Shown: in pieces, positions 1 through 45,609 of the stretch
Layout: every line of letters starts with the position of its first letter
Position numbering within the stretch: position 1 is the first letter of the stretch
IMG/VR virus record: IMGVR_UViG_3300027969_002554
Coordinates: 1-45,609 of that record
DNA length: 45,609 bases
Strand: one strand, 5' to 3'
Origin: a virus
The notes under the pieces: model-generated
Seen by the model: only the letters and a program-made list of their open reading frames with translations
What the model was told of the DNA's origin: nothing
The model's database searches: none
Program-made: the position numbers and the translations under genes

Positions 1-1
1 C

Positions 2-502
2 ACCGGTGTTACTATGGAAGCTAATATTACAGTTGGAACAACTTATTATGTACGAAATGTTTCTGCTAACACATATTTTACTGTTTCAACAACTTTGGGC
101 GGGGCAAATGTTAACTTAGCAGGAAATGCTAGTCCAACAATTCCAATGTATGCTAACCCAGTATCATATCTATATGTGTGTACAGATGATTATAACTCTA
201 CTGAATATGTTAAATCAGCGACAGCAACCAACAGTACTGGTAATGTTACATTAAATAATACAACATCATTAGCTAACAATAGTCCTATTGTATTCACTGG
301 AACAACATTTGGTGGTATAACAGCAAACACTGTATATTATATCAAAGCAGTTGGCACCGGTGGTAATATTACTATCAGTCAATCCAGAACAAACGGTGTA
401 GCAGATACCGCACTTACATTAACAACTGCGTCCGGTACATGTGTTGCTACAGCATACGTAGGTTCGGACATTTGGAAAAGAATCGCACTAACTTCTTGGT
501 AA
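2..502 (+). CDS. Tail-fibre-like structural protein, C-terminal part (5' end outside window)
   Basis: The frame is open to the left edge, so this is the C-terminal part of a longer gene; the ATG at 14 is probably internal. The product is rich in Thr, Asn, Gly and Val with almost no charged residues. It carries two imperfect copies of a beta-strand module, visible as VGTTYYVRNVSANTYFTVS near the start and TANTVYYIKAVGTGGNITIS in the second half. Such repeats are common in phage tail fibres and baseplate-associated adhesins, and the final SDIWKRIALTSW looks like a natural C-terminus. Virion location is an inference from composition and repeats. A late-type promoter overlaps the stop codon and serves the next gene. 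Confidence 0.55.
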   Translation, partial: TGVTMEANITVGTTYYVRNVSANTYFTVSTTLGGANVNLAGNASPTIPMYANPVSYLYVCTDDYNSTEYVKSATATNSTGNVTLNNTTSLANNSPIVFTGTTFGGITANTVYYIKAVGTGGNITISQSRTNGVADTALTLTTASGTCVATAYVGSDIWKRIALTSW

Positions 503-508
503 TAAATA
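501..508 (+). promoter_or_regulatory. T4-type late promoter element AATAAATA
   Basis: AATAAATA overlaps the stop codon of the fibre-like gene and ends 5 nt before the ATG at 514. T4-like late promoters consist of a TATAAATA element read by the gp55-type sigma factor, with initiation about 6 nt downstream. The predicted transcript would begin at or next to the start codon. Confidence 0.45.
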
Positions 509-513
509 TTTGA

Positions 514-747
514 ATGGAACATCCATTCATTTCATCTCTTTCAGACAAAACATTAGAAGAACTACAGGGTTCCATTACGGAACTAACCAAAAAGCTTAAC
601 TTTGCATATCGTATGCAAAATAGTGCTATGATTCATCAACTTAATATGGTTATGGAAAGTTACAAAGCAGAATATGGTCGTAAAATGGATGAATTGCTTA
701 AAAAGCAAGGTGATCGTACACAAATCAACATTCAAAAAGAAAGCTAA
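514..747 (+). CDS. Small conserved phage protein, predicted coiled coil
   Basis: A 77-residue protein, charged and mostly helical. Residues 10-65 have a heptad-like pattern of Leu, Ile and Met (LEELQGSITELTKKL, then NMVMESYKAEYG), which suggests a coiled coil. I recognise no functional family. It begins 5 nt after a late promoter element without a Shine-Dalgarno sequence and sits directly behind a fibre-like gene. A late, structure-associated role such as a chaperone or small virion part is possible but unproven. Confidence 0.6.
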   Translation: MEHPFISSLSDKTLEELQGSITELTKKLNFAYRMQNSAMIHQLNMVMESYKAEYGRKMDELLKKQGDRTQINIQKES

Positions 748-749
748 AA

Positions 750-1352
750 TTGACTACACGAATAGAACGAGAATTTTCATTTCAAGCAGGCGTTTATTTC
801 AAAGAAGAATTTTTAATGAACCTGTATACAATAACATTGTATATGGAAGTAGAAACAGAATCTATTAGAGAACAAAATGTCGCAATGGAACGAATAAAAT
901 ACTTCCTAAATGAGTGTTTAGAAAATGGTATTTTTGTACAAGACAATGAACATAAAGTTATTGAAAAATATAGTACATGTGGATTCAAAGTCTGTACCGT
1001 CCCCGAAGAACCATATGACCAAATTATAACATTGTTATTACTAACGAAGCTCAACAGTATTACTGAGGGTAGACTAGTTATCACTGATATGACATTAGGT
1101 TCACGTATAAGTGATGATGTTAGATTCATATGTGATATTGAAAGCCCACGTGGTCCGTTAGAGTTGCCCGGATGGTGGTCAGATAGTGGTACATCAATAG
1201 CCGACCCTATTAAAAAATCAGTAAAAAAAGACAAAATTGTTAAACTGTTCAAAACACCCTCAACAGATTGGGCAGAATATAATTTGGTTTGGAAAGAAAA
1301 AGACCAAATTGCTAATTGTGAAATTGTTTTTACAACCGAACACGAAAAATAA
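750..1352 (+). CDS. Conserved phage protein of unknown function
   Basis: About 200 residues if read from the TTG at 750, two bases after the previous stop; an in-frame ATG at 816 (MNLYTITLYMEVETESIRE) is an alternative start. The core has IREQNVAMERIKYFL, a cluster PEEPYDQIITLLLLTKLNSITEGRL, and an acidic, aromatic ELPGWWSD stretch. The overall look resembles conserved hypothetical proteins of marine T4-like phages, from memory. No catalytic motif is visible. It is probably cotranscribed with the upstream small gene; the next gene has its own promoter. Confidence 0.6.
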   Translation: MTTRIEREFSFQAGVYFKEEFLMNLYTITLYMEVETESIREQNVAMERIKYFLNECLENGIFVQDNEHKVIEKYSTCGFKVCTVPEEPYDQIITLLLLTKLNSITEGRLVITDMTLGSRISDDVRFICDIESPRGPLELPGWWSDSGTSIADPIKKSVKKDKIVKLFKTPSTDWAEYNLVWKEKDQIANCEIVFTTEHEK

Positions 1353-1365
1353 TTAACCAAATATA

Positions 1366-1394
1366 TTGTATTTTAGTAACAGTTATGTTATAAT
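1366..1394 (+). promoter_or_regulatory. Sigma70-type promoter, TTGTAT-N17-TATAAT
   Basis: The -35 TTGTAT is at 1366-1371 and a perfect -10 TATAAT at 1389-1394, separated by exactly 17 bp. The predicted start falls at about 1401, which is the A of the next gene's ATG, and no ribosome binding site precedes that ATG. This predicts a leaderless early transcript. Confidence 0.65.
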
Positions 1395-1400
1395 ATACAA

Positions 1401-1907
1401 ATGAAAACAGATAAGTATGGTCAATTAATTTACAATCAGCACGATTTGTGCGAATTGTTTCTACAAGATCCTACACGTACTATCACTAACGCACTTATAG
1501 ATAACCCAATTGAATTTAATGGATTTCTCTCATTAGAGAATTTACCCAATCTAAAACAATATGACAATTTAAATCTTTCCATAGAAGAATTTGATAAACA
1601 AAATCAATCAAAATGGCATATGCCCAAAGAATATTATGAGTTTGATATTGCTAAATGGGTATTAGATCAATGCAAAAATGAAGCTGAGTTACAACGTGCC
1701 GGAGATGAATTAATTAAGTTTCAAGAACGTAATATGTTTGTATTATTACAGTATTTAAAATACTTAGTAGATACTATGCGTAAAAATAATGTTGTATGGG
1801 GTGTAGGGCGTGGAAGTTCAGTGGCAAGTTTTGTATTGTTTTTAATAGGAATACATAGAATAAATAGTTTGTACTATGACTTATCAATAGATGAGTTTTT
1901 AAAATAA
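1401..1907 (+). CDS. Mini-protein with the DnaE (Pol III alpha) palm GRGS motif
   Basis: 168 residues. The C-terminal 38 residues (about 131-168, including WGVGRGSSVASFVLFLIG and ending YDLSIDEFLK) resemble the palm entrance of bacterial DNA polymerase III alpha subunits. There, a GPGRGSxxGSLVAY-type segment leads into LDPLxxxLLFERFLN just before the catalytic aspartates. The protein stops at the position equivalent to FERFLN, so the catalytic PDFDxDF block is absent and it cannot be a polymerase. The first 90 residues are not recognised. Its function could be binding to host clamp, template or nucleotide, or inhibition of host Pol III; all of these are inference. It lies just upstream of co-chaperonin and clamp-loader genes and has a host-type promoter, which suits an early gene. 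Confidence 0.6.
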   Translation: MKTDKYGQLIYNQHDLCELFLQDPTRTITNALIDNPIEFNGFLSLENLPNLKQYDNLNLSIEEFDKQNQSKWHMPKEYYEFDIAKWVLDQCKNEAELQRAGDELIKFQERNMFVLLQYLKYLVDTMRKNNVVWGVGRGSSVASFVLFLIGIHRINSLYYDLSIDEFLK

Positions 1908-1917
1908 GGAGAATATT

Positions 1918-2268
1918 ATGGCTAATTATAAAACAGCAATGGGTAAAGTTGTTGATATGTCGGCACTAGCTGCAAAGAATGAAAAAACTAGAGCAGTAGG
2001 GAACATGAAGGTTAATGCACGGGGTGATACCATTGATGCTCAAGGTCGTATTATAAAATCTGCGACAGTTAAAGCAAATGATTCATATAACAGAACTGTG
2101 GGTAATCGTTCTGCTCAACCAGTAAGACCTACCACAAAGCCATCGGCCCCAGCTAAACCAAAAATTGATTTTAGTGAATTAACTGAAATAGAACGTGAGA
2201 TTGAAGAATCTTACATAGATGATTTAGAAGTGGAACACATTAAAGCACAGGAACTTAAAAAGAAATGA
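1918..2268 (+). CDS. Conserved basic phage protein, unknown function
   Basis: 116 residues with a good ribosome site (AAGGAG at 1906-1911). The N-terminal half has MGKVVDMSALAAKNEKTRAVGN followed by VNARGDTIDAQGRII. A Pro/Lys-rich linker comes next (RPTTKPSAPAKPK), then an acidic helical end (IEREIEESYIDDLEVEH). I recall similar proteins in T4-like marine phages but know no function. It overlaps the next gene by 4 nt (ATGA), so the two are likely translationally coupled. Confidence 0.65.
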   Translation: MANYKTAMGKVVDMSALAAKNEKTRAVGNMKVNARGDTIDAQGRIIKSATVKANDSYNRTVGNRSAQPVRPTTKPSAPAKPKIDFSELTEIEREIEESYIDDLEVEHIKAQELKKK

Positions 2269-2642
2269 ACCAATACAGTAAACCGGCATTTAGTCACACC
2301 AAAGCAGATAAACTGACATTCTTTAGAGATCATGTCATTGTATCTGAGATGCATTTTGATGAACGTATTAGTACCGGAGGTATAATTCTACTAGATGATG
2401 ATAAGAAAAGTTCAGGTATTCGTCCTCGTTGGGCAAAGATTTATGGTTTGGGTCCAGAACAGGATGATCCTCAACTAGAGATCGGTAAATGGGTTCTAGT
2501 TAGTCACGGTCGTTGGACAAGGGGTATTACTGTTGAGACACCTTCGGGTAAACAAACATTGCGTAAAGTTGATCCCGGTGATATACTATTAGTATCGGAT
2601 GAGCCGATGGAAGATGAAACAATGAGTGATAAGGTATTTTAA
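2265..2642 (+). CDS. GroES-like co-chaperonin
   Basis: 125 residues. The order of elements matches the Cpn10 fold. An N-terminal strand DHVIVSEM is followed by the mobile-loop region with TGGIILLDDDKKSSG, where GroES has its GGI-V/L chaperonin-binding tripeptide. Strands follow at RWAKIYGLGP, then IGKWVLVSHGRW and PGDILLV. T4 encodes a functional GroES replacement, gp31, needed with host GroEL to fold the capsid protein; this is the likely role. It is somewhat longer than GroES (about 97 aa), with an N-terminal extension and an acidic C-terminal tail. It overlaps neighbours on both sides, in an operon with the clamp loader. Confidence 0.7.
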   Translation: MNQYSKPAFSHTKADKLTFFRDHVIVSEMHFDERISTGGIILLDDDKKSSGIRPRWAKIYGLGPEQDDPQLEIGKWVLVSHGRWTRGITVETPSGKQTLRKVDPGDILLVSDEPMEDETMSDKVF

Positions 2643-2941
2643 TGATAAATTGGTTTAGACAAAAATTACAAAACTTTTTGTATCCACAATATCCACAAGA
2701 TAGTGAGTTAGTGGAATCAAAACCACATACCAGAAGAGGTGTTCTCGTTAGAGGGTCAAGCTTTGATAGTAGAGGAATGAGTTTTACTATTCATCAAGCT
2801 AGTGGAGGTTATGTTTTAGAATACTCATCTTATGACGAAAAGACAGATAGACCTAATCACAATCTACATATTATTCCTTCTGATCAGGATATGGGTCAGG
2901 GTATCGCACACATCATCACATTAGAAATGTTAAGAAAATGA
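2642..2941 (+). CDS. Conserved small phage protein
   Basis: 99 residues. A basic N-terminus (INWFRQKLQNFLYPQ) precedes a beta-rich body with SFTIHQASGGYVLEYSSYDEKTDRP and a C-terminal helix. No catalytic motif is seen. Its start overlaps the stop of the GroES-like gene, and its stop overlaps the clamp-loader start by 4 nt. It is therefore translated from the same early or middle operon. The function is unknown. Confidence 0.6.
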   Translation: MINWFRQKLQNFLYPQYPQDSELVESKPHTRRGVLVRGSSFDSRGMSFTIHQASGGYVLEYSSYDEKTDRPNHNLHIIPSDQDMGQGIAHIITLEMLRK

Positions 2942-3867
2942 AAAATAGCCTTTGGGTAGAAAAGTATCGTCCGCAAACAGTAGCAGATTATGTGTTTGTA
3001 AACGAAAGACAAAAAAATCAAGTAGAGGGTTGGATTAAAGAGGGTAGTATTCCTCATCTTTTACTATCAGGTGATCCGGGTACAGGTAAGACAACTCTTG
3101 CTAAAGTATTGATACATGAACTTGGTGTTAGTGAATATGATGTATTGGAGATCAATGCTTCACGTGAGAATAGCGTAGATGTTGTACGTAACAAAATTGT
3201 TAACTTTGTACAAACAATGCCTTTCGGTAACTTCAAAGTTGTATTACTAGATGAAGCAGATTATTTGACACCAGCTGGCCAAGCGGCATTGCGTAACGAT
3301 ATGGAAGCATATCATATGACAGCACGATTTATTCTAACCTGTAACTATCAGCATAGAATTATCCCAGCATTGAAATCACGATGCCATGAGTTTCACATTA
3401 CAAAAACAGATAAAACAGAGTTCACTGCGAGAGCGGCAACTGTGTTAGTAAGTGAAAACGTTGAGTTTGAATTAGATGATTTGGATAGTTATGTTCGTGC
3501 CACATATCCAGACTTGCGTAAATGTTTGAATCAACTACAAGTTAACAGTAGTACAGGAAAACTATTGTCATCACAAACTCAAAGTAGTGGCGAAGATGAG
3601 TTATTGGTAGAGGCAACTACTTTGTTTAAAGCAGGGAAGATCCTTGAAGGTAGACAACAGTTATTACAATATATTGCATTGTATCCTACACGCATTGAAG
3701 ATACGTATGCATGGATGTATCAGAATTTAGATTTATGGGGTAAGTCTAATGAAAAACGTGATGCTAGTATTATTGTTATTAGAAATGGTTTAGCTAATCT
3801 AAGTATGGTAGGAATTCCTGAAATATCACTGGCAGCAACATTAGTAGAATTGACAGGTGATTTATGA
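2938..3867 (+). CDS. 44: Sliding clamp loader ATPase subunit, gp44-like
   Basis: 309 residues of the RFC-small-subunit/T4 gp44 AAA+ family. The start LWVEKYRPQTVADYV is the family hallmark. Walker A GDPGTGKT is at residues 45-52, Walker B VVLLDEAD at about 101-108 and the SRC arginine-finger motif at about 147-149. The C-terminal region after residue 215 is the helical collar domain. The protein uses ATP to open the gp45-type ring (gene at 28086) and place it at primer ends for the polymerase (25291). In T4 gp44 works with gp62; the next, very small gene takes that position. Confidence 0.9.
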   Translation: MKNSLWVEKYRPQTVADYVFVNERQKNQVEGWIKEGSIPHLLLSGDPGTGKTTLAKVLIHELGVSEYDVLEINASRENSVDVVRNKIVNFVQTMPFGNFKVVLLDEADYLTPAGQAALRNDMEAYHMTARFILTCNYQHRIIPALKSRCHEFHITKTDKTEFTARAATVLVSENVEFELDDLDSYVRATYPDLRKCLNQLQVNSSTGKLLSSQTQSSGEDELLVEATTLFKAGKILEGRQQLLQYIALYPTRIEDTYAWMYQNLDLWGKSNEKRDASIIVIRNGLANLSMVGIPEISLAATLVELTGDL

Positions 3868-4136
3868 GATATTTATTGATTACATTTATGAGAAAGCCCG
3901 GCGGGCAAATTGATGAACAAGTTGCTGTATCTAAAAAGGTTAAGCCAAGTGACTTACAGACCTGTAATGTTATATTAGATTATGCTAAGAAAAAAGTAGA
4001 TAAATGTGTAATTGAAGGTAAAGTATTAGATAGAGAGTGGGATAAGATGCATGAATATTATTTACGAATTTATCCTAATCTAATTTCACAACTTGAAAAA
4101 GAAGCAAGTATTACTGAAAAAACAAATGGGGCCTAA
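3864..4136 (+). CDS. Small conserved protein in the gp62 position
   Basis: 90 residues, overlapping the clamp-loader gene by 4 nt (ATGA). The sequence begins RYLLITFMRKPGGQIDEQV and has a conserved-looking core QTCNVILDYAKKKVDKCVIEG. In T4-like phages the small clamp-loader subunit gp62 follows gp44, but gp62 is usually longer and I see no clear similarity. It could be a reduced gp62 or an unrelated conserved gene. Its stop codon lies inside the loop of a bidirectional terminator. Confidence 0.6.
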   Translation: MRYLLITFMRKPGGQIDEQVAVSKKVKPSDLQTCNVILDYAKKKVDKCVIEGKVLDREWDKMHEYYLRIYPNLISQLEKEASITEKTNGA

Positions 4137-4145
4137 GCCCCATTT
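4124..4145. terminator. Bidirectional intrinsic terminator
   Basis: Perfect hairpin: AAATGGGG, loop CCTAAG, CCCCATTT. A T-run follows on the + strand and an A-run flanks the other side. It sits between the convergent stops at 4136 (+) and 4148 (-), and the plus-strand stop TAA lies in the loop. It should end transcripts from both directions. Confidence 0.85.
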
Positions 4146-4147
4146 TG

Positions 4148-4930
4148 TTAACTGTATAAGTTAAGCACATGTTCAATTATGCGATGACGTTGAACATCTT
4201 TTAGTTCAAACTTACATAATTGCAATCCCGGAATCACCCCCTTCCTCAATCGATTTTGTAAATCTAATAGCCCATTGTCGGCTGTTTTACGATCGGCTTG
4301 TTCAATATCGCCAGTAATTACAATCTTACTACCGACGCCGATTCTGGTCATAATCATTTTGAGTTGACCCGGGGTTGCGTTTTGTGCCTCGTCTAATACT
4401 ACCCAACTATGTTTGAAATTTCGTCCTCGACAAAATGCTAGAGGTGCAATTTCCACTATCTGTTCTTCTAGCATGTGGGCTATTTCTTTTGTGGTGTAGT
4501 ATTCACGCAGAACGTCTAACAACGGCCTAGTCCAAGGTTCCATCTTTTGATTGATATCTCCTGGTAAGAAACCGTGTTTCTCGTCATCAACACCTATTGC
4601 TGGCCTAGATAATATGATTCTTTCACATTCACCATTACGCATAGCTTTTATGGCAGCAAGCATAGCTAAGTAAGTTTTACCAGTACCCGCAGGACCTGTG
4701 ACTACGACAATATCTGTCTGCTCATCCAGTAGTGCGAGGATATAATTTTCTTGGTTAACCGACTTAGGGATAAGTTGAACGGGTTTTTTATTTACCCGCA
4801 TTTCCCTCTGTACTTGTGCGAAATCTATAGTTTTTGATTCATGTGTGTAGAAAGTATGATTATCTTGTTTTTTGCTGTGTGAAAACCGTGTGTCTTGTGT
4901 ACGTAATGCGCTAGTTTTTCGTTTGCTCAA
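4148..4930 (-). CDS. phoH: PhoH-like P-loop ATPase
   Basis: PhoH-family ATPase with Walker A TGPAGTGKTYLA, a following SRPAIGVDDEKHGFLPGD block, Walker B VVLDEAQN and the ITGDIEQ motif, all diagnostic for PhoH. PhoH genes are common in marine T4-like phages and are linked to phosphate-starvation responses and RNA metabolism; the exact phage role is unresolved. Start choice: the frame is open to a TTG at 4972 and an ATG at 4963, but only the TTG at 4930 has a strong ribosome site (AAAGGAG ending 7 nt upstream). I therefore place the start there (260 residues, MSKRKTSALR). It faces the flanking genes in convergent and divergent arrangement, so it is its own transcription unit. Confidence 0.88.
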   Translation of the reverse strand: MSKRKTSALRTQDTRFSHSKKQDNHTFYTHESKTIDFAQVQREMRVNKKPVQLIPKSVNQENYILALLDEQTDIVVVTGPAGTGKTYLAMLAAIKAMRNGECERIILSRPAIGVDDEKHGFLPGDINQKMEPWTRPLLDVLREYYTTKEIAHMLEEQIVEIAPLAFCRGRNFKHSWVVLDEAQNATPGQLKMIMTRIGVGSKIVITGDIEQADRKTADNGLLDLQNRLRKGVIPGLQLCKFELKDVQRHRIIEHVLNLYS

Positions 4931-5030
4931 GTTAATTCTCCTTTGTAGAGCGTGAGTTCTCATAACACTCAAGTTTATTTAAAGTCAATACATAGAGACA
5001 TAGTAGCATACTTATTGTGTAGCTATTAAT

Positions 5031-5038
5031 GATAAATA
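5031..5038 (+). promoter_or_regulatory. Possible upstream late promoter GATAAATA
   Basis: GATAAATA is 64 nt upstream of the ATG at 5102, inside the 171-bp divergent spacer after phoH. A second, better placed copy is at 5088. It may be a tandem late promoter or a chance match in AT-rich DNA. Confidence 0.3.
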
Positions 5039-5063
5039 TTAGGCTACGGTATGAATTAGGCTA
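5038..5063. repeat. Direct repeat ATTAGGCTA x2 in divergent spacer
   Basis: ATTAGGCTA occurs at 5038-5046 and 5055-5063, 17 bp apart start to start, so roughly 1.6 helical turns. Each copy contains the near-palindrome TTAGGCTAA or a close variant. The position between phoH and the late gene at 5102 fits an operator, but no regulator is known. Confidence 0.3.
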
Positions 5064-5087
5064 ATTTCATATATTCAATCTATAAAA

Positions 5088-5095
5088 GATAAATA
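5088..5095 (+). promoter_or_regulatory. T4-type late promoter GATAAATA
   Basis: GATAAATA ends 6 nt before the ATG at 5102, which has no Shine-Dalgarno sequence. The element lies in the loop of an inverted repeat with arms TATAAA (5081-5086) and TTTATA (5097-5102). It predicts a leaderless late transcript. Confidence 0.55.
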
Positions 5096-5101
5096 CTTTA
5101 T

Positions 5102-5710
5102 ATGAAAACCGCAGACAAATTTTTTGACAACGTTGATTATGTAAGCATAATTGACACAGTAAAAGGTATATTTACCAGCGACGGATCAATGGCTGTATTA
5201 CTAGACTACGAGCGAGTACTAGATGAAGCCGATTTATACGCATTTAAAAACTGGGAATTAGGTGAATTAGTCCAAGGTCCTGACGTTAAACGCTACACAG
5301 TAGCATGTATATTCATGTTCCCTTACAAACTAATGCCCGATCCACGTGGGGCTAAACGTTTAGCCGGTGTAGGATGTAAAATCAAGTTCAAAAAGACTAA
5401 ACTTAAAGTACCTGTTGCTGTTGAAAATCCAGAGGATTACATTCCTGGTACAAGATATCCAAAGACTGCTATGCGTGAAGTGTGGCTAGTTTATATAGAA
5501 ATGCCTAAAGAATTGATGAACGATATACGTGAAGGATCAATTGATTTAGCAGGTCAAAATATTGACTTGAATGAATTAGATGATGCTTATGATAACGATT
5601 TAGATGAAGAAGATACCAATGAAGCAGACGATCAACGGGATGATATGATGAATCAAACCGGTACTGCAGCTCCTGGATTAGGGATGCCTCCTCCATTACC
5701 GGCAATGTAA
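5102..5710 (+). CDS. Conserved acidic-tailed phage protein
   Basis: 202 residues. The N-terminal 140 residues form an alpha/beta domain (SMAVLLDYERVLDEADLY, then VKRYTVACIFMFPYKLMPDP and REVWLVYIEMPKELM). The tail is highly acidic (DDAYDNDLDEEDTNEADDQRDD) and ends in a Pro/Met/Gly-rich stretch GLGMPPPLPAM. No enzyme motif is seen. It is the first gene of a late-promoter operon that includes a second acidic protein and a holin-like gene. A structural or assembly role is a guess from that context. Confidence 0.6.
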   Translation: MKTADKFFDNVDYVSIIDTVKGIFTSDGSMAVLLDYERVLDEADLYAFKNWELGELVQGPDVKRYTVACIFMFPYKLMPDPRGAKRLAGVGCKIKFKKTKLKVPVAVENPEDYIPGTRYPKTAMREVWLVYIEMPKELMNDIREGSIDLAGQNIDLNELDDAYDNDLDEEDTNEADDQRDDMMNQTGTAAPGLGMPPPLPAM

Positions 5711-5711
5711 T

Positions 5712-6269
5712 ATGACTAATAAAACTATATTAAATGAAGGTTTAGACTATCATGATCTAGAAGATCAAATGATTCCCACTGTAACAGTAGATGAATATGC
5801 CGCACATATGGGCACTGATAGTGAGATTGTAACATTAGCTTTTACTATTAAAAGCGAAGCAGCCGGCAATGATTTAGTTGATTGGTTTGAACGTGGATAT
5901 GATTTTGTATTAGATGCTCAAGTAAGTGAAGGGGAAGTAAAGCCCGGGCAATACTTAGTATTTGTTGAAATGAATCGTAGAAGTAGTGTACCTAAACGTA
6001 TCATAGAATTACTAGATGATTTAGAAACTTTGACTGATATACCAGTTAAAGATTGGACAATTGTTGTTGATGAAGAAGAATACTCTCCGGAAGAAGAAGT
6101 ATTGAAACAAGTAATTACTATTAGCCCTCATGATTATCGTGAAGAAGTTGAAGTTGAAGAAGAAGAAATTAATGAAATGCGTGAACGTGCTGGCCTAGAA
6201 GTCAAAGTAATTCATGCTGACAAACAAGATGCTGAGATAAAAGCATTTAAATCTATGGCAGGTTTATAA
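5712..6269 (+). CDS. Conserved acidic phage protein
   Basis: 185 residues, strongly acidic, one base after the previous stop. The visible core is VTLAFTIKSEAAGNDLVDWFERGYDFVLDAQVSEGEVKPGQYLVFVEMNRR, here quoted in parts: VTLAFTIKSEA, DWFERGYDFVLDA and PGQYLVFVEMNRR. The second half contains the acidic run EEVEVEEEEINEMRER. The N-terminus MTNKTILNEG superficially resembles the ILNE cut-site type seen elsewhere in the window, but it stands alone and I do not press it. It overlaps the next gene by one base (TAATG). The function is unknown. Confidence 0.6.
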   Translation: MTNKTILNEGLDYHDLEDQMIPTVTVDEYAAHMGTDSEIVTLAFTIKSEAAGNDLVDWFERGYDFVLDAQVSEGEVKPGQYLVFVEMNRRSSVPKRIIELLDDLETLTDIPVKDWTIVVDEEEYSPEEEVLKQVITISPHDYREEVEVEEEEINEMRERAGLEVKVIHADKQDAEIKAFKSMAGL

Positions 6270-6877
6270 TGGCAACAATATTACCTAAAAAGGCAAGTTT
6301 TGAACAACCAATGGCATTAGATGATGAGCATCACGAAATGTTAGCGGCCGATCCTACAATACAACAATTTCCACAAGGTAGTAGTTATGGTACAAACACA
6401 TCATTTAGCGGGAGTTCAGCATTTGGCTCACCTTCGTCAGGAGGTTTCGGCTCACCCGGTAATTTTGGTTCATCAGGATCGTTCTCAAGTCCAAACTTCA
6501 ATCAACAATCAAGTTCAGGATTTGGTAGTACACAAAACATCAATCAATCAAACACTAATCAACCAGTACTCACTGGAGCCGCTCCAACAAATGCCGCAAG
6601 CGGGGCAGATGTATTAGTAGCTAACGATAATACAGATTGGATTAATAAAAAATGGCGTCCAGTTATGGGTTGGATCTATATGCTAACTTGTACAATGGAC
6701 TTTGTTATATTTCCAATACTATGGTCACTACTACAAGCATTAAGTAAAGGTAGTGTCACTATGCAATGGCAACCATTAACATTGCAGGGTGCCGGTCTTT
6801 ATCACATCGCTATGGGCGCAGTTCTTGGTATTGCTGCTTATGGGCGAACAAAAGAAAAAATTGAAGGTAAATCATAA
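6269..6877 (+). CDS. Holin-like membrane protein with long low-complexity N-terminus
   Basis: 202 residues. Residues about 128-200 start KKWRPVMGWIYML and contain one hydrophobic segment (CTMDFVIFPILWSLL) and a second (GAGLYHIAMGAVLGIAAYG), ending in a Lys/Arg tail. This matches the Holin_3TM/gene-transfer-release holin type, as I recall it. Holins form inner-membrane lesions that time lysis. The first 125 residues are unusual for a holin: a Ser/Gly/Phe/Asn/Gln-rich, phase-separation-like segment with repeats of SGG-FGSP type. No endolysin is adjacent. Translation is coupled to the upstream gene. Confidence 0.65.
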   Translation: MATILPKKASFEQPMALDDEHHEMLAADPTIQQFPQGSSYGTNTSFSGSSAFGSPSSGGFGSPGNFGSSGSFSSPNFNQQSSSGFGSTQNINQSNTNQPVLTGAAPTNAASGADVLVANDNTDWINKKWRPVMGWIYMLTCTMDFVIFPILWSLLQALSKGSVTMQWQPLTLQGAGLYHIAMGAVLGIAAYGRTKEKIEGKS

Positions 6878-6883
6878 TAAATA
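6876..6883 (+). promoter_or_regulatory. Late promoter-like AATAAATA
   Basis: AATAAATA overlaps the stop of the holin-like gene and abuts the -35 of a sigma70-type promoter. If used, initiation near 6889 gives a 30-nt leader before the DnaJ-like start. It suggests both early and late expression. Confidence 0.35.
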
Positions 6884-6912
6884 TTGACTTAACACACAAA
6901 TTGTGTTATACT
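6884..6912 (+). promoter_or_regulatory. Sigma70-type promoter, TTGACT-N17-TATACT
   Basis: The -35 TTGACT (6884-6889) and -10 TATACT (6907-6912) are separated by 17 bp, close to consensus. The predicted start at about 6919-6920 coincides with the ATG at 6920, which lacks a Shine-Dalgarno sequence. Confidence 0.75.
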
Positions 6913-6919
6913 TAATATT

Positions 6920-7720
6920 ATGATAGACCATTACTCAACTTTAGGCGTTGGTAAAACTGCTAATGCCGACGACATAAAAAAAGCATATAGAAAATTAGCT
7001 GGTAAACATCATCCTGATAAAGGTGGTGATACTTCTACATTTCAAAAGATTGAAGAAGCATATCGCATTCTTAGTGATCCACAACAACGACAACAATATG
7101 ATAATCCAATGCCACAAGGCAATCCGTTTCAAGGATTCTCGGGTGGAGGATTTCACTTCAATATGAATGGATTCAATATGGATGAATTGTTTGGACAAAT
7201 GTTTAGACAACATCATCAGCATCCACAACAAAATATATATAGAACTTCATACTGGATTACGTTAGAACAAGCATACAACGGAGGTGAAGAAGTATTAAAA
7301 TTACAAACTCCAACTGGATTACATATGGTTAAGGTAAACATTCCAAAAGGAGTTCCTGATGGTGGACAAGTACGATATGAAAAGGTTGTTGATTCATCTG
7401 ATTTAATTGTAGAATATAGGATACATCCTCATTTACAATATGAAAGAAGAATGAATGACTTACATAGCAATTATTCTATATCTGTGTTGGATTTGATTGT
7501 GGGTACTACATTTCAATTTACTACTATTAATGGTAAATCTATAGAGGTAACTGTTCCACCAAAAACTCAACCATTTATGAATTTGAATTTAGGTGGGCAC
7601 GGAATGCCAATACAAGGTACCAATGCGTGTGGTAACCAAATCATCTTGCTAAAACCCTTTATACCTGATAATATAGACAGTCGTATAACTGATAGCATAT
7701 TGCAATCTAAATCACAGTAA
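6920..7720 (+). CDS. DnaJ/CbpA-like J-domain co-chaperone
   Basis: 266 residues. The J domain occupies residues 3-62, with HPD at about 31-33 (GKHHPDKGGD) and the family's DPQQRQQYD end. A Gly/Phe/Asn/Met-rich linker follows (about 65-110). Two C-terminal peptide-binding-like domains come after it, including GVPDGGQVRYEK and a PPKTQPFMNLNLGGHGMP segment. The Cys-rich zinc domain is absent, so it is of the CbpA/type-B kind. The HPD motif implies stimulation of host DnaK. It stands directly before a ClpA-like unfoldase, so the pair may form a proteostasis module. Confidence 0.88.
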   Translation: MIDHYSTLGVGKTANADDIKKAYRKLAGKHHPDKGGDTSTFQKIEEAYRILSDPQQRQQYDNPMPQGNPFQGFSGGGFHFNMNGFNMDELFGQMFRQHHQHPQQNIYRTSYWITLEQAYNGGEEVLKLQTPTGLHMVKVNIPKGVPDGGQVRYEKVVDSSDLIVEYRIHPHLQYERRMNDLHSNYSISVLDLIVGTTFQFTTINGKSIEVTVPPKTQPFMNLNLGGHGMPIQGTNACGNQIILLKPFIPDNIDSRITDSILQSKSQ

Positions 7721-7744
7721 ATATTATTTTAAAAGGAACTGGAT

Positions 7745-10021
7745 GTGAATAATTCACCCGAAATCGAAGCCATCATTGAACAGGCTATTGAGTTGTCTAA
7801 ACAACGTAAACATCAATATTGTACAATTGAACATTTGTTATTATCATTAATAACACATACACCATTTAAAAAATGTTTAGATAGTTTTGGATGTGAAACC
7901 TCAACTATGATTCAAGAGGTTACTTCATACGTTGATAGCTTACATGCTATTGTAGCAAAGATAGACCCTAACCAAGAAGTTCAACCACGTAAAACTAACA
8001 GTTTAGAACGTGTAATGAATCGTTCTGTTACTCAGGTACTGTTCACTGGACGTAGACAAGTAACTACTATTGACTTATATCTCTCTATCGCTAGTGAGGG
8101 TAATAGTCATGCTCACTATTTCTTATTGAAATATGGGATTAATAAGAATGATTTTGTCGCACATTGGCAAAAAACATATAAAGGTTCAGAATTCACTAGT
8201 AAACTTTCTGAAGGTCAAGCAGATGAGATTCTTGAAGAATATACTACTAACTTAACTAATCTTGCACGACAAGGTAAACTTGAACCATTGATTGGTCGTA
8301 GTACTGAACTAGACGATATTGTTAATGTATTGGCTAAACGATTCAAATCAAATGTATTGATGGTGGGTGATCCGGGTGTGGGTAAAACAGCTATTGCTGA
8401 AGGGCTTGCACAAATGATTGCTGATAAAACAGTACCTGAATTCTTACACGGACATGAACTATATTCACTTGAGATTGGTGCCTTACTTGCTGGATCTAAA
8501 TATCGTGGTGACTTTGAAGAAAAAGTTAAAGCTGTCCTTGATGCACTAAACACTAAGAAAAAATCAGTATTGTTTATTGACGAAGCACATACTATGAAAG
8601 GTAGTGGTTCATCTACTAGCGGAAGTATTGATTTTGCTAATATGATTAAACCTGCAATTACTAAAGGTACACTTAAAGTTATTGCTAGCACCACGTGGGA
8701 AGAATACTACGATTCATTTGAGAAGGATCGTGCTTTAATGCGTAGATTCTATCGTGTATCAATTGATGAACCTTCACATGATAGTACAATTCGTATTCTT
8801 AAAGGATTAAGTTCAAGGTTGAATGACTTCCATGAAGTTGAAATTAGTGATGAAGCAGTAACTGCGGCAGTTGACGCATCAGTACGTTACATTCACGACC
8901 GTAAGAATCCAGACAAAAGTATTGACTTATTAGATGCGGCATGCGCTAAACAACGTGTTGCGGGTAATAAAGGTGCAATCATTACTAAAGACTTGATCCA
9001 TGAACAAGTTGAACGATTCACCGGTGTTCCTGCTGATAAACTTAATGGTGATAACTACGACCGTATCAATAGCCTTGAAGTTAATATCAAAGGTAAACTA
9101 TACGGACAAGATGAAACAGTTGAACAAGTGTTAGAACGTATCTATGTTAGCTTTGCTGGCATTGGTAATGAACATAAACCTACAGCAAGTTTCATCTTCT
9201 TAGGCCCAACTGGTACAGGTAAAACAGAATTAGCTAAGTTGTTAAGTAAAAACCTTGATATGACATTACTCAAATATGATATGAGTGAATATAGTGAAAA
9301 ACACTCAGTATCAAGTTTGATTGGTCCTCCCCCTGGCTATGTTGGATTTGGTGATAGTCAAGTAGGTGGTGGTCGTCTAATCAATGACTTAAGCAAGAAT
9401 CCACATAGTATCTTACTATTTGACGAAGTTGAAAAGGCTCACCCTGATATCTTTAATATCTTCTTACAGATGTTAGATGAAGGTCGTATTACTGGTAGTA
9501 ACGGCAAAGAAGTTAACTGTAAGAATACTATTATTATTATGACAAGTAACTTGGGTAGTAGTGATAGTGAGAAAAACAATATTGGATTTGGTAGTCAAGA
9601 AAAGACAGGTGAGGATGACAAAGCAATTAAAGAGTTCTTCAAACCAGAATTTAGAAATCGTGTTGATTTGATTTGTAAATTTGGTAAACTTGATTTCTTA
9701 GCAATTAAGAAAATTGTTGTTAAGTTTACGGAAGAATTGAAGAAATCATTATTTGATAAGCACAATATTAGTTTGAATCTAAGTGAGCCAGTAGTTGATT
9801 ATTTGGGTGAGAAGGGCTATGATAAGAAAATGGGTGCTCGTCCATTAAGCCGTAAGATTGACGAATTGATTCGTGTACCATTGAGCAAGAAAGTACTATT
9901 TGAGCGTATTAAAAATGCTACAGTAACATGTGTACTAGTGGATGATAAGATTGAGTTCAATGTAGTACAGAAATCAATAGCGAAAGTAGGAGAAGATGGG
10001 ATTATTGAAATTAGCAACTGA
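7745..10021 (+). CDS. clpA: ClpA-like double-ring AAA+ unfoldase
   Basis: 758 residues from GTG with AAGGA 7 nt upstream. The Clp N-domain (YCTIEHLLLSLI) is followed by AAA-1 with Walker A GDPGVGKT near residue 207 and LFIDEAHT. AAA-2 has Walker A GPTGTGKT near residue 487, LLFDEVEKAHPD, and a C-terminal D2 small domain with GYDKKMGARPLSRKID. There is no long middle domain, so it is ClpA-type, not ClpB-type. Residues about 613-615 are IGF, in the same place as the IGL/IGF loop by which ClpA and ClpX dock to ClpP. No ClpP lies in the window, so it probably redirects the host protease or acts alone as an unfoldase. The length matches E. coli ClpA. Confidence 0.9.
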   Translation: MNNSPEIEAIIEQAIELSKQRKHQYCTIEHLLLSLITHTPFKKCLDSFGCETSTMIQEVTSYVDSLHAIVAKIDPNQEVQPRKTNSLERVMNRSVTQVLFTGRRQVTTIDLYLSIASEGNSHAHYFLLKYGINKNDFVAHWQKTYKGSEFTSKLSEGQADEILEEYTTNLTNLARQGKLEPLIGRSTELDDIVNVLAKRFKSNVLMVGDPGVGKTAIAEGLAQMIADKTVPEFLHGHELYSLEIGALLAGSKYRGDFEEKVKAVLDALNTKKKSVLFIDEAHTMKGSGSSTSGSIDFANMIKPAITKGTLKVIASTTWEEYYDSFEKDRALMRRFYRVSIDEPSHDSTIRILKGLSSRLNDFHEVEISDEAVTAAVDASVRYIHDRKNPDKSIDLLDAACAKQRVAGNKGAIITKDLIHEQVERFTGVPADKLNGDNYDRINSLEVNIKGKLYGQDETVEQVLERIYVSFAGIGNEHKPTASFIFLGPTGTGKTELAKLLSKNLDMTLLKYDMSEYSEKHSVSSLIGPPPGYVGFGDSQVGGGRLINDLSKNPHSILLFDEVEKAHPDIFNIFLQMLDEGRITGSNGKEVNCKNTIIIMTSNLGSSDSEKNNIGFGSQEKTGEDDKAIKEFFKPEFRNRVDLICKFGKLDFLAIKKIVVKFTEELKKSLFDKHNISLNLSEPVVDYLGEKGYDKKMGARPLSRKIDELIRVPLSKKVLFERIKNATVTCVLVDDKIEFNVVQKSIAKVGEDGIIEISN

Positions 10022-10730
10022 TACCCCGGGCATTGATTTCTATGATTATCGGGATAGTGATTACTACGGTAAATACAAATATCGTGTAAGATTCTCTATA
10101 GAGGGTGTTAGATATGCTATGTATGAAAAAAACTTTGATGGGTTGATGAAACGATATAATATCTTAACTGGTTGGAAAAAGATAAAAGATTTGGATAGAC
10201 CAGTAGTTACAGAAAATCTAGAGGCTCTTGGAAAGTTTATAGATTTTCGTAATATGCTTAAAGAAAACAATACTGGGTTAGTTCGTATTGAGAGTAGTAG
10301 AATATCAATCTTTAGTAATGATTTAGCCTTATTAAAAACAAGTGAAAGTATTAAAGTTGGTATCTTTTATGATTATACAGAAGCTCAAACAAATAATTTT
10401 GTAGGAGTAAAGTCATTTGTCAATGACCCTAAACATAAGTATAGGGTTTATTTGAAATCTAAAATGATTCAAAATACATTTGTCACACAATTAGATGATT
10501 TATTAAAACGTTCAACAGACTTACATCCTAGTCCGTCATTAAAATACTGGCTACAGGGATATAATAATAATGCCCCTTCTTGGAGTTGGAGATATCGTTA
10601 CACCAATAGTAATCACTTCATTGACTATGATGAAGAAACCCTATTAAGCTATCTAGCATTGATGCACGGGGAATATCTAGGAAAACGCTATAAATTAGAA
10701 AAGAGAATAGAAAATTATGGAACCAATTAG
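9996..10730 (+). CDS. Conserved phage protein of unknown function
   Basis: 244 residues, starting 26 nt inside the end of the ClpA-like gene in another frame, with AGGAG just upstream of the ATG. It is rich in Tyr and Lys. Visible blocks are YKYRVRFSIEGVRYAMYEKN, SRISIFSNDLALLKTSE, PKHKYRVYLKSKMI and WSWRYRYTNSNHFIDYDEE. These suggest a beta-rich, possibly nucleic-acid-contacting protein, but no family is recognised. It overlaps the next gene by 14 nt. Confidence 0.6.
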   Translation: MGLLKLATDTPGIDFYDYRDSDYYGKYKYRVRFSIEGVRYAMYEKNFDGLMKRYNILTGWKKIKDLDRPVVTENLEALGKFIDFRNMLKENNTGLVRIESSRISIFSNDLALLKTSESIKVGIFYDYTEAQTNNFVGVKSFVNDPKHKYRVYLKSKMIQNTFVTQLDDLLKRSTDLHPSPSLKYWLQGYNNNAPSWSWRYRYTNSNHFIDYDEETLLSYLALMHGEYLGKRYKLEKRIENYGTN

Positions 10731-11130
10731 AAAATTCATAAATGTAGTTGAATCCGCACAAAGTGTAGAGCAACTAGCACATATTAGCGATAAAGCATTA
10801 GATGATGCTTATCATTATGGTCGTAGTCAACCCGGTGCAAGCTTTGGATGGTTGGCTAATATTGAGAGTGCAAAAGCCGCCAAAAGATTGATTGACGCCG
10901 GTGAAACTGATATTGAAAAGATTAGTGATGCTATACATGACGGATGGAATATTACTGCGATGGCAGATTACAACAATCAATTACAATTAGATAGTCCCAC
11001 GCCTGACGAAAAGAAGGCTAAAAGAGCTAAATTAGCACAGCAACCCTATAGTCAACTTCCAGAAGAAGAAAAAGAGAAGGATCGTGTTGTGGCAAGGGCG
11101 TTATTAAAAGCAATTACAGGTACTGCGTAA
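10717..11130 (+). CDS. RyR-domain-like protein
   Basis: 137 residues. The N-terminal part (KALDDAYHYGRSQPGASFGW) precedes a C-terminal block IHDGWNITAMADYN, then a Lys-rich stretch and PYSQLPEEEKEKDRVVARAL. That ending is the signature of the RyR domain, known from ryanodine receptors and found in many bacterial and phage proteins, where it may sense nucleotides. The N-terminus MEPIRKFINVVE|SAQS could be read as a capsid-targeting-like peptide, but less clearly than in the other cases. No partner is obvious; a late promoter follows the gene. Confidence 0.6.
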   Translation: MEPIRKFINVVESAQSVEQLAHISDKALDDAYHYGRSQPGASFGWLANIESAKAAKRLIDAGETDIEKISDAIHDGWNITAMADYNNQLQLDSPTPDEKKAKRAKLAQQPYSQLPEEEKEKDRVVARALLKAITGTA

Positions 11131-11134
11131 AAGT

Positions 11135-11142
11135 GATAAATA
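11135..11142 (+). promoter_or_regulatory. T4-type late promoter GATAAATA
   Basis: GATAAATA lies 24 nt before the ATG at 11167. Predicted initiation near 11148 leaves a short leader that keeps the ribosome site GGAG (11155-11158). The element itself is the 5' arm of a hairpin that covers that site. Confidence 0.6.
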
Positions 11143-11166
11143 CTCTAATAAAATGGAGTATTTACC
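11135..11166 (+). promoter_or_regulatory. RBS-masking hairpin present only in read-through mRNA
   Basis: GATAAATACTC (11135-11145) pairs with GAGTATTTACC (11156-11166) with 10 Watson-Crick pairs and one A-C mismatch around a 10-nt loop. The 3' arm contains most of the ribosome site GGAG and reaches the base before the ATG. The 5' arm contains the late promoter, so a late transcript lacks it and the ribosome site stays free. T4 genes such as soc and e are known to use this early-off, late-on logic. Confidence 0.6.
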
Positions 11167-11331
11167 ATGGCAAAGATTGTAACAGAATCAATCGTAATCA
11201 CTTTTAGTAAGATAGTAAAAGACACTGATTCAGGCACTAGTATCACTAGTCCTGAAATACAAGCGGCTTTAGAACAAGTTGCCCAAGAATTAATTGGCGA
11301 TTCAGTAGTAGTTGAGGTTGTAAAAGCATAA
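11167..11331 (+). CDS. 54-residue conserved small protein
   Basis: Reads MAKIVTESIVITFSKIVKD, then a Thr/Ser-rich turn and SPEIQAALEQVAQELIGDSVVVEVVKA. The order strand-helix-strand suggests a compact domain. It has GGAG 8 nt before the ATG, and its stop overlaps the ATG of the next gene (TAATG), so the two are coupled. Late expression is implied by the promoter and the hairpin switch. The function is unknown; the neighbour looks like a virion protein. Confidence 0.65.
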   Translation: MAKIVTESIVITFSKIVKDTDSGTSITSPEIQAALEQVAQELIGDSVVVEVVKA

Positions 11332-11717
11332 TGAGCCAAACAACTACTCTCATCTTATTGCCACAAACATCATATGTTAATCCAGGAAATGGTGCCCCCT
11401 ATACCGTAACGGGAAATAGCCAACCCGGGGCATCATACATTATTGCACCTCGTTCATTACAAACTGTTAATATTAACTTGACAAATTGTACAGGTAATAT
11501 TACAATAGAAGCTAGTTTAGCTACAACTCCTAGCAGTACTGATTGGTTCAAAGTATATGAATTAACAGCTAATGCAAATGCGGCAGCTAACTCTGCCCCA
11601 CAAATCGCAAGTAACGCATCAGTATATACAAATATAGATGGTAATTTTGTATATATGAGAGCAAAGGTTGTAGATTTTGAAGGTGGTGTAGTTAATTTTG
11701 TAAAGTTAAGTTATTGA
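11331..11717 (+). CDS. Small virion-like beta protein
   Basis: 128 residues, rich in Thr, Asn, Ala, Val and Pro with few charges. Segments such as RSLQTVNINLTNCTGNITIE, STDWFKVYELTANA and GNFVYMRAKVVDFEGG suggest an immunoglobulin-like or jelly-roll beta sandwich of the kind found in phage head or tail decoration proteins. This is inferred from composition only. It is translationally coupled to the 54-residue gene and lies one base before the nucleotidyltransferase gene. Confidence 0.55.
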   Translation: MSQTTTLILLPQTSYVNPGNGAPYTVTGNSQPGASYIIAPRSLQTVNINLTNCTGNITIEASLATTPSSTDWFKVYELTANANAAANSAPQIASNASVYTNIDGNFVYMRAKVVDFEGGVVNFVKLSY

Positions 11718-11718
11718 T

Positions 11719-12948
11719 ATGAAAACTTTAGTTATTATGCCAGGAGGCTTTCATCCATTTCATGCCGGACACGCATCGTTATATCAAGACGCGGTAAAGG
11801 CATTTCCCGGCGCTGATGTATATGTAACCGCTAGCAATGACACTAGTGAAAGATCCTTCCCCTTCGCAATTAAAGAAAAACTAGCAAGAGTTGCAGGCGT
11901 ACCAGCCGGACATTTTGTTCAAGTTACCAGTCCTTTTAGTTCAGAAGAAATAACTAGTAGATATGATCCCGATGATACAATATTAATTTTTGTAAAGAGT
12001 GAGAAAAATTCTAAAAATGGTTCCGACCCTGAAGGTCCGTTCCCAGCAGAAGTTGATCCTGCTACGGGAAAATTACCTCTTGCTAAAAGAGGTAAAAGAA
12101 AAGGACTACCGGTAAGTGATACATTAAAGTATTATGCCGGTAATGAAAAAAATCTTCAACCTATGAGTCGTAATAGATATATCGCATATTTACCAACTGT
12201 ACCGTTTGGTCCTGGTATTAAGAGTGGAAGTGAGTTCCGTGCATTATGGGATAGATTTACTAAAGTTTTATTAGATCCAAAATCAACTCCCGAACAAAAA
12301 TCTAAAGCAACAGAACTTAAAAAAGAATTGGTTATGAACATGTATCCTGCAACTCAGGAGAATCCTAGATTAGCTGTCAATGTAGTTAAACTTATGGATA
12401 AAGGTATGAGCAATCCATTAACTAATAAATCAGATTTAGCAGAAGGATTATTAAATGAATTTGTTCCGCCAAGTAGCGGTGGGGGTGGCGAGAATGATAG
12501 AAATCGTAGAATAAGAAAACTATTAGAAATTGCTATACAAGTAGCAAAGCAAAAAAATGTTGATGAATTGGGTATGATACATGCTATGAATATGATAGCA
12601 GGTGATGACTTTTTTAGTGTAGCAGTTGAAGGTATACTACCAGATATAACAGATAAAGAATATATGTTCGTACTACAGAGTGCCTATAAAACAGTAAAGC
12701 AAGGTTTGGCGGAAGCAGAAAAAACAGCCAGAGTCTTTCACCCGCAATATGTAGATGTATACTTCTTAGATGGACCTAGAAGAACTCCTATTCTAGTTAA
12801 TCGTAAAGTACCATATAATTTAATTGATAGATATTTAGAAGTAGCTATTAAAAAATACAATCTACAACAGGGTCGTTTTGAGTTTAGAAACGCAGAAGAA
12901 GATCCAGTTAAGGTTACCGAAAGTGTGGATTATTTAGAAGAAAAATAA
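11719..12948 (+). CDS. Cytidylyltransferase-like nucleotidyltransferase with cleavable C-terminal modules
   Basis: 409 residues. The N-terminal domain begins MKTLVIMPGGFHPFHAGH, with the HxGH nucleotidyltransferase motif (H15, H18). This motif activates a nucleotide alpha-phosphate in enzymes such as NMN adenylyltransferase, PPAT and CTP transferases; the substrate here is unknown. After about residue 235 the protein becomes modular: DLAE (242) and GLLNE (247) followed by FVPPSSGGGG. A helical segment then follows, QGLAE (332), and a C-terminal domain ending near VTESVDYLEEK. These hydrophobic-x-Glu junctions match sites in neighbouring mosaic proteins and resemble T4 prohead-protease sites. 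I infer a packaged enzyme trimmed during head maturation. Confidence 0.75.
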   Translation: MKTLVIMPGGFHPFHAGHASLYQDAVKAFPGADVYVTASNDTSERSFPFAIKEKLARVAGVPAGHFVQVTSPFSSEEITSRYDPDDTILIFVKSEKNSKNGSDPEGPFPAEVDPATGKLPLAKRGKRKGLPVSDTLKYYAGNEKNLQPMSRNRYIAYLPTVPFGPGIKSGSEFRALWDRFTKVLLDPKSTPEQKSKATELKKELVMNMYPATQENPRLAVNVVKLMDKGMSNPLTNKSDLAEGLLNEFVPPSSGGGGENDRNRRIRKLLEIAIQVAKQKNVDELGMIHAMNMIAGDDFFSVAVEGILPDITDKEYMFVLQSAYKTVKQGLAEAEKTARVFHPQYVDVYFLDGPRRTPILVNRKVPYNLIDRYLEVAIKKYNLQQGRFEFRNAEEDPVKVTESVDYLEEK

Positions 12949-13000
12949 TTTGACCCCCTTGTTTTGATGTAAATAATACTATCTTAACAAGAGGATCAAA
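12949..13000 (+). promoter_or_regulatory. RBS-masking hairpin with late promoter in its loop
   Basis: TTTGACCCCCTTGTT (12949-12963) pairs with AACAAGAGGATCAAA (12986-13000): 13 of 15 positions, with two C-A mismatches and a 22-nt loop. The 3' arm holds the ribosome site AGAGGA and the A of the ATG. A late-like element TGTAAATA sits at 12968-12975 in the loop, with initiation expected near 12981, downstream of the 5' arm. A weak TTGACC-N18-TAATAC host-type promoter (12950-12979) would likewise start inside the loop. Read-through mRNA should be silenced; mRNA from either local promoter should not. Confidence 0.65.
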
Positions 13001-13944
13001 TGGCAACAAAGAAAACAACCGAATCAACAGCAACTGCTGTAAAAACAACTAAAGCAAACAAGTCAGAAAAAACAGTTCCTGTAGAAAAAGTACAAGAAAT
13101 TGCTGAACAGGCTGCGAAAGAACAAGCACAACAGGCTCCTGCAGCCGGTCAAGTTCAGGTTAACGTAGACTACCTAAAAACTACTAAAGTACATATCGCT
13201 ATGCCATGTTATGGTGGTATGCTAACAGAATCAACATTTATGTCTTTTATCAAGTGGGCTAATACAGCTCGTCAACTTGGTATTGATTGGACATTAGAAA
13301 CAATGGTTAACGAAAGTCTTATCAGTCGTGCCCGTAATACACTAACTGCTAAGTTCCTAGATATGCCAGACGCAACACATTTATTCTTTGTTGACGCTGA
13401 CATTGGCTGGGAGCCATGGCATCTACTAGTTCTATTGAACCGTGACGTTGATGTTATTGGTGGTTTGTACCCAATGAAGACAATGCCAATCAAATGGGTT
13501 GTTAATGGCTTTGAAGGTGCTGAAGAAGGACCAGATGGATTACAAGAAGTATCTAAAGCAGGTACAGGTTTCTTATTAATGAAGAAACATGTATTTGAGA
13601 AATTAAAATCTCATCCGGCGGTTAAGCAATATAAAAACGACATTGGATTAGATCCAAAGTATGACCAACACTTAAAGACCTACTTTGATACAGCAGTTCG
13701 TCAAAATCGTTACTACAGCGAAGACTGGACATTCTGTGAAAACTGGCGTGATATTGGTGGTAAGATTTGGATGGACAAACGTGTGTTGCTACGTCACTCT
13801 GGATCATATGTATTCTGTCAGGAAAATCAAGAACACTTAATGAAAACAATTGGACCTATGTTTATACAAGAACAGCAAGAAAAATTTGGAATTAAGTTCA
13901 CCGATAAAGACGGTAACGAAATAAAGAAAATAACCCCTGCATAA
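13000..13944 (+). CDS. GT-A-fold glycosyltransferase
   Basis: 314 residues. The first 50 residues are a Lys/Thr/Ala/Gln-rich disordered tail. The GT-A core begins with VHIAMPCYGG and has the metal/nucleotide motif HLFFVDADIGW with DxD at D132-D134. It continues through IGGLYPMKTMP and TGFLLMKK to SEDWTFCENWRDIGG, typical of GT2-like enzymes whose acidic SEDW acts near the active site. The acceptor may be DNA base, virion protein or cell-surface glycan. It is expressed from its own late promoter with a hairpin-controlled ribosome site and is closed by a strong terminator. Confidence 0.75.
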   Translation: MATKKTTESTATAVKTTKANKSEKTVPVEKVQEIAEQAAKEQAQQAPAAGQVQVNVDYLKTTKVHIAMPCYGGMLTESTFMSFIKWANTARQLGIDWTLETMVNESLISRARNTLTAKFLDMPDATHLFFVDADIGWEPWHLLVLLNRDVDVIGGLYPMKTMPIKWVVNGFEGAEEGPDGLQEVSKAGTGFLLMKKHVFEKLKSHPAVKQYKNDIGLDPKYDQHLKTYFDTAVRQNRYYSEDWTFCENWRDIGGKIWMDKRVLLRHSGSYVFCQENQEHLMKTIGPMFIQEQQEKFGIKFTDKDGNEIKKITPA

Positions 13945-13974
13945 TAAAGCCCCGAAAGGGGCTTTATTCTTTTT
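13943..13974 (+). terminator. Strong intrinsic terminator
   Basis: Perfect 11-bp stem AATAAAGCCCC / GGGGCTTTATT with a GAAA tetraloop, followed by CTTTTT. It overlaps the stop codon of the glycosyltransferase gene and lies two bases before the next late promoter. Confidence 0.92.
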
Positions 13975-13975
13975 A

Positions 13976-13983
13976 GATAAATA
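13976..13983 (+). promoter_or_regulatory. T4-type late promoter GATAAATA
   Basis: GATAAATA starts two bases after the terminator's T-run and ends 4 nt before the ATG at 13988. Either the mRNA is leaderless or the in-frame ATG at 14018 is the real start. Confidence 0.6.
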
Positions 13984-13987
13984 CTCT

Positions 13988-15616
13988 ATGGACTTAAAAG
14001 AATTACATTCATTCAAAATGTCAGATGCAGTGACATTTCACGATAACCTCAATCCTAAACTGTTTCGTGGACAACATCTATGGCCTGAAGTAGAACTACA
14101 ACTAAAAACAATAGCACAAGACTTTCTACAAGAGATGGGTATACATGATTTGGATGTACGTGATATCACTATATCCGGATCTAACGCAGCCTACAGTTAT
14201 ACAGACCATAGTGATTTAGATTTACATATCTTAGTCAATATGAAGGATTTGCCAGATGATGATATTTACCATGAATTCTTCAAAGCTAAAAAAGATTTAT
14301 ACAATGATTCACATGATATTACTATTAATAGAATTCCGGTAGAATTATACATACAAGATGCGGCAGAACCTGTCACTAGTTTAGGTGAATATAGTGTTAA
14401 AGATAATAAATGGTTGCGTATGCCTGCAAAACGTAGAGCAAACTTTGACCAAACAGCTACTAAATCAAAATATATAAAACTATTAGACATTATTGATACA
14501 ACATTACAATCTAATAAGATAGGCAAAGTCAATAAAATATTGAAGAAGATTAAACAATATCGTCAAGCTGGATTAGATAAAGGTGGTGAGTTTAGCCCTG
14601 AAAATCTAGCATATAAAGCATTACGTAGCCGTGGATATATTACAAAACTTTATGATTTAAGAGATAGGTTACATAGCAAACATTTAAGTCTGAATGGAAT
14701 GTATTCTAATGTTAGTGAAAGTTTTGATAAACCGTATAAACTACTCAGATGGGAAAAGGGTGACTTTGGTGATGTAGACGCAATAGCACGATTAGATGAC
14801 GGAACTTTTCTAAGTATCATGTTCAAGAAGGGATACAGTAAAGATACAAAAGAGGAAACATGGAGTGTTGTGTTTTGGAGAAACAATAGTCAAGAAGTCA
14901 CGGGAGAAGGTGATTCTCAACGAGTATTTGCCACTGTGTTAAATGCTATACAAACATTTATTGAAAAGTATACGCCCAATAAAATAATCTTTGCGGCAAA
15001 TAAAGTAGATGACACTGGACACGACACACAAAGCAGAGCTAATCTATATGACAAATTAGTTCAGCGTTATGCCAAGTCTTGGGGATTTAAATCATTTAGA
15101 GCAGATAATGGCAATAAAGTTATCTACGAATTGAGTAGGATAAAGAAAGATGTAGCAGAAGAATCGTTTGATGGCATAGAAATCTCTTTAGAAAAAGAAA
15201 ATGATGAGATTATGGTGACAGCTATGGCAAATGGTAAAGAGTTAGGTCAAGTATTATTTGTAGAAGAAAATGGATATTTGTTACCACAAGATTTAGAAGT
15301 AGATGAACGTTACCGTGGTCAGGGTATTGCCTCTACTATGTATAACTATGTAAAAAGTCAAGGATATAAAATACGCCGTAGTGGTCAACAAACAGATTCA
15401 GGCGCCGGATTCTGGAGCAAACATCGCCCTGATCAAAATGTCTGGGAAGCATCAGGCTATATTCCTAGTGAAAAAGAGAAAAATAAACCACAATTTAGTA
15501 CAGCATTAACATCAGATGTTAAGCCGGACAGTATCAAAAAGAACGCAAAAGCATTCTATTGGAATACTAGTAGAGCAGGTATTCCACCAACAGCAAAGCC
15601 ATCAGGCAAAATCTAA
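13988..15616 (+). CDS. Nucleotidyltransferase-GNAT acetyltransferase fusion with inter-domain cut-like sites
   Basis: 542 residues in three parts. The N-terminal part (about 1-240) has a Pol-beta-type nucleotidyltransferase signature: GSNAAY with S65, then SDLDLHI with D76 and D78. The middle part (about 245-390) begins after NVSE (E244) and is not recognised (GDVDAIARLDDGTFLSIMF and a C-terminal FRADNGNKVIYEL). The third part begins after DVAE (E391). It is GNAT-like, with the acetyl-CoA motif RYRGQGIASTMY at about 441-452 and a downstream W-rich end. Both junctions are hydrophobic-x-Glu followed by (E)SFD, so the same linker type separates all domains. I infer a cargo polyprotein. The ATG at 14018 is an alternative start. 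Confidence 0.7.
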   Translation: MDLKELHSFKMSDAVTFHDNLNPKLFRGQHLWPEVELQLKTIAQDFLQEMGIHDLDVRDITISGSNAAYSYTDHSDLDLHILVNMKDLPDDDIYHEFFKAKKDLYNDSHDITINRIPVELYIQDAAEPVTSLGEYSVKDNKWLRMPAKRRANFDQTATKSKYIKLLDIIDTTLQSNKIGKVNKILKKIKQYRQAGLDKGGEFSPENLAYKALRSRGYITKLYDLRDRLHSKHLSLNGMYSNVSESFDKPYKLLRWEKGDFGDVDAIARLDDGTFLSIMFKKGYSKDTKEETWSVVFWRNNSQEVTGEGDSQRVFATVLNAIQTFIEKYTPNKIIFAANKVDDTGHDTQSRANLYDKLVQRYAKSWGFKSFRADNGNKVIYELSRIKKDVAEESFDGIEISLEKENDEIMVTAMANGKELGQVLFVEENGYLLPQDLEVDERYRGQGIASTMYNYVKSQGYKIRRSGQQTDSGAGFWSKHRPDQNVWEASGYIPSEKEKNKPQFSTALTSDVKPDSIKKNAKAFYWNTSRAGIPPTAKPSGKI

Positions 15617-15640
15617 TAAGTTTCCATATTATGGTATTTT

Positions 15641-15648
15641 GATAAATA
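15641..15648 (+). promoter_or_regulatory. T4-type late promoter GATAAATA in a small hairpin
   Basis: GATAAATA is 23 nt before the ATG at 15672. It forms part of the perfect inverted repeat GTATTT-TGAT-AAATAC (15634-15649). Initiation near 15654 leaves a short leader with GGAAA before the start. Confidence 0.55.
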
Positions 15649-15671
15649 CACTATTAGTATGGAAATCCGTT

Positions 15672-17246
15672 ATGAAAATCAAACAAATCACTGAAAATAC
15701 AACAGCAGGGTCAATAGCTACAGTAGAAACCTCATTAGGTGGTACACAAAGTAGAGGAAATCCTAGCATATATGGCGGAAAGAAAGTAGGAACTCTATTC
15801 AAGGGTAAAAAGACTAAAGCCCCATATGCCAATAGCATCAATGAAAGTGCTGAACTAAGTGAAGCACAACTAGAAGAAGATGATGTTATTGTTGTTCCTG
15901 GACAAGGTCGTAGTCGTAAAAATGGATTTGTCCCACATGGACAAAGTCGTGTAGACCATGAAGTTGAAATGGCACGTAGTGATTTATTCAGTGCCGCAAA
16001 GAATGCTCAACAAGTTTATTCAATGATTAAAGATATTAGTGAAGATGAGGGTCTTGATGGTTGGGTACAAGAAAAGATTATCAAAGCTAATGACTATCTA
16101 AACACTATACGTGAATACTTAGAAGGTAAACAAGTTCAAGGTGTAACAGAAAACAATCAAAGAGGTGATTCACTTGTTACTGACGCATTAAAAATAATGC
16201 GTGGTTCAGATTATCAAATGGATCCTGTAAGAGCAATAAAGACTGTGCTTGGGGAAAGAGAATACAATAGCCGTCGTGGTTTTTATAATTTCTATGTAAA
16301 ACAACTAAGGGATATGTATGATCAGGAAGGTCTAGCGGAAGGTTCCAGAAACGCATATTTGAAACATAACAATTTAGTTGATATAGAAAAACCACTGGCT
16401 GGACTAAAAAGTGAGTTTGAGAAATTTTTACAAACGCATGACCCTAAAGAAAAACAAAAATACCAACAAGGTATAAAACAACGAATCAAATCAGAACCAA
16501 TGTTAGGACCAAAAGGCGTATTACCAGAGCAAGGTGTGGCGAAAGGCTATCAGTTAGATGAAGGTGCCGTTGAAACAATTACGGCATTAGTCAAGAAGAT
16601 CCCTGGCATTGGCAAATATTATCAAATGGCTCAACAATACAAGCCACAACTGATTCAAATTCTAAAAACTAGTAAATCCGGTAAAGAAGTTAAACAAAAA
16701 ATGGAACAGTTGGCAGCAAGTCAGTCTGTACCGGTCGCTGAATCAGGTATGATGAAACAATTAGGTGGTTTGGCAGTTGGTGGTGGAAGTATTTTATCTA
16801 CAATGTGGATGAATGCTATGGGAATGATTGATGGTGTGCTAGCACATGCGGCAGCAGGTGAGGTCGGTGGTGCAGTAGCATCCGGTAGTATCTTAGGATT
16901 AATTCCTGTAACACTAATGTTGTTTGCGGCAATGTTATTGTTCAAAGGATCACAACAAAGCAGTAATGAAAAAGCACAGGCATTTCAAGCACAACGTGGT
17001 CAGCAAGGTATGGCAGAAGGCAAACGTAATTTGAAATGTGTATGTAAGACACATGGTACTATGCAATGTCCAGTACATACACCAAAAGATATTGAAGTAA
17101 TAGAAGGTGCTAAAGTAGACCGTATGGTTAAGCATGTAGCACAATCAGAAAAGAAACTTGGTCATAGTAAAAAAGAAGCAGAGAACATTGCTTGGGCTAC
17201 CGCTAACAAGCGTGGCATGTTAGATAACAAGAATAAGAAAGCGTAA
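15672..17246 (+). CDS. Mosaic internal-protein polyprotein with a membrane module
   Basis: 524 residues. The start at 15672 (MKIKQITE) is chosen because the late promoter lies just upstream; the frame is open further 5' only inside the previous gene. Hydrophobic-x-Glu junctions occur at QITE (8), QGVTE (160), EGLAE (223), PVAE (357), QGMAE (449) and VIE (478). QGVAK (291) looks like a decayed site. Modules differ sharply: a Gly/Lys-rich piece (GGKKVGTLFKGKKTKAP), a helical piece (GWVQEKIIKANDYLNTIREYL), and a segment at 358-449 with two hydrophobic helices (ILGLIPVTLMLFAAMLLF). A Cys pair piece (KCVCKTHGTMQCP) and a C-terminal helical AENIAWATANKRG module complete it. No enzyme motif. I infer head-packaged cargo cut by the prohead protease. 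Confidence 0.65.
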   Translation: MKIKQITENTTAGSIATVETSLGGTQSRGNPSIYGGKKVGTLFKGKKTKAPYANSINESAELSEAQLEEDDVIVVPGQGRSRKNGFVPHGQSRVDHEVEMARSDLFSAAKNAQQVYSMIKDISEDEGLDGWVQEKIIKANDYLNTIREYLEGKQVQGVTENNQRGDSLVTDALKIMRGSDYQMDPVRAIKTVLGEREYNSRRGFYNFYVKQLRDMYDQEGLAEGSRNAYLKHNNLVDIEKPLAGLKSEFEKFLQTHDPKEKQKYQQGIKQRIKSEPMLGPKGVLPEQGVAKGYQLDEGAVETITALVKKIPGIGKYYQMAQQYKPQLIQILKTSKSGKEVKQKMEQLAASQSVPVAESGMMKQLGGLAVGGGSILSTMWMNAMGMIDGVLAHAAAGEVGGAVASGSILGLIPVTLMLFAAMLLFKGSQQSSNEKAQAFQAQRGQQGMAEGKRNLKCVCKTHGTMQCPVHTPKDIEVIEGAKVDRMVKHVAQSEKKLGHSKKEAENIAWATANKRGMLDNKNKKA

Positions 17247-17247
17247 T

Positions 17248-20200
17248 ATGAGCAATATTCTAAAAGGTATATTAAACGAATCAAATCCCTTCTATGGGCA
17301 CAATGATCCAGCCAGAGAATATGGAGCTGATGATCCACCAAGATTTAACAAATCACGTTCTAGTTATCGTTCACAAGAAGATGATGATGAGTATGATCCG
17401 TATGGTTTAATAAGACAAGAAAAAGATTTTGCTAAAGGTCGTGCTATGAAGGCAGCGGCAGAAAAAGCACAACGTGATAGTGACCATGATAGATTAGCAA
17501 CAGGTACAAATGAAGGTTTGGATGATCCATGGGGAGATCAAGGTAACTTTGCAGGTGATAAGCCAGTTAATCTAGGCAATGTATCTATGAAGAACATACA
17601 AACAGGTGACACTGTTAAGTATCTTGGACAATCATCACAAGTAGTTGCTATGAGTAAAGACCGCAAGTATTCTCGTATTAAAATTTCTAAAGGTATGGGT
17701 ACTGTTACCCAAGATGTATTAACAAGTGACTTACAACAATTAGGTCGTGGTACAGCAATAGAAGAAGATAATAATACTAGAATGAGAATGAATGATTACT
17801 ATGATTTGGCAGATGCTATTCAGGAAAAACTTAGAAATGCTATCAGAATGGGTAATAAAGAACTCATACAAAAATTAAACAAAGAACGTGATGAATTAGA
17901 TGCACGTGTTAAACAATATGGATTGATGCCTGAATCACAACTAGATGAACTAGATACAAAGTTGGGTTTATATAAAATAGCAGCCGGCAAGGATGCTACT
18001 GCCGCCGATAAAGCAGGTGATTACACACGTGGTCATAAACGTTTCAAAGGTATTATGAAAGCAACCGAGAAAGAGTTTGCTAATGACGCAAAAAAGAAAA
18101 AAGATGCCGACGAAAAGAAATCTGCTATCAGTCAAGGTATAAATGAATTTTCTCCGGGTGCTACTGGCCCTAAAGGTCCTAAAGATTATGGTCAACCAAA
18201 TAGCTCACGCTATATAGGTGGTAACAAGTTTGTAGTAGGTACTACTAACAACTATGTATTGACTGCAACAATAGACAAATGGGGATTAGAATGGGATGAG
18301 GATGATGAGATATGGTTCTTAGACAGTCCTGGTGCCGCTCATATTGCCGATGCTAGCGAAGGTGAAATAGAATTACCTCCTCCCCGTGAACAAAGAAATC
18401 AAATACATGATTTAGTAACTGATTATCTCAATGCTAGAAATTCTGCTGATTTACAAAAAGTAGCCGCATATTATGGTCACAGCAATGACGGTGAGATGGC
18501 AACAAATGAAGGTATAGAAGCACCTAGATTTAACAGCAAGCAAGAAGTTATTAATCACTTTGTTAAAAACGGTAAAAGTGCGGCAGCAGGTGCAGCGGCA
18601 TGGGAACGTGGTTATAGAGGTTCATCTAATAAACCAATAGAGTTAAAGAAACCACCACAAAGAAGTTACCACGATGAACTAGATGATAAGCGTTATTCAT
18701 CAATTGATGAAAATTTAGGTGATCAATTAAAATCTACATCATTTGAAGAATTAGTTAAAGCTAAATTAGCCATAGCGAGACAGATTGAAGCTGAAGCTGA
18801 AGCCTTTGAACGAGATTTGTATAAAAATAACACGGTACAAAAAGCACAACAAGGTTTACGTAGAGAATTTGAACCAACACCAGTAGCACAGCCCGGTGAA
18901 AAGCATTCTGTATTAAAAGATAGATTAAAATATTTAGATATTGCTAAACAAAAGTTTGAAGAAGTAAACAGATTAATTAATGCAATTAGAAAAAACTACC
19001 GACACTATGAAGTTGCAAACAAGATGGATAAACTTGATAAGAGTCTACTACCATACGTTGAAGTTGGACCAAAAGATAATTATAAATCTTTATTTGTAAA
19101 ATTAAGCAAAATTGAAACTGAGTTATCTGAACTGTATCCTACAGCAGCCGCTGCCGTAGCTAAGAAAAATAATCAAGGTGTAGCAGAAGGTTGGAGTCAA
19201 AAGTACAAGAGTAGTATCAACTGTAGTCATCCAAAAGGATTTTCACAAAAGGCACATTGTGCTGGTAAGAAGAAACACAATGAGAGTATTGACAATATTA
19301 TGGAGATGACTTGTCCTGATTGTGGTATGTGTGAAACTCATGTAGGCCATACTAATTTAGATGAAGCATGTTGGAAAGGTTATCACAAAGAAGGTATGAA
19401 AACCATGTTTGGAAAAGAATATCCAGACTGTAGAAAGAATAAAAAGAAAAATAAAACTAACAAAGAAGGTTTGGTGGAGGGCCCGGCGCTCTCTACGTCA
19501 ACACTTACCGGTGAAATTCCTAGATTAATGGGCATTCGAAAGAAAGAACAGAGAGACTTGATAGAAAAATATGCTCTCCACAACAGAGAGAAAGACTATT
19601 TTGAATTATTTGTAGAATTGTCAGGTAAACCTATGCCTGAAATTTATAATATGAATGATTCACATCAGTTAGCGTATGAACTTTATAACTTAGGATCTCA
19701 AATTGCTAGTGATTGGCGCAATATTAGTAACCCCGCATTCAGCCGTCGTGAATATCTCAACCAAATAATGAACGATTGGTATAATTTATTTAAAAAATCA
19801 ATTCAAAAATACAAGAGTATGAAGCAAGGTTTGGCGGAGGAACAATTAAATGAATTGGATTTTTTTGCTCCTGTAACAACATTTATAAAAATGACTGATG
19901 GTAGTTATATTCAAGCAGATTGGCGCAAAAGCCAGGGTAATCCAGGACTTAGTGATTCCGCATCGTTTGTTAATTTTAAGCCAGTTAATCCAAATGTAGC
20001 AAAACAACTTGGGCTAGATAATTATCAACGTAACAAATCTATCAGTAATTACAGAGACGGAACAATGGTCCCCGGAGGACCAATCCAAGGCAGTGGGCCT
20101 TTGGCTAATCGCGGATATGAAGTAGTAGACTATAATAAACCAGAAACTATGGAAGAACTTCCGCCTGAAATAAAATCTGAATTAATAAAGTGGGTACAAA

Positions 20201-20679
20201 AGCAAAATGTAGTGGAAGAAAGTTGCCCACATTGTAATGGCCCAATGTTTAGTGAAATGATAATGAATGAAAAGAAAGATGCTTGCTACTATAAAGTAAA
20301 GAGTCGTTACAAAGTATGGCCAAGTGCTTATGCCAGTGGTGCATTAGTTAAGTGTCGCAATAAAGGCGCAAGTAACTGGGGCAACGGTGGAAAGAAAAAT
20401 GAAAGTTCTATACTAGAAGGTATTAACCGAGCAGATGAAAGTTTACATGATTGGTTTAATAAAGAAAAATGGGTTCGTATGGATACTAAAGGAAAGATTA
20501 AAGGTCCGTGTGCTAGAGAACCAGGAGAAGGTAAACCAAAATGTTTGCCACAAAGTAAAGCACATAGTCTAGGTAAAAAGGGTCGTGCTAGCGCCGCTCA
20601 ACGTAAACGTAGAGAAGATCCTAATCCAGAGCGTAGTGGTAAAGCTATCAATGTTGATACAAAGAAAAATAAAGGCTAA
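17248..20679 (+). CDS. Giant mosaic internal-protein polyprotein
   Basis: 1143 residues, beginning MSNILKGILNE one base after the previous stop. Junctions of the same type lie at ILNE (11), QGINE-FSP (300), NEGIE (421), SIDE (488), QGVAE (647), EGLVE (744), QGLAE (864), QLNE (869), VVEE (990) and SILE (1057). Pieces include a charged helical segment (KELIQKLNKERDELDARVK) and a small acidic beta domain (NYVLTATIDKWGLEWDEDDEIW). A Cys/His piece with two CxxC (MTCPDCGMC, about 689-695) is followed by a WKGYHKEGMKTMFGKEYPDC element. Near the end are SRYKVWPSAYASGALVKCR and WVRMDTKGKIKGPC, a basic Cys-containing module resembling DUF5872 from memory. No catalytic centre is recognised. The layout implies processing into at least seven small proteins. 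Confidence 0.65.
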   Translation: MSNILKGILNESNPFYGHNDPAREYGADDPPRFNKSRSSYRSQEDDDEYDPYGLIRQEKDFAKGRAMKAAAEKAQRDSDHDRLATGTNEGLDDPWGDQGNFAGDKPVNLGNVSMKNIQTGDTVKYLGQSSQVVAMSKDRKYSRIKISKGMGTVTQDVLTSDLQQLGRGTAIEEDNNTRMRMNDYYDLADAIQEKLRNAIRMGNKELIQKLNKERDELDARVKQYGLMPESQLDELDTKLGLYKIAAGKDATAADKAGDYTRGHKRFKGIMKATEKEFANDAKKKKDADEKKSAISQGINEFSPGATGPKGPKDYGQPNSSRYIGGNKFVVGTTNNYVLTATIDKWGLEWDEDDEIWFLDSPGAAHIADASEGEIELPPPREQRNQIHDLVTDYLNARNSADLQKVAAYYGHSNDGEMATNEGIEAPRFNSKQEVINHFVKNGKSAAAGAAAWERGYRGSSNKPIELKKPPQRSYHDELDDKRYSSIDENLGDQLKSTSFEELVKAKLAIARQIEAEAEAFERDLYKNNTVQKAQQGLRREFEPTPVAQPGEKHSVLKDRLKYLDIAKQKFEEVNRLINAIRKNYRHYEVANKMDKLDKSLLPYVEVGPKDNYKSLFVKLSKIETELSELYPTAAAAVAKKNNQGVAEGWSQKYKSSINCSHPKGFSQKAHCAGKKKHNESIDNIMEMTCPDCGMCETHVGHTNLDEACWKGYHKEGMKTMFGKEYPDCRKNKKKNKTNKEGLVEGPALSTSTLTGEIPRLMGIRKKEQRDLIEKYALHNREKDYFELFVELSGKPMPEIYNMNDSHQLAYELYNLGSQIASDWRNISNPAFSRREYLNQIMNDWYNLFKKSIQKYKSMKQGLAEEQLNELDFFAPVTTFIKMTDGSYIQADWRKSQGNPGLSDSASFVNFKPVNPNVAKQLGLDNYQRNKSISNYRDGTMVPGGPIQGSGPLANRGYEVVDYNKPETMEELPPEIKSELIKWVQKQNVVEESCPHCNGPMFSEMIMNEKKDACYYKVKSRYKVWPSAYASGALVKCRNKGASNWGNGGKKNESSILEGINRADESLHDWFNKEKWVRMDTKGKIKGPCAREPGEGKPKCLPQSKAHSLGKKGRASAAQRKRREDPNPERSGKAINVDTKKNKG

Positions 20680-20681
20680 TA

Positions 20682-21122
20682 ATGTTATCAGATAATTTAA
20701 AAGTACTATTGGCTAGTACACAAAGTTTTGCTATCAAAACACAAAACTTTCATTGGAACGTGGAGGGAAGTAACTTCCCACAATATCACGATTTCTTTAA
20801 TACACTGTATGAAGATGTAAATGCTACTATTGATCCTATCGCTGAATATATCAGAATACTAGGTCAATATACTCCTGGCAGTTTGTCACGTTATACTGAA
20901 CTAAGTATTATACAAGACCAAACTAAAGTTCCAAGAGCAGAACTTATGTTTGTTGAGTTACTACAAAATTGTGAAACAATGTCAGAACTTGTTGTTGCAA
21001 TGTTTGATGAAGCTACAAATGAACGTCAGCAGGGTATTGCTAACTACATGGCTGAGTTACAAGACTTATACGGTAAGAAAGCATGGTTCATCCGTTCTAC
21101 ATTAAAAAGAGAACGTGAATGA
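20682..21122 (+). CDS. dps: Dps/ferritin-like protein
   Basis: 146 residues, the Dps length class without long tails. The signature NFHWNVEGSNFPQYHDFF followed by TIDPIAEYIRILG aligns with the Dps ferroxidase region: H24, H36, D51 and E55 are present. The Asp expected five residues after the second-His position minus one (the D of HExxD) is Asn40 here, so iron binding may be altered. Dps proteins bind iron or peroxide at subunit interfaces and can coat DNA. It lies inside the cargo-gene operon and overlaps the next gene by 4 nt, but carries no capsid-targeting peptide itself. Confidence 0.85.
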   Translation: MLSDNLKVLLASTQSFAIKTQNFHWNVEGSNFPQYHDFFNTLYEDVNATIDPIAEYIRILGQYTPGSLSRYTELSIIQDQTKVPRAELMFVELLQNCETMSELVVAMFDEATNERQQGIANYMAELQDLYGKKAWFIRSTLKRERE

Positions 21123-21751
21123 AAGCACAAGAGTTTATTATTGAAAATAACGATCAAGCCGCAGTAACTGCTCTGCAAAAAAAGCATGGATGGTCTACGG
21201 GTAGAACAGTTAATGGAGATCTCTATTTTACCTGGCAAGGACTCGAATATGTGTTTTATGGTGAGCGTATGCGTATCAACGTCCCAAACACTGACCGCTC
21301 TATATCAGTTGTGTGGGGCAAAAAACCTGATTGGCAAGGCCGAGGCAATGATGAAATCAGTTTTGCACAAGCAGTACAACGAAAAATTCTAAAATTTGAC
21401 TTGGCAATTTGGCAACAATTGGACCGTGGCCAAATTAATGATTCACAAGCCCTACAAAAATTCAAGGTAGAAAACGAACGTCAGGCTAGAGAAGCAATTG
21501 CACAGGGTGCGACAGAAAGCATCAATGAACAAGAAAATTCTAAAGTAGATTTGACACCTAATTATCCTAACTATGAAGTATTAATAGGAGAGTTTGTTGG
21601 CATAAGAAAAAATAGAGCAAGATTCTTAATTGTAGCATCTGAACTTAAGCCGGGTGTGCGTGAGACTGATAATATATTCAGAGCAAAAACAACTAATACT
21701 CCAATCAGTATTGAGATTAGTAAAGTGAAAAATAGAACAGTAGTAGGATAA
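21119..21751 (+). CDS. Protein with T4-like capsid-targeting peptide, unknown function
   Basis: 210 residues starting MKAQEFIIE|NNDQ, very close to the T4 internal-protein targeting peptide MKTYQEFIAE that gp21 removes after Glu. The first domain (10-135) includes KKHGWSTGRTVNGDLYFTWQ, QGLEYVFYGERMRIN and SVVWGKKPDW. A second site SINE (137) leads to a basic beta domain (IGEFVGIRKNRARFLIVASE). The function is not recognised. It overlaps the Dps-like gene by 4 nt and precedes a secreted nuclease by two bases, so it belongs to the same late operon. Confidence 0.65.
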   Translation: MKAQEFIIENNDQAAVTALQKKHGWSTGRTVNGDLYFTWQGLEYVFYGERMRINVPNTDRSISVVWGKKPDWQGRGNDEISFAQAVQRKILKFDLAIWQQLDRGQINDSQALQKFKVENERQAREAIAQGATESINEQENSKVDLTPNYPNYEVLIGEFVGIRKNRARFLIVASELKPGVRETDNIFRAKTTNTPISIEISKVKNRTVVG

Positions 21752-21753
21752 AC

Positions 21754-22194
21754 ATGAAAAAAATATTAATAGCAATAACACTAACATTAACAACTATGGT
21801 GGCATTTGCACAAAAACAAAAGCCAATGAATATATATGATTTCCCAATCACTAGAGTTATTGATGGAGATACTGTAGCATTTCAAGCAACATTCTTACCC
21901 CCGCCGTTAAAACAAGAACTAAGTATTCGTGTATTTGGTGTTGATACACCTGAAAAAGGTCATAGAGCGCAATGTCCAAGTGAAGATCAACGTGGTCAGG
22001 CTGCTACTGCATTTACAAAAAATGCTATCACTAAAGCACAGAAACGTCAAGTAGCTATTGCTGATTGGGATAAGTATGGTGGACGTGTATTGGGTGATAT
22101 ATTACTTGATGGACAAAGTTTAAGAATGATGTTAATACAGAATGGATTTGCAAGAGAATACTACGGAGAAGCTAAAACTTCTTGGTGTAACTAA
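21754..22194 (+). CDS. Secreted staphylococcal-nuclease-like thermonuclease
   Basis: 146 residues. Residues 1-19 are a classic Sec signal peptide: KK, then a hydrophobic run, ending VAFA before QKQ. The mature part is an SNase domain with VIDGDTV (D37, D39), IRVFGVDTPE (R59, D64, E67) and YGGRVLG (R111), which match the catalytic and calcium-binding residues of the family. Cys74 and Cys145 could form a disulfide in the periplasm. The enzyme would cut DNA or RNA outside the cytoplasm, sparing replicating phage DNA. Possible roles are nutrient scavenging, degrading competing phage DNA, or clearing DNA at lysis. Confidence 0.88.
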   Translation: MKKILIAITLTLTTMVAFAQKQKPMNIYDFPITRVIDGDTVAFQATFLPPPLKQELSIRVFGVDTPEKGHRAQCPSEDQRGQAATAFTKNAITKAQKRQVAIADWDKYGGRVLGDILLDGQSLRMMLIQNGFAREYYGEAKTSWCN

Positions 22195-22293
22195 CACACC
22201 TTAGGACCGGTACTAGTTACCGTGGTGTAGGCGGCTTCTGCCTTAAGTTATCCAATTCGCTACTGGACCTTATAAGTGAGCATAAATACTAAT
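22195..22293 (+). other. Structured non-coding spacer
   Basis: 99 nt between the nuclease stop and the ATG at 22294, with local GC higher than its surroundings. A bulged hairpin pairs ACACC (22196-22200) with GGTGT (22224-22228) and CGGTA (22208-22212) with TACCG (22218-22222). A second possible stem pairs TCCA (22251-22254) with TGGA. There is no U-tract, so it is not a simple terminator. I could not fold it as a tRNA. It may be a small RNA, a 3' stabilising structure or a processing site. Confidence 0.35.
22281..22288 (+). promoter_or_regulatory. T4-type late promoter CATAAATA
   Basis: CATAAATA ends 5 nt before the ATG at 22294, which has no ribosome binding site. This supports 22294, rather than the upstream in-frame GTG at 22276, as the start. 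Confidence 0.55.
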
Positions 22294-23247
22294 ATGAGAG
22301 CAATAGAACTATACGAATCAGCCGCAACTGACCTAGCTAAGAAACTTCCTAGCTTAGAGAAGCACGACTATAATACCATTGACAAGTTAATGAAAAAGAT
22401 AGCAAAGAAGCATCGTATAACCGGTGATGCATTACATGATTTATTTGTTAGAAAATATCACAAAACTCCAGACAGTTGGATTAAAGATAAACTAGATGAG
22501 GTTGGAGGACGACATTACAACCCGGATGGTACAACATATCGCGGATCCTATAATAAAATGCCAACATTAAATGATCCTAACGATATTTATAACAGGGCAG
22601 AAAGAGTACCATATAAAGATCCGGCTGGTGAGGAGCCTGCAACAGATGATAGTATTAAACAAATTATTCAAAATGGTTTAGACAGATTAACCGATGACCA
22701 ACGAAAAGTATTAATTTTAAGATTTTGGTATGACATGACATTACAACAGATTGGTGATAGGTTTGACTTGTCTAAAGATAGAATAAGACAAATTGAAGCT
22801 AAAGGATTAAGAAGATTACGAGATTCTGCTAGACATAAAGGATATGATCCCGAGTTATTAAAACCCTATATTACAGAATCTGAACAAGAAGATTTAAATA
22901 ATAATCCTATTGTAAAGAAGTTTCTTGCTTGGACAAGTAAGAAGTTAAATTTAGAAAATACTCCAAAGATAGAGTTTAGTTATGATAGTGATGAAGCACA
23001 AGAAGGACATCATACTGGTAGACATAATCCAGAAACAGGTGAAGTATGGGTTTATTGTGCTAATAGAAACTTGGTAGATATCTTACGTACTGTGTTCCAC
23101 GAATTAGTTCATGTACGTCAAGGCGAATTAAATATGATTAAGCCGGGTGACAGTTATCCAGGTAGTCCAATAGAAGCAGAAGCAGATGTAATGGCTGGAA
23201 AATATATTAAAATATTTGGAAAAGCACATCCGGAAATCTTTCAATAA
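22294..23247 (+). CDS. Sigma region-4-like DNA-binding protein fused to a zinc metalloprotease
   Basis: 317 residues. The N-terminus MRAIELYE|SAAT is a capsid-targeting-like peptide. A segment ITGDALHDLFVRKYHKTPDSW follows. Residues about 129-180 form a sigma70 region-4-like helix-turn-helix: LTDDQRKVLILRFW, then LQQIGDRFDLSKDRIRQIE and KGLRRLRD. A junction PYITE|SEQE (E195) separates a C-terminal metallopeptidase with FHELVH (H269, E270, H273) and EAEAD (about 294-298) supplying a third ligand, similar in style to IrrE/ImmA proteases. No sigma region 2 is present, so it is not a complete sigma factor. If cut at E8 and E195 it would yield separate injected DNA-binding and protease proteins. 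Confidence 0.8.
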   Translation: MRAIELYESAATDLAKKLPSLEKHDYNTIDKLMKKIAKKHRITGDALHDLFVRKYHKTPDSWIKDKLDEVGGRHYNPDGTTYRGSYNKMPTLNDPNDIYNRAERVPYKDPAGEEPATDDSIKQIIQNGLDRLTDDQRKVLILRFWYDMTLQQIGDRFDLSKDRIRQIEAKGLRRLRDSARHKGYDPELLKPYITESEQEDLNNNPIVKKFLAWTSKKLNLENTPKIEFSYDSDEAQEGHHTGRHNPETGEVWVYCANRNLVDILRTVFHELVHVRQGELNMIKPGDSYPGSPIEAEADVMAGKYIKIFGKAHPEIFQ

Positions 23248-23257
23248 AGAGTAACAT

Positions 23258-24235
23258 ATGTCAATAACAATTACGGGTGGTATTACAATGTCAGGTGGAT
23301 TGACAGTTGTACCCAAAATATTTTATTTAATAAAAGCTATTTTTATTTTCGGAAACAACAGTGGTACTGCATGTAAAATAACCAACCTAGTATCAGACAC
23401 CGGTGTAGTGGCTGCTGATATAACATATGCATCTGCTACTGCTAGATCATACCTTGCGGCAGCAGGTTATGGCAATGATAAAGCTATATTTGGATTTGGC
23501 GACCCCATCGCAAGCTCATATTCAGCAATAACTAACCTAGTATCAAATACCGGTGTGGTTTCTTCAGATCAGGTTGCGGTCACTGGTACTGGTAGAGATT
23601 ACCTTACAGCTGCAACTTATGGTGGTGATAAAGCTATATTTGGATATGGAAGTACTGGTACATCAACTGCTGTAACTAACCTAGTTTCAAATGCAGGTGT
23701 AGTTGCGACTGATACTACAGGTGTTGGTACTGCTAGATATGGTTTAGCAGCCGCAAGTTACGGTACTGATAAAGCTATATTTGGATTTGGATATAATAGT
23801 TCAACTTTTTACTCGCTAACTAACTTAGTAAGTAATACAGGTGTAGTTGCGACTGATACTGCTGGTGTTGGTACTGCTAGATTTGGAGTAGGAGCCGCAG
23901 GTTATGGCAATGATAAAGCTATATTTGGATTTGGACTTACTAGTGGTGGTCCTAGTGCGGTAACATCAATAACCAACTTAGTGTCAAATACAGGTGTGGT
24001 TGCTTCAGATCAGGCTGCGCTCACTGGTACTGATAGGACGCGCCTTGGCGCCGCAACGTATGGATCTGATAAAGCTATATTTGGATTTGGTGACATTAAC
24101 AATGGTTCACAAGGAACTATTGGGAGGGCAATGACCAACTTAGTATCAAATACCGGTGTGGTTGCCGCAGATCAGGCGACAATCACAGGCACTGCCAGAT
24201 TTGCTCTTGCGGCCGCATCATATTCATCAGCATAA
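23258..24235 (+). CDS. Six-repeat beta-propeller-like protein
   Basis: 325 residues built from six repeats of 47-52 residues. Each contains TNLVSNTGVV, a TAR/GTxR element, an AAxYGxDKAIFGFG strand pair and a variable Ser/Gly-rich loop. The chain starts with a lone KAIFIFG and ends with a repeat lacking its KAIF strand. The N-terminal strand could therefore close the last blade, as in velcro-closed propellers. Kelch-like and similar propellers occur in phage receptor-binding and decoration proteins; that role is inferred. The short hydrophobic N-terminus is part of the first blade rather than a signal peptide. It has no recognisable promoter of its own. Confidence 0.7.
   Translation: MSITITGGITMSGGLTVVPKIFYLIKAIFIFGNNSGTACKITNLVSDTGVVAADITYASATARSYLAAAGYGNDKAIFGFGDPIASSYSAITNLVSNTGVVSSDQVAVTGTGRDYLTAATYGGDKAIFGYGSTGTSTAVTNLVSNAGVVATDTTGVGTARYGLAAASYGTDKAIFGFGYNSSTFYSLTNLVSNTGVVATDTAGVGTARFGVGAAGYGNDKAIFGFGLTSGGPSAVTSITNLVSNTGVVASDQAALTGTDRTRLGAATYGSDKAIFGFGDINNGSQGTIGRAMTNLVSNTGVVAADQATITGTARFALAAASYSSA
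23477..24090 (+). repeat. Five near-identical DNA copies within the propeller gene
   Basis: GATAAAGCTATATTTGGAT begins at 23477, 23627, 23768, 23912 and 24068, with spacings of 150, 141, 144 and 156 bp. The five copies agree at DNA level including third codon positions, whereas the intervening loops differ. This indicates recent duplication or ongoing homogenisation by recombination. Confidence 0.85.
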
Positions 24236-24259
24236 ATTTTTTACGCACACGATCTAACT

Positions 24260-24267
24260 TATAAATA
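24260..24267 (+). promoter_or_regulatory. Perfect T4 late promoter TATAAATA
   Basis: TATAAATA, the exact T4 late consensus, lies in the 147-bp spacer after the propeller gene. The only ORF directly downstream (ATG 24287) has 16 codons, so the transcript probably runs into the TilS-like gene at 24383 with a leader of about 110 nt. The rest of the spacer holds a sigma70-type promoter. Confidence 0.6.
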
Positions 24268-24347
24268 TCTCTATACACAACCTATTATGTTGGAATTAAC
24301 TAATCAATCACCCACTGACAAAATAGATACTGAATAACCATTAATCA

Positions 24348-24376
24348 TTGCTAAACAAATCATTCTATGTTACAAT
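24348..24376 (+). promoter_or_regulatory. Sigma70-type promoter, TTGCTA-N17-TACAAT
   Basis: The -35 TTGCTA (24348-24353) and -10 TACAAT (24371-24376) have a 17-bp spacer. The ATG at 24383 is 6 nt downstream of the -10 and lacks a ribosome site: another predicted leaderless early mRNA. Confidence 0.65.
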
Positions 24377-24382
24377 AGCTAA

Positions 24383-24979
24383 ATGATTAAGTTAACAGTA
24401 CCCTTACCCAAAAGTATCACAATCGCATGTAGCGGTGGTGTAGATAGCATGGCAGTAGTTGACTTTCTAAGTCGCAAGCACGAAGTAACAATTGCCCATT
24501 TTAATCACAGAACACAAAACGGTGAAAAGGCCGCAGAGTTTGTTTCTAGGTATTGTGGTGATAATAATATCACTATGCTATATGGATCACCCCGAAGTCA
24601 AAAAAATAGCAAAGAAAGTCAAGAAGAATACTGGCGTAGAGAACGCTATAACTTTTTAAGCGAACTTGGTCCAGTTATCACTTGTCATCACTTGGATGAT
24701 TGTGTTGAAACATATATTTGGTCAAGTTTACATGGCACACCTAAAGTTATTCCATTAACACGTAACAATGTAATCAGGCCATTTCTAACTACTAGAAAAC
24801 AAGATTTTGTTTATTGGTGTGAAAGTCACAATGTATCCTGGATTGAAGATGAATCAAATAAGAATTCCAGATATACCCGAAATTATATTCGCAATGAACT
24901 AATGCCACATGCATTACATGTCAATCCAGGATTACCTAAATTGGTAAAAAAGATTGTAGAAGGTAAGCAAAATACTTGA
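24383..24979 (+). CDS. tilS: TilS-like tRNA(Ile) lysidine synthetase, N-terminal catalytic domain only
   Basis: 198 residues with all family landmarks: the PP-loop SGGVDS at 17-22, HFNHR, CHHLDDCVETYIWSSLHG, RPFLTTRK, and WIEDESNKNSRYTRNYIRN. TilS converts C34 of the AUA-reading tRNA(Ile) to lysidine using ATP and Lys. Bacterial TilS has extra C-terminal tRNA-binding domains that are absent here, so this is a minimal form. QueC, also a PP-loop enzyme, would have a terminal zinc-binding Cys cluster, which is missing. No tRNA gene is in the window. It has its own early-type promoter, and the stop overlaps the next promoter's -35. Confidence 0.8.
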   Translation: MIKLTVPLPKSITIACSGGVDSMAVVDFLSRKHEVTIAHFNHRTQNGEKAAEFVSRYCGDNNITMLYGSPRSQKNSKESQEEYWRRERYNFLSELGPVITCHHLDDCVETYIWSSLHGTPKVIPLTRNNVIRPFLTTRKQDFVYWCESHNVSWIEDESNKNSRYTRNYIRNELMPHALHVNPGLPKLVKKIVEGKQNT

Positions 24980-25004
24980 CTTCTCTACACACATCAAGTA
25001 TACT
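24976..25004 (+). promoter_or_regulatory. Sigma70-type promoter, TTGACT-N17-TATACT
   Basis: TTGACT (24976-24981, overlapping the TilS-like stop) and TATACT (24999-25004) have a 17-bp spacer, identical hexamers to those of the DnaJ promoter. It is followed by a short leader with AAGGAG (25017-25022) before the ATG at 25028. It drives the DsbA-like gene and DNA polymerase. Confidence 0.78.
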
Positions 25005-25027
25005 AACTAATTATTTAAGGAGAAACT

Positions 25028-25294
25028 ATGTCAGATTATAACAGAACCTTTAACGGTGAAGCAAAAATTAAACTAACTCAACTAGTCAATGAAGGTATGC
25101 ACGTACTACATGAAATTGATACATTGAATGGTGGATTAAGCGATACTATTAAAGCAGTTGCAGAAGAACTTGAAATCAAGGCTTCTACACTAAAGAAAGC
25201 AATTAAAATTGCTCATAAAGCTTCATTGGGTCAAACTAACAAAGACCATGATGAACTCAACACTATCTTGGAAACTGTGGGCAAAACACTTTGA
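25028..25294 (+). CDS. DsbA-like double-stranded DNA-binding protein
   Basis: 88 residues, helical, with AAGGAG 5 nt before the ATG. The central block GLSDTIKAVAEELEIKASTLKKAIKIAH and the ending LNTILETVG fit my recollection of T4-like DsbA proteins. These bind dsDNA and stimulate late transcription. The identification is by pattern memory and could be wrong. It overlaps the polymerase start by 4 nt (TTGA), so polymerase translation probably depends on it. Confidence 0.55.
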   Translation: MSDYNRTFNGEAKIKLTQLVNEGMHVLHEIDTLNGGLSDTIKAVAEELEIKASTLKKAIKIAHKASLGQTNKDHDELNTILETVGKTL

Positions 25295-28008
25295 GTTACG
25301 TTGACGCTATTCATAGCAGGGATGAGGATCGTATCTACGTTGTAGAGAGGGATAATAACGGCAAGCGTCAATACAAAGAATACCCTACCAATTACGTATT
25401 GTATTATCCTGATCCTAAGGGTAAACATCGTAGCATCTATGGCGATCCAGTCAGTCGTTTCAGTTCTCGCAAACGACAAGAGTTTGAAAAAGAAAGACGC
25501 ATCCACTCAAATAAGAAACTGTTTGAAAGTGATGTACCGGTAGTCTTTCGCTGTCTAAGTGAAAACTATCTTGGCATTGATGCTCCTAAACTTCATACTT
25601 GCTTCTTTGACATTGAGGTGGACTTTGATCCTGAAAAAGGTTTCAGTCCAACAAGTGATCCATTCAATCCAGTTACAGCTATCAGTTGTTACTTAGATTG
25701 GCTAGACCAATGCATTACATTAGTGATTGCTCCAAAACATATGAGCAGTGAAACAGCCCTAGAAATCACTAATGAGTTTGAGAATACAATGCTTTTCAAA
25801 TCAGAGAAAGAAATGTTTGATGTTTTCTTTCAATTGATTGAGGATGCTGATGTATTGACTGGCTGGAACTCAGAGGGCTATGATATACCCTATATGGTCA
25901 ATCGTGTTACAAGGGTAATGAGTAAAGATGACACCCGCAAGTTTTGTTTGATGGGTCAACTTCCTAAAGCTAGAGAATATGAACGTTTTGGCAAGAGTGA
26001 AACAACTTATGACTTGGTAGGTCGTATTCATTTAGATTATCTACAACTATACAAAAAGTATAACTATGAATCTCGTCACAGTTACAAACTTGACAGTATT
26101 GGTGAGATGGAAGTCGGTGAAAACAAAACTCAATATGAAGGTACACTTGACCAATTGTATAATAAAGACTTTAAAAAGTTCATTGAATACAACAGACAAG
26201 ATACGATGTTGTTGGTGAAGATTCACAACAAACTTAAGTTTTTAGAATTAGCTAATCAACTTGCACATGAGAACACAGTATTGCTTCCAACAGTAATGGG
26301 TTCTGTGGCAATGATTGAGATGGCAATTTTTAATGAAGCCCATGAACGTGGCTTAGTAGTACCAGATAAAAAACGAAAGGTTGAAAATGAAGAAGAAATC
26401 CAGCAGGCAGCAGGTGCCTTTGTTGCTACGCCGAAAAGAGGTATGCATGAATATGTCGGAGCAGTTGACATCAACAGTCTCTATCCCTCGGTTATTCGTG
26501 CCCTCAACATGGCAGGTGAAACCATCGTTGCTCAGGTCAGACAAACAATCACTGACAAATACATGCTTGATAAAGGCGTACGATTAGCAAGTGAAAAGAA
26601 ACGTCACAAAGAAGGTGATGACGCAGTTACAGGAAGTATTCTCTGGGAGAATCTGTTTGGTGCATTAGAGTATACAGCTATTATGAACCAAGAACGTGGT
26701 ACAATTCTTACTGTTGACTTTGAAGATGGTCGCAGTGAAGAAATGTCTGCGGCAGAAGTTTGGAAGATGATATTTGATAGTCATAAGCCCTGGATGCTAA
26801 GTGCTAATGGTACAATCTTTACTTATGAAAAAGAAGGTGTCGTTCCCGGTCTACTCACACGTTGGTATACAGAACGTAAAGCTATTCAGAAACAAGCTAA
26901 AGAAGCATATGGCACTGATATGTTTGATTACTACGACAAGCGACAACTTGTCCGTAAGATTTTACTTAACTCAGCATATGGTGCATTGTTAAATGAACAT
27001 TGTCGTTTCTATGATAAGCGTATTGGTCAAAGTGTTACATTATCCGGTCGACAGATTGTTAAACATATGATGAGTACTATCAATGAAACAGTTGAGGGTA
27101 TCTATTCACATGAGGGCAATGCTATTGTGTATGGTGATACTGATAGTTGTTACTTCACAGCTTATCCTACACTAAAGTCACAGATTGAATCTGGTGCGTT
27201 AGAGTGGAATAAAGAAACTTGTATTGGTCTATATGATGGTATTGCTGAACAAGCAAATGAAAGTTTTCCTGCATTCATGGAGAAAGCATTTCATGCTCCT
27301 AGAAAGAATGGTGCTATCATTAAAGCTGGTCGTGAACTGATCGGTGATCGTGCTATCTTTATCACTAAAAAACGTTATGCTATCAATATCTTTGACAAAG
27401 AAGGTAAACGTAAAGATAAAGACGGAGACTTAGGCGATATCAAAGCTATGGGTCTTGACTTGAAACGTGCTGATACACCTAAGTATGTACAAGAGTTCTT
27501 AATGAATGTACTACAGATGGTTCTTCAACAAGGTAAAGGTCGTGAGGATGTGATTGAAGCTGTCAAAGACTTCAAACGCATACTAACTGCACAGGATAGT
27601 TGGACTAAAGGTTCTCCTAAAGGTGTAAACAAACTTACAATGTATGGTGACTTAGAAGCTAAGAGTAGTACAGGTCGTGCTAATATGCCCGGACATGTTC
27701 GTGCGGCATTGAACTACAATTACTTACGTAGAGTAAACGGTGACCAATATAGTCAAAAGATTATTGATGGTATGAAGGTTGTTGTATGTAAGCTTAAACC
27801 CAATCCATTAGGGTTTACAAGTGTAGCATATCCAGTAGATGAATTGCGTTTGCCCAAATGGTTTACAGAGTTACCATTTGATGATTCAGCAATGGAACAA
27901 ACATTAGTAGATGAGAAGATTGATAACTTATTGGGTGTATTAGATTGGGATATTCGTAGCAATACAGATACCAACAGTACGTTTGATGACTTATTCAGTT
28001 TCGGTTAA
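25291..28008 (+). CDS. 43: Family B DNA polymerase, gp43-like
   Basis: 905 residues, starting at TTG within the TTGA overlap with the DsbA-like gene. The 3'-5' exonuclease domain has FDIEVDF (D107, E109), GWNSEGYDIPYMVNRV and YNRQDTMLL. The polymerase domain has motif A DINSLYPSVIRAL (D393), motif B KILLNSAYGAL and motif C YGDTDS (D616, D618), followed by TKKRYAI. All catalytic acidic residues are intact, so it is an active replicase with proofreading. The C-terminus ends in FDDLFSFG, which resembles a clamp-binding tail as in T4 gp43. The gene is followed by the clamp gene under a separate promoter. Confidence 0.95.
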   Translation: MSYVDAIHSRDEDRIYVVERDNNGKRQYKEYPTNYVLYYPDPKGKHRSIYGDPVSRFSSRKRQEFEKERRIHSNKKLFESDVPVVFRCLSENYLGIDAPKLHTCFFDIEVDFDPEKGFSPTSDPFNPVTAISCYLDWLDQCITLVIAPKHMSSETALEITNEFENTMLFKSEKEMFDVFFQLIEDADVLTGWNSEGYDIPYMVNRVTRVMSKDDTRKFCLMGQLPKAREYERFGKSETTYDLVGRIHLDYLQLYKKYNYESRHSYKLDSIGEMEVGENKTQYEGTLDQLYNKDFKKFIEYNRQDTMLLVKIHNKLKFLELANQLAHENTVLLPTVMGSVAMIEMAIFNEAHERGLVVPDKKRKVENEEEIQQAAGAFVATPKRGMHEYVGAVDINSLYPSVIRALNMAGETIVAQVRQTITDKYMLDKGVRLASEKKRHKEGDDAVTGSILWENLFGALEYTAIMNQERGTILTVDFEDGRSEEMSAAEVWKMIFDSHKPWMLSANGTIFTYEKEGVVPGLLTRWYTERKAIQKQAKEAYGTDMFDYYDKRQLVRKILLNSAYGALLNEHCRFYDKRIGQSVTLSGRQIVKHMMSTINETVEGIYSHEGNAIVYGDTDSCYFTAYPTLKSQIESGALEWNKETCIGLYDGIAEQANESFPAFMEKAFHAPRKNGAIIKAGRELIGDRAIFITKKRYAINIFDKEGKRKDKDGDLGDIKAMGLDLKRADTPKYVQEFLMNVLQMVLQQGKGREDVIEAVKDFKRILTAQDSWTKGSPKGVNKLTMYGDLEAKSSTGRANMPGHVRAALNYNYLRRVNGDQYSQKIIDGMKVVVCKLKPNPLGFTSVAYPVDELRLPKWFTELPFDDSAMEQTLVDEKIDNLLGVLDWDIRSNTDTNSTFDDLFSFG

Positions 28009-28015
28009 ATTGGTG

Positions 28016-28044
28016 TTGCTATTCGTAATATATTCCTATATAAT
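28016..28044 (+). promoter_or_regulatory. Sigma70-type promoter, TTGCTA-N17-TATAAT
   Basis: TTGCTA (28016-28021) and TATAAT (28039-28044) have a 17-bp spacer. Initiation near 28051 gives a leader of about 35 nt ending in AAAGGA (28075-28080) before the ATG at 28086. It serves the clamp and probably DpdA. Confidence 0.75.
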
Positions 28045-28085
28045 ACGTATCACAACTACCTAAATAGTTAAAACAAAGGAAAAAC

Positions 28086-28817
28086 ATGAAAGATAATTTA
28101 CAAGATTTAATTCAACATACACATGGCTTAGGCTGTATTGAGTTAATTAAAGTCAGTGGAACTGACACAGAGACAACTGTAAACGCAGTAGCAGAAGATA
28201 AATCTGTTATTGTTAGTGGTGTTCTTAAACATCCTAGCGCAGAGTTTATTGGTGTATTTGGTATGCCTAACTTAGGTAAGCTAAAAACAATTCTAGGCTT
28301 TGATGACTATGATGAACATAGTAAAATCACTGTTACACGTGTTAACAAAGACGGGGTTAGTGTACCGGAATACATTCACTTTGAAACAAAAGCAGGTGAC
28401 TTTGTTAACGATTATCGTTTGATGAGTAAAGCTATTGCTGATGAAAAAGTTAAAACTGTTACATTTAAGGGTACTATATGGGGTGTTGAGTTTGAACCCA
28501 CTATTGTAGGCATTCAACGACTGAAACGTCAAGCAAGTGCTAATAGTGAAGAAAAGAACTTTACTACTAAAACAGAAAACGGTAATCTAATGGTTTACTT
28601 TGGTGACCCATCAACACACTCAGGTAACTTTGTATTTCACCCGGGTGTTACTGGTTCATTGAACAAAGCATGGATGTGGCCTGTTAAAGAATTCTTAAGC
28701 ATCATGGATTTACCCGGTGATAAGATTATTCGTATTAGTGATGCTGGTGCAACAGAGATTGTTGTTGACAGTGGTCTAGCAGTTTATCGTTATTTACTCC
28801 CAGCACAAGCGAAATAA
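28086..28817 (+). CDS. 45: DNA polymerase sliding clamp, gp45-like
   Basis: 243 residues. The segment FIGVFGMPNLGKLKTILGF corresponds to the gp45 strand-helix element. The C-terminal part (KAWMWPVKEFLSIMDLPGDKIIRISDAG, quoted here as KEFLSIMDLPGDK and IRISDAG, then SGLAVYRYLLPA) repeats the fold pattern of a PCNA-type ring subunit. In T4-like phages the trimer tethers gp43 and activates late promoters with gp33 and gp55. This connects it to the late elements seen throughout the window. Identity is supported by the adjacent polymerase and the clamp loader at 2938. The stop overlaps the next start (TAATG). Confidence 0.8.
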   Translation: MKDNLQDLIQHTHGLGCIELIKVSGTDTETTVNAVAEDKSVIVSGVLKHPSAEFIGVFGMPNLGKLKTILGFDDYDEHSKITVTRVNKDGVSVPEYIHFETKAGDFVNDYRLMSKAIADEKVKTVTFKGTIWGVEFEPTIVGIQRLKRQASANSEEKNFTTKTENGNLMVYFGDPSTHSGNFVFHPGVTGSLNKAWMWPVKEFLSIMDLPGDKIIRISDAGATEIVVDSGLAVYRYLLPAQAK

Positions 28818-30409
28818 TGGAACAAGACAATCTATCAGCAAAACAAAACCCAGATTGGGCATTGTTCTTACCTGCAGTCAGTAGTTTTTATATTTCTGGC
28901 TTGGGTAAGCAACGTAAAGGGGAACAGTACTTTGACCAAGCACGAATACCTGCTCAATTCAACGGTGATGTAGAGAAACTAAACTTTCTTAATAGTAAAG
29001 AAGGTCTCTATTATTACAAGTGGGGATTATATAGTGCTGGTCATGCTAACTTAGATACAACCGTAAACGATCCTAGTGAAAGTATCATTAGAGAACGTGA
29101 GGCTGGTACGTTTATGTTAGGTGACTCTGGTGGATTTCAGATTCTTAAAGGTCAATGGCCGGCTGATTGGAAAGATCCTAATTGCCCTAAAGCTATGATT
29201 AAGCGTAAAGCAGTATTGAACTGGATGGATACATACATGGACTATGGTATGTGTTTGGATATTCCCTCACAATCCTTAACTACCTTTCATATGAAAGATC
29301 CTAAAACAATTAAAAAAGATAAAGACGGTAATGATATTCCGGGTAGTGGAGTAAGTCTTCATGGCATCAGCACTATTGAAGAAGCTATCCGTGCTACCCA
29401 TATCAATAATGAATACTTCATTAACAATCGTTCGGGCAAATGTCAGTTTTTAAATGTATTACAGGGTCGTACACATACCCAGTCTGATGATTGGTATGAT
29501 GAAATGAAGAAGTATTGTGACCCAAACATCTATCCAGACAATCACTTTAATGGTTGGGCATTCGGGGGACAGAACAAGATTGATGTACACCTAATGTTAA
29601 CACGTATGATTGATATTATATATGATGGACTATTAGTAGAGGGTAAACATGATTTGATTCATTGTTTGGGTACAAGTATATTAGAGTATGCTGTATTGTT
29701 TACTGATATTCAACGTGCTATTCGTAAGTACCATAACCCAAAACTTAAAATTACATTTGACTGTGCAAGTCCTTTCTTTAGTGCGGCTAAAGGCTTAGCA
29801 TATTTCAATACTAACATTGAGCATAATAAGAAATGGTCATACAGTATGGAAAAAACCGCTGAGAAGAAATCTTATGCTAATGACACACGTAAATATCGTG
29901 ATGCTGTATTGGCTGAAGGCATCCATAAAGTCTTTACAGATAGTCCAGTAACTGATAAACTAGTGCTTAAGGATTTATGTTATCGTGGTCAAGGGTTCTT
30001 AGGACAACACGGTAAAGAGACCAAGACTAGTTGGGATACATTAAGTTATACATTGCTTCAAAGTCATAATGTATGGATGCATATGAATGCTGTACAAGAG
30101 GCTAATCGTCAATATGAAAAAGATATTGTTCCTAAGATGTTGATGAATGAGCAATTTGAGCGTGTATTGTTTAAAGATGTTATTGACGAAATTTTTAGTA
30201 AGAAAACTAAACAGGAAGCTATTGATTTAATTGATGCTAACAGTAGATTATGGATGCAATTTCAATCAGGTAGTCAGGGTATTAGCGGTAAGAAAACTGT
30301 CAATGCGTTAACAAAATTTGAAGAACTATTTGAAGTACAGACTGAATTAGAATTTGAAGAAGTAATAGAAGATAGCGATGATGCTATGAATGAGGCACTC
30401 GGAGAGTAA
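28817..30409 (+). CDS. dpdA: DpdA-type 7-deazaguanine DNA transglycosylase (TGT-like)
   Basis: 530 residues. It shares the tRNA-guanine transglycosylase active-site layout: GDSGGFQ with D103, then DIPSQSL and LNVLQGR. GWAFGG and HCLGTS follow, and then FDCASPFFSA with the presumed nucleophile D315, matching TGT's MFDCV-P element. The zinc-binding Cys/His cluster of bacterial TGT is not evident. Phage DpdA proteins exchange guanine in DNA for a 7-deazaguanine, protecting DNA from restriction. FolE, QueD and QueE in this window supply the precursor. Translation is coupled to the clamp gene, which fits modification during replication. The C-terminal 130 residues are acidic and of unknown role. 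Confidence 0.85.
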   Translation: MEQDNLSAKQNPDWALFLPAVSSFYISGLGKQRKGEQYFDQARIPAQFNGDVEKLNFLNSKEGLYYYKWGLYSAGHANLDTTVNDPSESIIREREAGTFMLGDSGGFQILKGQWPADWKDPNCPKAMIKRKAVLNWMDTYMDYGMCLDIPSQSLTTFHMKDPKTIKKDKDGNDIPGSGVSLHGISTIEEAIRATHINNEYFINNRSGKCQFLNVLQGRTHTQSDDWYDEMKKYCDPNIYPDNHFNGWAFGGQNKIDVHLMLTRMIDIIYDGLLVEGKHDLIHCLGTSILEYAVLFTDIQRAIRKYHNPKLKITFDCASPFFSAAKGLAYFNTNIEHNKKWSYSMEKTAEKKSYANDTRKYRDAVLAEGIHKVFTDSPVTDKLVLKDLCYRGQGFLGQHGKETKTSWDTLSYTLLQSHNVWMHMNAVQEANRQYEKDIVPKMLMNEQFERVLFKDVIDEIFSKKTKQEAIDLIDANSRLWMQFQSGSQGISGKKTVNALTKFEELFEVQTELEFEEVIEDSDDAMNEALGE

Positions 30410-30418
30410 AAATTATAA

Positions 30419-30976
30419 ATGACTCTACTTTTAGTATCTAAACCTAATATTGAGTTCAATCCTAATAAACGAGTGTTTGTTAAAGAGAATGTCATATCAT
30501 CTAAAGTATGTGATGAGATAATTGATTTTGGAAGAAATAATGTTGTTAAGGGAATAAATAAATACCCTGGTTTATTTCAAATAAGTTTTAAGACATGTTT
30601 GTTACCTATGGATCACGTAATACATTCAATACTACAAGATGTTTGGGTTGAGGCTAGTAGTTTTATAGGAACTACTGTTGATTTTGTAGAACCATATGAA
30701 TTAAAACAATATGGTAGTGGTGATTTTTTTGGTAAACATACAGATAATTATAATAGTCTTTCCAAAGATATTGACAGAAAGATAACAATGAGTATACAAT
30801 TGTCAGATGATGAAGATTATGTAGGGGGAGACCTACTTGTTTTAAGTCAATCATATTCTAGGAAAAAAGGTAGTATTATTGCTTTTCCTAGTTTATTAAC
30901 ACATCAAGTAAACCCTATACTGAAGGGCGAGAGATGGTCATTAATTAGTTGGGCTTGGGGCCCTCAATGGAAATAG
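30419..30976 (+). CDS. 2-oxoglutarate/Fe(II) dioxygenase, P4H-like
   Basis: 185 residues with the double-stranded beta-helix iron facial triad: H107 and D109 in GKHTDNY, and H162 in LLTHQV. R172 in GERWSL binds 2-oxoglutarate. The upstream YELKQYGSGDFFG and the GGDLLVL strand are typical of the prolyl-4-hydroxylase-like group abundant in marine T4-like phages. Substrates could be protein, small molecule or a modified base. Being directly behind dpdA it might further oxidise the DNA modification, but nothing in the sequence proves this. Confidence 0.85.
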   Translation: MTLLLVSKPNIEFNPNKRVFVKENVISSKVCDEIIDFGRNNVVKGINKYPGLFQISFKTCLLPMDHVIHSILQDVWVEASSFIGTTVDFVEPYELKQYGSGDFFGKHTDNYNSLSKDIDRKITMSIQLSDDEDYVGGDLLVLSQSYSRKKGSIIAFPSLLTHQVNPILKGERWSLISWAWGPQWK

Positions 30977-30984
30977 GATTACAA

Positions 30985-31440
30985 ATGATAGAACAACATG
31001 AACAAGCAATGGCAGAGAAACGGTCTCGTATTAAAAATAACGCATTACGTACAATCTTTGTACGTTTTCAAAAAGAAGGTATTCATAAATACCCAGCGGC
31101 AGCAACAGACCCAGCACTTGCTACAGGTGATGAGTATGATGTTAGCTTTTTAGCTACTCCACATAGACACATCTTTCATTTTGAAGTGTCTATTGAAGTA
31201 TTTCACAACGACCGTGATATTGAGTTTATTCAGTTTAAAAGATGGTTAGAGAAGCAATATTCTCAAGGCATACTAGAATTGAATTACAAAAGTTGTGAAA
31301 TGATTAGTGATGACCTCTATGAAGTTATTGCAACTCGATATCCAGATCGTAATATCGCTATTCAAGTATCGGAAGATAATGAGAACGGTGCTACTATTGT
31401 CTATAACACAAACAAACCTTATCAACAACTCGCTATTTAA
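30985..31440 (+). CDS. Conserved phage protein, possibly T-fold (QueD-like) related
   Basis: 151 residues from ATG 30985 (AGGA upstream); the frame is open to an ATG at 30949 inside the dioxygenase gene. The pattern TPHRHIFHFEVSIEVFHNDRD, then FIQFKRWLE, LNYKSCEMISDDLYE and YPDRNIAIQVSEDNENGA, recalls the order of elements in QueD/6-pyruvoyl-tetrahydropterin synthase proteins. It has clustered His, a following strand, a helix and a late Glu-containing strand. The similarity is loose. Next to dpdA it may be an accessory enzyme for 7-deazaguanine tailoring, but it may equally be unrelated. Confidence 0.55.
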   Translation: MIEQHEQAMAEKRSRIKNNALRTIFVRFQKEGIHKYPAAATDPALATGDEYDVSFLATPHRHIFHFEVSIEVFHNDRDIEFIQFKRWLEKQYSQGILELNYKSCEMISDDLYEVIATRYPDRNIAIQVSEDNENGATIVYNTNKPYQQLAI

Positions 31441-31451
31441 AGGAAAATATA

Positions 31452-31652
31452 ATGGCAAAACAACAATCTAATCCACGTGTTCAACAAATCTTTGAGGACC
31501 TAGAAAACTATCTAGCATTCTGTCAGGACTATGGATACAAGTTTGATGAATCAACAATGTATGATATGCGTAGCTTTGCGTATCGTCAATTCACCAAAGC
31601 TGTGACTGGTAAGTGGGCTAAGGATCAATGGCAGGAAGATGCACGTCCATGA
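31452..31652 (+). CDS. Small conserved protein
   Basis: 66 residues, helical, with AAAGGAAAA before the ATG. It contains IFEDLENYLAFCQDYGYKF and MRSFAYRQFTKAVTGK. No family is recognised. Its stop overlaps the start of the glycosyltransferase gene (ATGA), so the two are coupled. Confidence 0.6.
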   Translation: MAKQQSNPRVQQIFEDLENYLAFCQDYGYKFDESTMYDMRSFAYRQFTKAVTGKWAKDQWQEDARP

Positions 31653-32848
31653 GAAAACTGTTTTACATGGGTCTTGAACCCTATAAAGCAAGGTACACTC
31701 TACAATTACAAGATTGGAATGAAAGTGTCTTTAAACAAAGAGGTATTAACTATGTTATCGTTCCAGGAGAAACATTAAGTAATGACCAAGCTATTGTGAC
31801 AGGACAAGTACTAGATGCTCATGGACGTACATACTTTGGTATGAGTCAATTAATGAATCTAGTAAAGATGATGAAGGAAGGTGAGTGTAGTAATGAAGAT
31901 ATTGTCTACTTTGAAGATATGTTTCAACCGGGCATTGAAAGCCTTCCTTATATACTTAAGCAAGTTCCTACTAATCTGCGTCCTCGCATATTTGTCCGTT
32001 GTCTTGCTCAGTCAATTGATCCGGATGATTTCGTACATGTATGGGGAATGAGTGAATTCATGGGTCACTATGAGAAGATGGTTGATTCATTTGTTGATGG
32101 CGTACTAGCTTCTAATGAAGAAATGGTCATGCATATGAAAATTGCAGGATGGAAGGCTCCAATCTATAATATTTCAGGATTAGCATTTGGTAAAGAAGAA
32201 GTACGCGGTCGTATCAACAATAACATCAAACCATTCAATGAACGTAAGATGCGTATAGCATTTTCAGCACGTTGGGATCAAGAGAAGCAACCTGATTTCT
32301 ATATGGATGTGATTGAAGAATTCTTTAACCGTTTCGGTGAAAGAGATCGTCATGGTGTATATCGTAATGTAGAATTCTGTGTATTCAGTGGTAGTAAATT
32401 AAAAAGTAACAATGATAGTTATATGAAACGAACCAATGATTTTCAAAATCGTGGTTTGTTAAAGGTTCACGAAGACCTAGATAAGAACGCATACTATGAG
32501 TTATTAAATGATACAAGAGTATTGTTTAACTGTGCGCTACAAGACTGGGTAAGTAATACAGTTAGCGAAGCAGATAGTTTGGGTTGTAATGTATTGTATC
32601 CAGCATATCGCAGTTTCCCAGAAACGTTTGCGAATGATTATACAAGACTGTACACGCCCTGGAGTGTTGAAGATGCAACAATAAAGTTATATAATATGTT
32701 ACATCATCCGCATGTAAATCAAGGTAAGATTAGTGATTGGACTGATGGTACAATCGATAGAATTTGTGATATCCTAGAAAATAAAGGACAACAGTGGTTG
32801 CGTATGGATAGTGATTATCGAAAACATACTAGAGAAAATAAATACTAA
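31649..32848 (+). CDS. GT-B-type glycosyltransferase-like protein
   Basis: 399 residues from the ATG at 31649 that overlaps the previous stop. The N-terminal half begins RKLFYMGLEPYKARYTLQ and includes DIVYFEDMFQPG. The C-terminal half has RMRIAFSARWDQEKQPDFYMDVIEEF, a canonical GT4-like donor-domain opening. LKVHEDLDKNAYYELL and VSNTVSEADSLGCNVLYP follow, with the conserved acidic residue contacting the nucleotide-sugar. Donor and acceptor are unknown. It may act with the second GT at 39499, the epimerase and the SGNH hydrolase. Confidence 0.75.
   Translation: MRKLFYMGLEPYKARYTLQLQDWNESVFKQRGINYVIVPGETLSNDQAIVTGQVLDAHGRTYFGMSQLMNLVKMMKEGECSNEDIVYFEDMFQPGIESLPYILKQVPTNLRPRIFVRCLAQSIDPDDFVHVWGMSEFMGHYEKMVDSFVDGVLASNEEMVMHMKIAGWKAPIYNISGLAFGKEEVRGRINNNIKPFNERKMRIAFSARWDQEKQPDFYMDVIEEFFNRFGERDRHGVYRNVEFCVFSGSKLKSNNDSYMKRTNDFQNRGLLKVHEDLDKNAYYELLNDTRVLFNCALQDWVSNTVSEADSLGCNVLYPAYRSFPETFANDYTRLYTPWSVEDATIKLYNMLHHPHVNQGKISDWTDGTIDRICDILENKGQQWLRMDSDYRKHTRENKY
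32837..32844 (+). promoter_or_regulatory. Late promoter-like AATAAATA
   Basis: AATAAATA in the last codons of the glycosyltransferase gene, 16 nt before the ATG at 32861. The leader would retain AAGGAG (32849-32854). Confidence 0.35.
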
Positions 32849-32860
32849 AAGGAGAAAATT

Positions 32861-33550
32861 ATGTTTGAAACAACTTATGAAAACGAAATGTCATATCGTT
32901 CAGCAAGCGAAGTAAACTTAGCAATGGGTCGTGTTTATGGACACATGAGCATAGCAGTTATTGTATCAATGTTTGTCAGTTACTTTGTGGGCACTAGCCC
33001 GGAGTTACTTGAATTCTTTTTTACAGGCATGCTAAAGTGGATTGTAATTTTTTCGCCGCTAGTAGCAATCTTTGGTATTAGCATGATATTAGCTACTAAC
33101 CCAAGTAAAAGTCTAGCACAGTTGTGCCTACATGGATTTGCAGCATTGATGGGATTAAGCTTTGCTACAATCTTTGCTGTGTTTACTATGGGTAGTATTG
33201 TGTCAGCATTTATGGGTGCAGCCATACTGTTTGGTGTAATGAGTGGCTATGGTTACTTTACTAAACAAAGCCTGGACAATGTTGGTAAGTTTATGTTTGT
33301 TGGACTAATTGCTATCATCATTGCCAGCATTGTTAATATCTTTATCGGTAGTACTGTTATGCAAATGGTAATCTCAGCATTAGCTATTATCATCTTCCTT
33401 GGCCTAACTGCTTATGACACACAGAAGATCCGTGAGGAACTTAGTGTAGAAACTAATGATTCAGCAGAAGTACGTGGAGCACTAACGCTGTATATGGATT
33501 TCATTAACTTGTTTATTAACTTGCTACAACTGTTTGGTGATAGGAAATAA
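32861..33550 (+). CDS. Bax inhibitor-1/YccA-like membrane protein
   Basis: 229 residues with about seven hydrophobic segments. The C-terminal signature GLTAYDTQKIRE followed by LTLYMDFINLFINLLQLFG is diagnostic of the BI-1 family (bacterial YbhL/YccA). The conserved Asp residues of the pH-sensing pair sit in or near these segments. E. coli YccA binds the FtsH membrane protease and can inhibit it. A phage copy could protect phage proteins from FtsH or alter ion leak; this is inferred from family knowledge. It has AAGGAG upstream. Confidence 0.85.
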   Translation: MFETTYENEMSYRSASEVNLAMGRVYGHMSIAVIVSMFVSYFVGTSPELLEFFFTGMLKWIVIFSPLVAIFGISMILATNPSKSLAQLCLHGFAALMGLSFATIFAVFTMGSIVSAFMGAAILFGVMSGYGYFTKQSLDNVGKFMFVGLIAIIIASIVNIFIGSTVMQMVISALAIIIFLGLTAYDTQKIREELSVETNDSAEVRGALTLYMDFINLFINLLQLFGDRK

Positions 33551-33552
33551 TC

Positions 33553-33747
33553 ATGGCAACACGCAAGAAAAAAGAAAATACAGAACCAACAGTAGTTAAG
33601 GGAAATCATTTGACCGTAACTACTTTCCCTGATGGCAAAACTATGTTAGAATGGGATGACGAAGCATTATTAAAAGAAGTGCGGGAAGCACTCAACTCGG
33701 TAGAAGTACCAAAAACAAAACGCAAATTAACAAAGGAAAAACAATGA
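33553..33747 (+). CDS. Small charged phage protein
   Basis: 64 residues two bases after the membrane-protein stop. A basic N-terminus (ATRKKKENTE), a central HLTVTTFPDGKTMLEWDDEALLKEVREAL, quoted here in part as TVTTFPDGKTMLEWDDEALL, and a basic tail (KTKRKLTKEKQ). No family is recognised. It overlaps the next small basic protein by 4 nt. Confidence 0.6.
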   Translation: MATRKKKENTEPTVVKGNHLTVTTFPDGKTMLEWDDEALLKEVREALNSVEVPKTKRKLTKEKQ

Positions 33748-33941
33748 GCGCACAAAACGATATTGAAACAAGTTTGGCAGCATACAATGCTGAAAATGAT
33801 AAGTTTAACAAAGGCAACGCAGCCGCTGGTACACGTGCCCGTAAAGCATTAGCCGAATTAGCTAAAGCAGTTAAGGCTCGCCGTAACGAAATTACAGCAG
33901 AAAAGACCGCACGTGCCGAAGAAAAAGCAAAAGCTAAGTAA
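33744..33941 (+). CDS. Histone H1-like small basic protein
   Basis: 65 residues, Ala/Lys/Glu-rich. The motif NAAAGTRARKALAELAKAVKARRNEI resembles bacterial and phage histone-H1-like proteins with an RARKAL core. It may bind DNA or condense it, or act as a small packaged protein. The short length and biased composition make the family call tentative. It is the last gene before a late-like promoter and a leader hairpin. Confidence 0.5.
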   Translation: MSAQNDIETSLAAYNAENDKFNKGNAAAGTRARKALAELAKAVKARRNEITAEKTARAEEKAKAK

Positions 33942-33945
33942 TCGT

Positions 33946-33953
33946 GCTAAATA
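33946..33953 (+). promoter_or_regulatory. Late promoter-like GCTAAATA
   Basis: GCTAAATA lies 65 nt before the folE-like ATG. The initiation point predicted near 33958 coincides with the base of the hairpin at 33957-33982. Confidence 0.4.
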
Positions 33954-33956
33954 CAA

Positions 33957-33982
33957 TGTAAGCTACACAACGGTAGCTTACA
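33957..33982 (+). promoter_or_regulatory. 5'-terminal hairpin of the folE leader
   Basis: Perfect 10-bp stem TGTAAGCTAC / GTAGCTTACA with loop ACAACG. No T-run follows, so it is not a typical terminator. If transcription starts at the upstream late-like element, the hairpin forms the 5' end of the mRNA, a known stabiliser against RNase E. The folE ribosome site AGGAAGG lies 22 nt further on and is free. Confidence 0.6.
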
Positions 33983-34018
33983 CTTCAAAACAAAAACCAT
34001 CACAAAGGAAGGTTATCT

Positions 34019-34708
34019 ATGAGTTATAATAAAACAAAAACAGACCCAGAGTTGGGTCAACAAGTTCATGAACACTTAGTCAAAATGGGCGTTGAAACAC
34101 CTACGTGGGATACACGTGGTGCAAATCTTGATAGAAAAATAAAAATTGAAATCATTACAGAACAATTTCAAAAGATTATGACAACCTTAGGGTTAGACTT
34201 ATCAGATGATAGTTTAATGGATACACCTAAACGTGTTGCTAAGATGTACGTTAATGAAATCTTTTGGGGATTAGACTTTGAAGCATTTCCTAAATGCACA
34301 ACAGTTGACAACAAGATGCAATACAACGAAATGGTTGTAGAGCGTAATGTTAATGTTCAATCTAACTGCGAACATCATTTTGTAGTCATCGATGGATTGG
34401 CTACTGTAGCTTATGTCCCTAAACAAAAAGTTTTAGGGCTTAGTAAGATAAACCGTATCGTAGAATATTTTAGCAAGCGACCTCAAATTCAAGAGAGGTT
34501 AACAGAGCAAATATTTCACACCTTACAGTTCATCCTTCAGACAGAAGATGTTGCAGTTATGATTGATGCACAACACTATTGCGTTAAAAGTCGTGGTGTA
34601 GAAGATACAGGTAGTAGTACTGTTACTTGTCGTTTAGGTGGCGGTTTCAAATCAGATCCTGCGGCACGACAAGAATTCCTACAAATTGCTAACAAAGGTT
34701 GCAAATAA
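34019..34708 (+). CDS. folE: GTP cyclohydrolase I
   Basis: 229 residues. Family motifs are complete: DTPKRVAKMYVNEIFWGL, then SNCEHHF with zinc ligands C117 and H120 and VAYVPKQKVLGLSKINRIV. RPQIQERLT and IDAQHYCVKSRGV with C188 follow. The enzyme makes 7,8-dihydroneopterin triphosphate from GTP, the first step to folate and to 7-deazaguanines. With QueD and QueE downstream it should feed the DpdA DNA-modification route. It has a strong AGGAAGG ribosome site, and its stop overlaps the next start (TAATG). Confidence 0.95.
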   Translation: MSYNKTKTDPELGQQVHEHLVKMGVETPTWDTRGANLDRKIKIEIITEQFQKIMTTLGLDLSDDSLMDTPKRVAKMYVNEIFWGLDFEAFPKCTTVDNKMQYNEMVVERNVNVQSNCEHHFVVIDGLATVAYVPKQKVLGLSKINRIVEYFSKRPQIQERLTEQIFHTLQFILQTEDVAVMIDAQHYCVKSRGVEDTGSSTVTCRLGGGFKSDPAARQEFLQIANKGCK

Positions 34709-34905
34709 TGTTAAAAGACAGACGATTTTTACTAGAACAAGAGATTACCAAAGCGCACGATGAGGCTGCAGCCATGTATTTGGATATTGTCACTCATGAT
34801 AAAGATGTACATAGTCCAGAGTATCAACATCTTAAGGATAAAATTATGAATTTACAGTTTGATCTTAACATTGTAAATCAGTTAATTCACAAAGGACACA
34901 AATAA
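34708..34905 (+). CDS. Small helical protein
   Basis: 65 residues from ATG 34708, which overlaps the folE stop; a TTG nine bases upstream is less likely. The sequence (RRFLLEQEITKAHDEAAAMY, then HLKDKIMNLQFDLNIVNQL) predicts two long amphipathic helices forming a hairpin. No known family. Start and stop are coupled to the neighbours. Confidence 0.6.
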   Translation: MLKDRRFLLEQEITKAHDEAAAMYLDIVTHDKDVHSPEYQHLKDKIMNLQFDLNIVNQLIHKGHK

Positions 34906-35141
34906 TGGGATTTCGTAAACAAATAGACTATAATTCAGTACATCATCAAATCTATATGTCTGGTGTAGAATTACATAGTAACTACAATGATGGATTCAAT
35001 CAATTTGAAATCAAAAAAGACTTACATCGTATTAAATGGTTGATTGATGAGATTATGGCTGATGCCCCCACATTTGTAGGTGAGGATGAATTCTTAAAAG
35101 AACATGAACAAACTAAAATGTGGAGAACACTTTCAAAATGA
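34905..35141 (+). CDS. Small conserved protein
   Basis: 78 residues beginning MGFRKQIDYNSVHHQIYMSG, with a helix IKKDLHRIKWLIDEIMADAP and an acidic C-terminal part. No family is recognised. It sits between folE and a cytidylyltransferase, and its end overlaps the next start (ATGA). Confidence 0.6.
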   Translation: MGFRKQIDYNSVHHQIYMSGVELHSNYNDGFNQFEIKKDLHRIKWLIDEIMADAPTFVGEDEFLKEHEQTKMWRTLSK

Positions 35142-35605
35142 TATTTAATCATATTAAAGAACTTAAGGCACAGGGTAAAAAGATTGGCATTACCTTTAGC
35201 ACGTTTGATATGCTTCACGCAGGTCACGTTGCTATGTTAAGCGAAGCAAAAAATCACTGTGATTACTTGATTTGTGGACTACAAACTGACCCAACAATTG
35301 ATAGACCTGATACTAAAAATAAACCTATTCAAAGTATTGTAGAACGACAGATACAACTTGCGGCTTGTCGTTATGTTGATGAAGTAGTGGTATATCAAAC
35401 TGAACAAGACTTAATTGACTTGTTATTGATATTACCATTAGATGTTCGTATTTTGGGTACAGAGTATGAGGATAAAAACTTTACTGGCCGTAATGAGGGA
35501 GCAGGTCGTGCTATACAAGTAATATTTAATAAACGTGACCACAGTTTCAGCAGTTCAAGTCTACGCAAACGTGTAGCAGAAGCAGAGAAAAACAAAAATG
35601 CCTAA
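35138..35605 (+). CDS. TagD-like cytidylyltransferase
   Basis: 155 residues from ATG 35138. The HxGH motif (DMLHAGHVAML, H27 and H30) and the C-terminal SSSSLRKRV place it in the glycerol-3-phosphate/ADP-heptose type of nucleotidyltransferase. The conserved RILGTEYEDKNFTG block fits too. These enzymes make CDP-glycerol or related activated alcohols. With adjacent kinase-nucleotidyltransferase and glycosyltransferase genes it may supply an activated donor for decorating DNA, virion or cell surface. Confidence 0.8.
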   Translation: MIFNHIKELKAQGKKIGITFSTFDMLHAGHVAMLSEAKNHCDYLICGLQTDPTIDRPDTKNKPIQSIVERQIQLAACRYVDEVVVYQTEQDLIDLLLILPLDVRILGTEYEDKNFTGRNEGAGRAIQVIFNKRDHSFSSSSLRKRVAEAEKNKNA

Positions 35606-36395
35606 AAGAATATTAGTAATGGGTTTACCGGGTGCTGGTAAAACTTATCTAGCACAACATATTGTAGACCACTTACAAGCAGAAAAGAAAAAAGTAAGTT
35701 GGCTAAATGCTGACGATGTGCGTAAGAAGTACAATGATTGGGACTTTAGTACAGAAGGGCGTGTTCGTCAAAGTTTACGTATGCGTGAACTAGCAGATAA
35801 TATGACTGAATGTGATTATGTAATCTGTGACTTTGTTGCACCATTGGTTGAGATGCGTAATAACTTTAAAGCAGATTGGACTGTTTGGGTTGACACTATC
35901 GACAAAGGTCGTTATGAAGATACAAACAAAGCATTTATTCCACCTGAAGTGTATGACTTTAGAATTAATGAACAGAAAAGTGAAAAGTGGAGTGAGTTTA
36001 TTGCCGCACATATATTAGATAACAGACGTAGACCAGTATTTGATTGGCAAAAAGAAACTGTACAGATGTTAGGTCGTTGGCAACCATGGCATGAAGGACA
36101 TCGTAAGTTGTTTGAACGTGCTATTACCAAGACTGGACAAGTAGTTATTCAGATTAGAGATTGTCAAGGTTGGCAAGGAAGTAATCCTTTTGCTATTGAC
36201 CAAGTAAAGAGTTTTATTAAACGTGATTTAGATATGCTATATCAGGGTCAATATGAGATTCAAATTGTGCCAAATATTGTAAATATAACATATGGGCGTG
36301 ATGTTGGATATAAGATTGAACAAGAAACGTTTGATGACGCTACTCATAATATTAGTGCTACTAAAATCCGAAAAAGTTTAGGATTTGGTAAATAA
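35598..36395 (+). CDS. APS-kinase-like kinase fused to a nucleotidyltransferase
   Basis: 265 residues. The N-terminal domain has the P-loop GLPGAGKT (9-16), NADDVRKKY and FSTEGRVRQSLRM, matching the adenylylsulfate kinase fold. The C-terminal domain (about 150-265) has LGRWQPWHEGH with HxGH at H165-H168 and ISATKIR near the end, an NMN-adenylyltransferase-like core. The order kinase then transferase is the reverse of NadR (transferase then ribosylnicotinamide kinase). The substrate is therefore open: NAD salvage, sulfate activation or an unusual nucleotide are candidates. It overlaps the TagD-like gene by 8 nt. Confidence 0.75.
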   Translation: MPKRILVMGLPGAGKTYLAQHIVDHLQAEKKKVSWLNADDVRKKYNDWDFSTEGRVRQSLRMRELADNMTECDYVICDFVAPLVEMRNNFKADWTVWVDTIDKGRYEDTNKAFIPPEVYDFRINEQKSEKWSEFIAAHILDNRRRPVFDWQKETVQMLGRWQPWHEGHRKLFERAITKTGQVVIQIRDCQGWQGSNPFAIDQVKSFIKRDLDMLYQGQYEIQIVPNIVNITYGRDVGYKIEQETFDDATHNISATKIRKSLGFGK

Positions 36396-36421
36396 AGATA
36401 GCGGTCTCGGCGTCATCCCGC

Positions 36422-36450
36422 TTTACAAACTCTGCTGCCTATGCTATAAT
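36422..36450 (+). promoter_or_regulatory. Sigma70-type promoter, TTTACA-N17-TATAAT
   Basis: TTTACA (36422-36427) and TATAAT (36445-36450) have a 17-bp spacer. The short leader contains AGGAGA (36458-36463) before the ATG at 36469. It starts an operon with the QueD-like gene. Confidence 0.75.
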
Positions 36451-36468
36451 ACAACATAGGAGAACACA

Positions 36469-36951
36469 ATGGCAAACAAAAAATTCTTTTCAACAAAGAC
36501 ATACAGACAAATAGGGCCTGTCGCATACCGTCAATGGCGTGCCGACAGTCATTGTAACTTAATTCATGGCTATGCTATGAGTTTTCACTTTGAGTTTGAG
36601 GCTGACACACTAGATGCCCGTAACTGGGTAACTGATTTCGGTGGATTACGCCCTCTTAAAGATAAACTAGAAGAATGGTTTGACCATACTCTATTAGTCG
36701 CACAAGATGACCCCATGCGTGAACATCTATTAGAACTAGGTAGATTGAAATTAGCTAAGATTACCGAAGTAGAACGCACTGGTTGTGAAGGTATATCTGA
36801 CTTCTTATATGAATACATTAACACAATCTTTTTACCTAACTGCGGTAGTGAAGAAGCTAAACGTGTATGGTGCTGTAGAGTAGAGGTCCGTGAGACTGAT
36901 AGCAATATGGCAGGACGTAGTGGTCATAGAGAAGATAGAGAGTTTGAATAA
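36469..36951 (+). CDS. queD: QueD-like 6-carboxytetrahydropterin synthase
   Basis: 160 residues. DSHCNLIHGYAMSFHFEFEA contains H28, the nucleophilic C29 and H33. VTDFGGLRPLKDKLEEWFDHTLL matches the QueD DF/FDH segment. In E. coli QueD the zinc ligands are H16, H31 and H33 of an HGH motif; here the motif is HGY with Y35, so one zinc ligand is replaced or supplied by H40. The enzyme turns dihydroneopterin triphosphate from FolE into CPH4. It is transcribed from its own host-type promoter, and its stop overlaps the next gene. Confidence 0.82.
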   Translation: MANKKFFSTKTYRQIGPVAYRQWRADSHCNLIHGYAMSFHFEFEADTLDARNWVTDFGGLRPLKDKLEEWFDHTLLVAQDDPMREHLLELGRLKLAKITEVERTGCEGISDFLYEYINTIFLPNCGSEEAKRVWCCRVEVRETDSNMAGRSGHREDREFE

Positions 36952-37367
36952 TGTTGAAAACAGAAATAGTAGATAAGGTAGGACATACCTTAGTAGACAT
37001 ATTTCATAGGCTTGCATTGTTTGGTATTGGTGCCGCAACAGTATGGGCTGCCGGTTGGACTTTTGCTGAACTGTTTCAAAAACATCACGCTACAGTTGGT
37101 GACCTGTTATTAATGTTTATCTATTTGGAAATAGGTGCAATGGTAGGCATTTATTTCAAGACCAATCATATGCCTGTCAGGTTCCTGCTATACATTGCAA
37201 TAACAGCACTGACACGACATATGGTAGATATAATGAGTCATCAGCCAATTAATGTTGTTGAAATGTTAGCTGTAGCCGGCTCTACATTTGTTATAGCAAT
37301 AAGCGTATTAGTTATTAGATATACTAGCGCAAAATATCCTAGTAACAATAAAGATGAGGTAGCTTAA
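36951..37367 (+). CDS. PsiE-like membrane protein
   Basis: 138 residues with four hydrophobic segments. The central FIYLEIGAMVGIYFKTNHMPVRFLLYIAITALTRHMVD, quoted in parts as YLEIGAMVGIYF and VRFLLYIAITALTRHM, is the hallmark of the PsiE (phosphate-starvation-inducible) family. PsiE's biochemical function is unknown. With PhoH at 4148 it makes a second phosphate-stress-associated gene in the window. It is coupled to the queD stop. Confidence 0.72.
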   Translation: MLKTEIVDKVGHTLVDIFHRLALFGIGAATVWAAGWTFAELFQKHHATVGDLLLMFIYLEIGAMVGIYFKTNHMPVRFLLYIAITALTRHMVDIMSHQPINVVEMLAVAGSTFVIAISVLVIRYTSAKYPSNNKDEVA

Positions 37368-37413
37368 ATGCTTGAAACAATTTGTCAAATTGTACTATCA
37401 GGGAAATATTAAA

Positions 37414-38046
37414 ATGAGTTTTTTAGTAGCAAATTTACCACCAGTAAAATGTTTTGTTCGTAGAGAATTTCTGTATGACTTTGAGAAAGGTCACGGTGAA
37501 CTCGAACCTTGCTGGTGGATATCAATAAAATCTCAACGTAGCCAAGCATTTCGTATTGAATCATATTTAAATCAGTATGGTGCACTATATGATAAACTTC
37601 CATTACACGCATATTGTTGGAAACCCATAGAAGGTGAACCGTATCCTTTAGACTTTTTACAATTATGGAATAGTATGTCTTATGATATTACTGTAATTAA
37701 AAAAGCAATGATAGCAAATATGAGATGTAAAATTAAAATGAAAGATGGGTCGTGGTTAGAAGGAGAATATCTTTTTACTGTTGATTCCGCACATCCAGAT
37801 TTTAATACAATAGATTGCGGTCATAGTGAAGATGTTGAGGATCACAAAAGTTTTAACTTTATTAAATGTGATAATGGTCAATTTGCCGCACAACCAAATA
37901 ATCGTATTGTTATTTTAGAACCAGCAAGTAATCCTAAAGAAATGAAGATACCAGATTTTAATGTCGCTACTACTAGATGGAATGTTGAAATGGATCCAAA
38001 ATGGGACTATGGACTGCCAGAAAACAAATGGAGAATGAATGAATAG
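37414..38046 (+). CDS. Conserved phage protein of unknown function
   Basis: 210 residues from ATG 37414; an in-frame non-ATG start at 37372 is possible. The conserved-looking N-terminal half reads SFLVANLPPVKCFVRREFLYDF, quoted in part as NLPPVKCFVRREFLYDF, then WWISIKSQRSQAFRIESYL and PLHAYCW. The middle has RCKIKMKDGSWLEGEYLFTVD. The end is rich in Asp, Asn and Trp. No catalytic motif is recognised. It overlaps the next gene by 8 nt and lies between queD and queE. Confidence 0.6.
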   Translation: MSFLVANLPPVKCFVRREFLYDFEKGHGELEPCWWISIKSQRSQAFRIESYLNQYGALYDKLPLHAYCWKPIEGEPYPLDFLQLWNSMSYDITVIKKAMIANMRCKIKMKDGSWLEGEYLFTVDSAHPDFNTIDCGHSEDVEDHKSFNFIKCDNGQFAAQPNNRIVILEPASNPKEMKIPDFNVATTRWNVEMDPKWDYGLPENKWRMNE

Positions 38047-38230
38047 TTTAGAAAAAATCTGGGCTAGAGCAACCGGTCATTTAATGGGTAACACCGATGA
38101 TGACAGGCCTGATGTACCTATTCTTACATTGGGTGAAGCAAGGATCGCATTGTTCCTAAAAACTTTCTGGGTGGTGCTACATGTGATAACATGTTGTTTC
38201 ATTATAGCAAATACAATACATAATTGGTAA
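38039..38230 (+). CDS. Small single-span membrane protein
   Basis: 63 residues. The N-terminal 35 residues are soluble (NSLEKIWARATGHLMGNTDD). Residues 37-60 form one transmembrane helix (IALFLKTFWVVLHVITCCFI). No family is recognised. It might be a lysis or superinfection-exclusion factor, as small phage membrane proteins often are; this is not supported beyond size and topology. Confidence 0.55.
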   Translation: MNSLEKIWARATGHLMGNTDDDRPDVPILTLGEARIALFLKTFWVVLHVITCCFIIANTIHNW

Positions 38231-38233
38231 AAT

Positions 38234-39082
38234 ATGAGTAACATAAAAATTTCAGAACTATTCTATAGTATTCAGGGTGAAGGTAGATATATGGGAGTTC
38301 CCTCCGTGTTCTTACGAACATTTGGATGTAACTTTAAATGTGCAGGCTTTGGCATGCCTAAAGGTGAAGTAAGTAAAGAAGTAGAAGATATTGCCGCAAG
38401 GGTTCACTATTATGATGATTATAAAAAATTACCGTTGGTCAGTACAGGATGTGATAGCTATGCTTCATGGGATCCTAGGTTTAAGCATCTTAGTCCTGTT
38501 CGCCCCACCGATGATATTGTTGACAACATTATGGCTATGCTTCCTCACAATCGCTGGATGGATGAGCACCTTGTCATCACTGGTGGAGAACCTCTACTCG
38601 GTTGGCAAAGAGCGTATCCAGATTTACTTTCAAATGAAAAAATGAGAGCATTGAAAGAGATTACTTTTGAAACTAATGGTACACAGGAACTTAGTCAAGA
38701 CCTCGCAATATATTTACAGAAGTGGAAAATTAACAGAGAAAAGAATGCATTAACATTTAGTGTTAGTCCTAAACTAAGTATCAGTGGTGAGAAGTGGGAA
38801 GAAGCTATTTGCCCTGATATCATTCGTCAATATGAAAGTATCGGCTTTGTTTATTTGAAATTTGTTATCGCTACTAGTGAAGATGCATTAGAAGCAGATA
38901 AAGCTGTACAAGCGTTTCGTACTGGTGGGTTTAGGGGTCCGGTATACTTTATGCCGTGCGGTGGTGTAGAAAGTGTTTATAACTTAAACGCAAAGAATGT
39001 TGCTATTGAAGCAATGAATCGTGGTTATCGTTATAGCGATAGACTACAAGTACCACTGTTTAAGAACGAATGGGGCACTTAA
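38234..39082 (+). CDS. queE: QueE-like 7-carboxy-7-deazaguanine synthase (radical SAM)
   Basis: 282 residues. The start ISELFYSIQGEGRYMGVPSVFLR, quoted in part as FYSIQGEGRYMG, is the QueE hallmark. It is followed by RTFGCNFKCAGFG with C32 and C36, and LVITGGEPLL. The normal third cluster Cys is missing at its usual place. C73 in the TGCDSYASW block is the likely third ligand, so the cluster loop is strongly expanded. The enzyme makes CDG from CPH4. The stop overlaps the next start (TAATG). No queC follows. Confidence 0.88.
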   Translation: MSNIKISELFYSIQGEGRYMGVPSVFLRTFGCNFKCAGFGMPKGEVSKEVEDIAARVHYYDDYKKLPLVSTGCDSYASWDPRFKHLSPVRPTDDIVDNIMAMLPHNRWMDEHLVITGGEPLLGWQRAYPDLLSNEKMRALKEITFETNGTQELSQDLAIYLQKWKINREKNALTFSVSPKLSISGEKWEEAICPDIIRQYESIGFVYLKFVIATSEDALEADKAVQAFRTGGFRGPVYFMPCGGVESVYNLNAKNVAIEAMNRGYRYSDRLQVPLFKNEWGT

Positions 39083-39321
39083 TGCCATTGGATAGTCTAG
39101 GTCATAATTCATACGATGATTTTTATCGTAACTGGTACTTAGGTGCAGAACTTAAATTTGTTTGGATTCCTGAAAAATGTAACTTGACAGGTAAACGTAT
39201 TTGGTTGAAGAAGGCTTATAGACTAACAGTAATATCTAGATATACTGGTCCGGAAGAGCCTATATATGACCATCGTTGGCATGATAAGAATACCCATATT
39301 ATGTGGTTGTTAAAAAGGTAA
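39082..39321 (+). CDS. Small conserved protein
   Basis: 79 residues from ATG 39082 overlapping the queE stop; an upstream ATG at 39070 is less likely. It is Trp/Tyr-rich (DDFYRNWYLGAELKFVWIPE, then NLTGKRIWLKKAYRLTVISR and DHRWHDKNTHIMWLLKR). It has the look of a small beta-barrel but I recognise no family. Confidence 0.6.
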   Translation: MPLDSLGHNSYDDFYRNWYLGAELKFVWIPEKCNLTGKRIWLKKAYRLTVISRYTGPEEPIYDHRWHDKNTHIMWLLKR

Positions 39322-39325
39322 ATAT

Positions 39326-39502
39326 ATGTATGAATTAAGATATCTTGTCCAAAAAGGTTTGGATAATCCAAAAAAAGTGTTACAATATAGAACACAAATT
39401 GAATTTACCGATTATAGTTCTAAGACTGATGATGGTAGATATATATCAATAAAAAAATGGGCTGAATGGCAAAATGTGCCTATAATAGATGAAACAAAAT
39501 GA
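39326..39502 (+). CDS. 58-residue small protein
   Basis: Reads MYELRYLVQKGLDN, then VLQYRTQIEFTDYSSKTDDG, and ends SIKKWAEWQNVPIIDETK. It starts four bases after the previous stop and overlaps the glycosyltransferase start by 4 nt (ATGA), as expected for a real gene in this phage. A beta-hairpin plus helix is likely. The function is unknown; a similar WQNVP ending is often seen in small phage proteins of this class. Confidence 0.55.
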   Translation: MYELRYLVQKGLDNPKKVLQYRTQIEFTDYSSKTDDGRYISIKKWAEWQNVPIIDETK

Positions 39503-40836
39503 AAACGTATGATAAACGAATTGGCTTTTTAGTAAGCTATCAAACACTTATTCCTCATGGGGGAATAGGGCAATTTACTAAAAGTTTTTGTGAATTAATG
39601 GATCAACATAATATCAAAGTTGATATTATTACAGACAAAGAACCACAAGATACTGAGTTTATAAAATCTATTCCTGCAAATATCATTGCACCATTAGAGT
39701 CATTAAAGTATACTGACCATAGCAATATCTTTATGTATGGTGATACATTTTGCTATGAACGAATGGCTAACTTCCGTACAGCAATTGTAGAAGCACTAGA
39801 ACATAATCTATATGATTCATTAATTTGTAACACATATGAAACAGTACAAGTGGCCAGTAATATGGGGCTTGAAGATTGTATTCAAATCATTGCTTACACA
39901 CACTTAGAAAGTCAAATTTTTAAAGATACAAAGAATCCTTTCTTGTTAAACACTAACGAAATGATGCGTCAACAATTAGAAACATCAGGTGTGTATGTGG
40001 GTACACAAAGTAAGTTTAATCAAGTAAACATTAGTAATACAGCATATCATTTACCTATTCCTATTACAGAAAAAGATTTATTAAAAGAACATCATAAGCC
40101 ACGTGAAGGTATATTATTTGTTGGACGATGGGAAGAAGGTAAAAATCCTGAATTGTTCTTAGATTTAATTGAACAAACAAAATTGCCCGCTAAAGTAATG
40201 ACTAGTGCTAATGGTGCCAAAAAGTTTGAAGAACGACTACAAAAGATTGGTGTACCCTACGAAATTCGTGTAAGTATTATTGGCAAAGAGAAAGTAGATT
40301 TTATTACAAGTGCTAGAATTGCTTTTAACCCAAGTACAGTAGAGAGTTACGGAATGGCTTTTTATGAACAACATATTCAAATGCCCACACTTGTATTAGA
40401 AAATCAACGCTGGCCTAATAACTTTAATAAAGATTTCTTTTACACTTGTACTAAGAAAGATATGGCAAGTAAAGCAAAAGAGTTATACGATATTTTTGAA
40501 AAAGCAGAGAGATGGTATAATTTAGGTTCACTACAACACGCACAGGAACAAGAAGCCAGTGTTTATCATAAATGGGCAGAATGTTTTAGAGACTTTAAGC
40601 CTAAACAATCTAATAGTAATACGGCAAAGATTTGTAGCGAGAATACAGTAAGGTTACAAGATTATATTAATGATTTAAACCGTAGTATTATTTGTATTGA
40701 TGATGTGCGTAGTGTATTAACTAATAAGCATAAGTTTAGAGTTATCTATACCGATGACGATACATATTTAACAAAAGACCCTAGTTTTGAACCAGAAGAA
40801 GAAACAGAAGGTCTATCATTATTTGAGGGTTTATGA
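39499..40836 (+). CDS. GT4-like glycosyltransferase
   Basis: 445 residues. The N-terminal GT-B domain begins RIGFLVSYQTLIPHGGIGQF, with the Gly-rich acceptor-side loop. The second domain starts GILFVGRWEEGKNPELFLDL and contains NPSTVESYGMAFYEQHIQMP, the GT4 E-x7-E-type donor motif. The last 70 residues are an acidic extension. The acceptor is unknown. The run with the SGNH hydrolase and epimerase suggests synthesis and decoration of a glycan. Confidence 0.85.
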   Translation: MKTYDKRIGFLVSYQTLIPHGGIGQFTKSFCELMDQHNIKVDIITDKEPQDTEFIKSIPANIIAPLESLKYTDHSNIFMYGDTFCYERMANFRTAIVEALEHNLYDSLICNTYETVQVASNMGLEDCIQIIAYTHLESQIFKDTKNPFLLNTNEMMRQQLETSGVYVGTQSKFNQVNISNTAYHLPIPITEKDLLKEHHKPREGILFVGRWEEGKNPELFLDLIEQTKLPAKVMTSANGAKKFEERLQKIGVPYEIRVSIIGKEKVDFITSARIAFNPSTVESYGMAFYEQHIQMPTLVLENQRWPNNFNKDFFYTCTKKDMASKAKELYDIFEKAERWYNLGSLQHAQEQEASVYHKWAECFRDFKPKQSNSNTAKICSENTVRLQDYINDLNRSIICIDDVRSVLTNKHKFRVIYTDDDTYLTKDPSFEPEEETEGLSLFEGL

Positions 40837-41558
40837 AAATTGCATTTTTTGGTGATAGCTATTCGGACGTAGGCATAGAAGAATATAGAACAGGTACTGC
40901 CTGGCCTGAAGTATTGACTACATTAGTGTCGGCAAAGAATTCAGGATATTATGGTGTATGTGGTTCTTCAATATGGTATTCGTATACCCAACTGTTAAAA
41001 TATATAGATAAACATGATGTTATTATATTCTGTTATAGTTCTGCTTATCGTTGGCCGTGTTTACCTGATCAGTTATTAGGTAGTAATTATAGGGTACATG
41101 AGAATTTTGATAAAAATCAACAGATGTCCAAATATATTGATGTATATAGTGATTTATTTACTGATGAGTTTTTAGAATTTACAGCCTCAAGTATTTTTAC
41201 AGCAGTTAATAAATTATGCAAAGAGCGTAATAAGTTTCTAATAAATGTATGTTGTTTTGGCAAAGAGATCTGGAATCGCACTCCTACTAACTATCCTGTA
41301 TTTTTTAATATGGATGAAATTTCAATAAATGAAACAGTTATTCAATATGGTAAAGTCGTCACTATGCGAGAAGTCATTCATAATCAAAGTGTCAATGACA
41401 AACGCCATTGTCATTTAAACGCTCCCAATAATAAATTATTAGCTGAAATATTCAAAGATATTATAGAAAATAAAATATCTAATGTGGAAAGTGACTTATA
41501 TAGTGAATATGATTGGGTAAGATTTGATCCACAAGTGGATGAATGGTTTGGTAAATAA
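40833..41558 (+). CDS. SGNH/GDSL hydrolase-like protein
   Basis: 241 residues. The block-I motif FFGDSYSD has the nucleophile S9. A block-II-like GVCGSSIWY and a catalytic dyad D189-x-x-H192 in DKRHCHLNA complete the SGNH triad. Such enzymes add or remove acyl groups, often O-acetyl on sugars, which fits the glycosyltransferase on one side and the epimerase on the other. It overlaps the GT gene by 4 nt. Confidence 0.72.
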   Translation: MKIAFFGDSYSDVGIEEYRTGTAWPEVLTTLVSAKNSGYYGVCGSSIWYSYTQLLKYIDKHDVIIFCYSSAYRWPCLPDQLLGSNYRVHENFDKNQQMSKYIDVYSDLFTDEFLEFTASSIFTAVNKLCKERNKFLINVCCFGKEIWNRTPTNYPVFFNMDEISINETVIQYGKVVTMREVIHNQSVNDKRHCHLNAPNNKLLAEIFKDIIENKISNVESDLYSEYDWVRFDPQVDEWFGK

Positions 41559-41559
41559 T

Positions 41560-42387
41560 ATGAAAAAAGTTTTAATTACAGGATGTTCAGGATATATCGG
41601 AAGTCATCTATCTAAGATGTTAGCTAATGATTATGAAGTTCATGGCTTAGATATTGATGAACCTCAAGCACCACTAAATGAATTTTATCGTTGTGATATC
41701 AATAGACCATTTGTTATTCCAAACGACATTGAATATGATAGTGTGATTCATTTAGCGGCATTAGTACGTGTAGGTGAAAGTGAACAAATACCTATCAAAT
41801 ACTATATCACTAATTTGAATGGGACAATGAATGTTATTAATAAGATAAAGACTAAAAACTTTATCTTTGCTAGTACAGGGGCGGCACAAGATTGTTCTAG
41901 TGCTTATGGTATCAGTAAACGTGCCGCCGAAGATGTTGTTAAAGAATATTGTACACAACACAAAAAACAAGATTATACTATCTTTAGATTCTATAACGTT
42001 ATAGGAAGTGAAGGTTATGAACCAACTAATCCTGATGGATTGATGTATAATCTAATAAAAGCCAGAACTACAAAAGAATTCACAATTTTTGGAGATGATT
42101 ACAATACAAGTGATGGAACATGTGTACGTGATTATGTTCATGTAAATGAAATATGTGACGCATTGAAACAATCAATTGAAAAGCCCAGTAATAGTATAGA
42201 ATGTTTAGGTCACGGTGTCGGAAAAACAGTAATTGATATTGTCAATATGTTTAAAGAAGTAAACAATATTGATTTTGAAGTTAAAGTGGGCCCAAGAAGA
42301 AAGGGTGACATTGAATCTAGTGTACTAGCTAATGTATCACCCTATATGCGTAATCTATATTATATGGAAGAGTTGTTGAAAGTTTAA
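41560..42387 (+). CDS. NAD-dependent sugar epimerase/dehydratase (GalE-like)
   Basis: 275 residues from ATG 41560. The Rossmann motif GCSGYIGSH (8-16) binds NAD. DSVIHLAALVRVGES and the catalytic Y116-x-x-x-K120 (AYGISK) are present, with RFYNVIG and CVRDYVHVNE typical of UDP-glucose 4-epimerases. It is shorter than GalE (about 338 aa), with a reduced substrate domain. It probably provides the sugar nucleotide for the neighbouring glycosyltransferases. Its end overlaps the convergent minus-strand gene by 4 nt. Confidence 0.85.
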   Translation: MKKVLITGCSGYIGSHLSKMLANDYEVHGLDIDEPQAPLNEFYRCDINRPFVIPNDIEYDSVIHLAALVRVGESEQIPIKYYITNLNGTMNVINKIKTKNFIFASTGAAQDCSSAYGISKRAAEDVVKEYCTQHKKQDYTIFRFYNVIGSEGYEPTNPDGLMYNLIKARTTKEFTIFGDDYNTSDGTCVRDYVHVNEICDALKQSIEKPSNSIECLGHGVGKTVIDIVNMFKEVNNIDFEVKVGPRRKGDIESSVLANVSPYMRNLYYMEELLKV

Positions 42388-43058
42388 GCTTGTGCTATTT
42401 GACTCATGGGTACACCTATTAGGTCTACTCCTCGTTTAATATGACTTACAGTTATATCTGTCTGTTGTTTAATGTAGTTGATACGCTCTTTATATCCAGG
42501 ATGTGTTTTATCACCTAAATCCTCAATTTTTTCTTTTTTAGTCATATAACCAAATGCTTTATTAGGATCATATCCGGCCTTGTATGCTAGTTTTGCTCCA
42601 AATGCATCCGCTAATAATTCATTTTTTCTATTTTGTGCGGTGGTCTGATTAGCATATCCATTGTGCTTATAAAATGCATGTCCCATTTCATGTGCAATAG
42701 TGTATGCTAATGCATCATCACTTAGATCCCAAAAAATACTTAGGTCTATTTTGATAACACCGTCTTTGTATGAACCCGCCGACCAAAGTTCTCCTACCTC
42801 ATATGATAGTTTACCTATCTGTTTAAGCTGTTCAGGTGTTAACATTGATCTAAGTTTATTATAAACCTGTCCAACACGTACATTTAATCGCTTCCAGCGT
42901 TTATCCCACATATCATTAGTTTTAGGGTCTTTCCAACTATCCCATCTTTGGAACTCTCCTGCTTGTGCGGCAGGCATTGCTGAGCCAATTGCGGCTGCAC
43001 CTGCACCTCTAAGTAAGTCACGGCGGGTTATTTCAGTAATAAACTCATTTGCTCTCAT
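42384..43058 (-). CDS. Metallopeptidase with capsid-targeting peptide followed by Tat-like signal
   Basis: 224 residues. The start MRANEFITE|ITRRDLLRG combines two signals. EFITE is near-identical in type to T4's EFIAE capsid-targeting peptide. It is followed at once by TRRDLLR and an Ala/Gly-rich hydrophobic stretch ending PAAQA, a twin-arginine export signal. The mature part is an M48-type zinc protease: AHEMGH (H123, E124, H127) and NELLAD with E147. After prohead cleavage at E9 the protein would carry a bare Tat signal. The likely story is injection with DNA and then export to the periplasm; the sequence shows the signals but not the path. Confidence 0.78.
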   Translation of the reverse strand: MRANEFITEITRRDLLRGAGAAAIGSAMPAAQAGEFQRWDSWKDPKTNDMWDKRWKRLNVRVGQVYNKLRSMLTPEQLKQIGKLSYEVGELWSAGSYKDGVIKIDLSIFWDLSDDALAYTIAHEMGHAFYKHNGYANQTTAQNRKNELLADAFGAKLAYKAGYDPNKAFGYMTKKEKIEDLGDKTHPGYKERINYIKQQTDITVSHIKRGVDLIGVPMSQIAQA

Positions 43059-43059
43059 G

Positions 43060-44688
43060 TTAATGCTTCAATAATAAGGTTGACAATACATCTTGTCTAT
43101 TAGCACTGATATCACCTTCACCCGGAGCAATAATAACATTCCATTTCTGTATATTATTCTTTTGTGGAGTAGCCATCATCTCATTGTAATCAATGATGCT
43201 ATCACGTTTTAAATTATATGCTGCCGCTAATCTATCTTTTAATTCTTCTAATGCGGCAGCATCACGTGGTTGCCATGCACCATCAGCAGTTTTATCTAAC
43301 TTCCCATCCTTATCTTTCTTTAATAAGTCATAGAACAATTTACTTGGAACAATACGACTATTCTTAGTTTTATCTAAGTTAGCATCCTGTGCTTTAACTT
43401 GTTTCTCTTGGCTAGTACTTGCACCTTCACTCCAGTTAATAATGAAGTTATTTGGCTTTTGACCTAATGCCGCATCTGCTATCTTTGTATAAGCATAGAA
43501 CTTAACATCAGGGTGAGCGGCAGCTAATTTAAATGCTAGGTCTTGATATTCTGGACTAAAGAAATCACCAGCATCATGCCAACGTATAGTTAGATTATAA
43601 CCACCTTTTTGTGCCAGTTTTTCTTCTTTTGTAATTTCATTACTTAATTGATTGAAGAAACCATCTGGATCGTTCAATAAGAAAGTTAGTATTCTTCCGT
43701 CACTTAACCAAGGACCTTCAAATTGAACCTTACCGCCCTTCATAGCGAAACACTCTATTTTACATGAACCAGCACCCGGACATGTATTAACTACTATTAG
43801 TTCGTTTGTGCCTTCATCTAGTGCTATACCAACTAATGCGGCAAAACCAATATTAAAGAATTGCTCTAGTTCACCGTTACTATGCTTCATTTTCTCATTT
43901 TGTTTAAGAAGTTTCTTTGGACGAACACCCAATGCTGTTTTAATTTGGTCTGTGTCGTATTTCTTACCTTCTTCATTGTAGTATTTTACTACACTTGAGC
44001 GATGGATGTAAGGTAGTTTATATTTGTCTGTTTTACCCTTTTCACGATTACGAATTCTATCTAAGTAATCGTCTAGTTCTTGACCTTTTAGTTCACGTGT
44101 TTGTGCTGGTAGTTTGGTTGCTTCGGATACTTTTTTGTCATCCCAATCATCATCCCAATCATCATTATTTTTTGGGTGCTGTCCCCAGTCTGTCTGGTTA
44201 ACTATAGCATATGCAACCTCAGGTGGTACACCTGCTCGTTTAGCAAAAAATTCTTTGTTACCCGGCTCATTAAACCAAGCCCAAAAATCGTTTCCTAGTG
44301 ATTTATAATAAGTCCACATAAGTTTTTTAACTTCACTGAATCTAGGATGTAATGATACTTCACCCTCCAACACACTTTGTTGTTTATGATTTGTAGATTG
44401 TTTACTCTGTTTATTACTATCAGGGAACATTATGGAAATACTTTTACCATAAGCCTGATCAATTGTCTTAGGATCTATTTTAGATTTATCAGTTCTAGCC
44501 TTATGTGTAAACTGTGCTAATTCTTCAGGGGACATTTTATCTAATTCTTCGGAAGACATTTCATCTATTTGTTCTTCCGGTTCATCACCCGATTGAGCAA
44601 GGAATTGATCCATACTCATAACTTTGATGCCGCCAACCGCACCCGGTAATTTGGGCGTTGCACCCTCAAATAATTCTGTAAAGTTCAT
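43060..44688 (-). CDS. GP88-like protein with capsid-targeting-like start and cut-like sites
   Basis: 542 residues. It begins MNFTELFE|GATP; further hydrophobic-x-Glu junctions are SVLE (108) and KVSE (189). The C-terminal domain has TCPGAGSCKIECFAMKGG with C303, C309 and C313, then RWHDAGDFFSPEY near residue 369 and KFYAYTK. This is the signature of the phage GP88 family as I recall it, a Cys-rich radical-SAM-like group of unknown function. The first 190 residues are acidic and disordered, with an EMSSEELDKMSPEELAQF repeat and a DDWDDDWDD run. The gene is two bases from the metallopeptidase gene, so it is in the same operon. Confidence 0.7.
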   Translation of the reverse strand: MNFTELFEGATPKLPGAVGGIKVMSMDQFLAQSGDEPEEQIDEMSSEELDKMSPEELAQFTHKARTDKSKIDPKTIDQAYGKSISIMFPDSNKQSKQSTNHKQQSVLEGEVSLHPRFSEVKKLMWTYYKSLGNDFWAWFNEPGNKEFFAKRAGVPPEVAYAIVNQTDWGQHPKNNDDWDDDWDDKKVSEATKLPAQTRELKGQELDDYLDRIRNREKGKTDKYKLPYIHRSSVVKYYNEEGKKYDTDQIKTALGVRPKKLLKQNEKMKHSNGELEQFFNIGFAALVGIALDEGTNELIVVNTCPGAGSCKIECFAMKGGKVQFEGPWLSDGRILTFLLNDPDGFFNQLSNEITKEEKLAQKGGYNLTIRWHDAGDFFSPEYQDLAFKLAAAHPDVKFYAYTKIADAALGQKPNNFIINWSEGASTSQEKQVKAQDANLDKTKNSRIVPSKLFYDLLKKDKDGKLDKTADGAWQPRDAAALEELKDRLAAAYNLKRDSIIDYNEMMATPQKNNIQKWNVIIAPGEGDISANRQDVLSTLLLKH

Positions 44689-45608
44689 AATATTTCTTTT
44701 CTAGCCTTTGCTACCATTTGTTCGGCAAGCATTAATAATTCTTCCATCTGCTCAATAGATTCACAATTCCATCTACGTAAACTCTTGTTAATGTTACTAT
44801 TTGGATCTCTTGCTGTTTTAGCACTAGTTCTACTTTTCTTCATGCCCTTCATTCTAGCACAGAATGATTTACGGCGTTTAGCGGCTTTACTGCCCTTTTT
44901 AAGTTTGCTAGGTTTAGTAGTAACTGCTGTTTGAATCTTGCTACCGGGATGACTACGGCGATAGCTACTTACAGACTTTTTACTCATACCACCTACTCTT
45001 GGGTTGTTATGCTTTGACCAAGTCTCACCTTCATTCAATTCTAAATCGCTATGATTAAACGCAATGTAACTATCTCCGTTCTCATCACCTATTCTAATAA
45101 CAAATACTCCCGCATCTTCATCACCTGATTCATCTTGACCGATATCCCAACCCATTGAAGCTAATGTTTTTTGTGCTTTTGCCATTTGTTGTTCTGTTCC
45201 ATGCCACCATTGAGCAGCCAGTTGTTTTAGAATTTCTTCTTCATCTGGCTCATGGTCATCACCATTACTAGGAGCAAATTCATTTAATGATTCGTTTTGT
45301 TGCCCAAGTGGAATATTAGCAATATCAGCTACAGTAATATTAACTAAATTGGTTGTTCCATTTGCTATACGAGCAAAATGTCCTTGGTTGTGTAAATTCA
45401 TCATTGCGTAATACAGATAGTTTGGGTCAAGAACATCAGTTTTTACAACTTTAACTCCAATCCTTGAAGGATCAAATTCTTTAACAGGCTTACCTACAGT
45501 CTTATCACTACCTTTACGGATTAACCAAAAGTCAGCATCCTGCATATTGGTGGCAATTTTTGCTATGTCTTTCAGTCTGGTTCCTGCACTCTCAGATATA
45601 ATTTCAGT
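44685..45608 (-). CDS. Mosaic protein with HsdS-like segment, 5' end outside window
   Basis: The frame is open to the right edge, so the N-terminus is missing; the ATG at 45545 is internal. Junctions are IISE|SAG at the edge and SLNE|FAPSNG. The first piece (DADFWLIRKGS, then YLYYAMMNLHNQGHF and NGTTNLVNITVADIANIPL) resembles the end of a target-recognition domain in type I restriction specificity subunits. The middle piece has ILKQLAAQWWHGTEQQMAK and an acidic end. The C-terminal basic module has KRRKSFCARMKGMKK and INKSLRRWNC, a DUF6321-like element from memory. It overlaps the GP88-like gene by 4 nt. Confidence 0.6.
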   Translation of the reverse strand, partial: TEIISESAGTRLKDIAKIATNMQDADFWLIRKGSDKTVGKPVKEFDPSRIGVKVVKTDVLDPNYLYYAMMNLHNQGHFARIANGTTNLVNITVADIANIPLGQQNESLNEFAPSNGDDHEPDEEEILKQLAAQWWHGTEQQMAKAQKTLASMGWDIGQDESGDEDAGVFVIRIGDENGDSYIAFNHSDLELNEGETWSKHNNPRVGGMSKKSVSSYRRSHPGSKIQTAVTTKPSKLKKGSKAAKRRKSFCARMKGMKKSRTSAKTARDPNSNINKSLRRWNCESIEQMEELLMLAEQMVAKARKEIL

Positions 45609-45609
45609 A

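Follow-up and report, generated by a model that had tools for sequence, protein, structure and literature searches.

Genes and features at the locus

The window analyzed here is a 45,609-nt stretch of viral DNA (IMG/VR record IMGVR_UViG_3300027969_002554), and all coordinates refer to it. The target gene starts at position 13000, and the genes upstream of it are co-directional. The following features were assigned:

11719-12948, plus strand: upstream gene, nucleotidyl/cytidylyltransferase-like, 409 aa, product ending in DYLEEK (PHROG 395, E 9e-4; TIGR00125, E 1e-3)
12949-12963, plus strand: 5' arm, complementary to the ribosome-binding site (13/15 pairing; arm-swap and shuffle tests)
12968-12975, plus strand: candidate T4-type late promoter box TGTAAATA, between the two arms (TAAATA in relatives, its genome-wide position, gp55-like sigma factor in relatives)
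12981-12999, plus strand: predicted leader of the late mRNA, without the 5' arm (position based on the geometry of T4 promoters, PMC2988020, and on the peak of TAAATA at -10/-11 of leaderless-type starts)
12986-13000, plus strand: 3' arm, with the SD-like AAGAGGA and the A of the ATG at 13000 (pairing, fold)
13000-13944, plus strand: target gene, 314 aa, glycosyltransferase-like, with a GT-A-type DADIG motif (phrog_1574; weak profile matches)
13943-13975, plus strand: intrinsic terminator closing the target gene (11-pair stem followed by CTTTTT)

The 314-aa product matches phrog_1574, a family of no assigned function. Weak profile matches were obtained with A197 (PDB 2c0n; E 0.006) and with the GT domain of mannosylglycerate synthase (MGS_GT; E 0.11), and the motif LFFVDADIGW is invariant. 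The AlphaFold model had a pLDDT of 39.6, too poor for a structure search, probably for lack of alignment diversity. The initial annotation called the gene a glycosyltransferase outright; on the strength of the weak matches and the DADIG motif, a GT-A-like glycosyltransferase is likely, and we use the name in that qualified form. The proteins encoded upstream are variable among relatives, yet nearly all of them share a short conserved C-terminal tail, DYLEEK or DYLDEK.

A hairpin that would mask the ribosome-binding site

The 5' arm (TTTGACCCCCTTGTT) starts directly after the stop codon TAA of the upstream gene (12946-12948) and forms Watson-Crick pairs with the 3' arm (AACAAGAGGATCAAA) at 13 of 15 positions, the two unpaired positions being C opposite A. 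The region 12940-13020 has a minimum free energy of -17.6 kcal/mol (z -4.7), and none of 200 shuffled sequences folded as well. To estimate accessibility, we calculated the cost of holding the region around the start codon (-14 to +3) free of base pairs. Freeing the ribosome site was predicted to require 15.3 kcal/mol on read-through RNA versus 1.7 kcal/mol on late-start RNA, the latter taken to begin 6 nt after the TAAATA box. When just the 35 nt upstream of the box were scrambled, the cost fell to 3.9 +/- 1.8 kcal/mol, and none of 1000 such shuffles masked the site as well as the native sequence. On read-through RNA the SD and AUG are thus predicted to be sequestered in a helix, and compensating changes in relatives conserve it (see below). 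We also considered a terminator. No T-run follows the hairpin, however, and this reading was rejected; no terminator was found between the upstream and target genes, the real and strong one being located after the target gene.

The candidate late promoter box and the gp55-like sigma factor of relatives

In T4, a late promoter is an 8-bp box located one helical turn before the transcription start, and there is no -35 element (PMC2988020). The box TGTAAATA differs by one base from the T4 consensus TATAAATA. By itself, TGTAAATA is not rare in the window (TNTAAATA occurs 15 times versus 27 expected); its weight comes from its position and its conservation in relatives. In G001, a 348-kb relative whose leader is nearly the same, TAAATA is concentrated at two distances before called starts, -24 to -28 and -10/-11. 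Judged from sequence, TAAATA is positioned genome-wide in relatives like a late promoter. With the start predicted from the T4 geometry, the promoter at 12968-12975 is so placed that late RNA would lack the 5' strand of the hairpin.

A gp55-like late sigma factor was detected in six of the nine relatives searched, which include six of the seven that exceed 200 kb (phrog_12791, E 3e-71 to 2e-74; phrog_234, E about 1e-22); it was not found in two contigs of ~115 kb or in G002. The gp55-type factor is thus a finding in relatives. The window, a fragment of 45.6 kb, carries a sigma-like gene of a different type (22294-23247). Its product, a sigma-factor-like protein with a C-terminal extension containing HELVH, differs from the gp55-like sigma of the relatives. 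T4-type late transcription also uses the sliding clamp gp45 as activator and gp33 as co-activator. No gp45 homologue was matched by sequence, and the Pfam search was uninformative because it matched nowhere.

Conservation of pairing in relatives

With the 314-aa product as query, IMG/VR yielded 80 loci, of which many lie on contigs of 100-525 kb; their leaders reduce to 49 distinct ones. TAAATA was located 27-36 nt before the ATG in 49/49 of these, nearly always as GTAAATA. The stop-to-ATG gap is 46-57 nt in most relatives, and the neighbor is usually nucleotidyltransferase-like. The pattern of TGTAAATA, GAGGA and ATG occurs about once per genome, and twice in a single contig that has two copies of the gene. 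In 44 of the 49 leaders, the predicted cost of opening the ribosome site was 7.5 kcal/mol or more, and the mean over all 49 was 11.2 kcal/mol for the full leader versus 2.1 kcal/mol when truncated at the late start. Five leaders (L049, L051, L062, L069 and L076) had no convincing hairpin; thus, the predicted switch is common in relatives rather than obligatory.

Column-wise covariation on the MAFFT alignment was set aside in favor of arm swapping, because the register of the arms shifts. Each leader's 5' part was combined with the 3' parts of all the others, and the mean cost was 11.2 kcal/mol for native versus 8.0 kcal/mol for swapped arms, with none of 20,000 permutations reaching the native mean. 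The result held (0/20,000 each) in sets of 27, 19 and 12 leaders thinned to 5' arms that differed at more than 4, 7 or 10 of 28 positions. Inner contiguous pairing also exceeded permutation (11/20,000). The pair just inside the constant CCTCT/AGAGG core was T-A in 15, C-G in 3 and A-T in 2 of 25 leaders, and other registers were observed, such as GGTCCTC/GAGGACC in L045 and ACTCCTCT/AGAGGAGT in L043. Since native arms outperformed swapped ones even among the 12 divergent leaders, it is the predicted pairing, and not the sequence of the arms, that is conserved.

More distant homologues of the product occur in T4-like phages of Sinorhizobium, Caulobacter, Stenotrophomonas and Rhizobium, three of them adjoining sliding-clamp genes. 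These homologues begin 5-32 nt after the upstream gene or overlap it, so that scarcely any space is left for the layout, and the candidate switch therefore appears to belong to the present lineage and not to the protein family.

Proposed mechanism and alternative explanations

We propose that the leader is a cis-acting RNA switch whose state is set by the transcription start site. RNA reading through from the upstream gene would contain both arms, and pairing of the SD and start codon should block binding of the 30S subunit. RNA from the late promoter between the arms would begin at about 12981 without the 5' arm, leaving the ribosome site free. Translation would then depend almost entirely on RNA from the gene's own late promoter. 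As a prediction, we regard such a start-site-dependent switch at gene 13000 as highly probable; the RNA start, the translation block and the read-through itself are steps that we infer. Both a sigma-70-like site (6884-6912) and late-type boxes (7718 and 11137) are located upstream, so that read-through may take place early, late or at both times.

Most of this scheme had been put forward in the initial annotation. The 15-nt arm after the upstream stop codon that it paired with the ribosome site and start codon was confirmed at 13/15, and the late element that it placed between the arms is there, with its TAAATA invariant in the 49 leaders. Its view that late RNA, without the 5' arm, cannot form the hairpin is supported by the comparative evidence and the predicted opening costs. 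Its summary of the locus as "early-off, late-on" is supported as regards the hairpin and the late promoter; "early" is the less secure part, as the region upstream has late boxes besides the sigma-70-like site, and "off on any read-through transcript, early or late" is the safer wording. This bears on a variant explanation in which the same switch serves another purpose, namely to insulate the gene from all read-through and tie its output to its own promoter, independent of timing. The two late-type boxes belong to the same gene run, and no terminator protects the gene from it. However, published accounts of the T4 precedents have them act on read-through from early or middle times (PMC3014915, PMC2988022), and we consider insulation a real but rather unlikely purpose.

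Other explanations dispense with the switch. It is improbable, in our view, that the palindrome is a DNA operator, bound over the promoter by a dimeric protein that regulates transcription, although an inner repeat (GATGTAAATA...TATC) does overlap the promoter box and the two strands fold equally well. The plus- and minus-strand folds were equally stable, the minus strand being richer in G-U pairs. As no pattern of G-U pairs marks out the sense RNA, the strand comparison does not separate an RNA structure from a DNA palindrome. What disfavors the operator is mainly the turnover of the arms: their sequence, their register and the spacing of 27-36 nt between box and ATG vary, whereas complementarity to the SD is kept, and at other genes unrelated arm sequences give the same layout. 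It is even less probable that positions 12950-12977 form a host sigma-70 (early) promoter, TTGACC-16-AATAAT, with the complementarity a by-product of the -35 element and the SD. This site matches the consensus at 10 of 12 positions, but such matches occur in the window at chance frequency (55 versus 51.8 expected), and its TTGAC hexamer is not conserved in relatives, whereas TAAATA is invariant; the reading was rejected on these grounds. That the inverted repeat arose by chance is hardly credible. Arms pairing at 13/15 or better with a gap of 15-40 nt occur at four separate places in the window, so a few repeats of like spacing do exist; of these, only 12949-13000 is at a gene start, and the 5' arm is not repeated elsewhere in the window. 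The 1000 shuffles and the compensating changes argue against chance, which the arm-swap test refuted at the level of the family. The start-site-dependent RNA switch remains our preferred explanation.

Comparison with known switches

Previous studies showed that in T4 genes e, soc and 49 read-through RNA folds the SD and AUG into a helix, and that a late promoter TATAAATA in the hairpin region gives RNA without the 5' strand (PMC3014915). I-TevI, I-TevII and segB of T4 and mobE of Aeh1 likewise combine a late promoter with a masked ribosome-binding site (PMC2988022), a layout similar to that in the window. When much the same calculation was applied to the T4 leaders, the costs for full and late RNA were 15.2/0.7 kcal/mol for e, 15.8/2.6 for 49, 15.2/0.7 for I-TevI, 13.3/0.3 for I-TevII, 16.2/5.5 for segB and 9.0/0.3 for soc. 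The predicted opening cost of the window leader is of the same size as those of e, soc and 49, and the precedents that the initial annotation had named (soc and e), together with 49 and I-TevI, were apt and behave similarly in computation.

There are, however, differences. The window gene is glycosyltransferase-like, belongs to another phage lineage and has the box TGTAAATA. In e, 49 and I-TevI, much of the 5' arm consists of the promoter box itself. In the window, by contrast, the SD is masked by a separate arm that precedes the box, and the latter lies in the loop or inner stem. The relative G001 carries the layout at GIY-YIG and HNH endonucleases, like the homing endonucleases of T4 and Aeh1; the window gene is no endonuclease. 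Thus, the kind of switch is known from T4, and what is new here is the gene and the lineage, that of large T4-like environmental phages.

Predicted masking hairpins at other genes

We scanned three relatives (G001, G003 and G005) for late-box genes, with the box at -22 to -38, whose ribosome site is masked by sequence that precedes the expected transcription start. Masking was defined as an opening cost of at least 9 kcal/mol with at most 3 of 60 mononucleotide shuffles as good. By this definition, 24 of 139 late-box genes versus 6 of 150 genes without a box were masked (Fisher p 2e-4), and about 17% of leadered late genes in these relatives carry masking hairpins. The mean shift across all boxed genes was small; therefore, masking hairpins characterize a subset and are not the rule. 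The masked genes of G001 include those for a baseplate wedge protein, a virion structural protein and the GIY-YIG and HNH endonucleases. The same scan applied to T4 recovered segB, I-TevII and gene 26.

Similar layouts were noticed elsewhere in the window. At 15643-15672 a late box and a hairpin over the ribosome-binding site precede a gene of 524 aa (12.5/4.1 kcal/mol; 0/300 shuffles), a layout also found in G001 and G003. At 11134-11169, upstream of a 54-aa ORF (11167) conserved in G003 and G005, the late box at 11137 (GATAAATACTC) is itself the 5' arm; its partner over the SD is GAGTATTTACC, an arrangement like that of T4 e and 49. The same layout, but with a sigma-70-type promoter, is present at 36420-36471, where TTTACA-17-TATAAT overlaps a pair of arms, CCTATG/CATAGG, and these arms lie over the SD of a PTPS-like gene (36469). 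The surrounding region (34019-39082) contains GTP cyclohydrolase, PTPS/QueD-like and QueE-like genes together, which suggests 7-deazaguanine synthesis, perhaps for DNA modification.

Candidate leaderless late mRNAs

The second TAAATA peak, at -10/-11, is formed by 31 genes in G001, 32 in G005 and 16 in G003, counted for first-ATG starts, versus about 0.2 expected per position; in T4 the count is 0. If transcription starts about 6 nt after the box, as in T4, RNA of this group would begin on the A of the ATG, and such boxes would give leaderless late mRNAs without an SD. We found no earlier report, in the literature searched, of late promoters placed for leaderless mRNAs. The window has TAAATA 10-12 nt before an ATG at 503-516, 5090-5104, 13978-13990 and 22283-22296 (genes 514, 5102, 13988 and 22294), the last of which precedes the sigma-like gene 22294 itself.

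It is tempting to view these as two interchangeable routes to translation from the late promoter only, with masking hairpins at leadered genes, and with -10/-11 boxes where late mRNA would be leaderless and read-through RNA would offer no SD. We put this forward tentatively, rating it at somewhat less than an even chance.

Implications

A switch that had been described in a few genes of T4 and Aeh1 is here predicted for an uncultivated lineage of large phages. Our analysis adds evolutionary evidence, as dozens of relatives show joint change in the two arms, and supplies a genome-wide list of candidate late genes under hairpin control. The leaderless class is the more unusual by-product and may represent a second route to the same logic.

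Follow-up and report, generated by a model that had tools for sequence, protein, structure and literature searches.

Mosaic phage genes whose cassettes meet at putative protease sites that coincide with a short DNA repeat

Results and discussion

Mosaic polyproteins in a virus genome fragment

Two large proteins, designated A (524 aa) and B (1143 aa), are probably polyprotein precursors of internal head proteins of the T4 kind, cut by the prohead protease gp21/S77 at joints that also serve to recombine their modules. As judged from sequence comparison, the modules are cassettes with edges at candidate cleavage sites, the most common joint is conserved as DNA, and the protease and the major capsid protein gp23 are encoded in long relatives. 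The window, i.e. the whole stretch of 45,609 nucleotides that was analysed, is the 45.6-kb IMG/VR virus record IMGVR_UViG_3300027969_002554 and probably represents a fragment of a virus genome. It encodes DNA polymerase B as well as ClpB-like and PhoH-like proteins that were recognised by sequence. No head genes were recognised within the 45.6 kb, so that the phage's own protease and capsid protein are not seen there. Both A and B exist as predicted in the first-pass annotation and belong to a run of mosaic genes at 11719-23247, and three further mosaic genes are located at the right edge of the window (42384-45608, minus strand). The coordinates of all features are listed in Table 1.

The proteins A and B and several of their neighbours are mosaics of pieces that end at [V/L/I/M]xE sites. 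The recurring junctions of the QG(L/V/M)AE type, previously noted by eye, proved to be real: the strict motif [QEK]G[VLMI][AT]E occurs three times in A, with 0.02 occurrences expected (none of 5000 shuffles reached three), and twice in B, with 0.03 expected from shuffles (p=0.0016). Across the related loci described below the count was 188 versus 2.3 in shuffles, for a set that had been selected for carrying the motif. The looser [LIVM]xE sites are only modestly enriched (15 versus 8.8 in A, 22 versus 15.5 in B); a single weak site therefore proves nothing, and since generic xxE sites are frequent by chance, it is uncertain which of them are cut. Matches in DNA polymerase B and ClpB follow the looser pattern only (GIAE, GLSE) and look like chance. 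The first-pass annotation was also accurate in placing sites at residues 242, 247 and 332 of the 409-aa protein and the junctions SLNE/FAPS and ELNE/G (slashes mark putative cuts) in the right-edge protein, and the differing composition of the pieces is apparent from the membrane module A 358-449 and the Cys-rich modules B 680-740 and B 990-1008. At residues 288-292 of A the joint reads QGVAK; its DNA, CAAGGTGTGGCGAAAG, is one base off the consensus, so that the site was probably lost.

Table 1. Features of the mosaic gene regions in the window
Feature	Position	Strand	Evidence or remark
409-aa cytidylyltransferase-like protein, modules joined at LAE, LNE, QGLAE	11719-12948	+	
Joint copy CAAGGTTTGGCGGAAG	12700-12715	+	
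Nucleotidyltransferase-like/GNAT mosaic (542 aa)	13988-15616	+	Homologue of S-CREM2 virion protein gp156 (36%)
Mosaic polyprotein A, 524 aa	15672-17246	+	Sites at 8, 58, 160, 223, 297, 357, 449, 478; modules common to other proteins
Putative capsid-targeting leader MKIKQITE of A, ends at I-x-E site	15672-15695	+	Sequence; T4 analogy (PMC9026906); similar leaders in ~40 homologues
NTTAGSIATV segment of A	15696-15725	+	Resembles gp23 mature N-terminus TTTAGNIATL of long relatives
A module 59-160, ends QGVTE	15846-16151	+	Module map
A module 161-223, ends EGLAE	16152-16340	+	18 contexts; site at left 16/18, right 17/18
Joint copy CAAGGTGTGGCGAAAG (QGVAK, Glu lost)	16530-16545	+	
A cassette 293-449, including hydrophobic membrane module 358-449	16548-17018	+	Several proteins; edges at sites: left 10/10, right 11/11
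Joint copy CAAGGTATGGCAGAAG (QGMAE)	17004-17019	+	
A C-terminal module 479-524	17106-17243	+	C-terminal in 27/34 contexts
Mosaic polyprotein B, 1143 aa	17248-20679	+	Sites at 11, 234, 300, 488, 647, 706, 744, 864, 869, 990, 1008, 1057
Putative leader MSNILKGILNE of B	17248-17280	+	MS[NS]ILKG..NE leaders recur in relatives
B module 235-300	17950-18147	+	46 contexts; internal, also directly behind N-terminal leaders (12)
B 489-647, ends QGVAE	18712-19188	+	Module map
Joint copy CAAGGTGTAGCAGAAG	19174-19189	+	
B 648-744, small Cys-rich modules	19189-19479	+	B 648-680 preceded by site in 54/55 contexts
B 745-864, ends QGLAE	19480-19839	+	No relative found in the loci compared
Joint copy CAAGGTTTGGCGGAGG	19825-19840	+	
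B 865-990 (EQLNE/LDFFAPV...)	19840-20217	+	Module map
B 1009-1057 (KKDACYYKVKSRYKVWPSAYASGALV)	20272-20418	+	53 contexts; site before module 52/52; homologue in S-CREM2 virion protein gp160
B 1058-1143, basic module	20419-20676	+	Homologue in S-CREM2 gp160, order different
Sigma-70 region 4 cassette (KDKLDE/...KPYITE/)	22501-22878	+	Exact 378-bp unit, absent in relatives; inside protein 22276-23247
M48-type metalloprotease, leader MRANEFITE then directly Tat signal	42384-43058	-	
Gp88-domain protein	43060-44688	-	Gp88 domain behind 14 different upstream modules, after site 14/14
Right-edge partial mosaic protein, DUF6321 module	44685-45608	-	

Exchange of cassettes among related loci

Two protein-level scans provided 146 related loci, in which the same pieces were found reordered, in other genes, behind N-terminal leaders or missing, with edges at sites. 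A 158-aa module (GYQLDEGA..ETITAL...QQG[VM]AE) of L072, L076 and L081 matches A, L019 and L118 have a 123-aa module in common, and L048 and L113 a 134-aa module. The module A 358-449 is followed by 11 different neighbours and flanked by sites on both sides in 11/11 cases. Domains in the mosaic proteins include GNAT, DUF6321, amidoligase, ParB and the Tat signal, among others. No relative of A was found in isolated phages, and no relative of B 745-864 in any locus compared; the latter is possibly a recently acquired cassette.

Pairwise comparison of loci whose flanking DNA is similar gave 102 indels, of which 89 have a length divisible by three and 80 are confined to a single ORF. The distinct in-frame indels number 51: the left edge coincides exactly with [AVLIMF]xE in 28 of them and the right edge in 27 (background 7.5% per edge), and about half of the edges are not exactly at a site. 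In 91 replacements, a site lies no more than 3 aa from the left edge in 58 and from the right edge in 52 (null 21%). When mosaic proteins are aligned locally with one another, 84 alignments begin at the initial residue of QGVAE or at the residue preceding it (about 8 expected), and 50 end exactly at its Glu (about 4 expected). The joint polarity is weak: in 37 distinct indel cassettes, searched for a 3'-only pattern, the G[VLMI]xE motif is present at the right edge in only 11, i.e. seven on the right only and four on both sides, with five on the left only and 21 on neither.

These data support the earlier proposal of cassette shuffling with the cut site as the joint, which withstood tests able to refute it, the cut itself being deduced indirectly. 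Most modules are, as predicted, found rearranged or as genes of their own with the motif at their borders, which is evident from the indels, the replacements and the module map. A pattern of conserved order with loss of the Glu, named beforehand as contrary evidence, was not seen; homologues change the order and keep the Glu, QGVAK being the one exception in the window. Cassettes in L007, L010, L043, L048 and L112 (YLWHGSR, NYLYHAT, VYHVTPTSNLDSIMKAGL) resemble, by eye, domains of the ADP-ribosyltransferase type, recalling T4 Alt.

The joint as a conserved DNA repeat

The first-pass annotation treated the joint as a cut site in the protein and overlooked its conservation as DNA. The QGVAE-type joint is a sharply bounded repeat of ~20 bp, AGCAAGGTGTGGCGGAAGGC, at whose ends the information content rises and falls abruptly; its sequence logo has no evident inverted repeat. 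Codon usage was determined from 127 non-redundant sites that had been found by protein-level searches without reference to DNA. In the joint, GTG specifies 84% of Val (background 12%), GCG 85% of Ala (6%), CAA 98% of Gln and GGT 91% of Gly (54%), and where a Gly follows the joint it is encoded by GGC in 76% of cases (22%). The combination GTGGCG encodes only 3.3% of other Val-Ala pairs, and the LNE and INE sites of the same proteins have background codons. A translational cause of the rare codons was set aside because of the synonymous drift at orthologous junctions and the absence of such a bias at LNE and INE sites.

A scan of viral contigs for the joint yielded at least 120 stretches. All 161 near copies (up to three mismatches, first loci) are in one frame inside ORFs, as are, in the same frame, all 153 exact copies among the matches listed, from 119 further contigs. 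Out-of-frame, antisense or intergenic copies were not encountered among these 161 near and at least 153 exact copies. S-CREM2, Bellamy, SynMITS9220M01 and LR756508 lack the joint. In 257 Gb of bacterial and archaeal genomes there were 26 exact matches, which are spread across unrelated taxa and were attributed to chance.

At orthologous junctions, synonymous sites gave values of 0.63 for the joint versus 0.52 for the module, 0.77 versus 0.65 and 0.90 versus 0.73, so that the joint drifts slightly slower. Purifying selection at the DNA level thus appears to be weak, and the consensus is presumably renewed by repeated copying along with the cassettes: the repeat stands with its rare codons intact beside unrelated modules, which calls for recurrent copying.

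A natural swap and its breakpoints

The loci L049 and L050 differ at one place, where a cassette of 80 aa in one corresponds to a cassette of 139 aa in the other; the flanking DNA has 99.3% identity on the left (607 bp) and 99.9% on the right (7659 bp). The identity on the left runs through the joint copy GCAAGGTGTGGCGGAAG and then ends. The right joint differs at two synonymous bases (CAAGGTGTGGCGGAAGGC versus CAAGGCGTGGCAGAAGGC), and after it both loci are identical for ~4.9 kb until the next difference. Since the right joint itself differs, the cassette arrived with its own 3' joint, and the exchanged unit consists of module plus 3' joint. DNA breakpoints elsewhere often have a placement ambiguity of up to 13 bp within site codons (TGAAGGT, AGGTGT, TGTGGCGGAAG), and in three comparisons hybrid joints combine VQGV from the left site with the last two residues (SE) from the right.

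Leaders, predicted cleavage and virion proteins

In T4, the protease gp21 cleaves L/I-x-E sites behind the Glu, and proteins are directed to the head by short N-terminal leaders (PMC9026906). The [V/L/I/M]xE sites are close to this specificity, with V/M at the first position wider than the L/I of T4. Both gp21, with an S77 domain over the Pfam cut-off, and gp23 are encoded in five of five long relatives (249-525 kb), and gp23 in seven of 12 further records. The gp23 leader of the long relatives ends ...KKQLLAE/SSAGTTTAGNIATL (QLLAE/S), the same site type as the joints. Mosaic proteins have leaders that likewise end in L/I-x-E (MKIKQITE, MSNILKGILNE, MRANEFITE, MKAQEFIIE), and 47/71 mosaic ORFs have a site among their first 16 aa, versus 243/797 others. 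Furthermore, A reads ...KQITE/NTTAGSIATV, which echoes the mature N-terminus of gp23; a pattern derived post hoc from this likeness matched 42 A-type N-termini or segments and five gp23 proteins among 5543 ORFs, with one match in shuffles. These features support cleavage at the sites indirectly.

Published mass spectrometry of the S-CREM2 virion detected gp160 with seven peptides and gp156 with six (PMC10665884). The former is homologous to modules of B and the latter to the 542-aa window protein; the proteins detected are thus relatives and not A or B themselves. Relatives of three B segments occur in gp160 in the sequence 1065-1141, 699-728 and 1005-1052, which differs from that in B, and gp160 carries the segment GFTGAAAPxGP of that cyanophage's own gp23 (ATGFTGAAAPEGPVAGYDP versus ADGFTGAAAPGGPNAGFDP). 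Mosaic head proteins repeat a capsid-protein segment near its cut site, the segment differing per lineage (15696-15725 in the window; 13343-14236 in L302).

Tat-like signals in mosaic proteins start two to four residues after a site in 15 of 15 cases (null 0.19 each for a site within 6 aa). Such signals, of the RRGFLxG type, follow putative sites in L010, L003, L012, L001, L267, L237, L082, L197, L131, L038, L264, L117 and L092 and directly in the minus-strand gene 42384-43058 of the window. Tat signals need a free N-terminus, and their placement adds to the indirect support for cleavage, as do the virion homologues of B modules and of a neighbour of B. The position of the signals also suggests that some released modules may be exported in the host.

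AlphaFold models of A and B are of low to medium confidence (means 62 and 55), and a PDB fold search with A gave no significant match. Most sites are in low-confidence stretches between predicted folded pieces, so that the possibility of motifs lying inside folded domains, formulated in advance as an objection, does not apply to them; it does apply to a few sites in helices, since A 160 and A 223 are pLDDT dips inside predicted helices and B 229/234 marks the start of a confident helix.

Proposed mechanism and alternative explanations

According to the proposed mechanism, the N-terminal leader, in A together with the copy of the capsid mature N-terminus, would carry the precursor into the prohead, where gp21/S77 would cut after Glu at [L/I/V/M]-x-E and liberate every module as a small protein of its own, which could be injected together with the DNA. 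Packaging and injection in the window phage and an effector role of the pieces are likewise proposed. The most common joint, QG(V/M/L)AE-G, would double as the ~20-bp DNA repeat that mediates in-frame exchange of modules, presumably by homologous or microhomologous recombination, and with module plus own 3' joint as the unit exchanged, gain, loss, swap and reordering would leave the ends of the neighbours clean. The packaging and processing so proposed are of the T4 kind. We lean towards the view that a single ~20-bp sequence serves both as the recombination joint for movement of cassettes within and between genes and as the protease site that separates their products, so that single ORFs would hold an open, integron-like array of proteins delivered from the head.

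The part of the DNA repeat is open to a different reading, in which breaks are random, survivors are those at protease sites, and the repeat merely reflects recent common origin and plays no part in recombination. The many edges at generic xxE sites without the repeat agree with this, as does the drift of synonymous joint sites almost like the module at orthologous junctions. The recurrent copying needed where the intact repeat flanks unrelated modules, the location of both edges of the L049/L050 swap in joint copies and the crossovers within the motif of hybrid joints argue against it, and we regard it as rather doubtful. A dedicated enzyme acting on the 20-bp joint, either a recombinase as in integrons or a homing endonuclease that drives exchange, is improbable: the sharp edges of the element and the unit of module plus 3' joint, like an integron cassette with attC, would fit, but many edges are without the joint, the latter has no evident inverted-repeat structure, and no such enzyme was noticed in linkage with mosaic genes in an unsystematic look. 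A GIY-YIG-like ORF (by eye; YKTTHTNGKYYIGRHS), a possible driver of exchange, is located just downstream of gp23 in L152 (2669-3649) and L153 (2649-3626).

Ordinary domain shuffling, with the motifs as flexible E-rich linkers that tolerate insertions and are not cut by a protease, is slightly less probable still. Exchange between domains is common in phages and the sites are mostly in low-confidence stretches, but this explanation leaves unaccounted for the one precise pentapeptide common to unrelated modules, the identity of the site type with that of the gp23 leader and the N-terminal leaders ending likewise, and the Tat signals 2-4 aa after sites, where a free N-terminus would be needed. 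Assembly artefacts, i.e. chimeric metagenome contigs caused by the repeated 20-mer, are hardly credible. All joint-bearing data are metagenomic and assemblers can err at repeats; identical arrangements were nevertheless recovered from four, three and two separate assemblies, which makes such an error unlikely, cassettes differ also at sites without the repeat, and B modules are ordered differently in S-CREM2, which is an isolate.

Comparison with known systems

The preferred reading, precursors of head proteins cut and recombined at the same joints, resembles the internal head proteins of T4 (IPI-III and Alt, cut by gp21) in the short leader ending in I/L-x-E, the presence of gp21 and gp23 in relatives and the variable cargo. 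The T4 cargo consists of single genes with terminal propeptides, whereas a single ORF here strings many modules together by internal sites. Head proteins of phiKZ and SPN3US are processed at multiple S/A-x-E sites (PMC10052503), likewise by a prohead protease of the gp21 line with several cuts per protein, which are putative in the mosaic proteins; the cuts there remove propeptides, and the available text of that source does not describe cassette exchange at the cut site. Polyvalent proteins are also multi-domain, mosaic and predicted to be packaged and injected (PMC5512222), and the mosaic proteins similarly combine disparate domains, but a common DNA-level joint is not described for polyvalent proteins in the available text, where processing is ascribed to their own metallopeptidase domain as a proposal (PMC5512222).

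Modular shuffling mediated by PeSLs acts between genes in T4-type phages (Arbiol 2010, Comeau 2014, cited in PMC4503421). The proposed role of the joint is alike in that a short repeated DNA motif at module borders promotes exchange. As described in that citing source, PeSLs consist of promoter/terminator stem-loops and shuffle entire genes, whereas the joint is in-frame coding DNA that spells a protease site; an intergenic position, as is typical of PeSLs, was found for none of the 161 near and at least 153 exact copies, all of which are in frame inside ORFs. Integron gene cassettes likewise move as module plus 3' recombination site, but no attC fold was seen in the joint, and the joints are within one ORF with the reading frame kept. 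The first-pass annotation knew of no family with this layout; open-licence papers contained no matching description of intragenic cassettes with a protease-site DNA joint, nor the string QGVAEG, although an earlier report elsewhere is possible.

If correct, the proposed mechanism would explain how head-delivered proteins are rapidly gained and traded without breaking their neighbours, as the joint restores both frame and cut site. It would link protein processing with recombination in one testable sequence, and the tag AGCAAGGTGTGGCGGAAGGC could be used to harvest many candidate injected proteins, most of them without a known domain, and would predict mature protein ends to the residue.

Two further genes near the mosaic genes deserve mention. 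The ORF at 21754-22194, located between mosaic genes, has a signal-peptide-like start and is thermonuclease-like by eye. The protein encoded at 23258-24235 has repeats of the type NLVSNTGVVA...KAIFGFG, and a similar repeat protein begins near gp23 in L152 (3708-4016).
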